Source of the DNA: Leptolyngbya ohadii IS1
GTDB lineage: Bacteria; Cyanobacteriota; Cyanobacteriia; Elainellales; Elainellaceae
Direction: 5' to 3'
Length of the DNA stretch: 64,000 nucleotides
NCBI RefSeq assembly: GCF_002215035.1
Contig: NZ_NKFP01000006.1
Span: 3,625,080-3,689,079 of the forward strand
In this document: in pieces, positions 1 to 64,000 of the stretch
How the letters are laid out: every line of letters begins with the position of its first letter
How positions within the stretch are numbered: position 1 is the stretch's first letter
Translations under genes and position numbers: made by a program
Notes under the pieces: generated by a model
The model's input: only the letters and a program-made list of their open reading frames with translations
What the model was told of the DNA's origin: nothing
The model's database searches: none

Positions 1-207
1 GTGGGTAATGCCCTGCATCGCAGAGGAGAGGGTTTCAGGCTGACGGATATCCCCGATCGCCGCTTCGACCTTATCGTCAAACAGCTTTTTTGCTTTCTCG
101 GCACTGCGCGTCAGAACTCTTACCGGAATTTCCTTCTCCAGCAGTTTCGCTACCGCCAACTGTCCTACGCCGCCCGTTGCGCCCACCACCAATACCAGAT
201 TTGCCAC
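1..207 (-). CDS. NAD(P)-binding SDR/NmrA-like protein, N-terminal fragment
   Basis: Only the first 69 codons are present; the gene runs leftward off the window. The start is a GTG at 205-207, chosen because AGGAGG (217-222 read on the minus strand) lies 9 bases before it. The product begins with a hydrophobic strand and then GATGGVG (residues 9-15), the dinucleotide-binding loop of atypical short-chain dehydrogenases of the NmrA type. VRVLTR and GDIRQPETL follow in the places where that family continues the cofactor site. Cyanobacteria carry many such proteins with roles from quinone reduction to assembly factors. The substrate cannot be told from this fragment. Confidence 0.8.
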   Translation of the reverse strand, partial: MANLVLVVGATGGVGQLAVAKLLEKEIPVRVLTRSAEKAKKLFDDKVEAAIGDIRQPETLSSAMQGITH

Positions 208-372
208 GATCGCCCGCCTCCTACCTCAATCCTTCATCCGTCAGGATTTAGTGTAAGGGCATGATCCATTTCCTGAATCTGCTAAACGAATTAAATTCAG
301 TGAAATGAATACGTCAGGGGAAAGCGGCAAGAGGGCTTGGCAAACCTGAGATTGCTCTCATTTCACGGCAGT

Positions 373-1431
373 CTATCTTCCCAAAAGGCGATCGATCTCG
401 CTCATTCCACCAGGCTGCTCTCCAGTTCCCCCCAAAGGCGATCGGGCATTTACACGCAAAGAATTACCTTCTCGCGACAGATCGCTGTAGGGAAGCGGCT
501 GAGTTCCGGTGAGTTTTGCCTGACCCTCGGCAACCAGAGCGGCGGCTGAAGCATTGTCAATCAATTGCTGCATGGCGGTAATACGATCGGGCAGACTGGG
601 CTGATCGGCATCGGGTTCAGCATTCGGAATGCGGCTTAAAACTGCCATTGCTCGCAGGCATCCCTGAGGTTCAAAGCCCGCCTGAGTTGTATAGCGATAT
701 CCCGCTTCATCGGCTTCTAATTCCTGCTGCCGTGCAGCTGCGGCAAATTTTTCGTTGAGTTGGGCAACCTGCTCATAATAGGCATCCATCTGTTCCTGGA
801 TTTCTTCAGACGGATCACCCATAGCGCCTTGGGAAATTGCCCCACCCACACCACTTAAAACACTGCCGCCGATCACCCCTAGCGGACCCAGGAAGCCCAG
901 AAAGCCGCCCAGCGTTCCAACCACGTTTCCTGCCGTAGCCGCCCCGTTTGCCCTGCGAGTCATCTGCTGACTTTGTGCCACCATCTGCTGACTAAGTTGC
1001 TCTGCCAGCTGCGCCTGCTGAACTGCTCGTGCCTCTTCTCCCAAAGCAATGTGCTGCTTGACGCTGTGCCCCATCTCATGTGCCACAACGCAGGCGATCG
1101 CCGCAGGATCTCCCGCTAGCTGATCTAGCAGACCCCGATGAACCGCAACGCGATTAGGCTGCGTAGCAAAAGCATAGTTATCGTAGGTGGGCACAATCTC
1201 CACTCTCCACGGGCTGTCATCTAACCCATTGGCTCGCGCCATTCGTTCCACAATCCGATACAGCACATACATATCGCCCGGTAATTCTGCCTGGGCACGA
1301 TCGTAAGAGGAACTTTCGGCTGGAGCAGGAGGCGACGAAGATTGCGCCTGGGCGATCGGTGCAGTAACGGTGAGAGCCAGCATTCCCAGAGCCGACAGTC
1401 CGGCAATTTTTCGGGTGAAACGGGTAATCAT
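373..1431 (-). CDS. M48 family metalloprotease, exported
   Basis: Zinc metallopeptidase of the M48 (HtpX/Oma1/BepA-like) family. The zinc site HEMGH is at about residues 118-122, and the third ligand lies in the QELEADEAGYRY segment downstream. I start at MITRFTRK (ATG 1429-1431) because it is followed by a typical signal peptide (Lys/Arg start, hydrophobic stretch, cleavage near AQAQ). An in-frame start 63 bases upstream would place the signal peptide internally. A Gly/Ala-rich stretch rich in LGGFLGFLG in the middle may insert in or lie on a membrane. The mature protein probably acts in the periplasm in envelope protein quality control (inferred). It is a single gene on the minus strand, and the family is clear. 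Confidence 0.88.
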   Translation of the reverse strand: MITRFTRKIAGLSALGMLALTVTAPIAQAQSSSPPAPAESSSYDRAQAELPGDMYVLYRIVERMARANGLDDSPWRVEIVPTYDNYAFATQPNRVAVHRGLLDQLAGDPAAIACVVAHEMGHSVKQHIALGEEARAVQQAQLAEQLSQQMVAQSQQMTRRANGAATAGNVVGTLGGFLGFLGPLGVIGGSVLSGVGGAISQGAMGDPSEEIQEQMDAYYEQVAQLNEKFAAAARQQELEADEAGYRYTTQAGFEPQGCLRAMAVLSRIPNAEPDADQPSLPDRITAMQQLIDNASAAALVAEGQAKLTGTQPLPYSDLSREGNSLRVNARSPLGGTGEQPGGMSEIDRLLGR

Positions 1432-1599
1432 CCTAATCAATCCTCCAACTGAGCAAACGTTCCCGCTAGCGAAACACCAACAAACTAGAACCACTGCTTA
1501 ATCTAGTCAGCGATCGAGGATAAGTCGGGGAGGTCTTAACGTTTCTTCACGCTTCCCTCTTCCGCCCTACCCCACCGCAAGGAATCTGATACACTATCC

Positions 1600-1649
1600 T
1601 GTCCTCTCTCCCTGCCCCCCTGCCCTCTACTCCCCACTCCCCACCCCCC
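1600..1649. repeat. C-rich low-complexity spacer
   Basis: About 50 bases made of CCCTGCC/CTCCCCA-type units lie directly before the SDR start codon. Similar G/C-skewed tracts occur at 7562-7608, 18650-18725 and 41041-41075, always between genes. They look like degenerate minisatellite spacers rather than coding or regulatory sequence. Confidence 0.6.
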
Positions 1650-2411
1650 ATGCAAACCTTCTCCAGCAAAACCGTCCTCATCACTGGCGCATCCGGCGGC
1701 ATTGGTCGCGCAACCGCGATCGCCTTTGCCAAAGCAGGAACAACCGTTGCCCTTCACTACGGTCAAAGATCAGAAAAAGTAGAGCAGGTGCGGCAGGAAC
1801 TCAGCGGAGAGGGTCATATTCTGGTGCAGGCGGACTTGAACGATCCGATTGCGATCGAAAAGATGGTGAATGAGACGATCGCCCAGCTTGGCAGGATTGA
1901 TATTTTGGTGAACAATGCGGGAGTTTATCAGCTTCATCCGCTGGATCAGGTTTCCTACGAAGAATGGCAGCAGGCTTGGCAGGAGACGATCGGCGTGAAT
2001 TTAATGGGGGCTGCAAATATTGCCTATTGTGTGGCGCGGCACATGATCGATCGACGGCAGGGACGCATTGTAAACGTTTCGTCGCGGGGTGCATTTCGAG
2101 GAGAGCCGATCGCCAATGCATACGGAGCTAGCAAAGCGGGATTGAATGCCCTGAGTCAGTCGCTTGCTCAACATCTTGCCCCCTATAATATCGGCGTGAC
2201 GGCAGTTGCACCCGGATTTGTAGAAACGGAAATGGCACGATCGGTATTAGACAGTCCAGACGGTAACGCCATCCGTCAGCAAAGCCCCTTTGGACGAGTT
2301 GCTACCCCAGAGGAAGTTGCCCATACGATTCTGTTTCTTGCCGCCGAGGAATCGCTGTTTTTGAGTGGGACGATCGTGGATGTGAATGGAGCCAGCTACC
2401 TGCGATCGTGA
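1650..2411 (+). CDS. SDR family NAD(P)-dependent oxidoreductase
   Basis: Classical short-chain dehydrogenase of 253 residues, close to the family norm. The cofactor loop TGASGGIG is at residues 12-19, NNAG near 90, a catalytic Ser in NVSSRG near 145, and the Y158-x3-K162 catalytic pair is intact. The C-terminal part (APGFVETEM, then FGRVATPEEVA and SGTIVDVNGA) matches the FabG/glucose-dehydrogenase-like branch. The substrate is not predictable; 3-oxoacyl-ACP reductase is one possibility, but a paralogue is as likely. No Shine-Dalgarno is visible, and the ATG directly follows a C-rich low-complexity tract. It converges with the next gene, with 1 base between the stop codons. Confidence 0.88.
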   Translation: MQTFSSKTVLITGASGGIGRATAIAFAKAGTTVALHYGQRSEKVEQVRQELSGEGHILVQADLNDPIAIEKMVNETIAQLGRIDILVNNAGVYQLHPLDQVSYEEWQQAWQETIGVNLMGAANIAYCVARHMIDRRQGRIVNVSSRGAFRGEPIANAYGASKAGLNALSQSLAQHLAPYNIGVTAVAPGFVETEMARSVLDSPDGNAIRQQSPFGRVATPEEVAHTILFLAAEESLFLSGTIVDVNGASYLRS

Positions 2412-2412
2412 C

Positions 2413-2970
2413 TTAAATTCGGGCGGTTTGATGCTGCATTCGGCGGCGCAGCGGTGTATCAATTTCCGGCGGAGTCCTGCAAATGTATTCCATCACGCTG
2501 TCCTGATCCGCTGGTGATAAGCTCTCGTAGTAACGCACCGCAGACTCGATCGAAAAAGGAACGCCTAATTTTTCAGGGAAGTTGGGCGGAATTGCCGTCC
2601 AGATTGCTGCGGAAATTTCCTTTGATTCACACCATTCGCGCACGATTCGATCGATGTTCGTTTGTTCAGGATATTCTGCGATCGAACTGCGATTCTGCTC
2701 TAGATCGATATAGCCAATCTTGTCGATCGTAGTTCCTTCCCGCTGGCGTAAATCTTCGATCGCATCTTCCAGATGAGTACAAGAACTTCTTGCCCAGAGT
2801 GTCGGGCAGTTCACACCATTCTCTAAATCCAGGACAACGGTGAGTCGCTTATTGTCCGCAATTTTGGAAAATTCGAGCGACAAAACTGGACCATCGGTTT
2901 CCCAGGAGCCTTCATAAGAGAGACCATCTGGCTTCCAAATTAATGATCCCCAACCGAGTATTGCAATCAT
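2413..2970 (-). CDS. hypothetical protein, possible GGCT-like fold
   Basis: A 185-residue soluble protein with no signal peptide or membrane segment. Its start (ILGWGSLIWKPDGL) resembles the YGSLIW opening of gamma-glutamylcyclotransferase/ChaC-fold proteins, where a Gly-Ser-Leu loop binds the gamma-glutamyl group. I could not identify the catalytic Glu of that family with confidence, so an enzymatic role is only a suggestion. The rest is acidic and Trp-rich (ESAVRYYESLSPADQDSV). It is a single gene that converges on the upstream SDR gene. Confidence 0.6.
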   Translation of the reverse strand: MIAILGWGSLIWKPDGLSYEGSWETDGPVLSLEFSKIADNKRLTVVLDLENGVNCPTLWARSSCTHLEDAIEDLRQREGTTIDKIGYIDLEQNRSSIAEYPEQTNIDRIVREWCESKEISAAIWTAIPPNFPEKLGVPFSIESAVRYYESLSPADQDSVMEYICRTPPEIDTPLRRRMQHQTARI

Positions 2971-3203
2971 TCTCTTAATCGTTCGCTTTATATTTCACAG
3001 GATGTTCGAGGTTGAATCACTGAGAAGTGAGAAAATTCAGTGCAGATGCAATGTAACGGTAAATGAAGCTTGTCCGATCGTAACGAACACAATTCACAAA
3101 TAATTAGCTCCCAGGATAGAGCTTGTGTTGCCCGTTCTTTCCCCGTCCTTGCAAATTATTGAACGAACAGGACAGAATAAAGAAAACGATCGCCTCTCTC
3201 TCC

Positions 3204-3683
3204 ATGCACTCATCTCCATCTACTGCGACCTCTCACGCTGCATCTAATCCTGCATCCCAGCCGACCTGGAAAATCAAACTGCTCTACGACAGCGAATGTC
3301 CGCTCTGTGTCCGGGAAGTTAACTTTTTGCGCCGCAAAGATGCCGATCGCGGTCTGGTCGAGTTCGTCGATATCGCTGCGGACGATTACGATCTGGCGCT
3401 GCACGGCGGCATTGACTACGAAACCGCTATGGCACGAATTCACGCAGTTTTACCCGATGGGACGATCGTTAAAAACGTGGAAGTCTTCCGTCGCGTTTAC
3501 GAAGTGCTGGGCATGGGCTGGATCTATGCCATTACCAAACTGCCGATCGTGGGATGGCTTGCCGACGCGGTTTACGGAGTGTGGGCAAAATTGCGGCTAC
3601 GGTTAACTGGACGGGCGGATCTGGAAGCGATCGTGGCTGAACGAAATCAGAGACTTTGTGATACGGATCGCTGTCGCATCTAA
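3204..3683 (+). CDS. DCC1-like thiol-disulfide oxidoreductase family protein (DUF393)
   Basis: The sequence LLYDSECPLCVREVNFL near residue 30 is the hallmark of the DUF393/DCC family, a thioredoxin-like fold with a CxxC redox pair (here CPLC). The remainder (FVDIAADDY, VLPDGTIVKNVEVFRRVYE, GMGWIYAITKLP) follows the family pattern, with a short C-terminal hydrophobic/basic part. Proteins of this type occur widely in cyanobacteria and plastids; their partner is unknown. I start at ATG 3204 (MHSSPST) because the 27 residues gained from an in-frame ATG at 3123 are not family-like. No clear ribosome site supports either start. Confidence 0.8.
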   Translation: MHSSPSTATSHAASNPASQPTWKIKLLYDSECPLCVREVNFLRRKDADRGLVEFVDIAADDYDLALHGGIDYETAMARIHAVLPDGTIVKNVEVFRRVYEVLGMGWIYAITKLPIVGWLADAVYGVWAKLRLRLTGRADLEAIVAERNQRLCDTDRCRI

Positions 3684-3712
3684 TACAACAGAAGATTGGA
3701 CATAGAATCAAA

Positions 3713-3741
3713 GTCCCCCGCCTGTGGGGGATTTAGGGGGC
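3713..3741. repeat. Short palindromic repeat, CCCCC/GGGGG type (copy 1)
   Basis: GTCCCCC, a short spacer and GGGGGATTTAGGGGGC lie between two genes. A variant with the same layout occurs at 30932-30956. The C5/G5 arms can form a hairpin, so this may serve as a weak terminator for the DCC1-like gene, but there is no U-tract. It matches a type of short palindrome that I know to be dispersed in many cyanobacterial genomes. Confidence 0.6.
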
Positions 3742-3790
3742 AATGCAGGATCTAAATGACTTTTCAAACCGCGTTCAAGAAAAACCCCAG

Positions 3791-4432
3791 TCAAGCCTCC
3801 ACCCGATCGAGAACTGTCCCCTTCACACAGGTACTCGTCAGCGTCGTGCCCTGAAGATTCGCGCCTTCCAGTTCGGCACAGAGCAGATTTGCCCCGCTCA
3901 GATTCGCACCTGCTAAATTGGCGTCTCGCAGATCGGCTTCCTCCAGGTTTGCCCCAGTCAGGATCGCCCCCTGAAGGTCTGCCTGTGCCAGATTTGCGCC
4001 TGATAGATTCGCGCTGTTAAAGTTAACGCCTCGCAGGTCTGCCCCCCGCAGATCAACTCCCTGCAAGCTCACGCCCATCAAATTCGCACCGCTGAGGAAT
4101 GCGCCTGCCAGGGTAGTTTGTGCGAGCCTTGCCTGCATCAGATTCGCGCCGCGCAGGTTTGCCCCCCGCAGGTCTGCCTCGGATAGGTCTGCCTGCATCA
4201 GATTTGCGCCCACTAAATTCGCCCGCAGGTCGGCTCCCACTAGACAGCAGCCCATCAGGCTTGCACCGTCCAGATTCGCTCCAGTGAGGGTAGTTGCGGT
4301 CAGATCGGCTCCGTTCAGCGTTGCGCCTGCCAAATTAACCCGACTGAGATTTACCTTCGAGAGATCTTCGTCTTCCAGGTCTGCCCCTGCCAGCCGTTTT
4401 ACCTTTCCGGCGCGGATTGCTTCAATGTCCAT
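3791..4432 (-). CDS. Pentapeptide repeat-containing protein
   Basis: 213 residues, nearly all in A(D/N)LXX pentads after a short start (MDIEAIRAGKVKRL), predicting a right-handed quadrilateral beta-helix. Near residue 68-75 one unit is only four residues (ADLR, then ANLVG), so the helix register slips by one position there. No signal peptide is seen, so it is probably cytosolic. The gene follows the DICT/HD-GYP-like sensor gene by 26 bases on the same strand and is probably cotranscribed with it. Pentapeptide proteins serve as scaffolds, DNA mimics or regulators; nothing here picks among these. Confidence 0.88.
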   Translation of the reverse strand: MDIEAIRAGKVKRLAGADLEDEDLSKVNLSRVNLAGATLNGADLTATTLTGANLDGASLMGCCLVGADLRANLVGANLMQADLSEADLRGANLRGANLMQARLAQTTLAGAFLSGANLMGVSLQGVDLRGADLRGVNFNSANLSGANLAQADLQGAILTGANLEEADLRDANLAGANLSGANLLCAELEGANLQGTTLTSTCVKGTVLDRVEA

Positions 4433-4458
4433 AGTTTTACTTCTTCAGCAGGATAACC

Positions 4459-5880
4459 CTAGCGACTGGGTGTAATGGTTTCTTCTGGCTCGATTCCGAG
4501 TCCGCCCGACAGCAGTTCTTCCTCCGAGTGAGAGTCTAGTAGCCACAGTCCAGCGGCAATCTTAGGTAGGGCAACCGGAAGACTCATTCCCTGCTGCATC
4601 GCGCTCACCAGCAATCCCAGTGCCTCGACTAGCTTTGGGTCAAACTGCCCATTGGCTTTTTGCTGACAGGACTGGTACGCCTGCAACACCGTTTCCATTT
4701 CGTCTAATCCGCCCGATCGCCCCTGGGTCAGGTTTTGCTGAAAGTCTGCCAGCAGTGCCAGAATCCGGGATTCGAGGGGAATTTCATCGCCGGATAGCCC
4801 TGCGGGTGTGCCCGAACCGTCCCAGCATTCAGTTTGGTGAGTGAGAATTGTGGCGATCGCCTTGAGCCGCTGCATTTTCCGCAGCACTTTCACCCCTGGA
4901 ATAACCGGACTGGCGGGTGCAGCAAGATGATCAGAATCCCGCGAACTGAGAACGGTTTCGATCGGCTGAAGGAAAGCGATTCTGTGTAAAAGTCCCGCCA
5001 AGCGCAAACGGTGAAGCTGCCACGCCGGGAGGTCTAGAAGCTGTCCCATTGCCTCCGCCAGGGTTGCCACTTCCGCAGCCGCGTTGGGATTGCTGATGTC
5101 GGTCTGATCAATTAGTTGAGCAATTCGCAGGAGTGCCTGGAGTTCGTTGGAGGTCAGGTTGTTCGCCAGCGCATGGTGCTTTTGTTGGTCGGTCTGCTGG
5201 TTATCCTCCAGATAATCAATCACTCGCATCACAATGTCGCCCAGGTGATCAGCAGTTGGCTTGTTACAGAGGGCTTCGGGATGCTGCGATCGTTCAACAA
5301 TTTGCGTGAGCTGCTGCTGAAGCTGTGCCTGAAGAGTGGGGTTGTAGCGTCCCGCATGGTCGATCATCAGTCCAGCGGTTTCCTGGACCAGATTCGGCTC
5401 AAACGTCCAGAGTCCGTAGAATTTACGCTCCAGGTCGGTCTGCGGCTTGCCTGCGACTTCGTAATCTTCCTCAGAAAGCTCCTGGCACAGCACCATTGCC
5501 GTATAGTCTGGCGACACGATAATTAAGTGCCATTCCTGCGCCACTGGATCGGCGGGATCGAGCGTTACCAAATCCACATTTGCCTTGTGGCTCGTTGGAT
5601 GTTCGAGAAAGCCTGCGTCCGTGCCTGCCAGAATCACGACCTGCTGCGATCGATCGGCGATGTCTCCGTAGCGATCGGCTTCCTGGAGATACCATTTGCC
5701 CCGCTGAAATGCAGTTAGCATCATAGGCTGATAATCTGCCGCCAGGATCGCATCCTCCAGGGCGTGACAGAGGGCAACCAGCGTGTTTTTGTAGTACACC
5801 CCAAAGTTTAGCGGTCGCTTCCCCGGCGTGCCCGATCGATGTGCGTCACCCAGCTTTTGCAGAATGGAACCTTGCAACAT
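4459..5880 (-). CDS. DICT sensory domain protein with degenerate HD-GYP-like domain
   Basis: 473 residues. The N-terminal part (from FGVYYKNTLVALCHALEDAI to about residue 170) matches the DICT domain, a presumed sensor often linked to light- or c-di-GMP-signalling proteins. The C-terminal part is related to HD-GYP phosphodiesterases: HQTECWDGSGTPAGL near residue 346 followed by IPLESRILALLADF aligns with HHERWDGSGYP...IPLEARILAVADAF. The catalytic HD pair is absent (LLHRIAF near 295 where HDIGK is expected) and GYP has become GTP. Phosphodiesterase activity is therefore unlikely, and the module may bind a ligand or a partner. It forms a probable operon with the pentapeptide gene downstream. 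Confidence 0.8.
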   Translation of the reverse strand: MLQGSILQKLGDAHRSGTPGKRPLNFGVYYKNTLVALCHALEDAILAADYQPMMLTAFQRGKWYLQEADRYGDIADRSQQVVILAGTDAGFLEHPTSHKANVDLVTLDPADPVAQEWHLIIVSPDYTAMVLCQELSEEDYEVAGKPQTDLERKFYGLWTFEPNLVQETAGLMIDHAGRYNPTLQAQLQQQLTQIVERSQHPEALCNKPTADHLGDIVMRVIDYLEDNQQTDQQKHHALANNLTSNELQALLRIAQLIDQTDISNPNAAAEVATLAEAMGQLLDLPAWQLHRLRLAGLLHRIAFLQPIETVLSSRDSDHLAAPASPVIPGVKVLRKMQRLKAIATILTHQTECWDGSGTPAGLSGDEIPLESRILALLADFQQNLTQGRSGGLDEMETVLQAYQSCQQKANGQFDPKLVEALGLLVSAMQQGMSLPVALPKIAAGLWLLDSHSEEELLSGGLGIEPEETITPSR

Positions 5881-6056
5881 TGCGGCGAATTAAGCAAAAC
5901 TTCTAGCTTCTATCATCGCAAATGATTCCGTTTCTTCAAGGGGTCTCTTCGAGGCGATCGATCTCTTCAGGACGATCAATGAGGAGGCGTTCCCTTTCAG
6001 CTTTGGTCAGACGTTATGATAGAGATGTTAAGCAATGTAACACAGGTTAGAAGTTT

Positions 6057-7565
6057 ATGGTAGAGCAACACGGTCGGCGCGTGGTCGTGATTGGGGCAGG
6101 CATCGGCGGATTAACGGCAGCGGCACTCCTGGCGCATCGGGGAGATTCCGTCCTGGTACTGGATCAGGCGATCGTCCCAGGGGGCTGTGCTTCTACATTT
6201 AAGCGACGCGGCTTTATCTTCGATGTGGGCGCGACCCAGGTGGCGGGACTGGAACCGGGAGGAATTCATCACCGAATTTTCGAGGAACTGAATATCGAAC
6301 CGCCTGCCGCCACTCAAATCGATCCTGCCTGTGCGGTCTACTTGCCCGGAGAAATGGAACCGATCAACGTCTGGCGCGATCCGCAGCGATGGAAGACCGA
6401 ACGCCAGCGACAGTTTCCTGGCAGCGAACCCTTCTGGCAACTGATGGCAGATTTGTTTCGCTATAGCTGGGCATTTCAATCCCGTGACCCGGTGCTGCCG
6501 CCGCGCAACCTCTGGGACATCACGCAACTCGCCAAAGCCGTCCGTCCCGATACCCTGCTGACCCTGCCGCATACGTTCACGACCGTTGGACAGGTGTTGC
6601 GCTGGTATGGTTTGGGAAACGATCGCCGTCTCAAAACCTTTCTGGATATGCAGCTCAAGCTTTACTCCCAGGTAGACGCAGACCAAACCGCCCTCCTCTA
6701 CGCCGCCACCGCACTCGCCGTTTCCCAATCGCCCCACGGACTGTTTCACCTCCAGGGCAGTATGCAGACATTGAGCGATCGCCTCGTCGAATCTTTGGAG
6801 CGGGATGGGAGTCGATTACTCATGCGTCACACAGTTGAACAAGTCCACACAGAAGGACAGCGAGCCACCGCAGTTACGATTCGCAACCAGAAGACCGGAG
6901 AAGTTTGGACGGAGCCTGCCGATCATGTTGTCGCGAACGTCACGGTACAAAATCTGGTGAAGCTTTTGGGAGATGCCGCACCCTCTGGCTATCGCGATCG
7001 CGTCGAAAAACTGCCGCCCTCTTCAGGGGCTTTCGTGATCTACCTGGGCGTGAAACAGGATGCCCTGCCGGAAAACTGTCCGCCCCACCTGCAATTCCTC
7101 TACGACTACGCCGGACCGATCGCCGAAAATAATTCTCTCTTCGTTTCAGTCAGCAAACCCGGAGACGGACGCGCCCCCGCAGGTCATGCCACGATCGTCG
7201 CCTCTTCCTTCACCGATCCAAAAATCTGGTGGAATTGCTCGACCGAAGATTACCAGCAGCGCAAGCAGGAATATACGAATCAGGCGATCGATCGGCTCTC
7301 TCAATATTTCCATCTCACCCCTGAAACGATCGTGCATCAGGAAGCTGCAACCCCTCGCACCTTTGCCCACTACACCGGACGCAGTGAAGGTATCGTCGGC
7401 GGCATCGGTCAGCGTATTCCTACCTTTGGTCCCTTTGGATTTGCCACTCGAACTCCGGTGCGGTCGCTCTGGCTCGTCGGAGATTCAACCCATCCGGGAG
7501 AGGGAACGGCAGGGGTGAGTTATTCGGCTTTGACGGTGGTGAGGCAGATTGAGCAGCAGGGGTGA
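6057..7565 (+). CDS. crtD: C-3',4' desaturase CrtD (carotenoid oxidoreductase)
   Basis: FAD-dependent carotenoid desaturase of the CrtI/CRTISO superfamily, 502 residues. It has an N-terminal dinucleotide site (VVVIGAGIGGLTAAALLA, residues 9-26), then the family segment PGGCASTFKRRGFIFDVGATQ, and a C-terminal FAD-binding end (LWLVGDSTHPGEGTAGVSYS). The spacing and the long GATQVAGLEPGGIHHRIF stretch match the cyanobacterial CrtD group needed for myxol glycosides better than the carotene isomerase CrtH, whose N-terminus differs. CrtD introduces the 3',4' double bond in the acyclic end of monocyclic carotenoids at the membrane. It is transcribed alone, with chlI 1.2 kb downstream. Confidence 0.78.
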   Translation: MVEQHGRRVVVIGAGIGGLTAAALLAHRGDSVLVLDQAIVPGGCASTFKRRGFIFDVGATQVAGLEPGGIHHRIFEELNIEPPAATQIDPACAVYLPGEMEPINVWRDPQRWKTERQRQFPGSEPFWQLMADLFRYSWAFQSRDPVLPPRNLWDITQLAKAVRPDTLLTLPHTFTTVGQVLRWYGLGNDRRLKTFLDMQLKLYSQVDADQTALLYAATALAVSQSPHGLFHLQGSMQTLSDRLVESLERDGSRLLMRHTVEQVHTEGQRATAVTIRNQKTGEVWTEPADHVVANVTVQNLVKLLGDAAPSGYRDRVEKLPPSSGAFVIYLGVKQDALPENCPPHLQFLYDYAGPIAENNSLFVSVSKPGDGRAPAGHATIVASSFTDPKIWWNCSTEDYQQRKQEYTNQAIDRLSQYFHLTPETIVHQEAATPRTFAHYTGRSEGIVGGIGQRIPTFGPFGFATRTPVRSLWLVGDSTHPGEGTAGVSYSALTVVRQIEQQG

Positions 7566-7608
7566 AGGGGTAGATGGGTGGATGAGTGGGTGAGTGGGTG
7601 AGTGTTAG
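7562..7608. repeat. G-rich tandem spacer (GAGTGGGT-type units)
   Basis: Between crtD and the hydrolase gene lies a run of GATGGGTG and GAGTGGGT octamer-like units with few changes. It is not coding on either strand and looks like an unstable minisatellite. Confidence 0.6.
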
Positions 7609-7647
7609 GATTTCGGGGGTTGAGGCTGAAGTGAGGAATTTAAGCCA

Positions 7648-8484
7648 ATGCAGATGCCGCCTGATCAGTACATCAGCGTGAATGGAATTAGAACGCGCTA
7701 TTGGTCTGTGGGTGAAGCAGGCAGTCCCGTTCTTCTGATACATGGAGCAGGAGGTTCGGCTGACTACTGGTACAGGAATATTTTCAGCCTGGCGCAGCAG
7801 CACCAAGTCTACGCCCTAGATTGGGTGGGGTCAGGAAAATCCGATAAGCCCGAAGCAACCTACACCTATGAGGATTTGACGCAGTTTGCGTTGGCTTTTA
7901 TGGATGCTGTCGGTTTATCTAGCGCAAATGTCGTCGGAACTTCAGCGGGCGGTATTCTTGCGATGAAGCTTGCGTCCCAGTTTCCCGATCGCATTCAGAA
8001 ATTAGTTTTGTCTGGAAGTGCAGGTTTAGGGAAAGCCCTTGGACTTGGAATGCGTCTCTCTACAATTCCGGGCATTGGGGAGGCTTTGAATCGTCCGAGC
8101 CGCGCAACTGCTAAGTTCCTAATTCGCCAATGTGCCTATCGTCCAGAAACATTTCTGACGGATGATTTTGTAGATTTGGTTGAGCGGAACTTGCCTCTAC
8201 AAGTGTTGCAGTTTCAACTTCGCACATTTCGCACTGCTGCAAACTTTTCTGGGATGAAGTCAGACTTTCTAGCGCAGATTCGCAATAGTCTGCCAAAGAT
8301 TAAAGCTTCAACGCTCGTTTTATGGGGAAAGCAGGATCAAGTTACTTCTGTAAGCGGGGCTGAAATTGCAGCAAACGAAATTCCTGATGCAAAGCTGCAC
8401 CTATTCGACAATTGTGGACACTGGGCTTATTTAGAACATACAGAGGAATTTAATCAGCTTGTACTTGAGTTTTTGAAGGACTAA
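7648..8484 (+). CDS. alpha/beta fold hydrolase
   Basis: 278 residues with a complete alpha/beta-hydrolase triad. HGAGG forms the oxyanion loop near residue 34, the nucleophile elbow is GTSAGG with Ser99, the acid is Asp230 in LWGKQDQVTS, and the histidine is His258 in DNCGHWAYLE. A cap domain lies between about residues 125 and 205. No signal peptide is present. The substrate is unknown; related proteins include haloperoxidases, esterases and C-C bond hydrolases. Its codons are visibly more A/T-ending than those of crtD or chlI on either side, which may point to separate ancestry. Confidence 0.86.
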   Translation: MQMPPDQYISVNGIRTRYWSVGEAGSPVLLIHGAGGSADYWYRNIFSLAQQHQVYALDWVGSGKSDKPEATYTYEDLTQFALAFMDAVGLSSANVVGTSAGGILAMKLASQFPDRIQKLVLSGSAGLGKALGLGMRLSTIPGIGEALNRPSRATAKFLIRQCAYRPETFLTDDFVDLVERNLPLQVLQFQLRTFRTAANFSGMKSDFLAQIRNSLPKIKASTLVLWGKQDQVTSVSGAEIAANEIPDAKLHLFDNCGHWAYLEHTEEFNQLVLEFLKD

Positions 8485-8531
8485 GGAACCGCTAGCGACC
8501 TGATCATTCTGTTGCAACATCACATTCAGCT

Positions 8532-8557
8532 TCACATCAATGAATCACATCAATGAA
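8532..8557. repeat. 13 bp tandem duplication
   Basis: TCACATCAATGAA occurs twice, head to tail, in the spacer before chlI. A second exact tandem duplication lies at 8603-8630. Confidence 0.85.
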
Positions 8558-8602
8558 CAGGTGAGGGGACAGGTAAGGCAATGGAGGTCAGAAGGGCGGC
8601 AA

Positions 8603-8630
8603 GGATTGTAAAGAAAGGATTGTAAAGAAA
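8603..8630. repeat. 14 bp tandem duplication
   Basis: GGATTGTAAAGAAA occurs twice, head to tail, about 80 bases before the probable chlI -10 box. Such exact doublets suggest recent slippage. Confidence 0.85.
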
Positions 8631-8707
8631 AGCTTCTCACTGGGATTTCGATCGAGGGCGCGGGTGAGTGGTGAATCGATAGTATGTCACAATAGATAAC
8701 GGTTATT

Positions 8708-8713
8708 TATACT
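8708..8713 (+). promoter_or_regulatory. Probable -10 box of chlI
   Basis: TATACT lies 23 bases before the GTG start of chlI in an A/T-rich stretch. No convincing -35 box is seen, as is usual for many cyanobacterial promoters. This would give a short leader. Confidence 0.4.
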
Positions 8714-8736
8714 TTGTTGTCGTTACAGGTAGTTCT

Positions 8737-9822
8737 GTGAGTCCCACCGTTTCAGCCAGCCCCTCTGCCAAAGCTACGACCCGCCGCGCCGTTTTCCCGT
8801 TTACCGCGATCGTGGGTCAGGAAGAAATGAAGCTTGCGTTGCTCCTCAACGTGATTGACCCCAAAATTGGGGGCGTGATGATCATGGGCGATCGGGGAAC
8901 CGGAAAGTCCACCACGATTCGTGCCCTGGCGGACGTGCTGCCTGAAATGGACGTCGTGGCAGGCGATCCGTTCAACAGCCATCCGACTGACCCCAGTTTG
9001 ATGAGCGATGCGGTCAAGCAGCAAATCGAGTCTGGTGAATCGATCCAGACCACGAAGAAAAAAGTGACGATGATCGACCTGCCCCTGGGCGCAACGGAAG
9101 ACCGGGTGTGCGGCACGATCGACATCGAAAGAGCCTTGTCGGAAGGCGTAAAGGCATTTGAACCGGGACTGCTGGCGCAGGCAAATCGCGGCATTCTCTA
9201 CGTGGATGAAGTTAACCTGCTGGACGATCACCTTGTAGACGTGCTGCTGGACTCCGCTGCGTCTGGCTGGAATACGGTTGAGCGGGAAGGGATTTCGATT
9301 CGTCACCCGGCAAGATTTGTGCTGGTGGGTTCCGGCAACCCCGAAGAAGGTGAACTGCGTCCCCAGTTGCTCGATCGCTTTGGCTTACACGCCGAAATCC
9401 GCACGGTGAAAGAACCGACCCTGCGCGTTCAGATTGTGGAACAGCGATCGGACTTTGACCAGAACCCGGAAGAATTCCTGGTGAAATACCAAACGGAGCA
9501 GGATGCGCTTCAGCAAAAGCTGATTAATGCTCAAACTCTCCTGCCCTCGGTGAAGATCGATCAGGATCTCAAGATCAAAATTTCCCAGGTCTGCGCCGAA
9601 CTGGATGTAGACGGTCTGCGCGGCGATATCGTCACCAACCGCACCGCCAAGGCACTCGCCGCTCTAGAAGGACGGGCAGAAGTCACGGTGGAAGACATTC
9701 AGCGGATTATCGTCATGGCACTGCGCCACCGTCTGCGGAAAGACCCCCTGGAGTCGATCGATTCTGGTTACAAGGTGGGTAAGGTCTTTGCTCAGGTGTT
9801 TGGTCTGCCTGTGCCGGAATAA
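8737..9822 (+). CDS. chlI: Magnesium chelatase ATPase subunit I
   Basis: ChlI/BchI, the AAA+ ATPase subunit of the ChlI-ChlD-ChlH complex that inserts Mg2+ into protoporphyrin IX, the first committed step to chlorophyll. 361 residues, as usual. Walker [10 protein letters not shown] is near residues 50-58, Walker B is in [13 protein letters not shown] near 150-160, and the sensor segments [20 protein letters not shown] are intact. The start is GTG (8737), since no ATG lies between the leader and the conserved [13 protein letters not shown]. It is a single gene that converges on the aldo/keto-reductase homologue 15 bases away. Confidence 0.97.
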
Positions 9823-9837
9823 TTTAAACCCGTTGCG

Positions 9838-10722
9838 CTAAACCCATTGCGTATCGAAGGCATCCTGTCCGGTGCCATACACTAAATCTCCGTAAGCCTG
9901 CCATTCCTTCAGTTCTGCTGGGGTGAGGGGCAGGCTTTTGAGTACGCTGAGGTTTTCGGTGAGCTGCTGGCGAGTGGCAGATCCGGTGAGAGCAATCTGA
10001 ACGGCGGGATGGTGGAGGACGTAGCGGTAGCAGTCTGCGGCAGTGGGGATTTCTCCCGTCCAATCCGGATGACCGTTGAGCAAACTCCCCCAGCGGGTGC
10101 AGGTAAAAGCGACGATCGGCAAATTAGCCTCTAGTGCCGCCGGAAGCACGTCAGCTTCGATTTTGCGGTGTGCCATGTTGTAGCGGAGCATCAGCACATC
10201 CAGGGACTTATCTTCGATGAGCCGGAGGGCAGTCGATCGATTATGGGAACTCGCTCCCACATAGCGTAATTGCCCCTGGGATTGCCAGCTTCGCAGTTCA
10301 ATCAGGGCAGCTTGCAGTAGGTCTGGATCTTCGCTGGGCGTAACATACTCCAGGAAAAAGGCATCGATGATATTTGTACCGAGCGAGCGTCTTAATGGGT
10401 CAAAATATTCCCGCAGGTGTTCTGGCTGTCTCGATTCGCTGCCCGTTGCTACAAAAACTGACTCTCGCTGTGCCGCTAAGGTATCCTTCAACTCCTGCAC
10501 CAGTTCTACCTTCGGCAAGGCATAGAAAAATAGGTAATTGATGCCTGAATCGACCGCCAGCGACCAGCAGCCCGATTCCTTCAAATAAGAAGTTGCCAAT
10601 CCTAAGCGGCTCACCGGATTGCCCTGGATTGTTGTTAGCGTTGCTGAGGCTAGGTGATTTTTTCTGTGAAGCGATCGGAACTCCGGATTCATAGAAAACC
10701 TGTAAAAGGATGGGGTGGACAA
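9838..10722 (-). CDS. Aldo/keto reductase family protein, catalytic tetrad missing
   Basis: The 294-residue product has the AKR barrel pattern (SGINYLFFYALPKVE, then RSLGTNIIDAFFLEYVTP, then RYVGASSHN, and a C-terminal ALTGSATRQQLTENL). However, the family's four catalytic residues are all replaced. The Asp and Tyr of IDTAxxYG align with FF and P, the Lys of VIATK aligns with Gly in VFVATGSES, and the His of the LxxIH strand aligns with Glu in FFLEY. It is therefore probably not a normal NADPH-dependent carbonyl reductase; a binding or regulatory role is inferred. An alternative ATG lies 30 bases downstream of the chosen start. Confidence 0.75.
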   Translation of the reverse strand: MSTPSFYRFSMNPEFRSLHRKNHLASATLTTIQGNPVSRLGLATSYLKESGCWSLAVDSGINYLFFYALPKVELVQELKDTLAAQRESVFVATGSESRQPEHLREYFDPLRRSLGTNIIDAFFLEYVTPSEDPDLLQAALIELRSWQSQGQLRYVGASSHNRSTALRLIEDKSLDVLMLRYNMAHRKIEADVLPAALEANLPIVAFTCTRWGSLLNGHPDWTGEIPTAADCYRYVLHHPAVQIALTGSATRQQLTENLSVLKSLPLTPAELKEWQAYGDLVYGTGQDAFDTQWV

Positions 10723-10830
10723 GCATTATGGATCGGGGCATCTCTCAATCCACAGTAGCGACTTGCAGCAAAACTTGACTCCTTTCATTGCAGTTTTTCA
10801 GCCATCGGCGATCGAAAAAACAGAACGATT

Positions 10831-10866
10831 GAAAAAGAAAAAAGCTCAGACACAATTGCCTGAGCT
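10831..10866 (-). terminator. Rho-independent terminator after the RRM gene
   Basis: On the minus strand AGCTCAG, a 10-base loop and CTGAGCT (10866-10843) are followed by TTTTTTCTTTTTC. This 7 bp stem with U-tract lies about 50 bases beyond the RRM gene stop. A smaller GCCTG/CAGGC hairpin lies at 10892-10905. Confidence 0.85.
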
Positions 10867-10912
10867 GAATGGATTACACAAATACAAAACTGCCTGTTTC
10901 CAGGCTTAAACC

Positions 10913-11215
10913 TTAGTAGCGACGGGAGAAACCGCCACTGCGATTGCCGCCACCAAAGGAACCGCCTCTCTCTTCGCGAGGTTTTGCCTTGTTGACTTTC
11001 AAATCGCGTCCCATCCACTCTGCACCATCCAGAGCGTCGATCGCTGCCTGTTCTTCGGAGTCTGCACTCATTTCAACGAAGCCAAAGCCGCGCATCCGCC
11101 CTGTTTCGCGATCGACTGGAAGCTGAACGCGCTTCACAGAGCCATATTCCGCAAATACAGAATTCAAATCTTCTTCCGTGACCTCATAGGAGAGGTTACC
11201 AACATAAATTGACAT
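10913..11215 (-). CDS. RNA-binding protein with single RRM (cyanobacterial Rbp)
   Basis: 100 residues: one RRM domain with RNP2 (IYVGNL, residues 3-8) and RNP1 (RGFGFVEM, about 42-49), followed by a short Gly-rich tail (GGSFGGGNRSGGFSRRY). This is the cyanobacterial Rbp family of single-stranded RNA binding proteins; members with glycine tails are often cold-induced. The start ATG 11213-11215 is set by the conserved MSIYVGNLSYEV opening and a GGAG about 9 bases upstream; an upstream in-frame ATG would add 41 unrelated residues. The gene has its own strong terminator downstream, so it is monocistronic. Confidence 0.94.
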   Translation of the reverse strand: MSIYVGNLSYEVTEEDLNSVFAEYGSVKRVQLPVDRETGRMRGFGFVEMSADSEEQAAIDALDGAEWMGRDLKVNKAKPREERGGSFGGGNRSGGFSRRY

Positions 11216-11538
11216 TTTTAGTTCTCCAGAACCGAATGTGTAGAGAGTGACATTTCGGTGGAGAAGTCTGCCAATAAAAAACGTGGAAAAATCGTCAATA
11301 CTAGAAACAACCGCTTCAACCGAATACCTTAATCTCATTTACTACTGTAGCACTCCATTCGGAACGTGACTCGCTTTAAATCGCAGAAATAGTGGGGATA
11401 TCACGAATAAAAACGGAGGGTTTCACAGTAAAAGCTTTGTGGGCATGTCGGGTCATTGCATATCGACATCGGGTTAAGAAGCAAATTCGATAAGATGGCA
11501 GCAGTAAACTTCTGTTAAGCAACACGGGCACGATCGGC
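11216..11538. promoter_or_regulatory. Divergent promoter region, RRM gene / MFS gene
   Basis: 323 bases without a gene between the divergent RRM and MFS genes. It should hold both promoters and, by analogy with cold-induced rbp genes, a long 5' leader of the RRM mRNA. I see no conserved riboswitch, terminator or clear inverted repeat here. Confidence 0.4.
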
Positions 11539-12801
11539 ATGGCTGCACAAATTTCTAATGCTTTCGCTGCTCTGCGCCATGCGCGTCCGGTGTGGGTACA
11601 GGCGATCGGGCGATTGCTGTATCAAACGAGCTATACGGCAATGCAGTTTTATACCCCGCTGCTGTTTGTGAATCAGATGGGGCTATCTGCTACCACGGTC
11701 GGGATTGCCCTGGGTACGGGTTCATTAGCAGGCGTGGTCGGGCATTTGCTCGGTGGCTATCTGGCGGATTCTCCCAATTACGGTCGAAAGCGTGCCCTCC
11801 TGTTTGCGGCAATTCTGTCGATCGTCGCGGCTCTCCTCCTGGCAGTTACTCCCACTTTCCCGATGCTGATTTTTGCTAATTTGCTGCTGGGGCTGAGCGC
11901 GGGCTGCTACTGGACGGCGGCAGATGCGGCGGTAGTGGATGTGACGTTGCCCGAACAGAGACAATCGGCTTTTTCCTTGCTGGTGTTTGCCGATACGGTG
12001 GGCAGCGGACTGGGCGTATGGGCAGGGGGACTGATTGCCCAGCAAATCCAGTGGCTTTTTGGCTTCAGTGCCGTTCCAATCGCCCTCTTCCTACTGGTCA
12101 TTCAGTTTGCGGTCAGCGATCGTCAGGAATTTCATGCAGAATCCGATCCCTTTACTGGATTTGGAATCGCCCTGCGCGATCAATCGCTGCTGCTGTTTGT
12201 GCTGGTGAATATTTTGTTTACGACCTATGTTGCCCTGGTTAGCAGTACTTTGCCGCTCTACCTCACCCGTCTTGGCACTGGCTCCGGTCAAACTGTTGGC
12301 AGCGTTGCCCAGCTTTTTACCTGGGTTTACATTGGGCTGGGAGCCGTGCTGCAAATCCCAATCGTTCAGTTCATACGAGGCTGGAACAAACCTCGCGCCC
12401 TGCTGCTGTCAATGGCACTGTGGGGAATTGGCTTTTTGCTGGTCTGGCTAACCGCTGTGGTGTCGATTCCCCGGAGTATGACGATCGCTGCCCTTGCCGT
12501 CCTGTCTATTGCAGGGGTAATTTACAAACCGTTTGCCCCGGCGATCGTGGCGGAATTTGCGCCTGTTTCCCTGCGGGGAGTTTATTTGGCAATTAGCTAT
12601 CAATGCTGGTCGATCGGCTATTTCCTGGGACCGATCGTTGGCGGATGGGCAATGGATCAGCCCTTTGCTCAGCAAAGCTGGCTCTGGGGAGCAGGAACCA
12701 CGCTGTTCGGTCTGGTTGGACTTCAGCGATTGGCTCAGCGTTCGCTTCAAACGGTGGAACCGCTTGGCAATCTAGCAGAGCAGTCTCAAGCCAAGACTTA
12801 A
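11539..12801 (+). CDS. MFS transporter
   Basis: 420-residue inner-membrane protein with about 12 hydrophobic segments. The loop between segments 2 and 3 reads GGYLADSPNYGRKR, a good match to the major facilitator motif GxLaDrxGrkR. The second half repeats the layout, with an amphipathic middle loop (SDRQEFHAESDPFTG). It resembles drug/sugar efflux-type MFS proteins; the substrate is unknown. Single gene, divergent from the RRM gene. Confidence 0.9.
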   Translation: MAAQISNAFAALRHARPVWVQAIGRLLYQTSYTAMQFYTPLLFVNQMGLSATTVGIALGTGSLAGVVGHLLGGYLADSPNYGRKRALLFAAILSIVAALLLAVTPTFPMLIFANLLLGLSAGCYWTAADAAVVDVTLPEQRQSAFSLLVFADTVGSGLGVWAGGLIAQQIQWLFGFSAVPIALFLLVIQFAVSDRQEFHAESDPFTGFGIALRDQSLLLFVLVNILFTTYVALVSSTLPLYLTRLGTGSGQTVGSVAQLFTWVYIGLGAVLQIPIVQFIRGWNKPRALLLSMALWGIGFLLVWLTAVVSIPRSMTIAALAVLSIAGVIYKPFAPAIVAEFAPVSLRGVYLAISYQCWSIGYFLGPIVGGWAMDQPFAQQSWLWGAGTTLFGLVGLQRLAQRSLQTVEPLGNLAEQSQAKT

Positions 12802-12930
12802 CAAGTAGAAACTTAAGTAGACTTCTAACGAAACGCTGCAATTTAGCCGAAATTTAGCAAAGAATAACGAAGCGTCTTGATAGAATCTAGGCATTCTAAA
12901 CCTGAGTCGTGTCCTGTTCTCCCCTAAGCT

Positions 12931-13161
12931 GTGAATGCCCTTCAAGCCGTGAACGATAGTAATTCTGAGGTAATGTCCCTCGAAACCTGTATCCGTCAGG
13001 CTTTAGAGCAGGGTCAACTGACCCCTGTTTTGGCAGCTCGAATTCAGCAAATTGTGGAGGAGGGAGGTTTAGCAGAATACGAGCAACAGCTCTTGCAGCT
13101 GCTTCAGGATGCTATTCAGGATCACTGCATTCGTCCAGTACAGCCTTTGGAGCCGAGATAA
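12931..13161 (+). CDS. Small hypothetical protein, helical
   Basis: 76 residues from a GTG start, or 62 from the ATG at 12973 (MSLETCIRQ). Apart from the first residues it is predicted helical and Gln-rich (ARIQQIVEEGGLAEYEQQLLQLLQDAI). The ending (HCIRPVQPL) and overall length look like a conserved small cyanobacterial family that I cannot name. It lies alone between the MFS gene and the convergent CPBP protease gene. Neither start has a good Shine-Dalgarno. Confidence 0.6.
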   Translation: MNALQAVNDSNSEVMSLETCIRQALEQGQLTPVLAARIQQIVEEGGLAEYEQQLLQLLQDAIQDHCIRPVQPLEPR

Positions 13162-13171
13162 GAACTACGCT

Positions 13172-13804
13172 TCAATTAACCGCGTCGCGCATTCGCCATT
13201 TCCAGACATAGCTTGATACCAGATTCGTCAGAATGTGCGCTACGACAGGGACGAACAAATTGCCCGTTTCCATTGCACCCCAGCCCAGCACTAGCCCGAT
13301 CGCCGTCGCCCAGATCACATAAGACCACTGCTGACTGCCGTTAAAGTGCATTACGCCAAAACACAGGCTGGAAATCACTAACCCGTACCAGTTCAAGCCG
13401 ATCGACGGCAGCATCACCCCTCGAAACAGCAGTTCTTCGCTCAGTCCCGGCAGCAGTCCCAGCCAGATCAGATCCGGGAGGGCAAGCGGCTGAATAATCA
13501 GCGCCAGATAGTGATCTGCACTCTGCCGATAACCCGTCCACAGGCGATAGGCGATCGAACTAGCGATCGTAACGGCAACGCCCAGTCCAACGCCCCACAG
13601 CAAATCCACCGTTGACCAGGTAAAGGGCAAGAGCGACGGGTCGAACAGCAGCCAAATTCGCGCAACCAGCAGCAAAACGATCGCCGTAACGCCCATTGCG
13701 GTCAACACCTGAACACGGCTCAGAGGTTCCATTTCGGGCTGGGGAGTAGGGTTAGAAGGTGGCTCCACAGGATTTCGAGCTATTTTGAATGAATAGAACA
13801 GCAA
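13172..13804 (-). CDS. CPBP family intramembrane glutamic endopeptidase
   Basis: 210-residue membrane protein with the three motifs of the Abi/CAAX-protease (CPBP) family: EELLFRG (near residue 125), FGVMHF (the FxxxH motif, near 155), and HILTN near the C-terminus. The paired Glu and the His residues form the active site within the membrane. In bacteria these proteins act in membrane proteolysis or bacteriocin immunity; the target here is unknown. A shorter start at Met25 is possible. Confidence 0.9.
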   Translation of the reverse strand: MLFYSFKIARNPVEPPSNPTPQPEMEPLSRVQVLTAMGVTAIVLLLVARIWLLFDPSLLPFTWSTVDLLWGVGLGVAVTIASSIAYRLWTGYRQSADHYLALIIQPLALPDLIWLGLLPGLSEELLFRGVMLPSIGLNWYGLVISSLCFGVMHFNGSQQWSYVIWATAIGLVLGWGAMETGNLFVPVVAHILTNLVSSYVWKWRMRDAVN

Positions 13805-13883
13805 TTTACTGGAGTTTGTCTCAGAGATAAACCCTCCGAAGGATTACAGATTGCCCCATTATTATCCAATTTTCCAAAGAATA

Positions 13884-14978
13884 TTAGACTGTAGCGACGT
13901 TCTCAGGCAACGTTCTCAGGCACTCCTGAAGGTTGGCAATTTGCGGACGCAGACTCGACGGATTCAGCCCTGCCCGATCCGCCACTAATACCCCCAGTGC
14001 CTCCAGATAGGAGTTTACGGCGATCGTCTCAATCCCCAAAGCTGCTGCCGGAACTGCCAAGCTTGTCTGATTCTCCTGCACGGTAATAATTTTTGTGGGC
14101 GTTTGGCTCAAACTCAAGACCGCACTGCCGCCGCAGGCACTTGCCGGAATTACCAGGGCATCAATTTCATTTGACCAAATCGCCTGAGCAGTTTGCTCCC
14201 GTGACGTAACAAACTGGGGCGCACGGCTCAGACCGACCAGCACACAGGGCAAAAACGTGTAGCCCAATTCCTCCGCCGCCGATCGGGGGGAAAGGGTGGG
14301 GTCGATCGGTAAAGGCGACAGGGCTGGGGCATGGGCACAGGGAATCTGGAACGTTCGCACAATCAGATGGCTAATGACGGCTTCCGCTCCCGCCAGTGGG
14401 TCTACTCCCTGCCCGTGCCGATACTGCATCAGCGCCTCCGTACCCGGATCGTCAGGAAACCGAGCCACGATCGCCACTGCTTCCGCCTTTGCCTGGGTAA
14501 TCAGCTTTTCGACTGCCCGCAGCAAACTGCCCGGATTCTCGATCGTGCCCCAGGTTGCCCCAGATTCTGCCGTTCGCAGTTCGACCCCTAAAGGCGCATC
14601 CGTTACCACATAATCGGTGAGCGTTAGCCCCAGGGTTGCCCGTGCCGCATCTGCCGCCTGAAGATGACGCAGCCGCAAATCAGGTTCGATCGCCTGATCC
14701 AGCACCAATCCAATCCGATTTTGATGTACCGGACGCAACCCCCAATGACCCGCCGCAAACTGATCCAGCCCATAGCCCTCTACATAGAACGTATTGGGTA
14801 GTGACCAGTAGAGCGATGCGCCGTTCATCACGTTGGGATGGGTAATCAGGCGATCGGCAACATGAGCCATTGCTTTTGCAACAGGCAGAGCATCTCCGGC
14901 ATAGCCACCAATTGACGCACCAATGCCCGTGGGCACAATCAAAACGACCGTATAGGGACGAGAAGAATTTGGATGCAC
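13884..14978 (-). CDS. DUF3326 domain-containing protein
   Basis: 364-residue soluble protein opening with VVLIVPTGIGASIGGYAGDALP, the signature of DUF3326, a family found in cyanobacteria and plants with no assigned function. Repeated Gly-rich loops (PLGVELRTAESGATWGTIENPGS and ASACGGSAVLSLSQTPT) suggest a nucleotide- or sugar-binding fold, but I see no named catalytic motif. It is the third gene of a minus-strand group: ferredoxin, a 69-residue protein that overlaps it, a 51-base gap, then this gene. This suggests a link to a redox reaction. Confidence 0.85.
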   Translation of the reverse strand: MHPNSSRPYTVVLIVPTGIGASIGGYAGDALPVAKAMAHVADRLITHPNVMNGASLYWSLPNTFYVEGYGLDQFAAGHWGLRPVHQNRIGLVLDQAIEPDLRLRHLQAADAARATLGLTLTDYVVTDAPLGVELRTAESGATWGTIENPGSLLRAVEKLITQAKAEAVAIVARFPDDPGTEALMQYRHGQGVDPLAGAEAVISHLIVRTFQIPCAHAPALSPLPIDPTLSPRSAAEELGYTFLPCVLVGLSRAPQFVTSREQTAQAIWSNEIDALVIPASACGGSAVLSLSQTPTKIITVQENQTSLAVPAAALGIETIAVNSYLEALGVLVADRAGLNPSSLRPQIANLQECLRTLPENVATV

Positions 14979-15029
14979 GTTTACACCTTTAATTCATTGG
15001 GCAGGCAAGATACCTACCCCACCAGATTT

Positions 15030-15239
15030 TTATGCGAGCGTCACCGCTGAAAACGGAATGGCAAACTGGGTTGGACTCAAAACCACCGCCTCAATTCGAG
15101 CCGCTTGACGGTCGTGATCCACAGCAGTAATTGCCCAGCGGAGCGGTTCGCCCTGTGCCTCCAAAGTTGCCAGAATCGATCGCTGTAGGTCTGCGGGTTC
15201 CGTCAGCGGCACTTCCAGCGTCACAAAGCGGGTGATCAC
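15030..15239 (-). CDS. Small hypothetical protein in ferredoxin operon
   Basis: 69 residues, mainly beta-strand pattern (ITRFVTLEVPLTEPADLQ, RWAITAVDHD, ARIEAVVL). Its start overlaps the ferredoxin stop by 4 bases (ATGA), so the two are translationally coupled. It looks like a conserved small cyanobacterial protein without an assigned function. It could be a partner or specificity factor for the ferredoxin (inferred). Confidence 0.75.
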   Translation of the reverse strand: MITRFVTLEVPLTEPADLQRSILATLEAQGEPLRWAITAVDHDRQAARIEAVVLSPTQFAIPFSAVTLA

Positions 15240-15571
15240 TTCTTCTTGCTTTCCTGAAACTGACCAAACTGAAGCTGATACACCGTATCTTCCTTCTCGG
15301 TTTCAATCTTCACGTTCGATCGCGGATACGCCACGCACAGAAGCGCATACCCTTGCTGCTGAAGCGCAGGGCTGATTCCCATTCCATCGGTCTGATCAAC
15401 TGTGCCTTCTAAAATTTGAGCCGCGCAGGTTGTACAAACACCCGCGTTGCAAGAGGACGGTAGCTCTAGTCCAGCCGCCGCAGCTGCCTCAAGAATAGTT
15501 TGATTATCAGGCACAGAGAGGGTGTGAGTTGTGCCCTGGTGACGAATTTCAACGGTGTAGGTTTGACTCAT
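15236..15571 (-). CDS. 2Fe-2S plant-type ferredoxin
   Basis: 111 residues with the plant-type [2Fe-2S] ligand pattern: SSCNAGVCTTCAAQ gives Cys-x4-Cys-x2-Cys, and the fourth Cys lies in ALLCVAYP 29 residues later. A C-terminal extension of about 25 residues (VKIETEKEDTVYQLQFGQF) goes beyond PetF-like photosynthetic ferredoxin, so this is one of the minor ferredoxins. It is an electron carrier in the cytosol. First gene of a probable three-gene operon ending with the DUF3326 gene. Confidence 0.93.
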   Translation of the reverse strand: MSQTYTVEIRHQGTTHTLSVPDNQTILEAAAAAGLELPSSCNAGVCTTCAAQILEGTVDQTDGMGISPALQQQGYALLCVAYPRSNVKIETEKEDTVYQLQFGQFQESKKK

Positions 15572-15709
15572 AGGAATGCGATCGCGCTAGCTGCATTAAA
15601 AACGGCATTTAAGTGAAATTGGCGGCGAAAACGCCCCAGTAATCTACACTAGCGCAAGCTGACCGCATTCTTAAAACACTGTAACGACAAACTAATTCAG
15701 CCTTTGAAC

Positions 15710-15904
15710 TTAGCCCTCAGGGAAAGTCCGGCGATAGTCATCAATCAAATCGTCAATTTCTTCGATCGCCTGGTTTACATCAATGCGTAGAGTGCCCAAA
15801 TCGGGCTGTTCCAGCAGGCGCAACAGAGCGTCTCGCTGACTTTCAATTTTCTTGAATCGATCGCGCAGGCTTTGAGGATCGATCGGGGTTTCGGATTCAG
15901 GCAT
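15710..15904 (-). CDS. Small acidic hypothetical protein
   Basis: 64 residues, acidic and almost wholly helical (RDRFKKIESQRDALLRLLEQPD, then QAIEEIDDLIDDYRRTFPEG). It looks like a short coiled coil. No known family is recognised, but the length and the compact charge pattern look like a real conserved gene. It stands 138 bases upstream of the ferredoxin gene on the same strand. Confidence 0.65.
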   Translation of the reverse strand: MPESETPIDPQSLRDRFKKIESQRDALLRLLEQPDLGTLRIDVNQAIEEIDDLIDDYRRTFPEG

Positions 15905-16041
15905 GGTTCGCGCTCCGTAAGCTCAGAAATTAGGCTCAGATACTAGGCTCAGAGATAGCCCTAGCAGTCCAGCAGAAAATCGTTCAGCAATCACACCCCC
16001 AAATGGTGAATAATTGTGAAGGGAATTCCAGGACTCATTTT

Positions 16042-16611
16042 ATGTTACGTCAAATTTCTCTCGGCGCAGTCGGCTTAACGGTAGGCGGCATCCTTACAGT
16101 AGTGGGATTTGCAGCTTACTTTTCGGGCAATCCAACGCTGAATCTGATTGGTTTTTTCTACGGAATTCCTGTGCTATTGGGGGGATTAGCTCTGCGCGTT
16201 GCCGAACTAAAGCCCGTGCCCTACAGTCTTCCCATCACGCCAGAACTGATCGATCTGCGCCAGAAGCAGGCGACCGCCACACAAAATCAGATTCGATCGG
16301 ATGTCACCCGCTATCGCTACGGGCAAAAGGCACACCTGGACTCTTCCCTGGAATACCTGGGGCTGGAACCCACCGACGAGGAGCGCCCCGATCTAATTGG
16401 TATCCGCGAGGAGTCGCGCAATGGTTCCTATACGCTGGTGCTGGAATTCTACTCGCCGCTCATTTCCTTCGACACCTGGAAAAAAAAGCGGGAAAAGATT
16501 GAGCGGTTCTTTGGACCCGGACTGCACGTTGAGGTCGAACAGCCAGAAGAGGAGCGGGTCGATGTGGCTTTGATTCGGCAACCGAGTGAAGCAATCGCCT
16601 CAGAAGGATGA
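16042..16611 (+). CDS. DUF2854 domain-containing membrane protein
   Basis: 189 residues. Two transmembrane helices form the N-terminal third (residues about 5-25 and 30-52, with GLTVGGILTVVGFAAYF and LIGFFYGIPVLLGGLAL), followed by ELKPVPY and a soluble C-terminal domain with a conserved SFDTWKKKREKIERFFGPGL segment. This is DUF2854, shared by cyanobacteria and plastids, function unknown. The ATG at 16042 is preferred over one 39 bases upstream because AGGA lies 8 bases before it. Its last 12 bases overlap the convergent DUF924 gene. Confidence 0.85.
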   Translation: MLRQISLGAVGLTVGGILTVVGFAAYFSGNPTLNLIGFFYGIPVLLGGLALRVAELKPVPYSLPITPELIDLRQKQATATQNQIRSDVTRYRYGQKAHLDSSLEYLGLEPTDEERPDLIGIREESRNGSYTLVLEFYSPLISFDTWKKKREKIERFFGPGLHVEVEQPEEERVDVALIRQPSEAIASEG

Positions 16612-17190
16612 TCCGGGCTGCTTCAGAAATTCAACTTCCTCGGCTGTACTTTCCCTACCCAAAATTTCGTTGCGGTGGGGGAAACGCCCGAAGCGATCGA
16701 TCACGACCTGATGCTTAATCGCATAGTCAAAGGTGTCCTGAAGTTCTGGGCTATCGGCGGCAAGCTGTTTGAACAGGGCAACCGATCGCGCCTGGTTCGT
16801 AGACATTTCGCTGTGTTCCAGCGGCAGATACATGAAAATACGCTGAATTGGCTCCAGCTCTTGATCGAACTTGCGATCGATCGCTGTTTTGGCAACGGCA
16901 AGTGCCTTCAGATCACTGCCAAATGCCTGGGGCGTACCGCGATAGATATTCCGGGGAAACTGATCCAGCAGAATCAGCAGAGCTAATGCACCCTGAGGCG
17001 TTCGCTGCCAGGAATCGAGTTCTCCGGCGGTCGCCTGTTCCGTGAGGGATCGAAAGCGATCGGCAATGGCGCGATCGAATTCTGGGGCTTTGCCAAACCA
17101 GAGTTTGCGGCGGGCAGCGTAGGAGGTGTCTTCTCCAGATTCACCGAACCAGAAAGAAAACACCTCAGCGGCAGCAGGGTTTAACGTCAC
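16600..17190 (-). CDS. DUF924 family protein
   Basis: 196 residues. The segments EVFSFWFGE, LWFGKAPEFD, LILLDQFPRNIYRGTPQAF and YLPLEHSE are diagnostic of DUF924, a helical TPR-like family common in bacteria with no defined role. A C-terminal FGRFPHRNEILGRESTAEE is also typical. It is followed 12 bases upstream on the map by the secreted small protein gene start region, and its 3' end overlaps the DUF2854 gene by 12 bases. Confidence 0.9.
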   Translation of the reverse strand: MTLNPAAAEVFSFWFGESGEDTSYAARRKLWFGKAPEFDRAIADRFRSLTEQATAGELDSWQRTPQGALALLILLDQFPRNIYRGTPQAFGSDLKALAVAKTAIDRKFDQELEPIQRIFMYLPLEHSEMSTNQARSVALFKQLAADSPELQDTFDYAIKHQVVIDRFGRFPHRNEILGRESTAEEVEFLKQPGSSF

Positions 17191-17202
17191 GGGTTTGAAT
17201 CC

Positions 17203-17598
17203 TTAGGGCTGGGGGTTCAGGACAGGCTGAGAACTGGGAGCCGGAGTCATCGGTATAGCCTGAGGCATTTGCGTTTGTGGGGTCTGCTGGCGTAGTCGCT
17301 CCATTTGGCGAGTCCGAAAATCCGTGGCGGCAGAGTTGATGTTGCGCTGCTGCTCCTGGCTGAACTCAGACATACTGGGAATGGAACCCATCTGAAGTTG
17401 ATGGATCAGGTCATACACATTCACCCCATCAGGGGCAGTCATGCCGTCATTGCGCTGATCGCTGTTGCCCAATCCGGGTAGTGGCTGATTGGAATTCGTT
17501 TGAACCGTTTGAGCCGAGACAGGGCTTACCCCCAATAATCCAGCGATCGCCCCAAATCCGACCAGGGCAAGTCCCATGTGCTTGAATAATCCGTTCAT
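17203..17598 (-). CDS. Secreted hypothetical protein, Gln/Pro-rich
   Basis: 131 residues with a clear signal peptide (MNGLFKHMGLALVGFGAIAG, cleavage near VSAQT). The mature part is Asn/Gln-rich, has one likely conserved helical segment (NVYDLIHQLQMG, then EQQRNINSAATDFRTRQMERL), and ends in a Pro/Gln-rich tail. It is probably periplasmic. The family is not recognised by name, but the middle segment looks conserved. It lies 12 bases before the DUF924 gene on the same strand, so the two may be cotranscribed. Confidence 0.7.
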   Translation of the reverse strand: MNGLFKHMGLALVGFGAIAGLLGVSPVSAQTVQTNSNQPLPGLGNSDQRNDGMTAPDGVNVYDLIHQLQMGSIPSMSEFSQEQQRNINSAATDFRTRQMERLRQQTPQTQMPQAIPMTPAPSSQPVLNPQP

Positions 17599-17688
17599 AT
17601 CCTCACCTCATTACCAAAAATTGCTTTCAACGATAGCGCAGTCGCCAGGAATGGGAGACGAGTTTTTGTCGGGAAAGCTCCCCATTAA

Positions 17689-18570
17689 TTAAGCGAAACT
17701 CCGGCGCAGCAGCGGACGAATGCTCAGGAGAGCGATCGCACTAAATCCAACCAGAATCAGCAGGGCAAGCCCGATCGAGACTGCCCCAAAGGGAGTTTGC
17801 ATGACGGTGCTGCTAAACAGCCAGTATTGGTGGGTGTAAACGTAGCGGATTGGCTCGATCGCATAGGTCAGGGGATTCAGGCTAGCAATCACCTGCAACC
17901 AGGTCGGCATAAAGGACAGAGGAGCCAATGCAGTGCTGGCAAACAGCAGCGGCAGATTCGTCACAAAAATCACGGCAATTAGCTCAATATGTCCCGGCAG
18001 CGCAAAGGCAAGCCCTAAACTCAGGGCAGTCACGCCCAGCACCAGCGTCAGCACAATCAGCGTTACCAATGCTAGACCCAGCGGGTTCGGTAGTCCTGCA
18101 CCCAGGACAGCACTCATGGCGATAATCACGCTTGTTTGCACCAGGCTCAGGGTTGCAATAAACAGCGCAGAAGCCAGGACGATCGAAAAACGGGATGCCA
18201 GGGGCGCAACCAGCAGTCGATTCAGGAAGCCAAACTCGCGATCGAACATCACGGGCAACCCAGCATTGAGGGCACCGCCAAAGGCAGTAAAGACTATTAC
18301 GCCCGCCGCGAGGAACTGACCATAGTTGGTACTATCGCCAAATAATCCCTTGGGCGCGTTCTGAAACAGTGCCCCAAACAGAAGCAGCCACATAACGGGT
18401 TGAACAATTCCCGCAATCAGTGTGGATGGGCGTCTTTGAAGCTGAATAAATAGCCGACGGGTCAGCGCAGCCGTCTCCTGCATGAAATCCCCGAATCCGG
18501 AAGCGGGGGCGCTTGGGTTCGACGTTGCCTGAGATCCATTCAGGCTTGAAGGAGTAAGAGTTTGACTCAT
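17689..18570 (-). CDS. ABC-2 type transporter permease
   Basis: 293-residue membrane protein with six hydrophobic segments. The region near residue 28-60 (QETAALTRRLFIQLQRRPSTLIAGIVQPVMWLLLFG) and the later GFLNRLLVAP motif are typical of DrrB/NodJ-like ABC-2 permeases. No ATPase gene is adjacent, so it must pair with one encoded elsewhere. In other cyanobacteria, relatives are linked with a DrrA-type ATPase in drug or lipid export. Substrate unknown. Confidence 0.88.
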   Translation of the reverse strand: MSQTLTPSSLNGSQATSNPSAPASGFGDFMQETAALTRRLFIQLQRRPSTLIAGIVQPVMWLLLFGALFQNAPKGLFGDSTNYGQFLAAGVIVFTAFGGALNAGLPVMFDREFGFLNRLLVAPLASRFSIVLASALFIATLSLVQTSVIIAMSAVLGAGLPNPLGLALVTLIVLTLVLGVTALSLGLAFALPGHIELIAVIFVTNLPLLFASTALAPLSFMPTWLQVIASLNPLTYAIEPIRYVYTHQYWLFSSTVMQTPFGAVSIGLALLILVGFSAIALLSIRPLLRRSFA

Positions 18571-18649
18571 CTGAAAGTGCCTCCCGGTTCAGATCCTAAA
18601 ATTCTGCTGCGTTATTTTCAGTATTTTTAGCCTAGCGTATCTTTTGGCG

Positions 18650-18725
18650 GGGGAGGGGGGAGATGGGTGGATGGGGGGATTGGATGAGTAAGAGGGGGAG
18701 CAGGGAGCAGGGGGGAAGGGGATGG
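18650..18725. repeat. G-rich low-complexity spacer
   Basis: Runs of GGGGGAGG, GATGGGTGGATGGG and GGGAGCAGGGAGCAGG fill about 75 bases between the ABC-2 permease gene and the OYE gene. Strong G skew on the plus strand; not coding. Confidence 0.65.
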
Positions 18726-18779
18726 AGTTCGGGGTTTTAGTTGAGTTTATGGGAAGGGTGGAGCTCCGGGTAAATACAA

Positions 18780-18873
18780 ATTGAAAAATCTTCCGGATGT
18801 ATTGGGAGATACCGGAAGAGTGAAGTGGTAGATGCACCCTGATTAATTCCCTGGCTTCGGCTGGGGATTTTTT
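18780..18873 (+). ncRNA. Candidate small RNA with two hairpins (speculative)
   Basis: Both flanking genes run on the minus strand, yet the plus strand here holds two hairpins and a U-tract. The first is TCTTCCG(G)..GTAT/ATAC..CGGAAGA at 18789-18819. The second, at 18849-18866, ends in a terminator-like U run. The pairing of the second includes two G-U pairs that become A-C mismatches on the minus strand, so the RNA strand is plus. No promoter is obvious, and the Yfr1 core ACUCCUCACAC is absent. The evidence is structural only. Confidence 0.35.
18849..18873 (+). terminator. Rho-independent terminator with UUCG loop, plus strand
   Basis: CCCTGGC-TTCG-GCTGGGG forms a 7 bp stem (two G-U pairs) closed by a UUCG tetraloop, followed by ATTTTTTG. 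No annotated plus-strand gene lies upstream for 2 kb, so it probably ends an unannotated transcript. Confidence 0.7.
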
Positions 18874-18911
18874 GTTTGGGTTTTTCGTTTGGGTTTCCGG
18901 GAAGGGAAAGA

Positions 18912-20009
18912 TTAGGCGGGCTGTCGTTCCAGGGCAGGATAGTCAGTGTAGCCTCTGCTGTCTCCGCCGTAGAAGGTGTTGCGATCGTAGGGATTTAGAT
19001 CGGCATTCAGAGCAAACCGCTCCGGAAGATCGGGATTAGAGATGAACCATCTGCCGTAGGCGATCAGATCGGCATCGCCCGCTTCCAGCACAGCATTACC
19101 CGTTTCTCGCGTAAATCCTCCCGCACTGATTAATGTGCCCCGGTAGAGCGGACGGAAGAAATGGGCACCTAGGTCTTTGGTTTTGTCGCGAACCTCCGGA
19201 TTATCCCAGCGCGGCTCTACCAGATGCAGATAGGCGAGATTTAAGGGATTGAGTGCCTGCACGACGTAGCTGAAAAGGGCTTTAGGGTCGGAGTCGTGCA
19301 TATCGTTGAAGGTTCCGGTTGGTGAGAGCCGCAGCCCAACGCGATCGCTTCCCCAAACGCCAATTACAGCTTCCAGCACTTCCAGCAGGAATCGGGCACG
19401 ATTTTCGATCGAACCGCCGTAGGCATCGGTGCGGTGATTGCTGCCGTCCTGCAAAAACTGATCAATCAGATATCCGTTTGCGCCATGCACTTCTATACCA
19501 TCAAATCCTGCGGCAAGGGCATTCTCCGCCGCTTGGCGATAGTCCTCTACAATGCCGGGAATTTCAGAGAGTTCGAGGGCGCGGGGCGTCACAAAAGGCT
19601 GTTCTCCGGTGTAGGTCGCTGCCATTCCTGCTGGGGCGATCGCGCTGGGAGCAACGGGCAGTTCGCCATTGGGCTGAAGCGAGGGGTGGGAGATGCGTCC
19701 AACGTGCCAGAGCTGGAGAAAGATCCGTCCGCCCCGATCATGCACAGCTTGGGTGACTAGCTTCCAGCCTTCAACCTGTTCCGGCGAGTAGATTCCTGGT
19801 GTTGCCGGGTAGCCCATGCCCTGCGGGGAGATCTGCGAAGCTTCGGTCACAATCAGTCCTGCTGAGGCACGTTGAGCGTAGTAGGTGGCATTCAGTTCGG
19901 TCGGCACATTGCCCGCCGATGCTCGGTTGCGCGTGAGGGGAGCCATAACCAGGCGATTGGGCAGTTCGTAGCGTCCGAGGGTGACGGGGGTGAGGAGCTT
20001 GAAAGTCAT
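18912..20009 (-). CDS. Old yellow enzyme family alkene reductase
   Basis: 365-residue FMN-dependent ene-reductase of the OYE/NemA family. Diagnostic parts are the N-terminal LPNRLVMAPLTRNRA, the QLWHVGRISHP strand, EVHGANGYLIDQFLQDGSNHR near residues 171-190 with YGGSIENRARFLLEV after it, and the C-terminal AYGRWFISNPDLPERF that binds FMN phosphate. Such enzymes reduce activated C=C bonds, nitro compounds and electrophiles using NADPH. It is divergent from an ArsR regulator with a perfect inverted repeat between them, so it is probably induced by a stress that the regulator senses. Confidence 0.95.
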   Translation of the reverse strand: MTFKLLTPVTLGRYELPNRLVMAPLTRNRASAGNVPTELNATYYAQRASAGLIVTEASQISPQGMGYPATPGIYSPEQVEGWKLVTQAVHDRGGRIFLQLWHVGRISHPSLQPNGELPVAPSAIAPAGMAATYTGEQPFVTPRALELSEIPGIVEDYRQAAENALAAGFDGIEVHGANGYLIDQFLQDGSNHRTDAYGGSIENRARFLLEVLEAVIGVWGSDRVGLRLSPTGTFNDMHDSDPKALFSYVVQALNPLNLAYLHLVEPRWDNPEVRDKTKDLGAHFFRPLYRGTLISAGGFTRETGNAVLEAGDADLIAYGRWFISNPDLPERFALNADLNPYDRNTFYGGDSRGYTDYPALERQPA

Positions 20010-20060
20010 AGAGGTTGATGGATTGATTCAGTAGATGGGTGGAAAAGCAATAGTGAGAAG

Positions 20061-20080
20061 AAATAGTTAAACAACTATTT
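20061..20080. promoter_or_regulatory. Candidate ArsR operator, perfect inverted repeat
   Basis: AAATAGTT-AAAC-AACTATTT is an exact 8+8 bp inverted repeat in the 232-base region between the divergent OYE and ArsR genes. It lies 52 bases from the OYE start and 161 bases from the regulator start. ArsR/SmtB proteins bind A/T-rich repeats of this size, so joint control is likely. Confidence 0.55.
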
Positions 20081-20241
20081 GAGCTTCTTGAATTTCATCG
20101 TACTGGAGAGATTAGAGAAGGTCAAGTGATCATTTAAGTATTTGATTAAACGCAAAATTACTTAGAATAGAATAGTGAAGCGGTGTAAAGCCTTTCCTTG
20201 GGTGATCGAGCAGCAGGAAGACAGTGCAGCAGGAAGACAGT

Positions 20242-20568
20242 ATGGAAACGGAGCAGCGGGCAAAAATATTTGCGGCTTTGGGTGATCCAACCCGGCTGCG
20301 AATTGTGGAACGATTGGCAACGACGGAAGGGGAGATGAGCGGTTCAGAGATTGCGGCACAGCTTGAGATTAGCCTTGCCCTGTTCTGCCATCACTCCAGA
20401 ACGCTAACGGAAGCGGGACTGCTGCTCACCCGTAAAGAAGGACAAACTAAGTTTCACGCCCTGAATCGATCGCTGCTCAAGGAGTGCTTTACTAGTCTGT
20501 TCACTTGCTCAGTGTTTCGGGCAAGTCTCCGAGAGAGTATTGCTGCCCAGATCTCGCAGATGGGCTGA
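20242..20568 (+). CDS. ArsR/SmtB family transcriptional regulator
   Basis: 108-residue winged-helix regulator: LGDPTRLRIVERLATTEGEMS, then SEIAAQLEISLALFCHHSRTLTEAGLL as the recognition helix region, then RKEGQTKFHALN as the wing. The ELCVCDL metal site of ArsR/SmtB is absent. Cysteines occur instead in LFCHHS and in the C-terminal LLKECFTSLFTC, so the signal may be thiol-reactive compounds rather than metals (inference). The ATG at 20242 has GGAAG 5 bases upstream and is preferred to a GTG at 20224. The last 60 bases overlap the convergent YbjN-like gene. Confidence 0.9.
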   Translation: METEQRAKIFAALGDPTRLRIVERLATTEGEMSGSEIAAQLEISLALFCHHSRTLTEAGLLLTRKEGQTKFHALNRSLLKECFTSLFTCSVFRASLRESIAAQISQMG

Positions 20569-21036
20569 GCTGTCCAGATTTACGGCTCGTTTACCGCCAA
20601 ACTGCTCTGCAATCCAGTCGTCGTAGGTATCGGCGATCGTTACCACGGACAAAATACAGGTTTGCAGCTCCATCAAGTCCATATTTTCGCCGCCCAGCAC
20701 ACTGTCGCTAAACCGCACCTCACCCATATCGCCCAGGTGAAAGGCTCCGAACCGCATCCGGGAATTTTCAGTGAGCAAGTAGTGCATCAGCTCCGGCGTC
20801 GTCTCCGTTTCAACCGTGACACAGCTACAGGCACGCACGATCGCCAGCTCTCGCGTTTCCCACGGATGCACCTCCCATGCCAGTACCTCAATCTCGACCT
20901 TGGCAGAACCATAGGTCAAACAAAAAGTCGGCTCGTCCGTCGCAGCTTTCATCTGGTCTTTGAACAGAGCGGAACTCGTCAGATAATCTCCTACTTTGCG
21001 ATAGGTGAGTTCCTGGGCAGGGTTAAGAAAATGCAT
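20509..21036 (-). CDS. YbjN / type III chaperone-like domain protein
   Basis: 175 residues. The arrangement (ALFKDQMKAATDEPTFCLTYGSAKVEIEV, then LLTENSRMRFGAFHLGDMGEVRFSDSVLGG, then a DDWIAEQFGG helix) matches the YbjN/T3SS-chaperone-like fold widespread in cyanobacteria, thought to bind peptides or partner proteins. It is the last gene of the DevC-DevC-DevA group, 39 bases after the ATPase gene, so it may assist that exporter. Its 3' end overlaps the convergent ArsR gene by 60 bases; the overlapped part encodes a poorly conserved-looking tail (SSAHLRDLGSNTLSE). Confidence 0.7.
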   Translation of the reverse strand: MHFLNPAQELTYRKVGDYLTSSALFKDQMKAATDEPTFCLTYGSAKVEIEVLAWEVHPWETRELAIVRACSCVTVETETTPELMHYLLTENSRMRFGAFHLGDMGEVRFSDSVLGGENMDLMELQTCILSVVTIADTYDDWIAEQFGGKRAVNLDSSAHLRDLGSNTLSETCPKH

Positions 21037-21075
21037 AAAGGCAGTGCATAAAAGGAGGGCACAGAGGAAGGAGTG

Positions 21076-21924
21076 CTACAAAATAAACATCTTCTGGTCT
21101 AACTTCTTCGGATCATGGGTTTCAGCAAAGCGAGCGGGACTTTCGTCCGACTCCAGATAACCATCCACCAGATTGATAATGCGATCGGCAACGTCGAGGA
21201 TGCGGTTGTCGTGCGTCACCATGAGAATGGTGCAGTTCTGCTCTTTGGCAAGCTGTTGCAGCAGAGTTACGACTTCACGACCAGACTCTTTATCCAGAGC
21301 GGCAGTGGGTTCGTCTGCCAGAATGAGAGTGGGTTTGTTGACCAGGGCACGGGCGATCGCAACGCGCTGTTTCTGTCCGCCGGAGAGGGAATTGGGTTTG
21401 TAGGTGAGGCGATGACCTAAGCCCAGGCGTGTCAGGATGTCGGTGGCAAGCTGCCGTTTTTCTCGCCAGTTCTGGGTCAGTTCGACCGCCATTTCGACGT
21501 TTTGCATTGCCGTCAGCGACTCAAACAGGTTGTGCGCCTGGAAGATAAAGCCAATGTTGCGTCGCACTCGCACCAGCTCAGATTTACCCAGTCCCACAAT
21601 TTCCCGTCCCAGCACTTTAAGGCTGCCTTCCTGCACCGTTCGCAACGCCCCCATCAGGGTTAGCAGAGTAGTTTTACCGGAGCCAGATGGACCCGTCATA
21701 ATCACAATCTGTCCCTTGTACAGATCCAGGCTGATGTCGTAGAGAACCTGTTTCCGCAGATCACCCTGTCCGTAGAAATAGTTGAGACTGCGAATTTGAA
21801 CGGCAACCTCTTCGGGCAGGGCATTTTCCCGTATGGACACCTGGGAATCTAGTTCCCTGGAAAGCATTTGGGCTGAGCTGCTTACCTGCGGCATATCGGC
21901 TTGAAAATCAAGTTCTTTTTTCAT
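21076..21924 (-). CDS. DevA-type ABC transporter ATP-binding protein
   Basis: 282 residues. ABC ATPase with Walker A GPSGSGKTT near residue 79, Q-loop FIFQAHNLFESLT, signature LSGGQKQRVAIAR near 180, Walker B LILADEPTAALD near 200 and the H-loop in MVTHD. The insertion YFYGQGDLRKQVLYDISLDLYKG is typical of the DevA/MacB-like group that serves DevBC exporters. It has an unusual N-terminal extension of about 40 residues. It is third in the operon after two DevC-type permeases (77 bases from the second), with which it should form the complex. Confidence 0.92.
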   Translation of the reverse strand: MKKELDFQADMPQVSSSAQMLSRELDSQVSIRENALPEEVAVQIRSLNYFYGQGDLRKQVLYDISLDLYKGQIVIMTGPSGSGKTTLLTLMGALRTVQEGSLKVLGREIVGLGKSELVRVRRNIGFIFQAHNLFESLTAMQNVEMAVELTQNWREKRQLATDILTRLGLGHRLTYKPNSLSGGQKQRVAIARALVNKPTLILADEPTAALDKESGREVVTLLQQLAKEQNCTILMVTHDNRILDVADRIINLVDGYLESDESPARFAETHDPKKLDQKMFIL

Positions 21925-22001
21925 CTGAACCTCTGGGAAAACTGCGCCTCTGCTAAGGAATTCAGGCTAGCTATGCCCTGCTTGGAAAACTAGAGAAATC
22001 T

Positions 22002-23177
22002 TTATGAGCCAAACACCTCCGCCGGATCGGACTGCTGCACTCGACGCACAGCGATTACGCCCGAAATTAAGCACATCAGAAACGTGGCAATCATAAGATT
22101 GAAGATGCGCGAAGGGGTCATGACCATCAGGAGCCCGGTGGCATTGCGCGTCAGGCTGTATAGCCCATAGCTGATGAAGCATCCCGGCACAAACCCCAGA
22201 AACGCCAAAATTGCCGCCTGCTGCAAAACCACAGCGAATAAATAGCGGTTCGAGTAGCCGATCGCCTTCAGCGTTGCGTATTCCACCCAATGATCGGCAA
22301 CATCGGTATAGAGGATTTGGTACACCAGAATGACCCCTACCATGAAGCTCATCGTGGTCAGCAGGGAAAAGACAAAGCCAATGCTGGTTTCATTGCGCCA
22401 GTAGTCCAGTTCCTTCTGAAAAAATTCCTGCTTGCTGTACACCGAAATATCCTTTGGCAGGCGATCGCGCAGGACTTTCACCAGTTCATCCACATTTTTC
22501 CCTGCCGCCACACGCAGCAGACCAATATCCACCGTATTCAGTCCACGGCTTTCCTCATCGGGACCTAGATCGGCAAAGTAGCGCAAAAAGTTTTGGTCAC
22601 TCATCACCACATTGCCGTTACCGGAAGCAAAGTCTGTACCTAAACTAAACGTACCCACCACCATCACCCGCTTTTCAGACAATTCGGTCACAACCCCCGC
22701 CTGTTTGAGTCCGACCTCCGATCGGGATTTGTCGTCAATCAACACCGTCCAGGGCAACTGCAAATCCTGTTGATGCTGCTGGATTCCGGGCAGAGGCAGC
22801 ACATCATCGCTGGGGTTAAATGCCAGCACCCGCAACGGACGAGTTCGCTTGCTCACCGGGTCTTTCCAGTTTCCGGTATTGATATAGAGCGGATATGCCG
22901 CCATCACACCATCAAATGCCTCTGCCTGATAGAGTCGTCTGCGGGCAAACTGTACCGGGACAAACATGTTGGTTTTTGTCCGACTCACGATCACAATGTC
23001 GCCGTTTAGTAGCTTCAAAAGCTGTACCTGGCTGTCGTACAAGGCATTCTCAAAACCGCGAAACATAAACATCAGTACCACCGCAAAGCCAACTCCCGCG
23101 ATCGCCGTTAGCAGTTTGCGCCGCTCGTAAGTGAGGTTGAACCAGGCAAGCGGAGTTCGCCGCTGAAAGAAATTCAT
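22002..23177 (-). CDS. devC: DevC-type ABC exporter permease (second of two)
   Basis: 391 residues with the DevC/FtsX layout: one N-terminal membrane helix (LTAIAGVGFAVVLMFMF, residues about 23-40), a large periplasmic domain of about 220 residues (to about 265), then three membrane helices ending with RRVQQSDPAEVF. The start LAWFNLTYERRKLLTAIAGV is the family signature. It is a clear paralogue of the gene just upstream, from which only 2 bases separate it, suggesting that the two permeases form a heterodimer. Known DevBCA systems export glycolipids or other envelope compounds together with a TolC-type channel. Confidence 0.9.
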   Translation of the reverse strand: MNFFQRRTPLAWFNLTYERRKLLTAIAGVGFAVVLMFMFRGFENALYDSQVQLLKLLNGDIVIVSRTKTNMFVPVQFARRRLYQAEAFDGVMAAYPLYINTGNWKDPVSKRTRPLRVLAFNPSDDVLPLPGIQQHQQDLQLPWTVLIDDKSRSEVGLKQAGVVTELSEKRVMVVGTFSLGTDFASGNGNVVMSDQNFLRYFADLGPDEESRGLNTVDIGLLRVAAGKNVDELVKVLRDRLPKDISVYSKQEFFQKELDYWRNETSIGFVFSLLTTMSFMVGVILVYQILYTDVADHWVEYATLKAIGYSNRYLFAVVLQQAAILAFLGFVPGCFISYGLYSLTRNATGLLMVMTPSRIFNLMIATFLMCLISGVIAVRRVQQSDPAEVFGS

Positions 23178-23179
23178 GC

Positions 23180-24322
23180 TTAAAACACCTCCGCCGGATC
23201 AGTGGTAATCACGCGCCGTACGGAAAGCAGTGCCGAAATGCTACACATGATGATGGTCAGGAGCAGCACGAACACCATCCGCCCCAATTCCATCGACATT
23301 GGCAGTCCGCCGCTGGTTGCTTTCTCGGTCAGGTCGTACAGCCCCAGCGACACCGCAAAGCCAGGAATATAGCCCAGCACCGCTAGAATCACCGCTTCCT
23401 GCAACACAATCCCAAACAAAAAGCGGCTGCGATACCCCATTGCCTTGAGGGTCGCATACTGTTTCATGTGATCGGAGATGTCGGTATAGAGGATTTGATA
23501 GACGATTACGACACCAACCACGCAGGACACAACCACGCCCATCGTGAAGATGAATCCGGTCGAAGTCGTATTGATCCAGTAGTCCCGCTCGCGAGCAATG
23601 ATGGTCTCCCGCGTGTACACTGAGACATCCGGTGGCAGGATGCGCTGAAATTCCGTGGCGATCGCACCTGGATCAACCCCCGGCTTCAGCTGGATCAGTC
23701 CCAGGTTGATCAGGCTAAGGGGTAAGGGGTCAAAGTAGCGGCGGAAATTCTGATCGCTCATAATCAGCGTGCCGTCTGAAGCAAACCCACCGCCCAGGGA
23801 ATACTGTCCGCCGATCGTAATTTGCCGTCGCTTTGCTTCTGTGGTCGTGCCCGTGGTCTGCGATCCAAACTCAGGACGAGACAGGCGATCGATCAGCGCC
23901 GTATCCGATCGTTTGAGTGCTGCCAGGTTTTCTGGATTCTTCAGATCAGGCAGAAGGAACACTGGATCTTCTGGATTAATGCCATAGACAAAGATGGCTC
24001 GGTTGGTTCGCGTTTCTGGATTGCGCCACTGCAAGTAGCCCGCATAGAGGGGCATTGCCCGCTCGACCCCGTTGACCCCCGCTGCCTGATAGAGGCGATC
24101 GATCGAAAAGGATTTGGTAGTGCTGATGTCTAGACTCTGAGGCGAGATCAGAAAGATATCTGCATTGATCTGCTCGTACACCAGTGCTGCCGATCGCGAC
24201 AAAGACCCAAGGAACCCCAGGTTCATGAATACCAGAATTACCGCAAAGGCAACGCCTGCAATTGCCACTACCAAACGGTTTTTCTCATGCGTCAAATTCA
24301 ACCAGGCGATCGGGGTTCTCAT
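23180..24322 (-). CDS. devC: DevC-type ABC exporter permease (first of two)
   Basis: 380 residues, same topology as its downstream neighbour: IAWLNLTHEKNRLVVAIAGVAF at the start, a periplasmic domain to about residue 255, three C-terminal helices and the ending RRVITTDPAEVF. It leads a minus-strand operon of two permeases, one DevA-type ATPase and a YbjN-like protein. No membrane-fusion protein (DevB) is encoded beside it, unlike standard devBCA loci; one from elsewhere or none would have to serve. Confidence 0.9.
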   Translation of the reverse strand: MRTPIAWLNLTHEKNRLVVAIAGVAFAVILVFMNLGFLGSLSRSAALVYEQINADIFLISPQSLDISTTKSFSIDRLYQAAGVNGVERAMPLYAGYLQWRNPETRTNRAIFVYGINPEDPVFLLPDLKNPENLAALKRSDTALIDRLSRPEFGSQTTGTTTEAKRRQITIGGQYSLGGGFASDGTLIMSDQNFRRYFDPLPLSLINLGLIQLKPGVDPGAIATEFQRILPPDVSVYTRETIIARERDYWINTTSTGFIFTMGVVVSCVVGVVIVYQILYTDISDHMKQYATLKAMGYRSRFLFGIVLQEAVILAVLGYIPGFAVSLGLYDLTEKATSGGLPMSMELGRMVFVLLLTIIMCSISALLSVRRVITTDPAEVF

Positions 24323-24584
24323 GCAAACCAGCTATGCCTACCAAGCGGGCGATCGAGCAAGGATCGGAATGTAAAATTCTTTTAACCATTTTAAGGTTTC
24401 CAAAGTGCGATCGTCTCCCCCGATCGGGTAGTGGCGGTTCTCCACCAGTTCAAGCTGAACCTATCAGGTCGTCAGCATTCAGCAAAATAGCAGTCCAGAA
24501 GCAAGACAGAGACACGAGCCAATAAGACAACAAAAAAGGCGGCTCTATAACCGCCTTACATTGCTTATTTAAGTTCGTGAAAGA
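24323..24584. other. Intergenic region, devC operon promoter and atp operon 3' end
   Basis: 262 bases. The left part should hold the promoter of the DevC operon (minus strand), and the right part holds the terminator of the ATP synthase operon. No gene is seen. Confidence 0.5.
24530..24557 (-). terminator. Rho-independent terminator of the ATP synthase operon
   Basis: Minus strand: AAGGCGG, an 8-base loop and CCGCCTT (24557-24536), followed by TTTTGTTG. A 7 bp GC-rich stem with a U-tract, 28 bases beyond the atpC stop. Confidence 0.92.
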
Positions 24585-25535
24585 TTAACCGAGTGCGTTT
24601 GCACCGCCTACCACTTCCAGAATTTCCTGGGTAATGGCAGCCTGACGCGCCTTGTTGTAGCCGATCGTCAGGGTCTTGATTAATTCCTTCGCGTTGTCGC
24701 TGGCGTTGTTCATTGCCGTCATCCGAGCCGCCAGTTCGCTTGCCGCAGACTCTTGCAGGGCACGGAGCAACTGGTTATTCAGATAAAGGGGCAGCAGCGC
24801 ATCCAGAATTTGGACGGGATCTTGCTCAAAGATCATGTCTCTGGGCAGGGGAGCCAGATTGCTAGCCGCCGCTTTTTCCCGCTCCACCGCAAAGCTACCG
24901 CCGCGAGTCGTTAGACGGAAAATCTCGTCGTCCTGCGCTTCCAGACCTTGAGCATCCAGGGGCAGCAGGGTTTGAACAACCGGACGAGAACTCACCAGCG
25001 AAACAAACTTTGTGTAGACCAGCTCCACCCGATCGACCGTTTCCGACAGGAAAAGTGACAGTAGCTCATCCGCAATCTGGGAAGCCTCCGCCGCCGTGGG
25101 AACCTGCTCCAGTCCGGTGAAGGTAGCATCAATCACCTGATCACGACGCTGGAAGTACTGGGTTGCCTTACGCCCAATCAGCACAAAGCGACAGTCCAAA
25201 CCTTCCGCCTTCAGTTCCTTTGCACGAGCCTCGGCACGACGAATCACGTTGGCATTGTAGCCGCCGCACAGACCTCGATCGCCTGAAACCACCAGCAGTC
25301 CCACCGTCTTAACGTCCCGCTGACGTAGCAGAGGCAGAGTCACATCCTCGAACCGCAGACGGGTTTGCAGACCGTAAAGCACCTGCGCTAGCCGATCGGC
25401 AAACGGACGGGTTGCAATCACCTGTTCCTGGGCACGACGCACCTTCGCCGCAGCCACGAGCCGCATTGCTTCTGTAATTTTGCGCGTATTTTTGACCGAC
25501 TGAATCCGATCGCGAATCTCTTTTAGATTTGGCAT
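24585..25535 (-). CDS. atpC: ATP synthase F1 subunit gamma
   Basis: 316 residues; central rotor stalk of F1 (called atpG in E. coli). The N-terminal [31 protein letters not shown] helix and the C-terminal helix [26 protein letters not shown] that fills the alpha/beta cavity are present. The region around [17 protein letters not shown] is the extra segment found in cyanobacterial and plastid gamma, which helps to limit ATP hydrolysis in the dark. The plastid redox cysteines are absent, as expected. Last gene of the operon, followed by a terminator. Confidence 0.97.
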
Positions 25536-25646
25536 CTTTCCTTCCTCAAAGAACAGTCAGCCATCCCAACGGGCATATCCGACTGGAACAACTGACTGCG
25601 AATTACGAATCACCGATCGTCTGTAACAACACCGTAGGCTGAAACC

Positions 25647-27164
25647 CTACATTGCGCTGAAAGTCTTCTTGTATTCGGCGATCGATTCCTTCAGCAGAGA
25701 CTCCGCTTCATCGTTCAGCTGCTTGTCGTTGCCGACGATTTCCATGTAGCGGGGCTTGCTCGTCTTCAGGTAATCACGCAGACCCTTCGTGAAGGCAACA
25801 ATCTTCTCAGTCGGGATTTCATCCAGATAGCCGTTGATTCCGGCGTAGATGATAGCCACCTGCTCCGCCACCGACAGCGGCGAGTATTGGGGCTGCTTCA
25901 GGATCTCCCGCAGACGCTGACCGCGTGCCAGCTGGTTCTGGGTTGCCTTGTCCAGGTCAGACGCGAACTGAGCAAATGCCTGGAGTTCGTCGAACTGCGC
26001 CAGCTCCAGCTTCACCTTACCTGCAACCTTCTTCATTGCCTTAGTTTGCGCCGCCGAACCCACACGGGATACAGAAATACCGGGGTTCACAGCCGGACGC
26101 TGACCGGAGTTGAACAGGTTGGAGGTCAAGAAGATCTGACCGTCGGTAATCGAAATCACGTTGGTGGGAATGTACGCCGAAACGTCACCCGCCTGGGTTT
26201 CCACGATCGGCAGAGCCGTCATGCTGCCGCCACCCAGTTCATCGCTCAGCTTCGCAGCCCGCTCCAGCAGACGGGAGTGCAAATAGAATACGTCTCCGGG
26301 GTAAGCTTCCCGACCCGGCGGACGACGCAGCAGCAGCGACATCTGACGGTATGCCTGAGCCTGCTTGGACAGGTCATCGTACACAATCAGGGTTGCCTTG
26401 CCTTTGTACATGAAGTACTCCGCCAGAGCCGCACCCGTGTAGGGAGCCAGGTATTGCAGAGCCGCCGGATCGTTTGCATTTGCCGCGACAACGATCGTGT
26501 AGTCCAGTGCGCCGCGCTCCCGCAGGGTTTCAACCACCTGAGCTACCGTGGAAGCCTTTTGACCGACTGCGACGTAAACGCAGATCACATCTTCGCTCTT
26601 CTGGTTCAGGATCGTGTCTACGGCGATCGTGGTTTTACCCGTCTGACGGTCGCCAATGATCAGCTCCCGCTGTCCCCGACCGATCGGAATCATGGCATCG
26701 ATCGCGGTAATCCCCGTCTGCATCGGCTCATGCACAGAGCGACGCTCAATGATTCCCGGTGCGCCGGATTCAATTAGACGAGACTCAGAAGCTTGGATTT
26801 CGCCCTTACCGTCGATCGGACGTGCCAGTGCGTTCACGACGCGACCAATCATGGCATCACCCACCGGAACGGAAGCAATTTTGCCCGTCGAGCGAACCGT
26901 GCTGCCTTCCTGAATACCCAGACCGTCGCCCATCAATACCGCGCCCACGTTATCTTCTTCCAGGTTGAGCGCAATACCAACGGTGCCGTCTTCAAATTCC
27001 AGCAGTTCGCCTGCCATTGCCTGCTGCAAACCATAGACACGGGCAATACCGTCACCCACCTGGAGCACGGTTCCTACATTAGAAACCTTTACGTCCTGGT
27101 CGTACTGCTCGATCTGCTGCCGAATAATGCTGCTAATCTCGTCAGGTCTGATACTAATCGCCAT
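25647..27164 (-). CDS. atpA: ATP synthase F1 subunit alpha
   Basis: 505 residues, standard length. Walker A GDRQTGKT near residue 170, the visible [14 protein letters not shown] segment that carries the Arg finger region, and the N-terminal crown domain ([21 protein letters not shown]) are intact. It forms the non-catalytic nucleotide sites of F1. It lies 90 bases after atpD and 111 before atpC in the same operon. Confidence 0.98.
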
Positions 27165-27254
27165 TGGTGTTTCTCTCTATGCTTCAACTAAAACGTCTGT
27201 AGGTCAGAACGAAAGATGAACAACCGCCAACTGGATGAAAATCTATGAGAATTT

Positions 27255-27812
27255 CTAGGCAACGCTGCCCAGCTTCACGCCAATTCGACGCAGTTGACCG
27301 CGCAGACTTGCATCTATCACCTGGGAGCCAACCTTGATGATCACGCCACCCATCAGATCCGGGTCAATGCGAATGTCTAGCTCCACTTGCTGCGCCTGAG
27401 TCATGCCCTTCACCCTCTCGCGGATGGCTTCCTGCTGTCCCTCGTTAAGTTCCACTGCCGAGGTCACTTCCGCCAGTACGGTCTGCTTCAGCTTCCGCAC
27501 CAGATCCTTGAACTGATTCAGAACCTCCGGCAGGAACACAATCCGTCCGCGATCGACCAGCAGCATCATGAAGTTCACCAGATAGGGGTGAAGCTGATCG
27601 CCTGCAATCTGCCGCAGCACCGATTTTTTCTGGTCAGCCTTGAAGAAGGGATTGGAAAGGAGAAGATCGAGATCGTTGGACTCTTTGATCGCTGCCAGCA
27701 AAGAATCGGCATCTTCCGAGAAGCGATCGACCAGATCCTGCGACTGTGCCAGCGACATCAATGCCTGAGCGTATGGCTCTGCGATTTCCGTAGCGACTAA
27801 CGATGACCTCAT
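27255..27812 (-). CDS. atpD: ATP synthase F1 subunit delta
   Basis: 185 residues; peripheral-stalk connector (OSCP-like, atpH in E. coli). [17 protein letters not shown] starts the helical N-domain, and the C-terminal segment with [20 protein letters not shown] is the family signature. Its start overlaps the atpF stop by 4 bases, so translation is coupled. Confidence 0.96.
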
Positions 27813-28348
27813 GACGCGCCTCCCATCATAGCAATGCTGCGATCGATCAGGTGTTGCTGGGTTTCGCCGCTCAGACCCGATCGAAGCTGGGACTCAACCT
27901 GCTGGAGTGCCCGCTCTGCGATCTGCTGTCTGAGTTCAGCAATAATCCGCTCCTGCTGAGAATTAAGATCCTGAGCAGCAGCAGCCTTCATCCGCTGAAT
28001 GTCTTCCTCGGACTGCTTCAAAACCGCTTCCCGTGCGACCTTTGCCCGCTCCTCTGCCTCTGCCCGGATGCGAGCGGCTTCCTGCTGCGCCTGAGCCAGC
28101 TTTTGCTGCTGTTCTGCCAGAGCGGCGGCTGCTTTCTGCTTGCGCTGCTCCGCTTCCTTAATCGAATTCTCGATGTTGGCGCGACGCTCGGATAGCGTTT
28201 TACCCAGGAAGCCTCGTCCGAAGTAGATGAGGACACCAATGATAATCGCTAGGTTAATCAGGTTGGTTTCAAGGATGTCGAAGTTAATCCCAAACCCGTG
28301 CGATTCCGCTTCCGCAGTCAGTAAAAATAAATTTCTCATGGTTATCAT
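27809..28348 (-). CDS. atpF: ATP synthase F0 subunit b
   Basis: 179 residues: an N-terminal membrane helix ([17 protein letters not shown], about 29-45) and a long charged helical stalk ([21 protein letters not shown], and so on). Together with b' it makes the asymmetric b/b' peripheral stalk of photosynthetic organisms. The start could be Met1 or Met4 (ATGATTACCATGAG). Overlaps atpD by 4 bases and follows atpG by 19. Confidence 0.95.
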
Positions 28349-28367
28349 AGAGAGTTTCCTCGCCCCA

Positions 28368-28859
28368 TTAACCGACCGACTGCGTACCGAGAAGCTTTTC
28401 CAGAATTTGGCGGCTCAGCACATCAACCTGCTGCTCCAAAGACTGCATTGCTTCTTGCTTCTGGCGATCTAACTCAGCCTGAGCCTGCTCGCGCTGCGTC
28501 TGTGCTTCCTGCTGTGCCTCAGCCATTTTCTGTGCCGCAATTTTCCCAGCGTCTGCTTCCGCTTCAGCAATAATTGCCTGAGCCTGACGACGAGTGCTGG
28601 CTAGCTCTTCCTCATACTGTTTCGCCAAATTCTCTGCCTTAGCGAGACGTTCCCGCGCATCGGCTTGACTTGTGCGAATTAAATTCTCTCGATCGTCCAA
28701 TACCTTACCCAGAGGCTTGTAGAAGAGGGCATTGAGAAGCGCGACCAGAATCAAAAACTGAACCGCCATCAGGGGCAGCGTCGCGTCGATATCAAACAGT
28801 CCTCCCTTGCCTCCTTCAGCAGCCGCTTCAGCCGCTAGCAGGATAGTCCAGTGCATCAT
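28368..28859 (-). CDS. atpG: ATP synthase F0 subunit b'
   Basis: 163 residues; b' paralogue specific to cyanobacteria, plastids and some other phototrophs (AtpG in this nomenclature). Membrane helix [20 protein letters not shown] at about 29-48, then [19 protein letters not shown] and a long Gln/Glu/Ala-rich helix that pairs with subunit b. It follows atpH by 150 bases that contain a hairpin and three GGTCAA repeats. Confidence 0.95.
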
Positions 28860-28879
28860 AGTTAAATTGCCCCGCAGTT

Positions 28880-28960
28880 CACGAAAGGGGTCAAGTAGGG
28901 GTCAAATAAAAGAGGTCAAACTAGAGAGTTGAAACAGCCGAAGACCGGCGGCTATCAAGC
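28880..28960. promoter_or_regulatory. Intercistronic hairpin and GGTCAA repeats, atpH-atpG
   Basis: Three (G)GGGTCAA/AGGTCAA direct repeats lie at about 28886-28920 and a GCCG/CGGC-type hairpin at about 28935-28952 between the c-subunit and b' genes. This may affect mRNA processing or translation, because the c subunit is needed in large excess. Inferred only. Confidence 0.4.
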
Positions 28961-29009
28961 GAATGGGGCGAGACGCGAAGGAGATTGCGCCTCAACCCCA
29001 AAGAATGGC

Positions 29010-29312
<303 letters not shown>

Positions 29313-29434
29313 TCAGCGTGATTCACGCAGAAATAGAAGCTTCAGCACTGCGGACGAATTCCAGAGTGAACTCTGAGCCGATCGCCGAAACTGTCTTTGA
29401 TAGCGGGATATTCGGTATCCCTCAACTGAGGAAT

Positions 29435-30196
29435 CTAGTGTTCCTCATGCCCTTCACCGTGGTGATCCTCCATTGCTTCGCCGATATAGGACGCTGCCAG
29501 CGTGGCGAAAATCAATGCCTGAATCGCGCTTGTGAAGAGACCCAGAGCCATTACGGGCAGCGGGATAAACAGCGGTACCAGGAGGACAAGAACCCCAACC
29601 ACTAGCTCGTCTGCCAGGATGTTTCCGAACAATCGGAAGCTGAGCGAGAGGGGCTTGGTGAAATCTTCAATAATTTTGAACGGAAGCATGAACGGCACGG
29701 GCTGCACATAGTTCCCAAAATAGCCCAGTCCTTTCTTCCGAAATCCGGCATAAAAGTATGCCAGAGAGGTCAACAGTGCCAGAGCGATCGTGGTATTGAT
29801 ATCGCTCGTGGGAGCCGCCAATTCTCCTTCGGGGATATGGACCAGCTTCCAGGGAACGAGCGCACCAGACCAGTTCGAGACAAAGATGAACAGGAACAGC
29901 GTTCCAATAAACGGAACCCAGGGACGATACTCTTTTTCCCCAATCTGGGTTTTCGTCAGGTCACGAATGAACTCCAGCGCGTATTCCATCAGGTTTTGGG
30001 TGCCACCCGGAACCATTTGGATGTTGCGAGTTGCCAGGATGGAGGCAATGACCAGCACGCCAATCACAAACCAGGAAACCAGGAAAACCTGTCCGTGCAG
30101 TTCGAGATTTCCAACGTGCCAATAAAACTGCTTACCAACCTCCAACTCTGCCAGAGGAAAAGAGCTTGTGGCAGTTAGCTTGTATAACATTTCCAT
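29435..30196 (-). CDS. atpI: ATP synthase F0 subunit a
   Basis: 253 residues, five to six membrane helices; stator channel subunit (atpB in E. coli). The essential Arg is in [15 protein letters not shown] near residue 190, and the [21 protein letters not shown] helix follows. The C-terminus is His/Glu-rich ([12 protein letters not shown]), as is usual in cyanobacteria. It lies second in the operon, after atp1. Confidence 0.97.
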
Positions 30197-30280
30197 GCGA
30201 AAAATGTCCCAGAATCTTTAGGGGTGCTAGGATGTCCTGAGCCTTACTAGGTGCTAACGAAGTAAATAAGAGTCCGTTAA

Positions 30281-30754
30281 CTAAGAGTCAGGCAAGATGG
30301 TGGTTTTCAGCATGTAAAAGATCACAGCAGCCTTGTAGGTGAGGAAGCCCAGGAAAATCGGCAGAATTTGCAGATCATCCAGTTGTGAAGCAGCCACAAT
30401 GACTCCAATCAAAAGAGCAAGGCGCGTACTGCCCAAACTCTTTCTTTCCCTGCCAAGCTGCGCGACATTTCTCGCCAACATCCTCAAGTAAACCACTCCG
30501 ACACACGCCCCAATCAGATAATTGAGAGCGATGTTAAGAGAATAAAAAACCCAGACGGAGCCAAAAATAATCCCTGTTAAAATCAGGGTCACTTTCAACA
30601 AATCTTGCTGGAGCTGGAAATACTCCTGCATTGATTCATTGGGTTCCGGAGGCAGACCACCGGATTCTTCGACTGTCGTTTCAGGGGTTGGGGGTTGAAC
30701 TGGAGTTTCTGGCGAGTTCACAAGACAAAAGAACCTGATCCAGACTGTTGGCAT
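30281..30754 (-). CDS. atp1: ATP synthase assembly protein I (Atp1)
   Basis: 157 residues, about four membrane helices ([19 protein letters not shown] and later ones) after an acidic Pro-rich start with [13 protein letters not shown], a mark of cyanobacterial Atp1. It heads the atp operon and probably helps c-ring assembly, as UncI does. The start may instead be GTG 30721 (VNSPETPV), which removes 11 residues; neither has a good Shine-Dalgarno. Confidence 0.88.
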
Positions 30755-31051
30755 GGGTCAACTCGACCCTTAAAAATCATATCACCGACAGGTAACAATA
30801 CTTATCAGAAATTTCTTTTTGGGGATCGATCACCGCCGATCGCTTCAGTCTGGCGTGACTCTTCCTATATTAAGTCGGGCTTTTTCCAGAATCAGGTAGG
30901 AAAATGCCTTCTCAATAAGGATCGGAATTTTCCCCATTGTGGGGGATCTAAGGGGCGACAAAGGCTAGAACCTTACAAACCAATCTAGACCGACGCACAG
31001 CAACTAATTCTTCAAACGAAACTGTCCTTTCGAGATTTGCCCTCCCCTATT
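30755..31051. promoter_or_regulatory. atp operon upstream region
   Basis: 297 bases between the methyltransferase stop and atp1. It must hold the main atp promoter on the minus strand. It contains the palindromic repeat at 30932-30956 and a GGGTC/GACCC hairpin (30755-30769) right before the atp1 ATG. No clear -10/-35 pair is named. Confidence 0.45.
30932..30956. repeat. Short palindromic repeat, CCCC/GGGGG type (copy 2)
   Basis: CCCCATTGTGGGGGATCTAAGGGGC is a variant of the repeat at 3713-3741, with the same GGGGGATYTARGGG(G)GC half. It lies upstream of atp1 in the promoter region. Confidence 0.6.
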
Positions 31052-32236
31052 TCATGCAGGGCTAAGGATGATGAGTTGCTGGGACTGGAGCGATCGCACC
31101 CCTGCCAAATCCAGTTCCACCGTCTGTAGAATTTCCCTAACCGAGCGCGTCTGATTACCATCAGCGGCTTTCATGAACTGCCATTCGGCTTCGCTGAGGT
31201 TAGTAATTTGGTAGTCGTAATTAAAAAGACAGCGGCTATCCCAGCCGTCTATGCAAGGGCTGCGATCGGGGATGGCGTTTAAGAGTGTCTCGTCGTCAGA
31301 CCAGTTGTGCTTCGGAAGGGGGTTGCGTCCCAGAAAGAATTCGTAGTGGGTGACGGTTTCTGGATCGAGGAGTTCGATCAGGCGGTATCGCTGACGATCG
31401 CTCAGGTGGGCAGCCCGTTCGATCAGGTCGGGGGCTTTACTGAGGAGGCGATCGAGTTGCCAGACCCGGGGATTGGAAAAGCCAATGAATTCTAAGCCGG
31501 AGGCATCGATCAGTTCAAATAGAGTATCGATGTTGTAGTCAATTTCCTGCGGGTGGACGTACATATCCGCGAAGCATTCGTCCTTCTGGTTTTCGAGCGA
31601 CCAGCGTTCCTGCTCCCGCTTCACCAAACGATTATTTTCTGGAAGCGTGCTGAAAATTTTTCGTCCGACCTGAACTCCATCCCGATAGTCGCCGCGTTTA
31701 TCACCCTGGAGAAGGGCGATCGCCTGCTGCATGAGCTTAATTTCCCAGCGTCCCAGTTCGGCATAGACAAAGATGTGCATGATGCCGCCGGGAGCCAGTT
31801 TCTTAGAAAGTGCCTGGATGCCGCGAATGGGATCAGGCAGGTGATGGAGAACGCCAACGCAGTTAATCAGGTCGAATTCACCGGGCAACTGCTCTACGTC
31901 ATACAGGCTGAGGTGATGGAACTGGACGCGATCGGCTCCACTGCGCTGACATCTTTCTTTTGCGACGGCAAGGGTTCCGGCACTGAGGTCAATGCCTGTC
32001 ACCTGCGCCTGGGGATTAAGGTGAACTAAATATTCTGTGCCTACGCCAGAGCCGCAGCCTGCGTCGAGGATGCGAACGTCGTGACGGGAGGGCTTCTGTC
32101 CGGTGCAGAAGTTGTAGGCGGCAAGCCAGTTCCAACGCCAGTTATAGCCAGGAGGCGGTTCGTCTAATAGAGGTTCGGGAGGGAAGGGGTAGGTGTCGTA
32201 GAGCTTAGCGACGGCAGCGGAGATGGTATCAGACAT
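31052..32236 (-). CDS. Class I SAM-dependent methyltransferase
   Basis: 394 residues. A Rossmann-type methyltransferase domain has motif I ILDAGCGSGVGTEYLV near residues 56-72, the acidic end of strand 2 in VTGIDLSAGTL, and FDLINCVGVLHHLPDP as motif IV. An approximately 180-residue C-terminal extension carries no motif that I recognise; it ends with a winged-helix-like, Leu-rich part (VREILQTVELDLAGVRSLQSQQLIIL). The start KLYDTYPFPPEPL is typical of a cyanobacterial group with unknown substrate. Transcribed away from apcE. Confidence 0.86.
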   Translation of the reverse strand: MSDTISAAVAKLYDTYPFPPEPLLDEPPPGYNWRWNWLAAYNFCTGQKPSRHDVRILDAGCGSGVGTEYLVHLNPQAQVTGIDLSAGTLAVAKERCQRSGADRVQFHHLSLYDVEQLPGEFDLINCVGVLHHLPDPIRGIQALSKKLAPGGIMHIFVYAELGRWEIKLMQQAIALLQGDKRGDYRDGVQVGRKIFSTLPENNRLVKREQERWSLENQKDECFADMYVHPQEIDYNIDTLFELIDASGLEFIGFSNPRVWQLDRLLSKAPDLIERAAHLSDRQRYRLIELLDPETVTHYEFFLGRNPLPKHNWSDDETLLNAIPDRSPCIDGWDSRCLFNYDYQITNLSEAEWQFMKAADGNQTRSVREILQTVELDLAGVRSLQSQQLIILSPA

Positions 32237-36227
<3,991 letters not shown>

Positions 36228-36413
36228 GCAGTCACAATCGGAGTAAAAAATGGTTCCCTTGCGGGGGAATCGCTCCCACTAGAGTTACTCCAATTTAAGT
36301 TGAATGGTAGAAGGTTCTGAGTCTCCTGTCCCTTGATTTGCATTAGGCGATCCGCCTTTGGCGTAGCATGATGCGATCGAGGGACTTTTTGTTGGGAGCA
36401 TTCCAGTTTTGCA

Positions 36414-36549
36414 GCCCTCACCCTAAATCCCTCTCCCACAAGTGAGAGACGGACTTTGAGAAACAAGAACTTCTTGTGGCTTAAAAGGATTCCTATTACT
36501 CTGGCTTTCCTTCTCTCAGCAGTGGGATCAGGGGTTGGGGGATGAGGGC
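36414..36549. repeat. Dispersed ~140 bp repeat with inverted ends, copy 2
   Basis: Begins GCCCTCACCCTAAATCCCTC and closes GGGGTTGGGGGATGAGGGC. Shared internal blocks with copy 1 include GGACTTTGAGA and CCTTCTCTCA. It lies 187 bases beyond the apcE stop in the same orientation as copy 1, so the two copies flank apcE. Confidence 0.75.
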
Positions 36550-36640
36550 GGATTGGATGGTTCGATCAACAAAAGTAGAACGCACTTGTTTCAATAAAGG
36601 TTTACAGGGCGATCGTCTTTGTGTTATGAAGTCTTGGGTT

Positions 36641-36670
36641 GATGGGTGACGCTGCGCTAACACATCCTAC
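36641..36670. repeat. Short palindromic repeat (GGGTGACGCTGCGCTAACAC type)
   Basis: GATGGGTGACGCTGCGCTAA with CACATCCTAC following corresponds to a short interspersed repeat that I recognise from other cyanobacterial genomes (the GTAGGATGTGTTAGCGCAGC family). One copy is in this window, just beyond the kinase stop. Confidence 0.5.
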
Positions 36671-36687
36671 GGAATGCTAGGGGGAAG

Positions 36688-38352
36688 TTAGTCTTTGGGC
36701 ACTATGACACCAATGAGATGAGTGCCTGTTAAGTTAGCTCCTGTGAGATTAGCCGCTCCTAGATGAACATCGGCGAGAGTAGCATTTGTTAGGTTTGCGT
36801 TTTGTAGATCGCTCCGCTTCAAGTCAACAGACCGCAGCCCAGCGTTCGTCAAATTAACGTTCGTTAAATCGCTCGAATGCATAGAGCTTCTAACCAATCT
36901 AACTCCTTCTAGATTGGCTTGGCTGAGATTAGCGTTATTGAAGGAGCTATATTTTAGTTTCGCATTTGCTGCATTAATTCCATCCATTTGGGCATACATA
37001 AAATTTGCAGTCTCCCATTTGCTGCCCTTCAAATTTGCACCTCTTAATCGGGCATAGCTCAGGGTTGTAGCACGCACATCAACATTTTCCAGGTTGGCAT
37101 ATTCTAGTTTTGCAGATGACAGATCAACGCTAACTAAGCGGGCATCTTTCAAATTAGCGCGATCGAGATTAGCATCCTTTAAGTTTGTGTCTGTCAAATT
37201 AGCTCCCTGTAAATTGACTGACTGCAAATCCGCATTTTCTAGATTGGCAGAGGTCAGATCAACACCTTGTAGATCAAGATTTGCTAATCGAGCAGAGCTG
37301 AGATTGCAATTTCGACACTCCCGATTCTTAACCAAGCGTTGAATGAGAGCTGCCTGTAAGTCCTTACTTGCGGGAATGGTTGTAGGACGATCGGCTGGTT
37401 TAAAAGGGCTGGTCGGCTGAAAAAACGCGAGGTAGGCACAAACGATTCCACCGATAACTAGGCTCAGGCTGCTTGCACCCAGGAGCAAATTTTCTGCGAG
37501 CCGCTTTGCCCGATCGACTCTCACTTCGATCGGACGTAATGCTTCTAATGCAGCAGCAGCGTCAGGATAGCGATGTTTGGGATGCGGTTCGACTAGTTTG
37601 CTTAGCCAGATGATGAAACTAGGATTCAAGTGGGGCAGATGTTGTTTGAGGTTGAAACGGTAGCGATCGTCCAGCAGTTTGTGAATTTCAGTCGATCGGG
37701 TTCCGGTGAGAAGGCAAATAAGCGTCGCACCCAGGCTGTAGAGATCGGAGGCGGCTGTGAGTGGTCGTCCAAACTGTTCTTCGGGCGGGATAAATCCGGG
37801 GGTTCCGGCGGCAACGCTGCTGAGTGCTAATTCACCGCCTCGGATGCGGGCAAAGCCAAAGTCGATCAGGTAGGCGTTGAGTTGTTTGTCCACCAGAATA
37901 TTTTCGGGTTTAATATCGCGGTGGATGATGGGCGGAGTCCGTTTTTGCAGATAGACCAGAATTTCCAGCAGTGAAATTGCAATCCGTTTGATCGCTTCTG
38001 GTGTAAAGCTCGATCGCTCTGCCAGTGAGGGGGCATCGTGATATTGCTGAACCAGACAGAACCCCGACGGCGTTTCAAACGAGTCTAGATAGCGAGGAAT
38101 TCGGGGATGGTTGAGCTGCTGTAGAACTTCGATTTCGCGCTCGTGTGCCTTGTAGCCCGACCAGCTATTTTCAGCAGCGGCAAAGCGAAACTCCTTCAGC
38201 ACTACTGGGGAGCGATCGGTTGTCGGTTCTGCCTCAGAAGGGTCGATCGCTTGGGCAAGGTAGGTAATGCGTCCTCCCTCCCAATTTCGTCCCAGCTCAC
38301 GTAAAATTTGATACCTTTTGTTAAGCGTATTTGCGGATTGATTCAGAGACAT
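36688..38352 (-). CDS. Serine/threonine protein kinase with C-terminal pentapeptide repeats
   Basis: 554 residues. Kinase domain at about 13-275: an atypical Gly loop (LGRNWEGG), Lys53 in VVLKEF, HRD at 144-146 (IIHRDIKPEN), DFG at 164-166 and GTPGFIPPEE as the activation end. One membrane helix follows at about 288-312 (LLLGASSLSLVIGGIVCAYL), then about 35 A(N/D)LXX pentads from residue 345 to the end. The kinase is therefore cytosolic and the beta-helix probably lies on the other side of the membrane (inference). It resembles the SpkB-like kinases of cyanobacteria. Single gene convergent with apcE. Confidence 0.9.
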   Translation of the reverse strand: MSLNQSANTLNKRYQILRELGRNWEGGRITYLAQAIDPSEAEPTTDRSPVVLKEFRFAAAENSWSGYKAHEREIEVLQQLNHPRIPRYLDSFETPSGFCLVQQYHDAPSLAERSSFTPEAIKRIAISLLEILVYLQKRTPPIIHRDIKPENILVDKQLNAYLIDFGFARIRGGELALSSVAAGTPGFIPPEEQFGRPLTAASDLYSLGATLICLLTGTRSTEIHKLLDDRYRFNLKQHLPHLNPSFIIWLSKLVEPHPKHRYPDAAAALEALRPIEVRVDRAKRLAENLLLGASSLSLVIGGIVCAYLAFFQPTSPFKPADRPTTIPASKDLQAALIQRLVKNRECRNCNLSSARLANLDLQGVDLTSANLENADLQSVNLQGANLTDTNLKDANLDRANLKDARLVSVDLSSAKLEYANLENVDVRATTLSYARLRGANLKGSKWETANFMYAQMDGINAANAKLKYSSFNNANLSQANLEGVRLVRSSMHSSDLTNVNLTNAGLRSVDLKRSDLQNANLTNATLADVHLGAANLTGANLTGTHLIGVIVPKD

Positions 38353-38677
38353 AGATGGAAATGATTGAGGAGCAAAACAACCACCGTCCCCGGATTGAAG
38401 AAGTCAACAGGGAGCGATCGCAGTTCAGCAATTAATAGCGATAGGAGAATGATAGGGCGGTTTTTTCAGGACAGTACCACCCATCAGGACAGCAAAACGA
38501 CCGCACACCTATGAAGCGAGTTCAGGCGTGATTTACAGTGCGGGTACGACTGACGCGAAGTGAGATAGTACTGCTAGTAGATTAACTAAGATAGATTTAT
38601 AAGTATTTTTTGTTACCTTCCCAGCCATTCAAGCTGCGACGGATACACCCTGAAAAATTAGTGCGATCGCGTTCGTT
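38353..38677. other. Intergenic region, kinase / NYN protein
   Basis: 325 bases upstream of the kinase gene and beyond the 3' end of the NYN gene. It should hold the kinase promoter. A CAGGACAG direct repeat (near 38467 and 38484) is the only structure seen; no RNA gene. Confidence 0.4.
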
Positions 38678-39196
38678 TTAATTATCAGATTTTTCAATAT
38701 GAGTGCGAATATCGTTGAGATCAATATAGCGATCGGTTGCGTTCCTTAGCTCTCTGGCGATCATGCCTTCGGTGGAGACGACCGTGATGTGGGTATTTTT
38801 GGCGCGGAGGAGTTCGATCGCCCGTTCAAAGTCGCCGTCGCCGCTAAACAGAATCACCTGATCGTACTGATCGACGGTGCTGAACATATCAACGACAATT
38901 TCGATATCGAGATTGGCTTTTTGGGAAATGCGACCGGAGGTGTCGTCGTAGTATTCCTTCAAGATTTTGGTGCGAACCGTGTAGCCTAAACTAATGAGGG
39001 CGTCGCGAAAGCCGCGTTGATCTTGAGGGTCTTTGAGTCCGGTGTACCAGAAAGCATTAACAAGCTTGATATCGGTAGGGCGGGTAAAATGTTCCAGTAC
39101 TCTTCTTGGATCGAAGAACCAGCCATTCTTTTGCTGGGCATAAAACATATTGTTGCCGTCTACAAATATCGAAAGACGGTTTGTTGATGGAGACAT
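38678..39196 (-). CDS. NYN domain protein, LabA/DUF88 family
   Basis: 172 residues forming one NYN (PIN-like) domain. Conserved acidic residues lie in SIFVDGNNMFYAQ (residue about 12), LDIEIVVDM (about 97) and FSGDGDFERAI (about 119), the pattern of the metal-binding site of putative RNases. The family includes LabA of Synechococcus elongatus, which modulates circadian output. Whether this is the LabA orthologue or a paralogue cannot be decided here. Single gene. Confidence 0.85.
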   Translation of the reverse strand: MSPSTNRLSIFVDGNNMFYAQQKNGWFFDPRRVLEHFTRPTDIKLVNAFWYTGLKDPQDQRGFRDALISLGYTVRTKILKEYYDDTSGRISQKANLDIEIVVDMFSTVDQYDQVILFSGDGDFERAIELLRAKNTHITVVSTEGMIARELRNATDRYIDLNDIRTHIEKSDN

Positions 39197-39630
39197 AGAA
39201 GCTTTAGACCTATTTTTTAGTAGATTCTTTAGTGAAACCTTGAAAGATGGGAAGTCAAATAAAACGTTAGAGATAGATAGGTAAACTGCGACTAGAAAAC
39301 AGTCTTCAGGGATTCAATCAATTTTAGCGAATAAAAATCAAACAGAGTGACAATCAAGTTCTGTTCAAATGACTTGATGCAAGGGGCAGTTCGCTTCATA
39401 GCGTTGAGCCAATTGCAAAGCCGATCGCATAATTCCAGCGGGGATAGCCGCTTAAGCCAACATTCAGGCTAGGATACGCAGTTTTCCATCCTCCAAATTT
39501 AAGCAGAACTCAGTTCAAACATTATAAAATCATTAACCCTGTCCGATACGCCTCCAATGTTACAGCAAATTGCCCTCAGTGCAGCCCAACGACTCGATCG
39601 CTCGATACTAGAAGGAGCCAGGGGAGCCAC
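39197..39630. other. Intergenic region, NYN protein / sulfurtransferase
   Basis: 434 bases, A/T-richer than the neighbours. It should hold the NYN gene promoter near its left end. An AGCGG/CCGCT hairpin lies near 39439-39454. No convincing gene; a 25-codon open frame at 39557-39634 was rejected. Confidence 0.4.
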
Positions 39631-40518
39631 TTAGGGCGCGATTGGTACATTGGGATAGTGGGAACACCAGTCACTCCAGCTTCCCGCATAGAGTTTGCCT
39701 TGAGGCAGGTTTGCGATTGCCAGAGATAGCAGATTAACGCAGGCAGTCACGCCCGACCCACAGTAGACCCAAATTTCCGGCGCGTCCTGGATATCCGACC
39801 ATCGCTGTTGCTGAACGATCGGCGACTGCACAAATCCGCTAGCGTCCGTTACTTCTTGCCAGGGATAGTTCACTGCACCAGGAATGTGACCTGCGATCGG
39901 ATCGATTGGCTCCCGTTCTCCCCGATAACGTTCTGCCTCCCGCGAATCTACCAGGACGACTCCGGAATTATCTTTGCTTGCCCTGACAGTTTCCATACTA
40001 ACCACCCAATCCGATCGAATCTGGGGCACAAAATTGCCAGTCCTAGCCGTAGGAACCTCACTGCTTACCGGATAGCCCTTCTCCTGCCATGCCTTCAATC
40101 CGCCGTTCAGCACCACCACCTGATCATGTCCGAGGTAGCGCAGCAGCCACCAGAGCCGCGCCGCAAAGCCAAATCGAGAGTCGTCATAGGCTACGACCAG
40201 GGTGGGTTCCTGTCCTGCTGCTGCGGATTGAACGCCGATCGCCGTAAGTTTCTCCGCTAAAACTGCCGGATCGGGCAAGGGATGCCGTCCGCCGTGTTGT
40301 TCAACTGGACTGGACAAGTCCTGATTGAGATCCAGATAGAACGCACCGGGAATATGGCTGATGTGGTACTGCTCTCGTCCCTGGTCAGGCTGCATCAGAG
40401 AGAAGCGGCAATCAACGATCGTGATTCGGGGGTCATCTAAACGATCGGCTAACCAGTCTGGAGGGACGATCCAGCCGGAGGTGAGGGAATTCCAGAGGGG
40501 AGAGCTTGATTGGGTCAT
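39631..40518 (-). CDS. Sulfurtransferase (rhodanese / 3-mercaptopyruvate type)
   Basis: 295 residues with two rhodanese domains. The first is inactive (ITIVDCRFSLMQPDQGREQYHISHIPGA and later YDDSRFGFAARLWWLLRYLGH); the second carries the catalytic Cys, about residue 253, in YCGSGVTACVN. The CGSGVTA loop is typical of 3-mercaptopyruvate sulfurtransferase (SseA) rather than of thiosulfate sulfurtransferase (CRKGVTA). It would transfer sulfane sulfur in cysteine catabolism or thiolation, in the cytosol. Single gene. Confidence 0.92.
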   Translation of the reverse strand: MTQSSSPLWNSLTSGWIVPPDWLADRLDDPRITIVDCRFSLMQPDQGREQYHISHIPGAFYLDLNQDLSSPVEQHGGRHPLPDPAVLAEKLTAIGVQSAAAGQEPTLVVAYDDSRFGFAARLWWLLRYLGHDQVVVLNGGLKAWQEKGYPVSSEVPTARTGNFVPQIRSDWVVSMETVRASKDNSGVVLVDSREAERYRGEREPIDPIAGHIPGAVNYPWQEVTDASGFVQSPIVQQQRWSDIQDAPEIWVYCGSGVTACVNLLSLAIANLPQGKLYAGSWSDWCSHYPNVPIAP

Positions 40519-40832
40519 GGTTTGAGATTAGCGATGCGATTACCTGGAGGAAAGTTAAGCACCCCGGAGGAGCAGTGCACAAACCGCCCTTACCAATATT
40601 TCGGAAGACAGAATTTGTGTAAGAAGTATCCTGCCAATTTAGCCGGAGAGGATGATTTGTTTGGATTTTGTAATTTGCCCAGACTTCACAGGCGATGGGT
40701 GATTGCGATCGCTCCACCTGTCCGGTACAACCTTAAAGGAGGGTTTACAGCGAAAAACCTTTTCCATCATGAGTCTGTTTCGTGAAAATCAAGTTTCGTG
40801 AAAATCAATTGGGTGAACAGGAGGCGATCGGC
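40519..40832. promoter_or_regulatory. Divergent promoter region, sulfurtransferase / small protein
   Basis: 314 bases between divergent genes. It contains a 16 bp exact tandem duplication (40777-40808) in the leader of the small protein gene. No other structure is seen. Confidence 0.45.
40777..40808. repeat. 16 bp tandem duplication
   Basis: GTTTCGTGAAAATCAA occurs twice, head to tail, in the leader of the 68-residue protein gene. Confidence 0.9.
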
Positions 40833-41039
40833 GTGAAGATTTGGGTGAACGAGCAAATTGATTCTTCCGGGATTATTCGGGCTTGCATTGCCTGCTGTGA
40901 TGCAGTCCAGGCACAGGAGTGCCACGATTCGTTTGAGGCAAATTTGACGGCGCAGCAGAAGCAGGAAGGCTGGTTTACGCGGATGCGGGAGGTGGAGTCG
41001 TGGGATGAGGTGCCGGTGAATGCGCTGAAGTTGGATTGA
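40833..41039 (+). CDS. Small hypothetical protein
   Basis: 68 residues: MKIWVNEQIDSSGIIRACIA, then a Cys-Cys pair, CHDSFEANLTAQQKQEGWF and ESWDEVPVNAL. No family is recognised; it looks like a small alpha/beta domain. The GTG start at 40833 is chosen because AGGAGG (40819-40824) lies 8 bases upstream. A longer frame from GTG 40782 would begin inside a 16 bp tandem duplication and has no ribosome site. Likely a real single gene. Confidence 0.65.
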   Translation: MKIWVNEQIDSSGIIRACIACCDAVQAQECHDSFEANLTAQQKQEGWFTRMREVESWDEVPVNALKLD

Positions 41040-41115
41040 TTGGGAGGCAGGGTAGCAAGGGAGCAGGGGAGAGAGAGTTTTAGAGGAGGCGATCGGCTTG
41101 ATCCGCCGAAGGCGA

Positions 41116-41814
41116 TTACGTGGAGCGGTCGGTGAAGAGGGGGATGAGGGCGTTGATGAGGCGATCGTCTTCGAGGGGGGCAACTTCTTTGCCGTGGAGG
41201 AGTTCTTGGGCAATCAGGAAGGAGACGAGGGAACCGCAGAAGATGTGAGCGGTGGCTTCGGGATCGGTGATGCGGAGTTCGGGGTGCTGCTGGAAGTAGG
41301 CAGCGAGAAGCGATCGTCCCTTCTTGATCACGGTTTGGGTGTAGAGGGCGGCGAGTTCGGGAAAGCGGGCAGATTCGGAGATGATGATTCGCAGCAGGTT
41401 GAGAAATTCCGGGTCTTTCATGTTTTGCAGGAAAGATGTGGCGAAGTGGCGCAGCAGCCGATCGGGTTCGCCGTTTAAGTTTTCGGTTTGGAAAATGTGC
41501 TGCATTCGATCGATCGTGACTCGCTCAATTAGTGCTTTGAAGAGTCCCTGTTTGTCCTGAAAGTAACTATAGATAGTTTGTTTAGAGACGCCTGCCGCCG
41601 CCGCGACTCGATCCATCGTGGTAGCAGCATAGCCCTGCTCCAGGAAGACCTGCATCGCACCCTGCAAAATCTGCGCCTGTTTAGGATTCGTTTCTCGATC
41701 AGAGCCGTTGTTCTGCTGCACGGTCATACTTTTGCCGACACTTTCAACAGCACAGTCGGCAGCGCGGTCGGCAGCGCTTTCAGCATTACTGTCACTCGGT
41801 TTCACCTTTGCCAA
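41116..41814 (-). CDS. TetR/AcrR family transcriptional regulator
   Basis: 232 residues, or 203 from an internal ATG at 41727 (MTVQQNNGSD). The N-terminal TetR helix-turn-helix is QILQGAMQVFLEQGYAATTMDRVAAAAGVSKQTIYSYFQDKQGLF; the C-terminal part is an all-helical ligand domain. The first 29 residues (Ala/Asp/Ser-rich) lie outside the family and favour the shorter start. It is divergent from the HlyD-ABC exporter operon, and a perfect 15 bp palindrome lies in the shared promoter region, so it most likely represses that operon. Confidence 0.92.
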   Translation of the reverse strand: MAKVKPSDSNAESAADRAADCAVESVGKSMTVQQNNGSDRETNPKQAQILQGAMQVFLEQGYAATTMDRVAAAAGVSKQTIYSYFQDKQGLFKALIERVTIDRMQHIFQTENLNGEPDRLLRHFATSFLQNMKDPEFLNLLRIIISESARFPELAALYTQTVIKKGRSLLAAYFQQHPELRITDPEATAHIFCGSLVSFLIAQELLHGKEVAPLEDDRLINALIPLFTDRST

Positions 41815-41908
41815 AACTCTATCTCGCTCAAACTTCGCTCAAGGGGCAAATCGAATAACTTGATCCATACTGCTTTGCAAAAAGCATTAATCCTGATCGC
41901 ACTATAAG

Positions 41909-41935
41909 CCCACTGTGTTAAACCCACTGTGTAAA
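41909..41935. repeat. 13-14 bp tandem duplication
   Basis: CCCACTGTGTTAAA is followed directly by CCCACTGTGTAAA in the TetR-side promoter region. Confidence 0.8.
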
Positions 41936-41996
41936 CAATTTGCAGCATTGCTTGTTCGTTTTGGGCGATCGCGCTAGGATTCTGCGTATGAATCAC

Positions 41997-42011
41997 ACTA
42001 GACAGTCTAGT
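41997..42011. promoter_or_regulatory. Candidate TetR operator
   Basis: ACTAGACAGTCTAGT is a perfect 7-1-7 palindrome in the 274-base region between the divergent TetR and HlyD genes, 77 bases before the HlyD start. The size and TAGAC/GTCTA arms are typical for TetR-family sites. Confidence 0.7.
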
Positions 42012-42088
42012 TTGATTTTGGTTCCCCGCTTCGCTCTCGTTTCAAAACTTATTTCTCTCAGTCATTAAAAATCTGCCAGTTCTTTCCT

Positions 42089-43333
42089 ATGGCACAAACA
42101 CTTCCCGGTTCTCCTGAAAAGACCGCTCCAGCCGTTCCTGAGAAACGATCGCGCCGCAAGAAATTTCTAGTGCCGATCGCCCTGCTGGTGACTGGGGGAA
42201 TTGCCGCCTGGTATTTTCTAAATCGTCCTGCCACAGATGAACTTCAGCTCAGTGGGCGGATTGAGGGCTACGAAACGGATGTGGGGACGAAAGTGCCGGG
42301 ACGGGTAGAAGAAGTGACGGTACGGGAAGGGGCGCAGGTGCAGCAAGGGCAGCTTTTAGCCCGATTAGACGATGAGCAGCTAAGGGCACAGCTTGCCGGA
42401 ACGGAGGCACAGATTCAGTCCGCCAAAAGTCAGGCGCAGAACGCCCAGCTTCAAATCAACGTGCTAGAAAGCCAGATTCGCGAGGCGCAGCTCCAGCTTC
42501 AGCAGTCCCAGGGTGATACGCAGGGGCGGGTTTCGCAGGCGGAGGCACAGGTCGCGGCAGCACAGGCTCAGCTAGAGCAGGCACGGGCAAACGTCACCGA
42601 GGCAGAGGCACAGCTTGAACTGGCTCGGCAGGATCGCGATCGCTTTACCCAACTTTTGCAGGAAGGCGCAGCAACCCAGCAGCGGTTTGATCAGGCAAAC
42701 GCCAATTACCGCACGGCACAGGCAACTCTTAGCAGTCGGCAGGCAGCAGTCACAGCGGCGCAGAGACAGGTTTCAGCAGCGCAAGGGGGTTTGACCCAAT
42801 CGCAAACCACATCGCTCAATCCGGCAATCAACAACGCGCAGATCGATCGCCTTAATGCTCAGTTAGCCCAGGCGAGGGCACAGTTGGCGGCAGCACAGGC
42901 ACAGGTTCGCAACGCGGAAGCCAATCGGCAGCAGATTCAGGCGCAGCTCAATGATTTGACGATTAAAAGTCCGATCGATGGGGTGATTATCGATCGCAAT
43001 GTGGAGCCGGGAACGGTGGTAACTGCGGGTAAGACCCTGCTAACTGTAGTGGATTTGGACAATGTGTATCTGCGGGGATTCATTCCGGCGGGGCAGATTG
43101 GCTCGGTGCGGGTGGGGCAACAGGCGAATGTGTACCTGGATTCTGCGCCCGATCGTCCTCTGGCGGCAAAGGTAATAGAGATCGATTCGGAGGCATCCTT
43201 TACGCCGGAAAACATTTACTTCAAGGAAGACCGAGTACAGCAGGTGTTTGGCGTGAAGCTGGCGATCGAAGAACCGGGCGGATTTGCCAAGCCGGGAATG
43301 CCTGCGGATGCAACGATCGTGCCAAATAGCTGA
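42089..43333 (+). CDS. HlyD family membrane fusion protein
   Basis: 414 residues. A cytoplasmic start rich in Lys/Arg is followed by one membrane anchor (LVPIALLVTGGIAAWYFL, about 27-44), a first half-lipoyl segment (GYETDVGTKVPGRVEEVTV), then a long Gln/Ala-rich coiled-coil hairpin (about 100-275), and the second lipoyl and beta-barrel part (IKSPIDGVIIDRNVEPGTVV). It bridges the inner-membrane ABC exporter to an outer-membrane channel. First of four genes with the double ATPase and two permeases, resembling the YbhG-YbhFSR exporter. Confidence 0.93.
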   Translation: MAQTLPGSPEKTAPAVPEKRSRRKKFLVPIALLVTGGIAAWYFLNRPATDELQLSGRIEGYETDVGTKVPGRVEEVTVREGAQVQQGQLLARLDDEQLRAQLAGTEAQIQSAKSQAQNAQLQINVLESQIREAQLQLQQSQGDTQGRVSQAEAQVAAAQAQLEQARANVTEAEAQLELARQDRDRFTQLLQEGAATQQRFDQANANYRTAQATLSSRQAAVTAAQRQVSAAQGGLTQSQTTSLNPAINNAQIDRLNAQLAQARAQLAAAQAQVRNAEANRQQIQAQLNDLTIKSPIDGVIIDRNVEPGTVVTAGKTLLTVVDLDNVYLRGFIPAGQIGSVRVGQQANVYLDSAPDRPLAAKVIEIDSEASFTPENIYFKEDRVQQVFGVKLAIEEPGGFAKPGMPADATIVPNS

Positions 43334-43344
43334 GTCTTAAAACA

Positions 43345-45351
43345 ATGACCCAAGCCCAACCTGCTCCTCTGTCTTCCCGTCCTGTCCCTGCTGCGACGGA
43401 ACCAGTGATTCGGGTGGCAGGACTGCGGAAGGAGTATGGCAAGAAAAGCGCTAGGACAATTGCCGTTCAAGGCATTGACTTTGAGGTGCAGCGAGGCGAA
43501 ATTTTTGGCTTAATTGGTCCCGATGGAGCCGGAAAGACGACCACGTTTCATATTCTGGCGGGGGTGATGGAAGCGACCGCTGGCGAGGTGCAGGTATTGG
43601 GACGCTCTCCCCGTGATGCGCGGCTGGGGATTGGCTATTTGACGCAGCAGTTTTCCCTGTATCTGGATCTAAGCCTGGATGAAAACATTCGCTACAGTGC
43701 CGGACTGCGGCAGGTTCCGCCCGATCGATTTCAGGAGCGGCGCGATCGATATCTCAAGTTAATGAATCTGGATCGGTTTGGCGATCGGCTGGCGGGGCAG
43801 TTGTCGGGCGGGATGAAGCAAAAGCTGGCGCTGTGCTGTGCGCTGGTGTCGGAGCCGGAAATTCTGCTGCTGGATGAACCGACGACGGGGGTAGATCCGG
43901 TTTCGCGGCGGGACTTCTGGGATGTGCTGGCAACGCTGGCAAGCCAGGGCATGACGATCGTAGTAGCAACGCCTTACCTGGACGAGGCGGAACGCTGTAA
44001 TCGGATTTCCCTGATGTACGAGGGCACGATTCACCAGACGGGAACTCTGCGCCAGTTGCGGGAAGGACTGGGCTTATCGCGGATTGAACTGCGAACGGCT
44101 CAGCTTGCGGATATGGAACGATCGCTGTTATCGCGAATTGAGCAGGATTCTACGTTTGTAGATGTGCAGACCTTTGGCGATCGCTTGGATGTATTGGTAC
44201 ATTCGCCGGAAGAGGGCACGACTGTAATTCAGCAGATTGCCGCGCAGGAAAATCTAGAGATTAGCAAAATTGAACCCGCTGACGTGACACTGGAAAATGT
44301 GTTTGTAACGCAGTTGCGCCAGCAGGGAGCCGAACCGCCCTTTGTGCCGTTTCCTCGCACGATCCGATCGACCTCGCGGGCACTCAAGGGATCGGCGGCG
44401 ATCGAGACGCACCATCTGTACAAAAATTTCGGCAGCTTCCAGGCAGTGAAGGACGTGACGCTGCAAGTCCGGTATGGGGAGATTTACGGATTGCTGGGGG
44501 CAAATGGAGCCGGGAAGACGACGACAATTAAGATGCTCTGCGGCTTGCTGTCTGCCAGCGGCGGCAATATCTCCCTGGCCGGGGAGACGAGCAATTTGCG
44601 CGATCCGGATCTGCGGCGGCGGATTGGCTACATGAGCCAGAAGTTTACCCTGTACGATGATCTGTCGATCGTCCAGAATCTTGAGTTCTACTGCGGCGTG
44701 TACGGTGTACCGCGATCGCAGCGGCGCGAAAAAATCGATTGGGTGCTGCACATCTGCGGTCTAGAAGGTCAGGAAGATCTGATCACAGGTGGACTGCCGG
44801 GCGGCTGGAAGCAGCGAGTCGCGTTTGGGGCTTCGGTGATGCACGAGCCGGAAATTCTGTTTCTGGATGAGCCGACTTCTGGGGTTGACCCACTGGCACG
44901 GCGGCAGTTTTGGCGGCTGATTGAGGATTTTGCCCGACGCGGCACGGCAGTTCTTGTCACCACACACTATCTGGAAGAGGCGGAACACTGTAACTATATG
45001 GGTTTCCTGGTGGCGGGTGCGGTTGTCGCAGAAGGGTCGCCCACGGAAATTAAGGCAGCTCAGCCTGGACAGTTAATTGAACTTGTCACGAATCAAAATC
45101 AGGCAACTTCCGATCTGCTCAAAACCCAGATGGAACCCTGGCGCGTCTCAATCTTCGGCGATCGGCTTCACTTAGTTTTGGATGATCCCGATCGGGAGAT
45201 TCCTCAGATTAAGCGATGGCTGTACGACTATCAAAAACCAGACCAGCCCCACATTCAGGTTCAGTCAATTCGATCGATTCCTTTCTCGCTGGAAGATGCA
45301 TTTATTGGGATTGTGCAGCGAGCGGAAACGCAAACGGAGTCACACCCATGA
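43345..45351 (+). CDS. ABC transporter with two fused ATP-binding domains (YbhF-like)
   Basis: 668 residues containing two ABC ATPase domains. Domain 1: Walker A GPDGAGKTTT near 61, signature LSGGMKQKLALC near 154, Walker B ILLLDEPTTGVDP. Domain 2: Walker A GANGAGKTTT near 385, signature LPGGWKQRVAFG (the Ser of LSGG is Pro here), Walker B ILFLDEPTSGVDP. This is the YbhF-type energiser for a heteromeric ABC-2 exporter. It starts 11 bases after the HlyD gene, and its stop overlaps the next gene's ATG. Confidence 0.94.
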   Translation: MTQAQPAPLSSRPVPAATEPVIRVAGLRKEYGKKSARTIAVQGIDFEVQRGEIFGLIGPDGAGKTTTFHILAGVMEATAGEVQVLGRSPRDARLGIGYLTQQFSLYLDLSLDENIRYSAGLRQVPPDRFQERRDRYLKLMNLDRFGDRLAGQLSGGMKQKLALCCALVSEPEILLLDEPTTGVDPVSRRDFWDVLATLASQGMTIVVATPYLDEAERCNRISLMYEGTIHQTGTLRQLREGLGLSRIELRTAQLADMERSLLSRIEQDSTFVDVQTFGDRLDVLVHSPEEGTTVIQQIAAQENLEISKIEPADVTLENVFVTQLRQQGAEPPFVPFPRTIRSTSRALKGSAAIETHHLYKNFGSFQAVKDVTLQVRYGEIYGLLGANGAGKTTTIKMLCGLLSASGGNISLAGETSNLRDPDLRRRIGYMSQKFTLYDDLSIVQNLEFYCGVYGVPRSQRREKIDWVLHICGLEGQEDLITGGLPGGWKQRVAFGASVMHEPEILFLDEPTSGVDPLARRQFWRLIEDFARRGTAVLVTTHYLEEAEHCNYMGFLVAGAVVAEGSPTEIKAAQPGQLIELVTNQNQATSDLLKTQMEPWRVSIFGDRLHLVLDDPDREIPQIKRWLYDYQKPDQPHIQVQSIRSIPFSLEDAFIGIVQRAETQTESHP

Positions 45352-46469
45352 TCACCCCTCAAAGAATCTGGTCGCAGTGCGTTAAGGAACTCGCCCAATT
45401 CAGGCGCGATCGTCTCACCGTTGCCCTGGCATTTCTATTGCCCTTACTCACGCTATTTATCTTTGGCTATGCCATTCGTTTAGAGGCAAAAAATATTCCG
45501 CTGACGGTGCAGGATTTGGATAATACGCCGTTAAGCCGCAGCTATATTGAAAGGCTCTATGCCACAAATCAGTTAAATTTAGTCGAACGTCCGATTAATC
45601 AATCGATTACTGAAACGATCGATCAAGGAAAAGCGAAAGTAGGCATTGTCATTCCGCCGGATTTTTCGCGCAAACTCAAGGACGGTGAATCGGTTGCCGT
45701 GCAGGTAATTATTGACGGAACGGATGTGAATAATGCGCGGGTGATTCGCGGCAGCATTGAGTCCGCAACGCAGTATTTCGGGCGAATTTCGGGACTGCGA
45801 CAGGGGCAAATTGCGCCATTGATCGACGTTCAAACGCGCATCTGGTTCAATCCGGGACGCAAGGAATCGCTGTACATTGTGCCGGGAACCTGTGCAGTGA
45901 TTTTGTGGATCTATCCGTCGCTATTGTCCTCAATGGCAATGGTGCGCGAGAAGGAACAGGGGACGATTTTGCAGGTTTATGCTTCCAGTTTAAGCGCGAT
46001 CGAACTGATTCTCGGTAAGTCATTTGCCTATATGATTGTGGGTTTACTCGAAGGCTTTTTTATTATTGGCGTGAGTGCCATTTTATTTGACCTACGATTT
46101 GCGGGCGATCCCACACCATTCCTAATCGGTACGCCGATTTATACGCTGGTTGCTGTGATGTTCGGCACAATGATTGGAACGCGGGTTTCCAACCAAAATG
46201 CAGCAGTACAGGCAGTTGCAACGATCGGCTTTCTCACAGCGTTTTTGCTGTCAGGATTCATTTATCCGCTCAGCAATATCCCCTTTCCCCTATCGCTAAT
46301 TTCTAATATTGTGCCTGCTCGGTATTACATTCCTATTATTCGCGATGCTTTTGTACGAGGGACGGGGTGGACAGGCGTTTGGTGGGCGGTGCTGATGCTG
46401 ATTTTGTTGGGACTCTTTTTATTTAATGCGGCGCGACGCAATTTAAGCCGGATGCAGTTGCCGGACTAG
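45348..46469 (+). CDS. ABC-2 type permease (YbhS-like)
   Basis: 373 residues. Membrane helix near residue 24-44 (VALAFLLPLLTLFIFGYAI), an approximately 150-residue extracytoplasmic domain (TVQDLDNTPLSRSYIERL and so on), then five C-terminal helices with VREKEQGTILQVYASSLSAIELILGK, the family motif. I start at ATG 45348 (MITPQRIWSQ), which overlaps the ATPase stop by 4 bases; a longer in-frame start inside the ATPase gene is not plausible. It pairs with the next permease. Confidence 0.93.
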   Translation: MITPQRIWSQCVKELAQFRRDRLTVALAFLLPLLTLFIFGYAIRLEAKNIPLTVQDLDNTPLSRSYIERLYATNQLNLVERPINQSITETIDQGKAKVGIVIPPDFSRKLKDGESVAVQVIIDGTDVNNARVIRGSIESATQYFGRISGLRQGQIAPLIDVQTRIWFNPGRKESLYIVPGTCAVILWIYPSLLSSMAMVREKEQGTILQVYASSLSAIELILGKSFAYMIVGLLEGFFIIGVSAILFDLRFAGDPTPFLIGTPIYTLVAVMFGTMIGTRVSNQNAAVQAVATIGFLTAFLLSGFIYPLSNIPFPLSLISNIVPARYYIPIIRDAFVRGTGWTGVWWAVLMLILLGLFLFNAARRNLSRMQLPD

Positions 46470-46489
46470 GAAAAAGCGGGAGAAAGGCA

Positions 46490-47632
46490 ATGCAACGATT
46501 AATTGAAAATCCAATTATTAGCCGGATTTTAGATAGCCGAGTTTGGGCACTGGCTCGCAAGGAAATTAATCAAATTCTTCGCAACAAGCAGCTTATTTTT
46601 CTGCTGATCTTTCCCCCCACAATTCAGCTTCTCATCTACGGATTTGCCCTCAGTCCTGACGTACATTACATCAAGATGGGCGTAGTTGATTATGCCAATA
46701 CCAGTACGAGCCGTGAACTGGTAACGGCGTTAACCGAAAATCGTATTTTTACCGTTCAGGATTATCTGTTTAGCGAAGCCGATTTGGGCAAACAGGTTGA
46801 GCGGGGCAATATTACGGCTGGATTGATGATTCCACCGGATTTCGATCGCAAAATCAAGGACAACAACACGGCAGAAGTTCAGGTTTTAATTGATGGCGTA
46901 GACGCAAATACGGCAGGCATTGCCAGCGGATATCTATCGCAAATTGTCAGTCGATTTAGCCGCAATTTAACTCCGAATCCTGCCCTCCCTCCGATCGATC
47001 CCGAAGTGATATTTCTCTATAATCCCGGCTTAATTAGTAGCTGGTTTTTTGTGCCCGGTGTGTTGGGACTGGTGTTAACCCTCACCGGATCGCTAGTTTC
47101 CTCTTCGACCGTGGTGCGCGAAAAGGATACGGGAACCCTCGAACAGCTTCTCATGACTCCGGCGGAAGCCTGGGAAATTTTGCTGGCAAAAATTGTGCCG
47201 CTATTTATTCTGCTGCTGGGCGATGTTTGTCTTGCGCTAACGGTGGGCAAAGTGATTTTCAATCTGCCGTTTCGCGGAAATCTGCTGATCTTTTTCCTGA
47301 TTTCCTCCCTCTATTTATGTGTCGGAATTGGCGTTGGTATTCTGCTTGCCACCATTTCCAAGAATCAGAGACAGGTCGTTCTGACTTCCTTTTTCATTAA
47401 CCTGCCGCTGATACAAACGTCAGGCGCGATCGCCCCGATCGAAAGTATGCCTGCCTTTTTCCGCTATCTTTCTTTCCTCAATCCGCTCCGACATTATGTG
47501 GCGATCGCCAGAGGATTTTTACTCAAAGGCGTTGGCGTTGAAGAACTCTGGATGAATATCCTGGCACTGGCAATTTTCGCGATCGTCCTGCTGGGCTTTA
47601 GCATCCGGCAATTTCGGAATCAGTTAAGCTGA
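46490..47632 (+). CDS. ABC-2 type permease (YbhR-like)
   Basis: 380 residues, same fold as the previous gene: RKEINQILRNKQLIFLLIFP at the start, the soluble domain with GVVDYANTSTSRELVTAL, then membrane helices with VREKDTGTLEQLLMTPAEAWEILL. The two permeases probably form a heterodimer with the double ATPase. Last gene of the exporter operon. The substrate is unknown; homologous E. coli systems act in drug or cation efflux. Confidence 0.93.
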   Translation: MQRLIENPIISRILDSRVWALARKEINQILRNKQLIFLLIFPPTIQLLIYGFALSPDVHYIKMGVVDYANTSTSRELVTALTENRIFTVQDYLFSEADLGKQVERGNITAGLMIPPDFDRKIKDNNTAEVQVLIDGVDANTAGIASGYLSQIVSRFSRNLTPNPALPPIDPEVIFLYNPGLISSWFFVPGVLGLVLTLTGSLVSSSTVVREKDTGTLEQLLMTPAEAWEILLAKIVPLFILLLGDVCLALTVGKVIFNLPFRGNLLIFFLISSLYLCVGIGVGILLATISKNQRQVVLTSFFINLPLIQTSGAIAPIESMPAFFRYLSFLNPLRHYVAIARGFLLKGVGVEELWMNILALAIFAIVLLGFSIRQFRNQLS

Positions 47633-47645
47633 CGCCGCGATGATT

Positions 47646-48050
47646 TTAGCGTCCTTTGTTCTGGCTCATCTGCCGCAAAACCTCCATCGCACGCTCGCCA
47701 TCCTCCAGTTTCACGAACAAATGATCGTGATAGAAAGCCGCGACTATATTGCAGCTAATTCTCTCAGCGGCAAGTGCTTGGGAAACGGCTGCGGTGAGTC
47801 CGATCGCTTCTAGAGAAGAGTGAATGATGAGGGTAATCCAGGCAGCGATGAAGGAGTAGCTTAAATTCAGCTTATCTGCCTCCACCTGAGGGAGGATTAG
47901 GGTTGTTCCTTCAGCTTCCTGGAACAGGCAAACGGGATGGAGTGCAGCAGGAATTGCATCGGGCGGTAATGAGCAGAAAACGTATGCTCCTGAATTCAGT
48001 TTGGGCTGCATTTCCCGAATTAATCGCTCGATCGCTGTTTCTCCGCTCAT
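47646..48050 (-). CDS. ACT domain-containing protein
   Basis: 134 residues with two ACT-like halves (YVFCSLPPDAIPAALHPVCLFQEAEGTTLIL, and SLEAIGLTAAVSQALAAERISCNIVAAFYHDHLFV). The family (ACT_7, formerly DUF2241-like) consists of stand-alone ligand-binding proteins, often thought to sense amino acids. It is inserted between two efflux operons, on the opposite strand; no functional link is evident. Confidence 0.85.
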   Translation of the reverse strand: MSGETAIERLIREMQPKLNSGAYVFCSLPPDAIPAALHPVCLFQEAEGTTLILPQVEADKLNLSYSFIAAWITLIIHSSLEAIGLTAAVSQALAAERISCNIVAAFYHDHLFVKLEDGERAMEVLRQMSQNKGR

Positions 48051-48223
48051 TTTGGCTGATTTCTTCCAATACTGCGCTGAATCAAACCGAATATCAAATA
48101 ATCCTATCTTCTCGATAGATTCTATCTTTGGATGGATTGTGCAAGTGCCTACTTAACATTCGGGATGGAGCGTGTACAGTGTTAATAATTGCAAAGATTC
48201 CTCACTCTGTTCCCCCAGATTCC

Positions 48224-49549
48224 ATGCTTCCTCCTAATCCTCGCGCTCTACCATTACGGTTTCTTTTTGCGACGATCGTGCCTTTTGCTGCTCTGGGTTT
48301 ACTCACCGGCTGTGGTGTTTCCCAACGGGCAGATGCCCAGTCCCAGGCTCCGCAGGGTCGTCCTGCCAATGCTCCCGCCTCGGTAGAAACAGCGGTGGCA
48401 GAAGCGGGTTCCCTGCAAGATGCCATTGCCTACACCGGCACCACCCAACCCGCTAACGAAGTGCCTTTGCGATCGCAGGCAGAAGGGCGATTGCTCGATC
48501 TCGCTGTCAATGTAGGAGATTCGGTCGGACGCGGACAGCCGCTTGGACAGGTAGACGATCGGCTTTTGCTGGCACAGGTGAATCAGGAGCGGGCGAATCT
48601 GGCATCCCTTCAATCGGAAGTGGCGCAGGCGGAGGCAGAAGTCAGCGATGCACGGACACAGGTAGAACAGGCAAGAGTCCAGCTCCAGCAGGCGCAGGCA
48701 GACGCAAATCGGCTAGAATCCCTGGCGCGGGAAGGTGCGATCACCGTTCAGGCAGCAGAACAGGCGCGAACCCAGGCAGCGACAGCCCAGCAGGCATTGC
48801 GATCGGCGCAAGAACAGGTGAGAACTCGGCTACGGGCAGTTCAGGCAGCGCAGGGTAGAGTGGCAGCGCAGCAGGCAACCCTGGCGGAAGTGCAGGAGCG
48901 TAGGTCTTTCTCGGTGCTTACGTCTCCCATTACCGGAACGGTGGTGCGGCGAGCGGTGGAACCGGGGGATGTGGTGCAGCCTGGAAGCGAGGTGGTACGG
49001 CTGGGGGATTTCAGTCAGGTGAAGGTCGTGGTGCAGGTGTCGGAACTGGAGCGGGGACGGATTCGCGTGGGGCAAACTGCCAACGTGCAGCTAGACGCTT
49101 TCCCGGATCAGCAGTTTCAGGGTGAAGTGATTCGCATTTCTCCGGCGGCAGATCCCACGGCGCGGCAAATTCCCGTCGAGATCGTGATTCCCAATCCCAA
49201 TCGGGCGATCGGCAGCGGACTGCTGGCAAGGGTGCAGTTTCCTAATGGGGGCGGCGACCGGGTGATTATTCCTGAAAGTGCCCTGAGCGTGAGCGGAGAA
49301 GGGGCAGAGCAAGCATCCGCCGGATCGCAGGTGACGCTGTTTGTGATCGAAGGCGAAGGACAGGACGTGAAAGTGGTGGCGCGACCCGCCGAAATTGGCA
49401 ATCGGGAAAACGGCAGGGTCGAAGTGCGATCGGGTTTACGTGCGGGAGAAGCCTTTGTGGTGCGGAGCAGCCAGCCCTTGAAGGAAGGACAGCCCGTAAA
49501 GCTCAGTATTTTGTCTGAAACCGAAACGCAAAGAGGACAGGCACAATGA
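48224..49549 (+). CDS. RND efflux periplasmic adaptor, lipoprotein
   Basis: 441 residues. Start ATG 48224 is chosen because it gives a lipoprotein signal: a basic start, a hydrophobic core and lipobox LLTGC with Cys30. Then follow a half-lipoyl segment (VPLRSQAEGRLLDLAVNVGDSVG), a Gln/Ala-rich coiled-coil hairpin (about 110-190), the second lipoyl part (LTSPITGTVVRRAVEPGDVV) and a beta-barrel domain. It anchors to the outer face of the inner membrane and joins the RND pump to an outer-membrane channel. Overlaps the pump gene by 4 bases. Confidence 0.93.
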   Translation: MLPPNPRALPLRFLFATIVPFAALGLLTGCGVSQRADAQSQAPQGRPANAPASVETAVAEAGSLQDAIAYTGTTQPANEVPLRSQAEGRLLDLAVNVGDSVGRGQPLGQVDDRLLLAQVNQERANLASLQSEVAQAEAEVSDARTQVEQARVQLQQAQADANRLESLAREGAITVQAAEQARTQAATAQQALRSAQEQVRTRLRAVQAAQGRVAAQQATLAEVQERRSFSVLTSPITGTVVRRAVEPGDVVQPGSEVVRLGDFSQVKVVVQVSELERGRIRVGQTANVQLDAFPDQQFQGEVIRISPAADPTARQIPVEIVIPNPNRAIGSGLLARVQFPNGGGDRVIIPESALSVSGEGAEQASAGSQVTLFVIEGEGQDVKVVARPAEIGNRENGRVEVRSGLRAGEAFVVRSSQPLKEGQPVKLSILSETETQRGQAQ

Positions 49550-52500
49550 TGCAGGACGGACAATCGCCCAATTCTCAGCCTTCTGCACCCAGAGGGTTTA
49601 GCATTAGCTCTGTTTCGATCCGGCAACACATCGGCACATTGATGCTGACGCTGATGGTGATTGTGCTGGGGGTATTTTTCTTGGTGCGGCTCCCGGTGGA
49701 TCTGCTGCCGTCGATCACCTATCCGCGTGTGTCGGTTCGCGTGCAGGCTCCGGGGATTTCACCCCAGGTGGCAGTGGATGAAATTACCCGTCCGCTGGAA
49801 CAGGCGCTTTCGGCAACGGATGGCGTGGAGCAGATTGTTTCCCAAACGCGGGAGGGACAGGTCAGTGTCGATCTGTACTTCCAACCGGGGGGCAATATCG
49901 ATCAGGCGTTGAACGATGCCACTGCGGCAGTAAACCGGGCAAGGGGCGATCTGCCTGCCACGGTAGAACAGCCGGAGCTATTCAAGTTCGACCCGTCCCA
50001 GCTGCCGATCTACGAATTCGCGTTGACCTCCCAAACCCTGGAAGGTGTCGCTCTGCGCGTCTTCGCCGACGAAGAACTGGCGCGAGAATTAACGGTCGTT
50101 CCGGGCGTTGCCAGCGTGGATGTATCGGGTGGATTGGCGGAAGAAATTCAGGTCAATCTGGATCTGGCTCGCCTTCAATCCCTGGGCGTGGGCTTAAACG
50201 ATGTTCTGACCGCTCTGGGGGATCGCAACGTGGATACCTCCGGCGGACGCATTTCCGGCAGCAGCACAGAATCCTTAACAAGGACAATTGGACGGTTTCG
50301 CACCGCAGATGAGCTTCGCAATTTGTCGTTTGAAGTGAGTCGTCCCGCATCGGCGATCGGTTCACTCAATAATTCACCCAATAATTCACAAAATTTGACC
50401 CAACCCGTCTCCCAGCGGGTCTATCTGCGGGACTTCGCCCAAGTCAACGACGGCACGGAAGATCAGCGGATTTATGTAACGCTCAACGGACAGCCCGCCA
50501 TCAAAGTCAGCATCCAGAAGCAGCCCGACGCGAATACGATTACGGTGGTGGAAGGCATCCAACAAAAGCTCGATGCTCTGCGATCGTCCGGAACAATTCC
50601 GCAGGACTTACAGATTACAACGACGCTGGACGAGTCTCGCTTTATCCGCAATTCCATTTCTAACGTTACCTCCTCTGGTTTAGTTGGGGCAGGCTTGGCG
50701 GCGGTCGCTGTGCTGCTGTTCCTGGGTTCGCTGCGGCAAACGCTGATTATTGTGCTGGCGATTCCCCTGGCGACGCTGGTGGCAATTTTGCTGATGGGGT
50801 TGTTTGGTCTATCGCTCAACGTCTTCAGCCTGGGTGGACTGGCGTTAGGCGTGGGGATTGTGGTGGATAACTCGATCGTGATGCTGGAAAGCATTGTGAA
50901 GGGGGTCAGCACTACAGGCGGCAAGCATTCTGAGAATAATTACGAGAACGGCTCCGGGAACGGTTCTGAGCACGGTCACGCTGATATCGACGGCGATCGC
51001 ATCGCGTTAGGGCAATCGTTTAGCGGGCAAACCGATCGCTCCCATCCATCCCGCGCCCAAATTATTGAAGAAGCGGAGCGCAACAGTCAGCAGTTGGAAT
51101 CGGCGTTGCTGGCTTCTACGACCACAAACCTGGTTTCCGTCGTCCCGTTTTTGCTGATTGGCGGCTTTATCTCCCTGCTGTTCAACGAGCTGATTCTCAC
51201 AGTGACGTTTTCGGTGGCGGCTTCGCTGATTGTGGCGTTAACGGTCGTGCCGATGCTCACCTCGCGTCTGCTGGCAGTGCGGTGGTCAAGTCGCGTTGCG
51301 GATTTCTGGCTGCTGAAAACCTTCCGGCGGCGCGTTGATGATGGCACAGTCCTTTACGGTCGCTTTTTGGGGCGGGTGCTTCTACATCGAATCATTGCGA
51401 TCGTCGCAGTCGTCCTAATCCTCGGTGGCGGCAGTCTGCTGATGGCAAACCGGATTCCCCAGGAAATTCTGCCGCGCATCAATACGGGACAGGCAAGACT
51501 CTTCGCCCAGTTTCCGCCCGGAACCCCGCTGGAAGATAACCGCAAGGTGATGACGGCTGTTAATGAGCTGATGCAAAACCAGCCCGAAACGGAATATGTG
51601 TTCACAACCGCAGGCGGCTTCCTCTTCGGCAGTAATACGAGCGAAAACCCTCTGCGCGGCTCCAGCAGCATTACGCTTAAACCGGGAACCAATATTCAGG
51701 ATTTTGTCGATCGCATGAACGGCGAACTTCGCAAGCTTAATCTTGTGGGAACGCGGCTGCGGCTCAGTCCCGATTCGGTGCGCGGCTTGGTGCTGAATAA
51801 CTCTCCGGTGCGGGGCGGCGATATCGACCTGGCATTGCAGGGAGACAATGAGCAAACCCTGCGACAGGCGGGTGCCCAGATCCTCGCAGCACTGGATCAG
51901 CAAGCAAACCTGGCAACCTATCGCCCCGATGCCGATCCGCCCCAACCCGAAGTACAAATTCGTCCCGACTGGACAAGGGCTGAAGCTCTGGGACTTTCGG
52001 CACGGGAGATCGGGGAAACGGTACAAACGGCGATCGAAGGCAGTATCCCAACCCAGCTTCAGCGGGGCGAGCGATTGGTAGACGTGCGGGTACAGTTGCC
52101 CTCCGATGCAATACAGCGAATTGAAGCGATCCGGGGAATTCCTCTGTTTACGCCCAACAATCAGCTCGTCCGGCTGGAGGAAGTGGCGACGATCGAAGAG
52201 GGACAGGCTCCGGGACAGATTCAGCGAATTAATCAGCGGCAGGTGTTTCTGATTGCGGGCAACCTGGCGGAGGGAGCCAGTCTGGGGGAGGCGATCGAGG
52301 AAAAGAATGCGATTGTCAGTCAGCTTCAGCTTCCAGAAGGCGTGACGTTCCTGCCCAGTGCCAGCGCTGAGACAGCCAGGCAAATCAGCAGTGCGGTGGT
52401 TCTTCTGGGAGGACTGGCGGCGTTCCTCGTGTTCACTGTGATGGCGGTGCAGTACAACTCCCTGATCGATCCGCTGGTGATCATGCTGACTGTTCCCCTG

Positions 52501-52950
52501 GCACTCTCTGGCGGTATTCTCGGCTTGTTCCTGACGAATACAGCGATCGGCGCAACGGTGATTGTGGGAGCCGTCCTGCTGGTGGGCATCGTGGTGAACA
52601 ACGCGATCATTATGGTGGAACTGGCAAACCAGATTCGCGCCGAGACGGGAGCCGATCCCTATACTGCGATCTTGCGGGCTGCCCCGGAACGACTTCAGCC
52701 AATTCTCATGACCACCATTACCACGGTCGTCGGGATGTTTCCCCTGGCGCTGGGCATCGGCGAAGGCTCGGAATTTTTGCAGCCCCTCGGCGTCGTCGTG
52801 TTTGCCGGACTTTCGGTGGCGACTTTGCTGACGCTGGTAATTATTCCTTGCTTCTACACGATGTTCCACGATATTCGCTGGCGGATCTGGCGGAAGCGGC
52901 GATCGATCCAGGCACTTCAGGGCGTTTCGGAACCCGTCTCTCAGCGCTAG
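49546..52950 (+). CDS. RND efflux transporter permease (AcrB/HAE family)
   Basis: 1134 residues, the full RND fold: membrane helix 1 (IGTLMLTLMVIVLGVFFLV), two large periplasmic loops (about 50-350 and 600-880), and six-helix bundles. Helix 4 carries GLALGVGIVVDNSIVMLE with an Asp in the proton-relay position. After it comes an unusual insertion of about 50 residues (about 455-505) rich in Gly, Asn, Ser and His, before QLESALLASTTTNLVSVVPFLL. The pump exports drugs or lipophilic compounds using the proton gradient. No outer-membrane channel gene is nearby. Shares the CTAG at its stop with the convergent lipid kinase gene. Confidence 0.95.
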   Translation: MMQDGQSPNSQPSAPRGFSISSVSIRQHIGTLMLTLMVIVLGVFFLVRLPVDLLPSITYPRVSVRVQAPGISPQVAVDEITRPLEQALSATDGVEQIVSQTREGQVSVDLYFQPGGNIDQALNDATAAVNRARGDLPATVEQPELFKFDPSQLPIYEFALTSQTLEGVALRVFADEELARELTVVPGVASVDVSGGLAEEIQVNLDLARLQSLGVGLNDVLTALGDRNVDTSGGRISGSSTESLTRTIGRFRTADELRNLSFEVSRPASAIGSLNNSPNNSQNLTQPVSQRVYLRDFAQVNDGTEDQRIYVTLNGQPAIKVSIQKQPDANTITVVEGIQQKLDALRSSGTIPQDLQITTTLDESRFIRNSISNVTSSGLVGAGLAAVAVLLFLGSLRQTLIIVLAIPLATLVAILLMGLFGLSLNVFSLGGLALGVGIVVDNSIVMLESIVKGVSTTGGKHSENNYENGSGNGSEHGHADIDGDRIALGQSFSGQTDRSHPSRAQIIEEAERNSQQLESALLASTTTNLVSVVPFLLIGGFISLLFNELILTVTFSVAASLIVALTVVPMLTSRLLAVRWSSRVADFWLLKTFRRRVDDGTVLYGRFLGRVLLHRIIAIVAVVLILGGGSLLMANRIPQEILPRINTGQARLFAQFPPGTPLEDNRKVMTAVNELMQNQPETEYVFTTAGGFLFGSNTSENPLRGSSSITLKPGTNIQDFVDRMNGELRKLNLVGTRLRLSPDSVRGLVLNNSPVRGGDIDLALQGDNEQTLRQAGAQILAALDQQANLATYRPDADPPQPEVQIRPDWTRAEALGLSAREIGETVQTAIEGSIPTQLQRGERLVDVRVQLPSDAIQRIEAIRGIPLFTPNNQLVRLEEVATIEEGQAPGQIQRINQRQVFLIAGNLAEGASLGEAIEEKNAIVSQLQLPEGVTFLPSASAETARQISSAVVLLGGLAAFLVFTVMAVQYNSLIDPLVIMLTVPLALSGGILGLFLTNTAIGATVIVGAVLLVGIVVNNAIIMVELANQIRAETGADPYTAILRAAPERLQPILMTTITTVVGMFPLALGIGEGSEFLQPLGVVVFAGLSVATLLTLVIIPCFYTMFHDIRWRIWRKRRSIQALQGVSEPVSQR

Positions 52951-53819
52951 CTTTCTGGCACAAGCACGCGAATTGCCTGCGGAATGACCTTAAACTCTGC
53001 CGGAGTTTGAGTCGTGATCTCGCCATCGGTATCGATCGCTGTGACTTTGCGCGTGTAGATCGTAAATTCCTGGCTGTGCAGAATTCGGATACCCCGTCCT
53101 GCTGCATAGCGCCCGCGAGTGAGTGCTCGCAACACCCACACGATTTGCCACCAGTGCTGAATTTCCAGACTGCACAGGTCGAGGCGCTGGTCGTCGATCG
53201 CTGCGTCGGCTGCTACGGTTAAACCGCTTCCGTAATAGCGCCCGTTACAAACTGTGATCTGGTAAGTCTTGACGTGAATCACCTCACCGTTACAGTGAAT
53301 TTCTGCCCGCAAGCGGCGCTGCTTAAAAACGAGCTTCAGAGCCGTCATAGCATAGGCGATCACGCCCCATTTGCGTTTCAGGTGTTTTTCGACCTGCTGG
53401 TTGATATTGGCACTTAGCCCAATGCCTGCCACATTAAAGAAATAGTGTCCGTTTACCCATCCCAGATCGATCGCCTGAATTTTTCCTTGAGCGATCGTCC
53501 GGCAAGCCTCATCCAGATCGGTCGAAATTCCGAGCGTTCGCGCCAAATTATTGGCGGTGCCTAGCGGCAGGACTCCCACCGGAAGCTGAGTTTCCAGCAG
53601 TCCCGCGATCGCCGCATTCACACTGCCGTCCCCGCCGCCCACAATCACACAGTCCACCTGATGCTGATATTCCCGGATGACTTCTGGAAAGCGATCGGGC
53701 GTCGCTTCGACTGGGATGAGATCGAGATTTTGTGCTTCGAGCGACTGCCTCACCTGTTCGCTAAATGCCGTCCCACGGCGGGAGTGGGGATTGATTAGCA
53801 GCAGTGTCCGTTTTACCAC
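52947..53819 (-). CDS. Diacylglycerol kinase family lipid kinase (YegS/BmrU-like)
   Basis: 290-residue kinase. LLLINPHSRRG opens the fold, VIVGGGDGSVNAAIAGLL is the nucleotide-binding GGDG loop, and LPLGTANNLARTLGI is the second family motif. The C-terminal beta-sandwich contains YQITVCNGRYYGSGLTVAADAAIDD. It phosphorylates diacylglycerol or a related lipid at the membrane. I start at GTG 53817-53819 (VVKRTLLL), which has AAGGA 5 bases upstream; an in-frame ATG at 53882 would add 21 unlikely residues. Alone on its strand, convergent with the RND pump gene. Confidence 0.92.
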   Translation of the reverse strand: MVKRTLLLINPHSRRGTAFSEQVRQSLEAQNLDLIPVEATPDRFPEVIREYQHQVDCVIVGGGDGSVNAAIAGLLETQLPVGVLPLGTANNLARTLGISTDLDEACRTIAQGKIQAIDLGWVNGHYFFNVAGIGLSANINQQVEKHLKRKWGVIAYAMTALKLVFKQRRLRAEIHCNGEVIHVKTYQITVCNGRYYGSGLTVAADAAIDDQRLDLCSLEIQHWWQIVWVLRALTRGRYAAGRGIRILHSQEFTIYTRKVTAIDTDGEITTQTPAEFKVIPQAIRVLVPES

Positions 53820-54310
53820 GCTCGTCCTTTGCCTCGCTGAACGACTCCAAATTCCCCTCACGCTTCGGGAGCAACAACCCAATACTGAACAAATACTGGA
53901 GGATTAGAAATCCAGATGGAAGATCAGGGATTGCAAAACCGCTCCCTCCCCTGAGAATTTTGTGTCTATAACAGTAGAGTAGCCAACTTTTAAAGCTGAG
54001 GATATTTAACCTTAAAGTGATGTTCTACCCGCTGTCCTCATGTTCCGGCTGATAATCCCCTCATTCTTAAAATGTATCGCTGCCGAATCTTAATTTTTGC
54101 TACCGTTTAGTCGTCTTGCGTAAGAATTTTTAACACAAACGCTCATCAAATCAGTTTACTGTAACAATCTAGGTGCGACTTTCGATATAGTTCTCAAGAC
54201 GAGTTCTCAGGACACTGTTTTAGGTGGCGTTACCCCATTCAGTAGCCCGTTAGGTAGCCCACTTCATCCATATCAAACCTTAGTTGAGACGTTAAGTAGG
54301 TAACTTTAGC
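53820..54310 (+). promoter_or_regulatory. Haem oxygenase upstream region
   Basis: 491 bases between the divergent lipid kinase and haem oxygenase genes. A GTAGCCCgttagGTAGCCC direct repeat lies near 54242-54260, about 50 bases before the haem oxygenase start. I see no NtcA-type GTA-N8-TAC box and no riboswitch. Otherwise unassigned. Confidence 0.4.
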
Positions 54311-55027
54311 ATGAGCAGTAATCTCGCAACCAAGCTCAGAGAGGGCACGAAAAAAGCCCATACAATGGCGGAAAACGTCGGCTTTGTAAAGTGTTTTCTG
54401 AAGGGCGTTGTGGAACCCACTTCTTACCGCAAGCTCGCTGCCAACTTCTACTTCGTCTATTCGGCGATGGAAGAAGAAATGGAGCGGCACCGGGAACACC
54501 CGATCGTTTCCAAAATTTACTTTTCTGAGCTGAACCGCAAGGCGAGCCTGGAACAGGATATGCGCTACTACTTCGGCAACAACTGGCGCGAGCAAATCGT
54601 TCTCTCTCCGGCAGGTGAAGCGTATGTGCAGCGGATTCGCGAGATTTCCAATACTGCGCCCGAACTGCTGATTGCCCATTCCTACACCCGCTACCTGGGC
54701 GACCTCTCCGGCGGACAAATCCTCAAGAATATCGCTCAGCGGGCAATGAACCTGGCAGAGGGCGAAGGCACCGCTTTCTATGAGTTCGAGGAAATCACGG
54801 ACGAGAAAGCCTTCAAGAGCCAGTATCGCCAAACGCTGGACGAACTGCCGATCGATGATGCCACTGCCGATCGGATTGTGCAGGAAGCCAACGATGCCTT
54901 TGGTCTGAACATGAAGATGTTCAACGAACTGGAAGGTAATCTGATCAAGGCAATCGGTCAAATGCTGTTCAATTCGCTGACTCGTCGCCGCACGCGGGGC
55001 GCAACCGAACTGGCAACGGCAGATTAA
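54311..55027 (+). CDS. ho1: Haem oxygenase (biliverdin-producing)
   Basis: 238 residues. The proximal haem ligand is His17 (GTKKAHTMAEN); the distal helix carries GDLSGGQ in YTRYLGDLSGGQILKNIAQ. The sequence is typical of the cyanobacterial ferredoxin-dependent HO1 (also called pbsA), which opens haem to biliverdin IX-alpha, the first step of phycobilin synthesis. This makes the chromophore precursor for phycobiliproteins, including the bilin carried by the ApcE encoded 18 kb upstream. Single gene. Confidence 0.97.
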   Translation: MSSNLATKLREGTKKAHTMAENVGFVKCFLKGVVEPTSYRKLAANFYFVYSAMEEEMERHREHPIVSKIYFSELNRKASLEQDMRYYFGNNWREQIVLSPAGEAYVQRIREISNTAPELLIAHSYTRYLGDLSGGQILKNIAQRAMNLAEGEGTAFYEFEEITDEKAFKSQYRQTLDELPIDDATADRIVQEANDAFGLNMKMFNELEGNLIKAIGQMLFNSLTRRRTRGATELATAD

Positions 55028-55070
55028 TCCTTCATTTCATCTTTTGCGTCTACTGACTCTTTGAGTCTTT

Positions 55071-55153
55071 AGGTGTCAGGTTTCAGGTTCATTCACACGA
55101 AATACAGGCTGATGGCTTGCGATCGGGTGAAAAGGACTTGGAAACTGACACCT
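55071..55153. repeat. 83 bp element with inverted ends
   Basis: AGGTGTCAGGTTTC at the left end and GGAAACTGACACCT at the right end are near-perfect inverted repeats, enclosing about 55 bases with no coding capacity. MITE-like in structure; one copy in the window. Confidence 0.6.
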
Positions 55154-55162
55154 TAATTTTTT

Positions 55163-55187
55163 GGGCGGTTCGCGGGTCGCCCCTACA
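55163..55187. repeat. Short palindromic repeat GGGCGGTTCGCGGGTCGCCC
   Basis: GGGCGGTTCGCGGGTCGCCC followed by CTACA is a short interspersed palindrome that I recognise as widespread in cyanobacterial genomes. It directly follows the 83 bp element. Confidence 0.6.
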
Positions 55188-55352
55188 GGATGTTGAACTC
55201 GACTCCAGGAAATGAATTCTGTCTAGCAAACCCCTCGCCAGAATAGGCAAAATCACTTATCATTAAATTACTATCGAATAGCATTCGTTCATCAGCATTC
55301 GTCTATATATCACCTAAGTAAATTCGATAGGGAAAGTTCAGTTCGATCGCTT

Positions 55353-55398
55353 AGTCAAGTTCATTCAGGTCAAATTCATTCAGGTCAACTTTCATTCA
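55353..55398. repeat. Degenerate 15-16 bp tandem repeat, three units
   Basis: AGTCAAGTTCATTCA, GGTCAAATTCATTCA and GGTCAACTTTCATTCA stand head to tail. A further AGCATTCGT direct repeat lies at about 55281-55303. Confidence 0.75.
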
Positions 55399-55759
55399 GC
55401 CGATCGCTGATTGGTTGAATCGAGTTGAACGTCAGCAAATGCTATTGCACTGGAGATTTCGATCGCCAGCACTGTTTCTTGTGGCTCGAAATAATCTAGG
55501 GTCGGAAATTTAGTTAAATCAACAGGTTTTCGGGCGTTGGACGGAAGCCGGAGCTTGTCACTTCTAGATTTTGAATCTAGGGGACGCTTCGCGCTTTAGC
55601 AGTTCGACGATCGAGATATGGTTTTCCTGCGTTGCCGATGCTCAAACTCGGATGGAACGCGATCCACCTGTGGCGGTTGCGCGAAGCGGTCGAGCAGCAT
55701 TGAGTTCATCACAGAATTCATCACAAGTCATTACACGCTGGAAGGAGGGATCATCGGTT

Positions 55760-56098
55760 GTGTTAGAAGCATTCGTCTTTGCCACAATTCTATTTGGCTT
55801 TTTTGGCATCGTTTTTAAGAAAAATCTGGTGATGAAGATCGTCTCGATGGACGTGATGAGTACCGGAGTCATTGCCTACTACGTGCTGATTGCGGCGCGG
55901 CAGGGACTCTTTACTCCGATCGTCTCTCCCGAAATTGAGGCGGGTGCGTTTGCCGATCCGGTTCCCCAGGCGGTCATTTTGACGGCGATCGTGATTGGCT
56001 TTTCGATTCAGGCGCTCATGCTGGTGGGCGTAATGAAACTGTCGCGCGATAACCCCACCCTGGAATGCGACGTGATCGAAAAGAACAATACCCCCTGA
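55760..56098 (+). CDS. mrpC: Mrp-type cation/proton antiporter subunit C
   Basis: 112 residues, three membrane helices, homologous to NuoK/MrpC: VFATILFGFFGIVFKKNLVMKIVSMDVMSTGVIAYYVL, then DPVPQAVILTAIVIGFSIQALMLV. The DPVPQALILTAIVI segment is diagnostic. The start is GTG 55760, with AAGGAGG (55742-55748) about 11 bases upstream; extending further adds 63 low-quality residues. It leads an operon of seven genes. Confidence 0.9.
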   Translation: MLEAFVFATILFGFFGIVFKKNLVMKIVSMDVMSTGVIAYYVLIAARQGLFTPIVSPEIEAGAFADPVPQAVILTAIVIGFSIQALMLVGVMKLSRDNPTLECDVIEKNNTP

Positions 56099-56117
56099 GC
56101 CGGACAAGATAAATACC

Positions 56118-57581
56118 ATGAACGACACGATAAACAACATCATGGGGACGACTACGATCGTCTGGATGTCGCTGCCCTTTTTCCTGGGGTTTGTCATCTT
56201 CCTGATTCCCCGGTTCGATCGCATTCTGGCAATGACGGCGGCGATCGCTTCGGCAGTCTTCGCGTTTCTCGTCCTCTCTAATCCAGATCCGGTCGGTCTG
56301 AAGCTGCTGGATAACTTTGGCGTAACGCTGCTGGTGGATCAGCTTAGCGGCTTCTTTATTCTGACGAATGCGCTGGTGACGGGGGCAGTGCTGCTTTACT
56401 GCTGGCAAACGAGTAAATCTGCCTTCTTTTACGCCCAGGCTGCGATACTGCATGGGAGTTTGAATGCGGCGTTTATCTGCTCCGATTTAATGAGCCTGTA
56501 CGTGGCGATCGAGGTATGCAGTATTGCGGCGTTTTTGCTGATTGCCTATCCGCGTACCGATCGATCGATCTGGGTAGGCTTGCGCTATCTGTTCGTCAGC
56601 AATGTCGCCATGCTGTTTTATCTGGTAGGGGCGGTGCTGGTCTACCAGGCAAACCATTCGTTTAGCTTCGAGGGACTGCGGAATGCGCCGCCGGAGGCTT
56701 TTGCGCTGGTGTTTATGGCACTGCTGGCGAAGGGCGGTATTTTTGTGTCGGGGCTGTGGCTTCCCGTGACCCATGCGGAGGCGGAATCTCCCGTATCGGC
56801 AATGATGTCGGGCATTGTGGTAAAGGCGGGGGTGTTTCCCCTGGTGCGCTGTGCCCTGCTGATGGAGGAAGTGAGTCCGATCGTCCGAATGTTTGGCGTG
56901 GCGACCTCACTGCTGGGTGTGACCTACGCCGTATTTGAGAAAGATACGAAGCGAATGCTGGCGTTTCACACGGTTTCCCAGCTGGGGTTTGTGATGGCGG
57001 CTCCGATCGTGGGCGGCTTCTATGCCCTGAGTCACGGTTTGGTGAAGTCCTGTCTGTTTCTGCTGGCGGGGGCATTACCCACGCGCAACTTTAAGGATTT
57101 GCAGCAAAAAGCGATCGATCGTCCCCTCTGGATTGCCCTGCTGATTGCGAGTCTGTCGATTTCGGGGTTTCCGCTGCTGGCGGGCTATGCGGCAAAAACG
57201 TTAACGATGAAGGAGCTACTGCCCTGGCAGGTGATTCTGATGAATCTGGCATCGATCGGCACCGCAATTTCCTTTGCCAAGTTTATTTTTCTGCCCCATC
57301 AGGAACCGGAAAAACCGGGGGAGGCGCGTCCGGGATTTTGGGCGGCGATCGCGCTTTTGCTGGGTGGACTGGTGGCAGCAAACGGGTTTTACCTGGGGGC
57401 ATATACCCTGTCGGACATCATGAAGGCGATCGTGACGATTGCGGTGGGCTGGGCGGCATACTGGCTGGTGATTCGCAAAGCGTCGATTAAGCTGCCTCGC
57501 GGCATGGAGGTGTTTGAGAACCTGATCGGCGGCATGAGTTTGATGCTAATTCTGCTGTTTTGGATGGTAGTGGGAACATGA
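56118..57581 (+). CDS. mrpD: Mrp-type cation/proton antiporter subunit D
   Basis: 487 residues, about 14 membrane helices, homologous to NuoM/N-type proton channels. The conserved Glu is in LMSLYVAIEVCSIAAFLLI, and the Lys and His positions lie in MALLAKGGIFVSGLWLPVTHAEAE and GIVVKAGVFPLVR. It is the main ion-translocating subunit of the complex. It starts 19 bases after mrpC, and its stop overlaps the mrpE ATG. Only one MrpD-type subunit is encoded here. Confidence 0.93.
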   Translation: MNDTINNIMGTTTIVWMSLPFFLGFVIFLIPRFDRILAMTAAIASAVFAFLVLSNPDPVGLKLLDNFGVTLLVDQLSGFFILTNALVTGAVLLYCWQTSKSAFFYAQAAILHGSLNAAFICSDLMSLYVAIEVCSIAAFLLIAYPRTDRSIWVGLRYLFVSNVAMLFYLVGAVLVYQANHSFSFEGLRNAPPEAFALVFMALLAKGGIFVSGLWLPVTHAEAESPVSAMMSGIVVKAGVFPLVRCALLMEEVSPIVRMFGVATSLLGVTYAVFEKDTKRMLAFHTVSQLGFVMAAPIVGGFYALSHGLVKSCLFLLAGALPTRNFKDLQQKAIDRPLWIALLIASLSISGFPLLAGYAAKTLTMKELLPWQVILMNLASIGTAISFAKFIFLPHQEPEKPGEARPGFWAAIALLLGGLVAANGFYLGAYTLSDIMKAIVTIAVGWAAYWLVIRKASIKLPRGMEVFENLIGGMSLMLILLFWMVVGT

Positions 57582-57961
57582 TTGGACATTTAATTTTGCG
57601 GCTGACGATCTGGTTTTTGCTCACCTCCGATCTGAGTTTGGCAAACATTATTATTGGCGTGACGATCGCTCTGCTTTTGCCGCGTGGATATACGTCGCCG
57701 GGAGTCTGGAAAGATTGGCTGGGCGTTTTGTGGAAGGCGATCGTAGCAGTTCCAACGGCATACAAAGAAGCGTTTGAAATTATCCTGCGTCCGCATGACT
57801 ACGAAGACATTACGCTGGAGCAGGCTCCGCCCAAACGCACACCGGGGCTGGTGTTCCTGGATATCTATCTGATTACGTTTACGCCGAAGACGATCGTGGT
57901 ACGACACCGCAAAGACGGCTGGTATGAAGTGCATCGGCTGCGGGAGGGAAGAAACTCATGA
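57578..57961 (+). CDS. mrpE: Mrp-type antiporter subunit E
   Basis: 127 residues. Two hydrophobic segments at the start (ILRLTIWFLLTSDLSLANIIIGVTIALLLP), then a soluble domain ending with VFLDIYLITFTPKTIVVRHRKDGWYEVHRL, the conserved MrpE end. Start ATG 57578 overlaps the mrpD stop by 4 bases. Confidence 0.92.
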   Translation: MIGHLILRLTIWFLLTSDLSLANIIIGVTIALLLPRGYTSPGVWKDWLGVLWKAIVAVPTAYKEAFEIILRPHDYEDITLEQAPPKRTPGLVFLDIYLITFTPKTIVVRHRKDGWYEVHRLREGRNS

Positions 57962-58227
57962 GCGAATATTTAAACGAGAACGTCGTCATCTTTTTAATGA
58001 TTGCGGCACTGCTGATTCCCATCTATGAAGCCTGTCGGGATGTAAATGTCTGGCAAAAAATGCTCGCGCTTGCCAGCGTTGCCTCGAAGGTTTCGATTCT
58101 GATTTTGGTGGTGTCGGTGCTGCGGGACGACTGGATGATCGGCGTCGTGGGCGTGCTGATTTTGAGCGTGGGCAATGCCGGACTGATGCTGTTAGCGCAC
58201 ATTCTCAAGCGGGTGAACGAAGCATGA
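57958..58227 (+). CDS. mrpF: Mrp-type antiporter subunit F-like
   Basis: 89 residues, three membrane helices (VVIFLMIAALLIPIYEACRD, LALASVASKVSILILVVSVL, MIGVVGVLILSVGNAGLML). Position, size and topology match MrpF. Overlaps mrpE and mrpG by 4 bases each, so it is translationally coupled. Confidence 0.85.
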   Translation: MSEYLNENVVIFLMIAALLIPIYEACRDVNVWQKMLALASVASKVSILILVVSVLRDDWMIGVVGVLILSVGNAGLMLLAHILKRVNEA

Positions 58228-58547
58228 TCGGAAGCATGATTGTGGATATTCTGGGCTATGCCCTGATTGGGTTAGGCATTTTCTTCTGGTTCTGGGGCAC
58301 GTCCCATCTGGTCGGGAGGCGATCGGTTTTATTCAAGCTGCACAGTCTTTCGATCTCGGACACATTGGGATCAATGGCAATTATTGCCGGACTGCTGCTA
58401 AAACTGCCCCGCGAGTGGCCCCTGCTGCTGCTGGCGATTCTTTCCCTGGCAATGTGGAATACCATGCTGGGCTATGTGTTGGCATATTGCTCTACGACCT
58501 ACGATTCCACGACCTACAATCCCACGACCGGAGCCAATCGGGAGTAA
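58224..58547 (+). CDS. mrpG: Mrp-type antiporter subunit G
   Basis: 107 residues, three membrane helices; IVDILGYALIGLGIFFWFWG, then LFKLHSLSISDTLGSMAII matches the MrpG/MnhG pattern (RLHaxsxxDTLG). The tail has an STTYDSTTYNPTT triplet-like repeat. Overlaps mrpF by 4 bases and precedes the DUF4040 gene by 4. Confidence 0.9.
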   Translation: MIGSMIVDILGYALIGLGIFFWFWGTSHLVGRRSVLFKLHSLSISDTLGSMAIIAGLLLKLPREWPLLLLAILSLAMWNTMLGYVLAYCSTTYDSTTYNPTTGANRE

Positions 58548-58551
58548 TGCC

Positions 58552-59154
58552 ATGAATAATATCGATCCCTATATCTATTTAATCGTTGCCCTGCTGCCCC
58601 TCTCGGCGGCAATGGTGGTGCTTCAGCGAAATCCGTTCTTTGCGCTGATTATGCGCGGCATTCTGGGCGCAATGGCGGCACTCACCTATACTCTGCTTGG
58701 CGCGGCAGATGTAGCACTCACCGAGGCTCTGGTGGGAACCCTGCTGGCGATTACGCTCTATGCCGTAGCGGTGCGATCGTCCTTAGTCCTGAGACTGGGC
58801 GTTCTGGAAGACGAATCAACTCCCAATTCAACCCAGTGGGAACCCCTTTTAGGTAAGCTGCGATCGGTTTTGGACAAGCATTTTCTGCGGCTGGAACTTG
58901 TGCCGTTCACCTGCAAACAGGCGTTGCAGCGAGCGTTAGCGGAAAAGGAAGTTCACGCAACTTGTGTGCCTTCGGGCAGCTTAACGGCGGAAGAAGCGCC
59001 TTCCTATCAAACCTTAGTCCGTGTACCGCGTGTCTACGAAATTTTGCAGGAAGAACTCTCTGCGCCTGAACTGAGTATGAGGTGTGTCACCGTTCCAGGC
59101 GAACCAGACAATTCAATGGACAAAAAAGCGATCGTCGGGGAGGAACAGGCATGA
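58552..59154 (+). CDS. DUF4040 (MbhD/MrpA C-terminal-like) antiporter subunit
   Basis: 200 residues. Three N-terminal membrane helices (YIYLIVALLPLSAAMVVL and, later, GILGAMAALTYTLLGAADVALTEALVGTLLAITLYAVAV) form a DUF4040/MbhD domain, which in full-length MrpA is the C-terminal part and resembles NuoJ. About 100 hydrophilic residues follow. The ATG 58552 has GGAG about 8 bases upstream. In cyanobacteria this stands in for the MrpA tail; no NuoL-like MrpA body is in the operon. Confidence 0.85.
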   Translation: MNNIDPYIYLIVALLPLSAAMVVLQRNPFFALIMRGILGAMAALTYTLLGAADVALTEALVGTLLAITLYAVAVRSSLVLRLGVLEDESTPNSTQWEPLLGKLRSVLDKHFLRLELVPFTCKQALQRALAEKEVHATCVPSGSLTAEEAPSYQTLVRVPRVYEILQEELSAPELSMRCVTVPGEPDNSMDKKAIVGEEQA

Positions 59155-59849
59155 ATACTGGCTCTACTAGCTCACTCAAATTCTCAATTAAATGGCTCTA
59201 CGTGGCGGCGGGAATTGCCATGTTCTTCAAGATGGTACTGCTGCCCCAGATTGCGCCAACTCTTACCCATTTATCGATCGTCCAGACCGTCGTGCAGGAT
59301 AGCGGTGTGCCGAACGCCGTGTCAGGGATTATTTTCCGCAATCGCCTCTACGACACCATCTTTGAAGTCGTGGTGTTTACGATCGCCATTCTGGGCGCAA
59401 AGTATATGCTGGCAAACGAGCGTCCCTTTTGCACCATCTATCAATTTACCGATCAGCCTTCGATCGTGCTGGCGCGGCTGGGGGCAACGATTTCGGCGCT
59501 GGTGGGAATTGAACTCGCGATTCGCGGGCACCTGAGTCCGGGGGGTGGATTTGCCGCTGGGGTGGCAGGCGGTACGGCGATCGGGCTGGTGGCAATTACG
59601 TCATCGCCGGAGTGGATGCAGGAAATTTATCACAAATGGCACGCAGTCACCTGGGAGAAAATCTCGGTGCTGGTGTTTATTGTGCTGTCGGTGATTACAT
59701 TAGCAGGGCTGGAGCTACCCCACGGGGAACTGGGGACACTGTTTAGCGGCGGTGTCGTGCCTCTGCTGAATATTCTGGTGGCGCTGAAGGTGGCGCTGGG
59801 TTCCTGGGCGGCGGTGCTAATTTTTATTCGCTATCGGGGCTTGCTGTAG
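59151..59849 (+). CDS. mrpB: Mrp-type antiporter subunit B
   Basis: 232 residues with an MnhB domain. An N-terminal hydrophobic part (FKMVLLPQIAPTLTH, then RLYDTIFEVVVFTIAILGAKYML) is followed by LARLGATISALVGIELAIRGHLSPGGGFAAGVAGGTAIG, whose RGH-SPGGGF loop is diagnostic. Start ATG 59151 overlaps the previous stop by 4 bases. Last gene of the mrp operon. Confidence 0.92.
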   Translation: MNTGSTSSLKFSIKWLYVAAGIAMFFKMVLLPQIAPTLTHLSIVQTVVQDSGVPNAVSGIIFRNRLYDTIFEVVVFTIAILGAKYMLANERPFCTIYQFTDQPSIVLARLGATISALVGIELAIRGHLSPGGGFAAGVAGGTAIGLVAITSSPEWMQEIYHKWHAVTWEKISVLVFIVLSVITLAGLELPHGELGTLFSGGVVPLLNILVALKVALGSWAAVLIFIRYRGLL

Positions 59850-59877
59850 CGGTCGGCTTTACTGGTCAAGAAATCCC

Positions 59878-60477
59878 CTAGCGCACATTCCATTCGCGGT
59901 TCTGTTCGTTTGCCTGTCTGCGGCTAATTCGTTCTCGCAGTGCCCACAGGCTGAGCAGGGCAGCCAATCCTGCGCCTAAACTATCCATAATCAAATCCGT
60001 CACCGTATCGTTCACGTCGCCAATCACTTCCGTATTAAAAATAAATCCGGCTGTCCATTCCACAATTTCCCAGACTGCGCCGATCGCGATTCCAAAACTG
60101 GCAACCGTCAGCACATATAGCCAGGGATGCTGCCGAAACACCGAGAGCATCGATCGATACACAAGAAAGCCCAGCGCCAGCGTAACGGCAAAGGTGGTAA
60201 AGGCGTGGGTGATTTCGTCGTAGGGTCCGGGCTGATAAAAGAGCCGCCACACCCAGCCCCCCGCATTCAGCAGAGCCGCAATTACAAACAGAAAATCAAA
60301 CAGGGTAGGCAATCGATCGTCGGTGAGAATAAAGACGACCGCAGCCACACCAAATCCCGCCAGCGCGATCGCATTATTCCATTCGCCCTGAAGCACTGCC
60401 GCCCCGATCAGCACGAGCAGTACCAGCAGCCCAACCCATGCCCCAATTCGATACCCGCGCCAGTTTGTTGTCATCAT
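59878..60477 (-). CDS. YjdF/DUF2238-like membrane protein
   Basis: 199 residues with five to six membrane helices. PGPYDEITHAFTTFAVTLALGF, then GAVWEIVEWTAGFIF and NDTVTDLIMDSLGAGLAALL match the DUF2238/YjdF family of unknown function (conserved Asp, His, Glu and Asp in the membrane region). I start at ATG 60477 (MMTTNWRGYR); a TTG at 60552 is possible but has no ribosome site. Converges on mrpB with 28 bases between. Confidence 0.8.
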   Translation of the reverse strand: MMTTNWRGYRIGAWVGLLVLLVLIGAAVLQGEWNNAIALAGFGVAAVVFILTDDRLPTLFDFLFVIAALLNAGGWVWRLFYQPGPYDEITHAFTTFAVTLALGFLVYRSMLSVFRQHPWLYVLTVASFGIAIGAVWEIVEWTAGFIFNTEVIGDVNDTVTDLIMDSLGAGLAALLSLWALRERISRRQANEQNREWNVR

Positions 60478-61138
60478 GTTGCTGAAAGTTGCTGAATCTA
60501 AAATGCGATCGTTTTGGATTGAACCCAATTTTCTCTCGTCGCTTGCAATCAAGCATCAATCCACAGGACGATTATAAGAACAAGCCATAGTGGGCAATCC
60601 ACTCGGAAAACCATCTACTTCATCATCTAATTTTTTGTTTTATTGTTCTAATTAATTTATTTTTCTATATTTTTTTGACGATTGTTCGTTCAGAGTTCCG
60701 CGTTATTTTTCTTCTAAGTTAGAGCGATCGTCTTATTCAAGGCAGTTATCTACGGAGTAATCCACTGTGCCCTTGACTCCGCTGAACCGGATAAGCTGCA
60801 TCAATTTTTTAAGTAGATCCTCAGTGTCGTTTTTAATGCTTCCATGAAGAAATACGTAAAGCGAAATTCTTTTTTTGAAGTCAGTCAAACTGAGAGCATG
60901 GCTAGCTTCATTGCGGCGAAGGTTATAGGGACATCCTCTTCACGCCATTTCCGTTTTTAGTCGTTCCTATTCTTTCAGTATTTTCATAGAAGAGGAAGTA
61001 TAGGATACGACGGGCGTCTTATAGAATGTTGATGCTATTCAATCGGGCTTCTATCAGCCAAGATCCTTCGACCTGCAACAGCCAAGCTTCAGGGGCTCCT
61101 ACCATTCATTCATCTTTACCCTTAGGAGCAATATTTTC
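60478..61138 (+). other. Intergenic region upstream of the PTPA-CTERM gene
   Basis: 661 bases, including an unusually A/T-rich block (about 60628-60685, with TTTTTT runs) and a long leader before the PTPA-CTERM gene. AGGAG at about 61123 is the ribosome site. A TGGC/TTGC pair at 60899-60914 was rejected as a sigma-54 site. No gene is seen. Confidence 0.45.
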
Positions 61139-61846
61139 ATGACAACGAAAATGAAAATGCTTTCAGCATTCGCTGCTGGAGCAACTTTAAGTGCAGCCTG
61201 TTTACTGGGAGCTTCTAGCGCAGAAGCAGCCACGATCGTTCTCGGCTTTGAAGGACTGCAAGACCTTGAGAGGGTTACGAATTTCTACAACGGTGGACTT
61301 GGCAGCTTTGGGAGTGGTCCGGGACCAAACTACGGGATCTCATTCAGCTCCGATGCCCTGGCACTCATTGATGCAGATGCAGGAGGTGGCGGCGACTTTG
61401 GTGGAGAGCCTAGCCCCAGTACCGTTCTATTCTTTCTATCCAACACGGCAGTCATGAACGTTCCGGCTGGTTTTGATACTGGCTTCTCGTTCTTTTACTC
61501 ATCGCCTTTCTTCTCAGGCACCGTCAATGTTTATGATGGCTTGAACAAAACTGGAAATCTGCTTGCTAGCCTCACCTTGCCCTTTACTCCAGATAACGGG
61601 GCACCCGATCCCAATGGTATCTACAGCCCATTTGTTCCCTTTGGAGTTAGCTTCAGCGGTATTGCACGCTCCGTTGATTTTGGTGGAGTAGCCAATTTCA
61701 TCGCATTCGATGACATTACACTCGGTTCTGAGACTCCCGGCACACAAATTCCAACGCCTGCCCTCTTGCCTGGTCTAGTAGGTATGGGCATTGCAGCATA
61801 CCGCAAACGCAAAGGGGAATTGGCTCAGGAAGACAGCGACGCTTAA
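61139..61846 (+). CDS. PTPA-CTERM sorting domain exported protein
   Basis: 235 residues. A signal peptide (MLSAFAAGATLSAACLLGAS, cleavage near AEAATI) is followed by a Gly/Ser/Phe-rich beta-type middle domain and the C-terminal sorting signal PTPALLPGLVGMGIAAYRKRKG (about residues 203-224). That signal is the PTPA variant of PEP-CTERM, a short motif, a membrane span and a basic end, which in cyanobacteria marks proteins for an exosortase-like system and the surface. The middle part has no named domain and may be a carbohydrate- or matrix-binding beta-sandwich (inferred). Confidence 0.88.
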   Translation: MTTKMKMLSAFAAGATLSAACLLGASSAEAATIVLGFEGLQDLERVTNFYNGGLGSFGSGPGPNYGISFSSDALALIDADAGGGGDFGGEPSPSTVLFFLSNTAVMNVPAGFDTGFSFFYSSPFFSGTVNVYDGLNKTGNLLASLTLPFTPDNGAPDPNGIYSPFVPFGVSFSGIARSVDFGGVANFIAFDDITLGSETPGTQIPTPALLPGLVGMGIAAYRKRKGELAQEDSDA

Positions 61847-61977
61847 TTTGCGATCGCCCCTTCCGTCATAGGTCAAATTCACCCCAGGTCGGAGGATTGA
61901 TTCCAGTTTCAGGTCAATGCCTGGATATTGGAAAGCCAACCTCCGGCTTTTGTGGGGCAGATCCTCAAAATAGATCC

Positions 61978-64000
61978 TCAAAAACGAACTTGCCGATAGA
62001 AGAGATGCTTGACACTCTCAGCCGTCAGCACATACAGACCTACGATCGCCCCTAATACCAGCAGAAAATAGAGCGGCAGCGGGGTAAAGCCCAGCAACTT
62101 TGCAATCGGCGTAAGCGGTAACAGCAGGGTAATCAGGACGATCGCCAGGGTTGCCCACAGCAGATATTTTCCCGGCTTGCTCTGGGTGATCGACCGGCGA
62201 GTGCGAACCACCAGCACAATCAGCGATGCCGAAATCACCGACTCCATAAACCATCCGGTTTGAAACTGGGCGGGTGTCGCTTTAAGCAGCAGAAGCAGTG
62301 CGGCAAAGGTGAGGTAATCAAACAGAGAACTGACCAGACCAAAGACGATCATAAAACGGCGAATAAATGCCAGGTTCCAGCGGTGCGGCTGAGCCACAAA
62401 CTCGCGATCGACGCGATCGGTAGCGATCGTAATTTCAGGAAAGTCGGTGAGTAAATTGGTGAGCAGAATTTGCTTGGGCAGCAGCGGTAGAAAGGGCAGA
62501 AATAGGGAGGCTCCCGCCATGCTAAACATATTGCCGAAGTTGGCGCTGGTTGCCATAAACACATACTTTAGCGTATTCCCAAAGGTTTCCCGCCCCGCCT
62601 TCACACCTGCAATCAGAACGTCTAGATTTTGCTGCATCAAAACAATCTCTGCGGCTTCCTTCGCCACATCTACAGCCGTATTCACCGAAATACCCACATC
62701 AGCAGCGTGAAGGGCAGAGGCATCGTTTATTCCGTCACCCATATAGCCCACTACGTTTCCGGCTTTCTTGAGGGCGAGGATAATATGCTCTTTCTGGTTG
62801 GGTTCAATTTCAGCAAATACGTCAATCCGCTGTACCTGATGAATTAATGCTTCGTCGCTTAGCGATCGCATCTCCTTCCCGGTTAACACCTGCGGATCGG
62901 TTAAGCCAACCTGCTGGCTAATGCTTTGGGCAACGGCATGGCTATCGCCTGTAATTATCTTGAGGCTAACGCCCATCTGGGATAGGGTGGCGATCGTGTC
63001 TTGAATGCCGGGCTTGGGCGGATCGTAGAGGGTTAGACCACCCAGGAAGGTCATCTCGCGTTCATCGGTTTTGTTGATGGAGTCAGTCGTTAGCTCCCGG
63101 TAGGCAACGCCCAGAGTGCGAAATCCTTTCAGTCCGAGTTGCTCGAAGCGTTGCTGAATCTGTTCCCGCATTGGCTCCAGTGTGGCAATTTTTCCGTCAC
63201 TTAGTTCGACCTTAGAGCAAATGTCTAGAATGCTTTTAAGTGATCCTTTAGTGATTAACAAATTGTTCTGCTGCGAATTTGATCGATTACCTTCAGACGA
63301 TTCATACTTTTGAGCAACCAGAATACTCAATCGCTTCCGAATAAAATCATAGGGGATTTCGCCTAGCTTTTGGTAAGCCTGTGTATCAAAGGACTGATAG
63401 CCACAAATTGCCTCATCGATCGGATTTGCGTATCCCGATTCTGAAATCGCGTTCAGATAGGCGTAAAACAGAATTTTGTTGGCTTCCGGTAAATTTCCGG
63501 TTGGATTTCTTGATGAATCTCCCGTTGCATTTCTGGTGCGATCGTTTCCTTCCGCATCCACAGCGGCATGAATTTGCACCGTACCGTCCGTTAGCGTGCC
63601 TGTTTTATCTGAGCAAAGCACATTCATACTGCCAAAGTTTTCGATCGCCGGAAGATGTTTCACAATTACCTGCTGTTTTGCCATCTGCCTTGCCCCGTGG
63701 GACAGGTTGACGCTGACGATCGCCGGAAGCAGCTGCGGCGTTAATCCAACGGCTAACGCAAGGGAGAATAAAAAGGAATCTAAAACGGGACGCTGAAGAA
63801 ATACATTGGCGGCAAAGATCAGGATGACCAGAATTAGCGTGACTTCTGCCAGAAAATAGCCAAACCGACGAATGCCCCGCTCAAATTCCGTTTCGGGCGA
63901 TCGGAGCCGCAACCGCTGAGAAATCTGCCCAAACTGCGTTGATTTTCCGATCTGCACCACTACGGCACTGCCCGTCCCGCTGACCACATTCGTACCGAGA
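61978..64000 (-). CDS. Magnesium-translocating P-type ATPase (MgtA-like), C-terminal part
   Basis: 674 codons are present and the gene runs off the right edge; full MgtA is about 900 residues, so about 230 N-terminal residues are missing. The frame reads on through LGTNVVSGTGSAVV at the edge, so the 5' part lies outside. The phosphorylation loop CSDKTGTLTDG, the hinge MGDGINDASALHAADVGI, and the helices LALAVGLTPQLLPAIVSVNLS and LLTNLLTDFPEITIATD are all typical of MgtA/MgtB rather than of Ca or heavy-metal pumps. It takes up Mg2+ across the inner membrane. Its 3' end faces the PTPA-CTERM gene. Confidence 0.93.
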   Translation of the reverse strand, partial: LGTNVVSGTGSAVVVQIGKSTQFGQISQRLRLRSPETEFERGIRRFGYFLAEVTLILVILIFAANVFLQRPVLDSFLFSLALAVGLTPQLLPAIVSVNLSHGARQMAKQQVIVKHLPAIENFGSMNVLCSDKTGTLTDGTVQIHAAVDAEGNDRTRNATGDSSRNPTGNLPEANKILFYAYLNAISESGYANPIDEAICGYQSFDTQAYQKLGEIPYDFIRKRLSILVAQKYESSEGNRSNSQQNNLLITKGSLKSILDICSKVELSDGKIATLEPMREQIQQRFEQLGLKGFRTLGVAYRELTTDSINKTDEREMTFLGGLTLYDPPKPGIQDTIATLSQMGVSLKIITGDSHAVAQSISQQVGLTDPQVLTGKEMRSLSDEALIHQVQRIDVFAEIEPNQKEHIILALKKAGNVVGYMGDGINDASALHAADVGISVNTAVDVAKEAAEIVLMQQNLDVLIAGVKAGRETFGNTLKYVFMATSANFGNMFSMAGASLFLPFLPLLPKQILLTNLLTDFPEITIATDRVDREFVAQPHRWNLAFIRRFMIVFGLVSSLFDYLTFAALLLLLKATPAQFQTGWFMESVISASLIVLVVRTRRSITQSKPGKYLLWATLAIVLITLLLPLTPIAKLLGFTPLPLYFLLVLGAIVGLYVLTAESVKHLFYRQVRF

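Follow-up and report, generated by a model that had tools for sequence, protein, structure and literature searches.

Genes at the locus

The window, i.e., the whole stretch of 64,000 nucleotides that was analysed, contains four consecutive open reading frames (ORFs) on the minus strand, devC1, devC2, devA, and a gene named Y here. The original prediction had proposed this four-gene set. ORFs and profile scores confirm all four genes at the following positions, Y only just as far as YbjN is concerned. The features are listed in the direction of transcription.

24536..24557, minus strand: terminator-like hairpin with a T run, between atpG and devC1
23180..24322, minus strand: devC1 (protein C1), 380 aa, DevC-type FtsX-like permease with four transmembrane segments (4-TM)
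22002..23177, minus strand: devC2 (protein C2), 391 aa, DevC-type permease, second subunit
21076..21924, minus strand: devA, 282 aa, ABC ATPase extended at the N-terminus by ~40 aa
20509..21036, minus strand: Y, 175 aa, YbjN/TY-Chap1-like protein

C1 and C2: Against the NCBIfam devC model TIGR01185 (cut-off 290 bits), C1 scores 397 bits and C2 386 bits. The two proteins are ~43% identical, and 2 bases (gc) separate the stop codon TAA of devC1 from the ATG of devC2. Two paralogous DevC permeases 2 bases apart, as predicted, are thus confirmed. The AF2 model of C1 (pLDDT 85) matches LolE, MacB, and HrtB in the PDB, and that of C2 (pLDDT 83) matches MacB, LolC, LolE, and HrtB. C1 is marked by an Asn at position 34 of TM1 and by two inserted residues in the loop between TM3 and TM4. 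C2 has a Phe at the equivalent TM1 position (C2 residue 39), and its periplasmic part carries 7 inserted residues around LGPDE.

DevA: The ATPase scores 351 bits against TIGR02982 (cut-off 296; match from residue 42) and also matches PF00005. Its score against the LolD model, 204 bits, is below the cut-off of 308. ATPase and permeases are separate ORFs and not fused as in MacB.

Y: Y scores 37.5 bits against PF22551 (TY-Chap1; cut-off 27) and 22.2 bits against PF10722 (YbjN), which is only just over the cut-off of 22. The domain profile search found no membrane-fusion-protein domain in Y, and phmmer found no PDB match. There is a weak profile match (E 0.054) to structure 2PLG, which the AmyR structure paper cites as a cyanobacterial YbjN protein (PMC5398634).

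The hairpin between atpG and devC1 suggests that the exporter genes and the atp genes form distinct operons; terminator-like sites are a weak indicator by themselves here, as 3 were found in the scanned region vs 4.7 expected in shuffles. The promoter scan of positions 20100-24700 gave no minus-strand sites. Neither the window operon nor the list of surrounding ORFs includes a devB.

Conservation and phylogeny of the two permeases

All seven related contigs have the order C1-C2-A, i.e., two paralogous permeases with one ATPase as in LolCDE-type systems, and hence the adjacency is not due to chance. A chance neighbourhood of two devC genes is ruled out by this conserved order together with the tree described below. 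The order devC-devC-devA-YbjN, which was to be searched for across cyanobacterial genomes, held for the first three genes; Y comes next in only two of the seven contigs (L007, L011).

C1 is present in 23 of a set of 40 genomes, the window's own included. C2 was detected at E 1e-140 in 21 of these 23; the exceptions are G015, whose assembly has C2 split between two frames, and G024, which is 85% complete. In G009, a second system is likewise composed of one C1, one C2, one A, and one B.

A first DevC tree of 63 rows, which included L062, a very long row with a weak devC match, placed C2 with other DevCs and C1 apart. A second tree omitted L062, kept roughly every second row of C1 and C2, and included further outside DevCs. 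Here, C1 and C2 group together to the exclusion of 16 other DevCs (support 100/98), and each of them is monophyletic (100/99). The phylogeny proposed as a check of the original prediction therefore yields C1 and C2 as sister clades when L062 is omitted, and these sequences point to one old devC duplication, a result seen only without L062.

L062 and proteins shorter than 370 aa (the C1 and C2 pieces of G015) were also left out of the signature rows, and the 24 rows for C2 do not include the unlinked copy of G008. TM1 position 34 is Asn in 26/26 C1, Phe in 24/24 C2, and Gln in 16/16 other DevCs. The TM3-TM4 insertion of 2 aa occurs in 25 of the 26 C1 proteins, and the periplasmic insertion in every C2 (24/24). 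At 25 subtype-specific sites, the residue usual in other DevCs is kept by C1 at 12, by C2 at 6, and by neither at 7.

Pairwise distances were compared for 20 of the 23 genomes with C1 (G008, G015, and G024 have no usable C2 row). C1 and C2 distances correlate with r 0.75, and the partial correlation given AtpA is 0.71 (0/2000 permutations); the corresponding values are 0.47 for C1-DevB and 0.55 for C2-DevB, but one operon that is inherited or transferred together also gives correlated distances, and thus the partial correlations need not mean contact.

The predicted heterodimeric permease is strengthened by the old duplication, the retention of both copies, and the reciprocal subtype-specific residues and insertions, and these sequence features make C1-C2 pairing plausible. 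Alternatively, C1 and C2 could be separate homodimeric exporters for different substrates with a common DevA and DevB. Such an arrangement would likewise preserve both copies; the single DevC of Anabaena and its DevA are said to form dimers (PMC6161253), and G008 holds C1 and C2 ~700 kb apart. Against this, each C1-C2 pair has one devA and one devB in the operons, C2 never occurs without C1 (0/21 genomes), the otherwise invariant TM1 residue is changed differently in each copy, and the C1-C2 distance correlation survives the AtpA control, though co-inheritance of the operon can add to it. We consider two homodimers unlikely. It is far less probable still that the active permease is C1 alone, with C2 as a paralogue that regulates or is in decay. 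The greater number of usual DevC residues in C1 (12 vs 6 of the 25 sites) and the C2 of G015 in two frames would agree with decay, but conservation is comparable (mean column identity 81% for C2 and 82% for C1, 7 rows each), the two clades have stems of similar length (0.45 for C2, 0.42 for C1), and C2 retains the type VII fold in its predicted structure.

DevB is present but relocated

The original prediction held that the exporter has no DevB and may use a different periplasmic partner or none. At the genome level, this fails. The observation named beforehand as speaking against it, a DevB orthologue always co-occurring elsewhere in the same genomes, is what we found: all 23 genomes with C1 have the devB orthologue. 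It adjoins devC1 upstream in 19 of them, and in G020 one ORF of 188 aa lies between devB and devC1. Counting G020, devB is inside the operon in 20/23 genomes. It is unlinked in the remaining three, i.e., in the window's genome and in two sisters of it, which share one new site with the order MATE - devB - AH_C-domain gene.

The window's genome has six DevB genes above the cut-off, five of which sit in single-devC operons. The sixth is located as follows.

G000:C6:3346556-3347719: relocated (orphan) devB, on the contig of the window operon and ~300 kb away from it

This gene is orthologous to the devB found ahead of devC1 in the relatives. Its product is 62-68% identical to the linked DevBs vs 36% to a neighbouring paralogue and nests with the linked DevBs in a clade of 18 rows (support 98/97). 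The ancestral operon was likely devB-devC1-devC2-devA, and the sequences show that devB has moved out of the operon in the window's clade.

An exporter that works without DevB, with another periplasmic partner or none, would agree with the absence of devB from the list of ORFs surrounding the window operon, and adaptor-less type VII systems do exist, LolCDE being one (PMC5985334). However, this reading can scarcely be upheld, as every genome with C1 has the orthologue and the three unlinked devBs belong to the same subfamily and share their new site. We reject a DevB-free pump on account of the orthologous devB in each C1-containing genome of the 40 and the single new site in three. The lack of devB in an operon is hence no evidence for an adaptor-free pump.

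Y accompanies the exporter in part of its range

At E <1e-40, a cut-off chosen after seeing a gap between E 2.6e-45 and 2.5e-25, a Y orthologue is found in 19/23 genomes with C1 (unlinked in 8) and in 0/17 without C1. It is missing from G019, G021, G023, and G027. At E 1e-15, Y homologues occur in 20/23 and 5/17 genomes, respectively. We also searched a phylum sample of 386 genomes, taken to be the same set across the C1, Y, and DevB searches from its equal size and agreeing genome handles; for C1 and DevB, the best 4-5 candidates per genome were scored. Y at E 1e-30 was found in 0/379 genomes without C1 and was missing from three of the seven with C1 (G248, G311, G328). The other four were already among the 23 genomes above, and no new genome with both C1 and Y was gained. 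On an AtpA tree of 39 of the 40 genomes (G033 had no match), the supported branches gave only 4 independent pairs; on average, Y goes with C1 in 3.5 of them and opposes it in 0, an underpowered test (p 0.125). The neighbours of the 8 unlinked Y genes include no partner common to most of them (for L195, the ORF listing is without Y itself).

Both Y and devB lie inside the operon in 8 of the 20 genomes with devB in the operon. This co-presence and the missing membrane-fusion-protein domain rule out Y as a DevB substitute. The idea that a chaperone-like protein closes the operon in DevB's stead therefore does not hold as regards the replacement. From its distribution, Y looks like a partner of the exporter in part of the range and is probably a cytosolic accessory.

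Comparison with known systems

DevBCA-HgdD of Anabaena sp. PCC 7120 and its paralogues are glycolipid or drug exporters (PMC6161253, PMC8277102). The system studied here shares with them a DevC-type permease, a separate DevA ATPase, and a DevB membrane-fusion protein of the same NCBIfam families: DevC and DevA are above the cut-offs, and DevB would be supplied by the orthologue in trans. It differs in having two paralogous permeases instead of one, an unlinked devB (in the window's clade), and a YbjN-like gene. In place of a single DevC acting as a homodimer, two conserved permease subtypes are apparent from the sequences, and it is thus a variant and not a canonical DevBCA member. A known example of DevBCA-like components dispersed across the genome is HgdBC, whose cluster lacks an ATPase gene (PMC6161253).

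With LolCDE, the system has in common two paralogous 4-TM permeases with one ATPase and the predicted type VII fold. LolCDE works without a membrane-fusion adaptor (PMC5985334), whereas a DevB orthologue accompanies the window system in 23/23 genomes with C1. At E 0.01, the NCBIfam matches of the permeases include no model for LolC or LolE, and neither the LolC/LolE/LolD sequence families nor the adaptor-free state apply here. According to the same source, MacB is a permease homodimer with an adaptor and LolCE a heterodimer without one (PMC5985334). MacAB-TolC resembles our system as a tripartite type VII exporter with an adaptor, and MacB is among the top matches of the predicted structures. 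It differs in that MacB unites ATPase and permease in one homodimeric polypeptide, while three polypeptides with two different permeases are found here.

Elsewhere in the window, positions 42089-47632 hold a cluster similar to YbhGFSR-type ABC-2 exporters, with ABC-2 permease families and a double ATPase. Such exporters share with the present system an adaptor and two different permease subunits, but those belong to ABC-2 families and work with a double ATPase, in contrast to the FtsX/DevC-type permeases here.

Y belongs with the YbjN/TY-Chap family by its profile matches; in the part of PMC5398634 consulted, we found no reported link between YbjN proteins and exporters of the DevBCA type. In the open-licence PMC literature, we recognised no publication that describes an exporter with two DevCs or connects YbjN with DevBCA.

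Proposed mechanism and implications

Taken together, the operon and the relocated devB probably encode a tripartite ABC exporter of the DevBCA/MacB type (type VII), whose permease would be a heterodimer similar to LolCE and which is accompanied in many members by a YbjN-type accessory. We infer the heterodimer, the TolC partner, and the substrate. C1 would pair with C2 in the manner of LolC and LolE, and this heterodimer would sit on a DevA dimer. ATP would move the TM stalks and so pump the periplasmic domains (mechanotransmission), and a DevB oligomer, supplied in trans, would couple the pumping to a TolC/HgdD-type channel. Y, from a family with a T3SS-chaperone-like fold, may work on the cytosolic side as a holder of a peptide-like substrate or as a regulator of the pump.

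A more far-reaching proposal, which we regard as possible though doubtful, is a distinct tripartite type VII class that depends on DevB, has an obligate LolCE-like heterodimer, and in most carriers uses a dedicated YbjN/T3SS-chaperone-like deliverer of a peptide or lipopeptide. If true, an adaptor-dependent pump would have evolved asymmetric permeases independently, and a role as secretion chaperone would apply to some YbjN proteins after all. With its clean subtype-specific residues, DevB-C1-C2-A may serve as a testbed for the division of labour, such as substrate capture and adaptor contact, between the halves of a mechanotransmission pump. For the YbjN family, whose function is unsettled, the co-occurrence offers a concrete, testable partner.

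Organization of the exporter genes

The operon is on the minus strand, and all four of its products match their families above the curated cut-offs.

24322-23180, minus: devC1, DevC-type permease
23177-22002, minus: devC2, paralogous DevC-type permease
21924-21076, minus: devA, ATPase
21036-20509, minus: Y, YbjN/TY-Chap1-like protein of 175 aa
20224-20568, convergent to Y: ArsR/SmtB-type regulator gene

Two bases separate the devC1 stop from the devC2 start, and in the gap from atpG to devC1 there is a terminator-like hairpin. The 3' end of Y is inside the convergent regulator gene (60-base overlap of 3' ends, 20509-20568). Elsewhere in the window, 42089-47632 encodes a YbhGFSR-like cluster (HlyD adaptor, double-ATPase ABC protein, two ABC-2 permeases), which is followed by an HlyD-RND pair at 48128-52950. 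At 36688-38352 (minus), pentapeptide repeats are joined to a protein kinase domain.

Occurrence of the two-permease system

devC1 is present in 23 of 40 related genomes, the window's own (G000) included. The call rests on a score gap between 548 and 494 bits, the 494-bit match being a second copy in genome G009. By family, the count is 20/25 inside f1, to which the window's own genome belongs, and 3/15 elsewhere. At E 1e-140, devC1 was found in 7 of 386 genomes of a phylum sample, under five family codes; among these, the G328 match is distant, at 491 bits. devC2 was detected at the same threshold in 21 of the 23 devC1 genomes and in 0/17 without devC1. The two exceptions are G015 (devC2 in pieces) and G024 (assembly only 85% complete). 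devC2 comes after devC1 in 21/23, the G015 pieces counted, and devA then follows in 19/23: the contig ends in G021, no devA is found up to the contig end in G027, and none adjoins devC1 in G008 and G024.

In G008, the operon is dispersed, with devB, devC1, devC2 and Y all retained but at three sites (loci L105, L170 and L189: devB-devC1; devC2; Y), and devC2 at its separate place has no adjoining devA. Contig C11 of G009 (L120, L171) holds a second, rearranged copy, in which devC2'-devA' has devB' alongside on the opposite strand and devC1' about 11 kb away; these permeases are 50-53% identical to the window's.

A relocated DevB orthologue

The original prediction described an exporter without DevB, which was not borne out. 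Above cut-off, G000 (7.9 Mb, 8 contigs) encodes 7 DevC, 6 DevB and 6 DevA proteins. Five of the six DevBs belong to ordinary single-devC operons; the sixth is solitary at C6:3346556-3347719, about 300 kb from the window operon. In relatives (L008-L011 and L013), a DevB gene lies immediately upstream of devC1, and the orphan shares 62-68% identity with these DevBs and 36% with a neighbouring paralogue. The orthologue is present in 23/23 devC1 genomes and 1/17 others (G028, a weaker match in a single-devC operon). It adjoins devC1 upstream in 19/23 (gaps up to about 130 bases in the matches). In G020, a 188-aa ORF lies between them (L109, 5192-5758, minus; 4-base overlap with each neighbour).

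devB lies away from devC1 in 3/23 (G000, G001 and G006). These three group as a clade in the DevB tree (support 100/99) and, in the permease tree, among both the devC1 and the devC2 sequences, and their devB is flanked by the same MATE and AH_C-domain genes. The simplest history suggested by these sequences is a single relocation in their common ancestor.

Weaker DevB matches also occur in the single-devC operons of G280, G313, G125 and G106. The G364 site has one devC and devA, its devB being outside the ORFs kept; in G068, an extra ORF lies between devB and the single devC. On this distribution, the two-permease form looks derived.

Further variants of the gene set were seen. Near-identical devBCA copies occur on separate contigs of G000 (C1:1532843-1535804, L060; C7:7655-10616, L061), each with a divergent TetR-family gene (Pfam-checked for L060). 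In L086 (G031), a 747-aa open frame at 1501-3741 joins an HlyD-type adaptor to a DevC-type permease, a DevB-DevC fusion.

Two permease subtypes

In a tree of 45 DevCs, DevC1 and DevC2 are each monophyletic (100/99), with the proteins of the distant G328 and of the second copy in G009 included, and they form one clade against 16 other DevCs (100/98). In an earlier tree including the long row L062, they were not together. At 25 alignment sites, residues are at least 90% conserved inside each subtype yet differ between the two. TM1 position 34 is N in 26/26 DevC1, F in 24/24 DevC2 and Q in 16/16 others. The TM3-TM4 loop has two additional residues in 25/26 DevC1 (0/24 DevC2, 0/16 others). DevC2 carries a periplasmic insertion of 7 residues in 23/24 and 5 in 1/24, which is absent from 26/26 DevC1 and from 15 of the 16 others, the remaining one having a single residue.

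Pairwise distances of DevC1 and DevC2 correlate over 20 genomes (r 0.75; 0.71 with AtpA removed), as do those of DevC1-DevB (0.47) and DevC2-DevB (0.55) after AtpA control, with 0/2000 permutations as high in each case; common inheritance or transfer of the operon would also raise these values. Both predicted folds are type VII permeases (best PDB match E 2e-18 for DevC2, 3e-15 for DevC1; the full-length matches listed have TM-scores of roughly 0.3-0.7, normalized to the query). The two conserved subtypes and their common clade (L062 removed) fit the heterodimeric permease originally suggested; the heterodimer itself is what we infer.

Co-occurrence of Y

Y orthologues were found in 19/23 genomes with devC1 and 0/17 without, at E below 1e-40, a cut-off chosen after a gap in the scores was seen. 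Eleven are inside the operon and 8 elsewhere, including the same contig about 30 kb (G017) and 38 kb (G008) away. With the threshold relaxed to E 1e-15, weaker homologues (33-40% identity) are present in G027, in 5/17 genomes without devC1 and, alongside the orthologue, in G036. At E 1e-30, the phylum sample has Y in 4/7 genomes with devC1 and 0/379 others. These four (G000, G008, G029, G036) were counted in the 23 above, and the three new devC1 genomes (G248, G311, G328) gave 0/3; thus, the sample strengthens specificity (Y was not found where devC1 is absent) and supplies no additional positive. Uncorrected Fisher tests, whose data overlap, give p 7e-8 and 4e-8; a tree-corrected test on supported branches yields only 4 pairs, 0 against.

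That Y is kept even where unlinked argues for a functional tie to the exporter rather than mere neighbourhood. Its role may follow its fold family: YbjN proteins have a T3SS-chaperone-like, dimeric fold with an unsettled role (PMC5398634).

Proposed mechanism and comparison with known systems

ATP-driven motion of the TM stalks moves the periplasmic domains of type VII transporters, and adaptor-dependent members push the substrate into a TolC-type channel; the permeases are homodimers (MacB, FtsX) or heterodimers (LolCE) (PMC5985334). By analogy, DevC1 and DevC2 would form a heterodimer operating together with the adaptor DevB, and a putative TolC-type partner would receive the presumed substrate. 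With its apparent heterodimer, the system would resemble LolCE.

A distant devB-devC1-devC2 operon (L119, G328:C7:39400-48500; 2743-9055) has its ATPase within a 902-aa fusion (MFS, ABC ATPase, response-regulator receiver). It adjoins a KR-ACP-thioesterase polyketide protein, which hints at secondary-metabolite export by some members.

The literature passages covered do not describe a two-DevC exporter. The window system is best called a variant of DevBCA-type exporters, with an adaptor and an apparent heterodimer.
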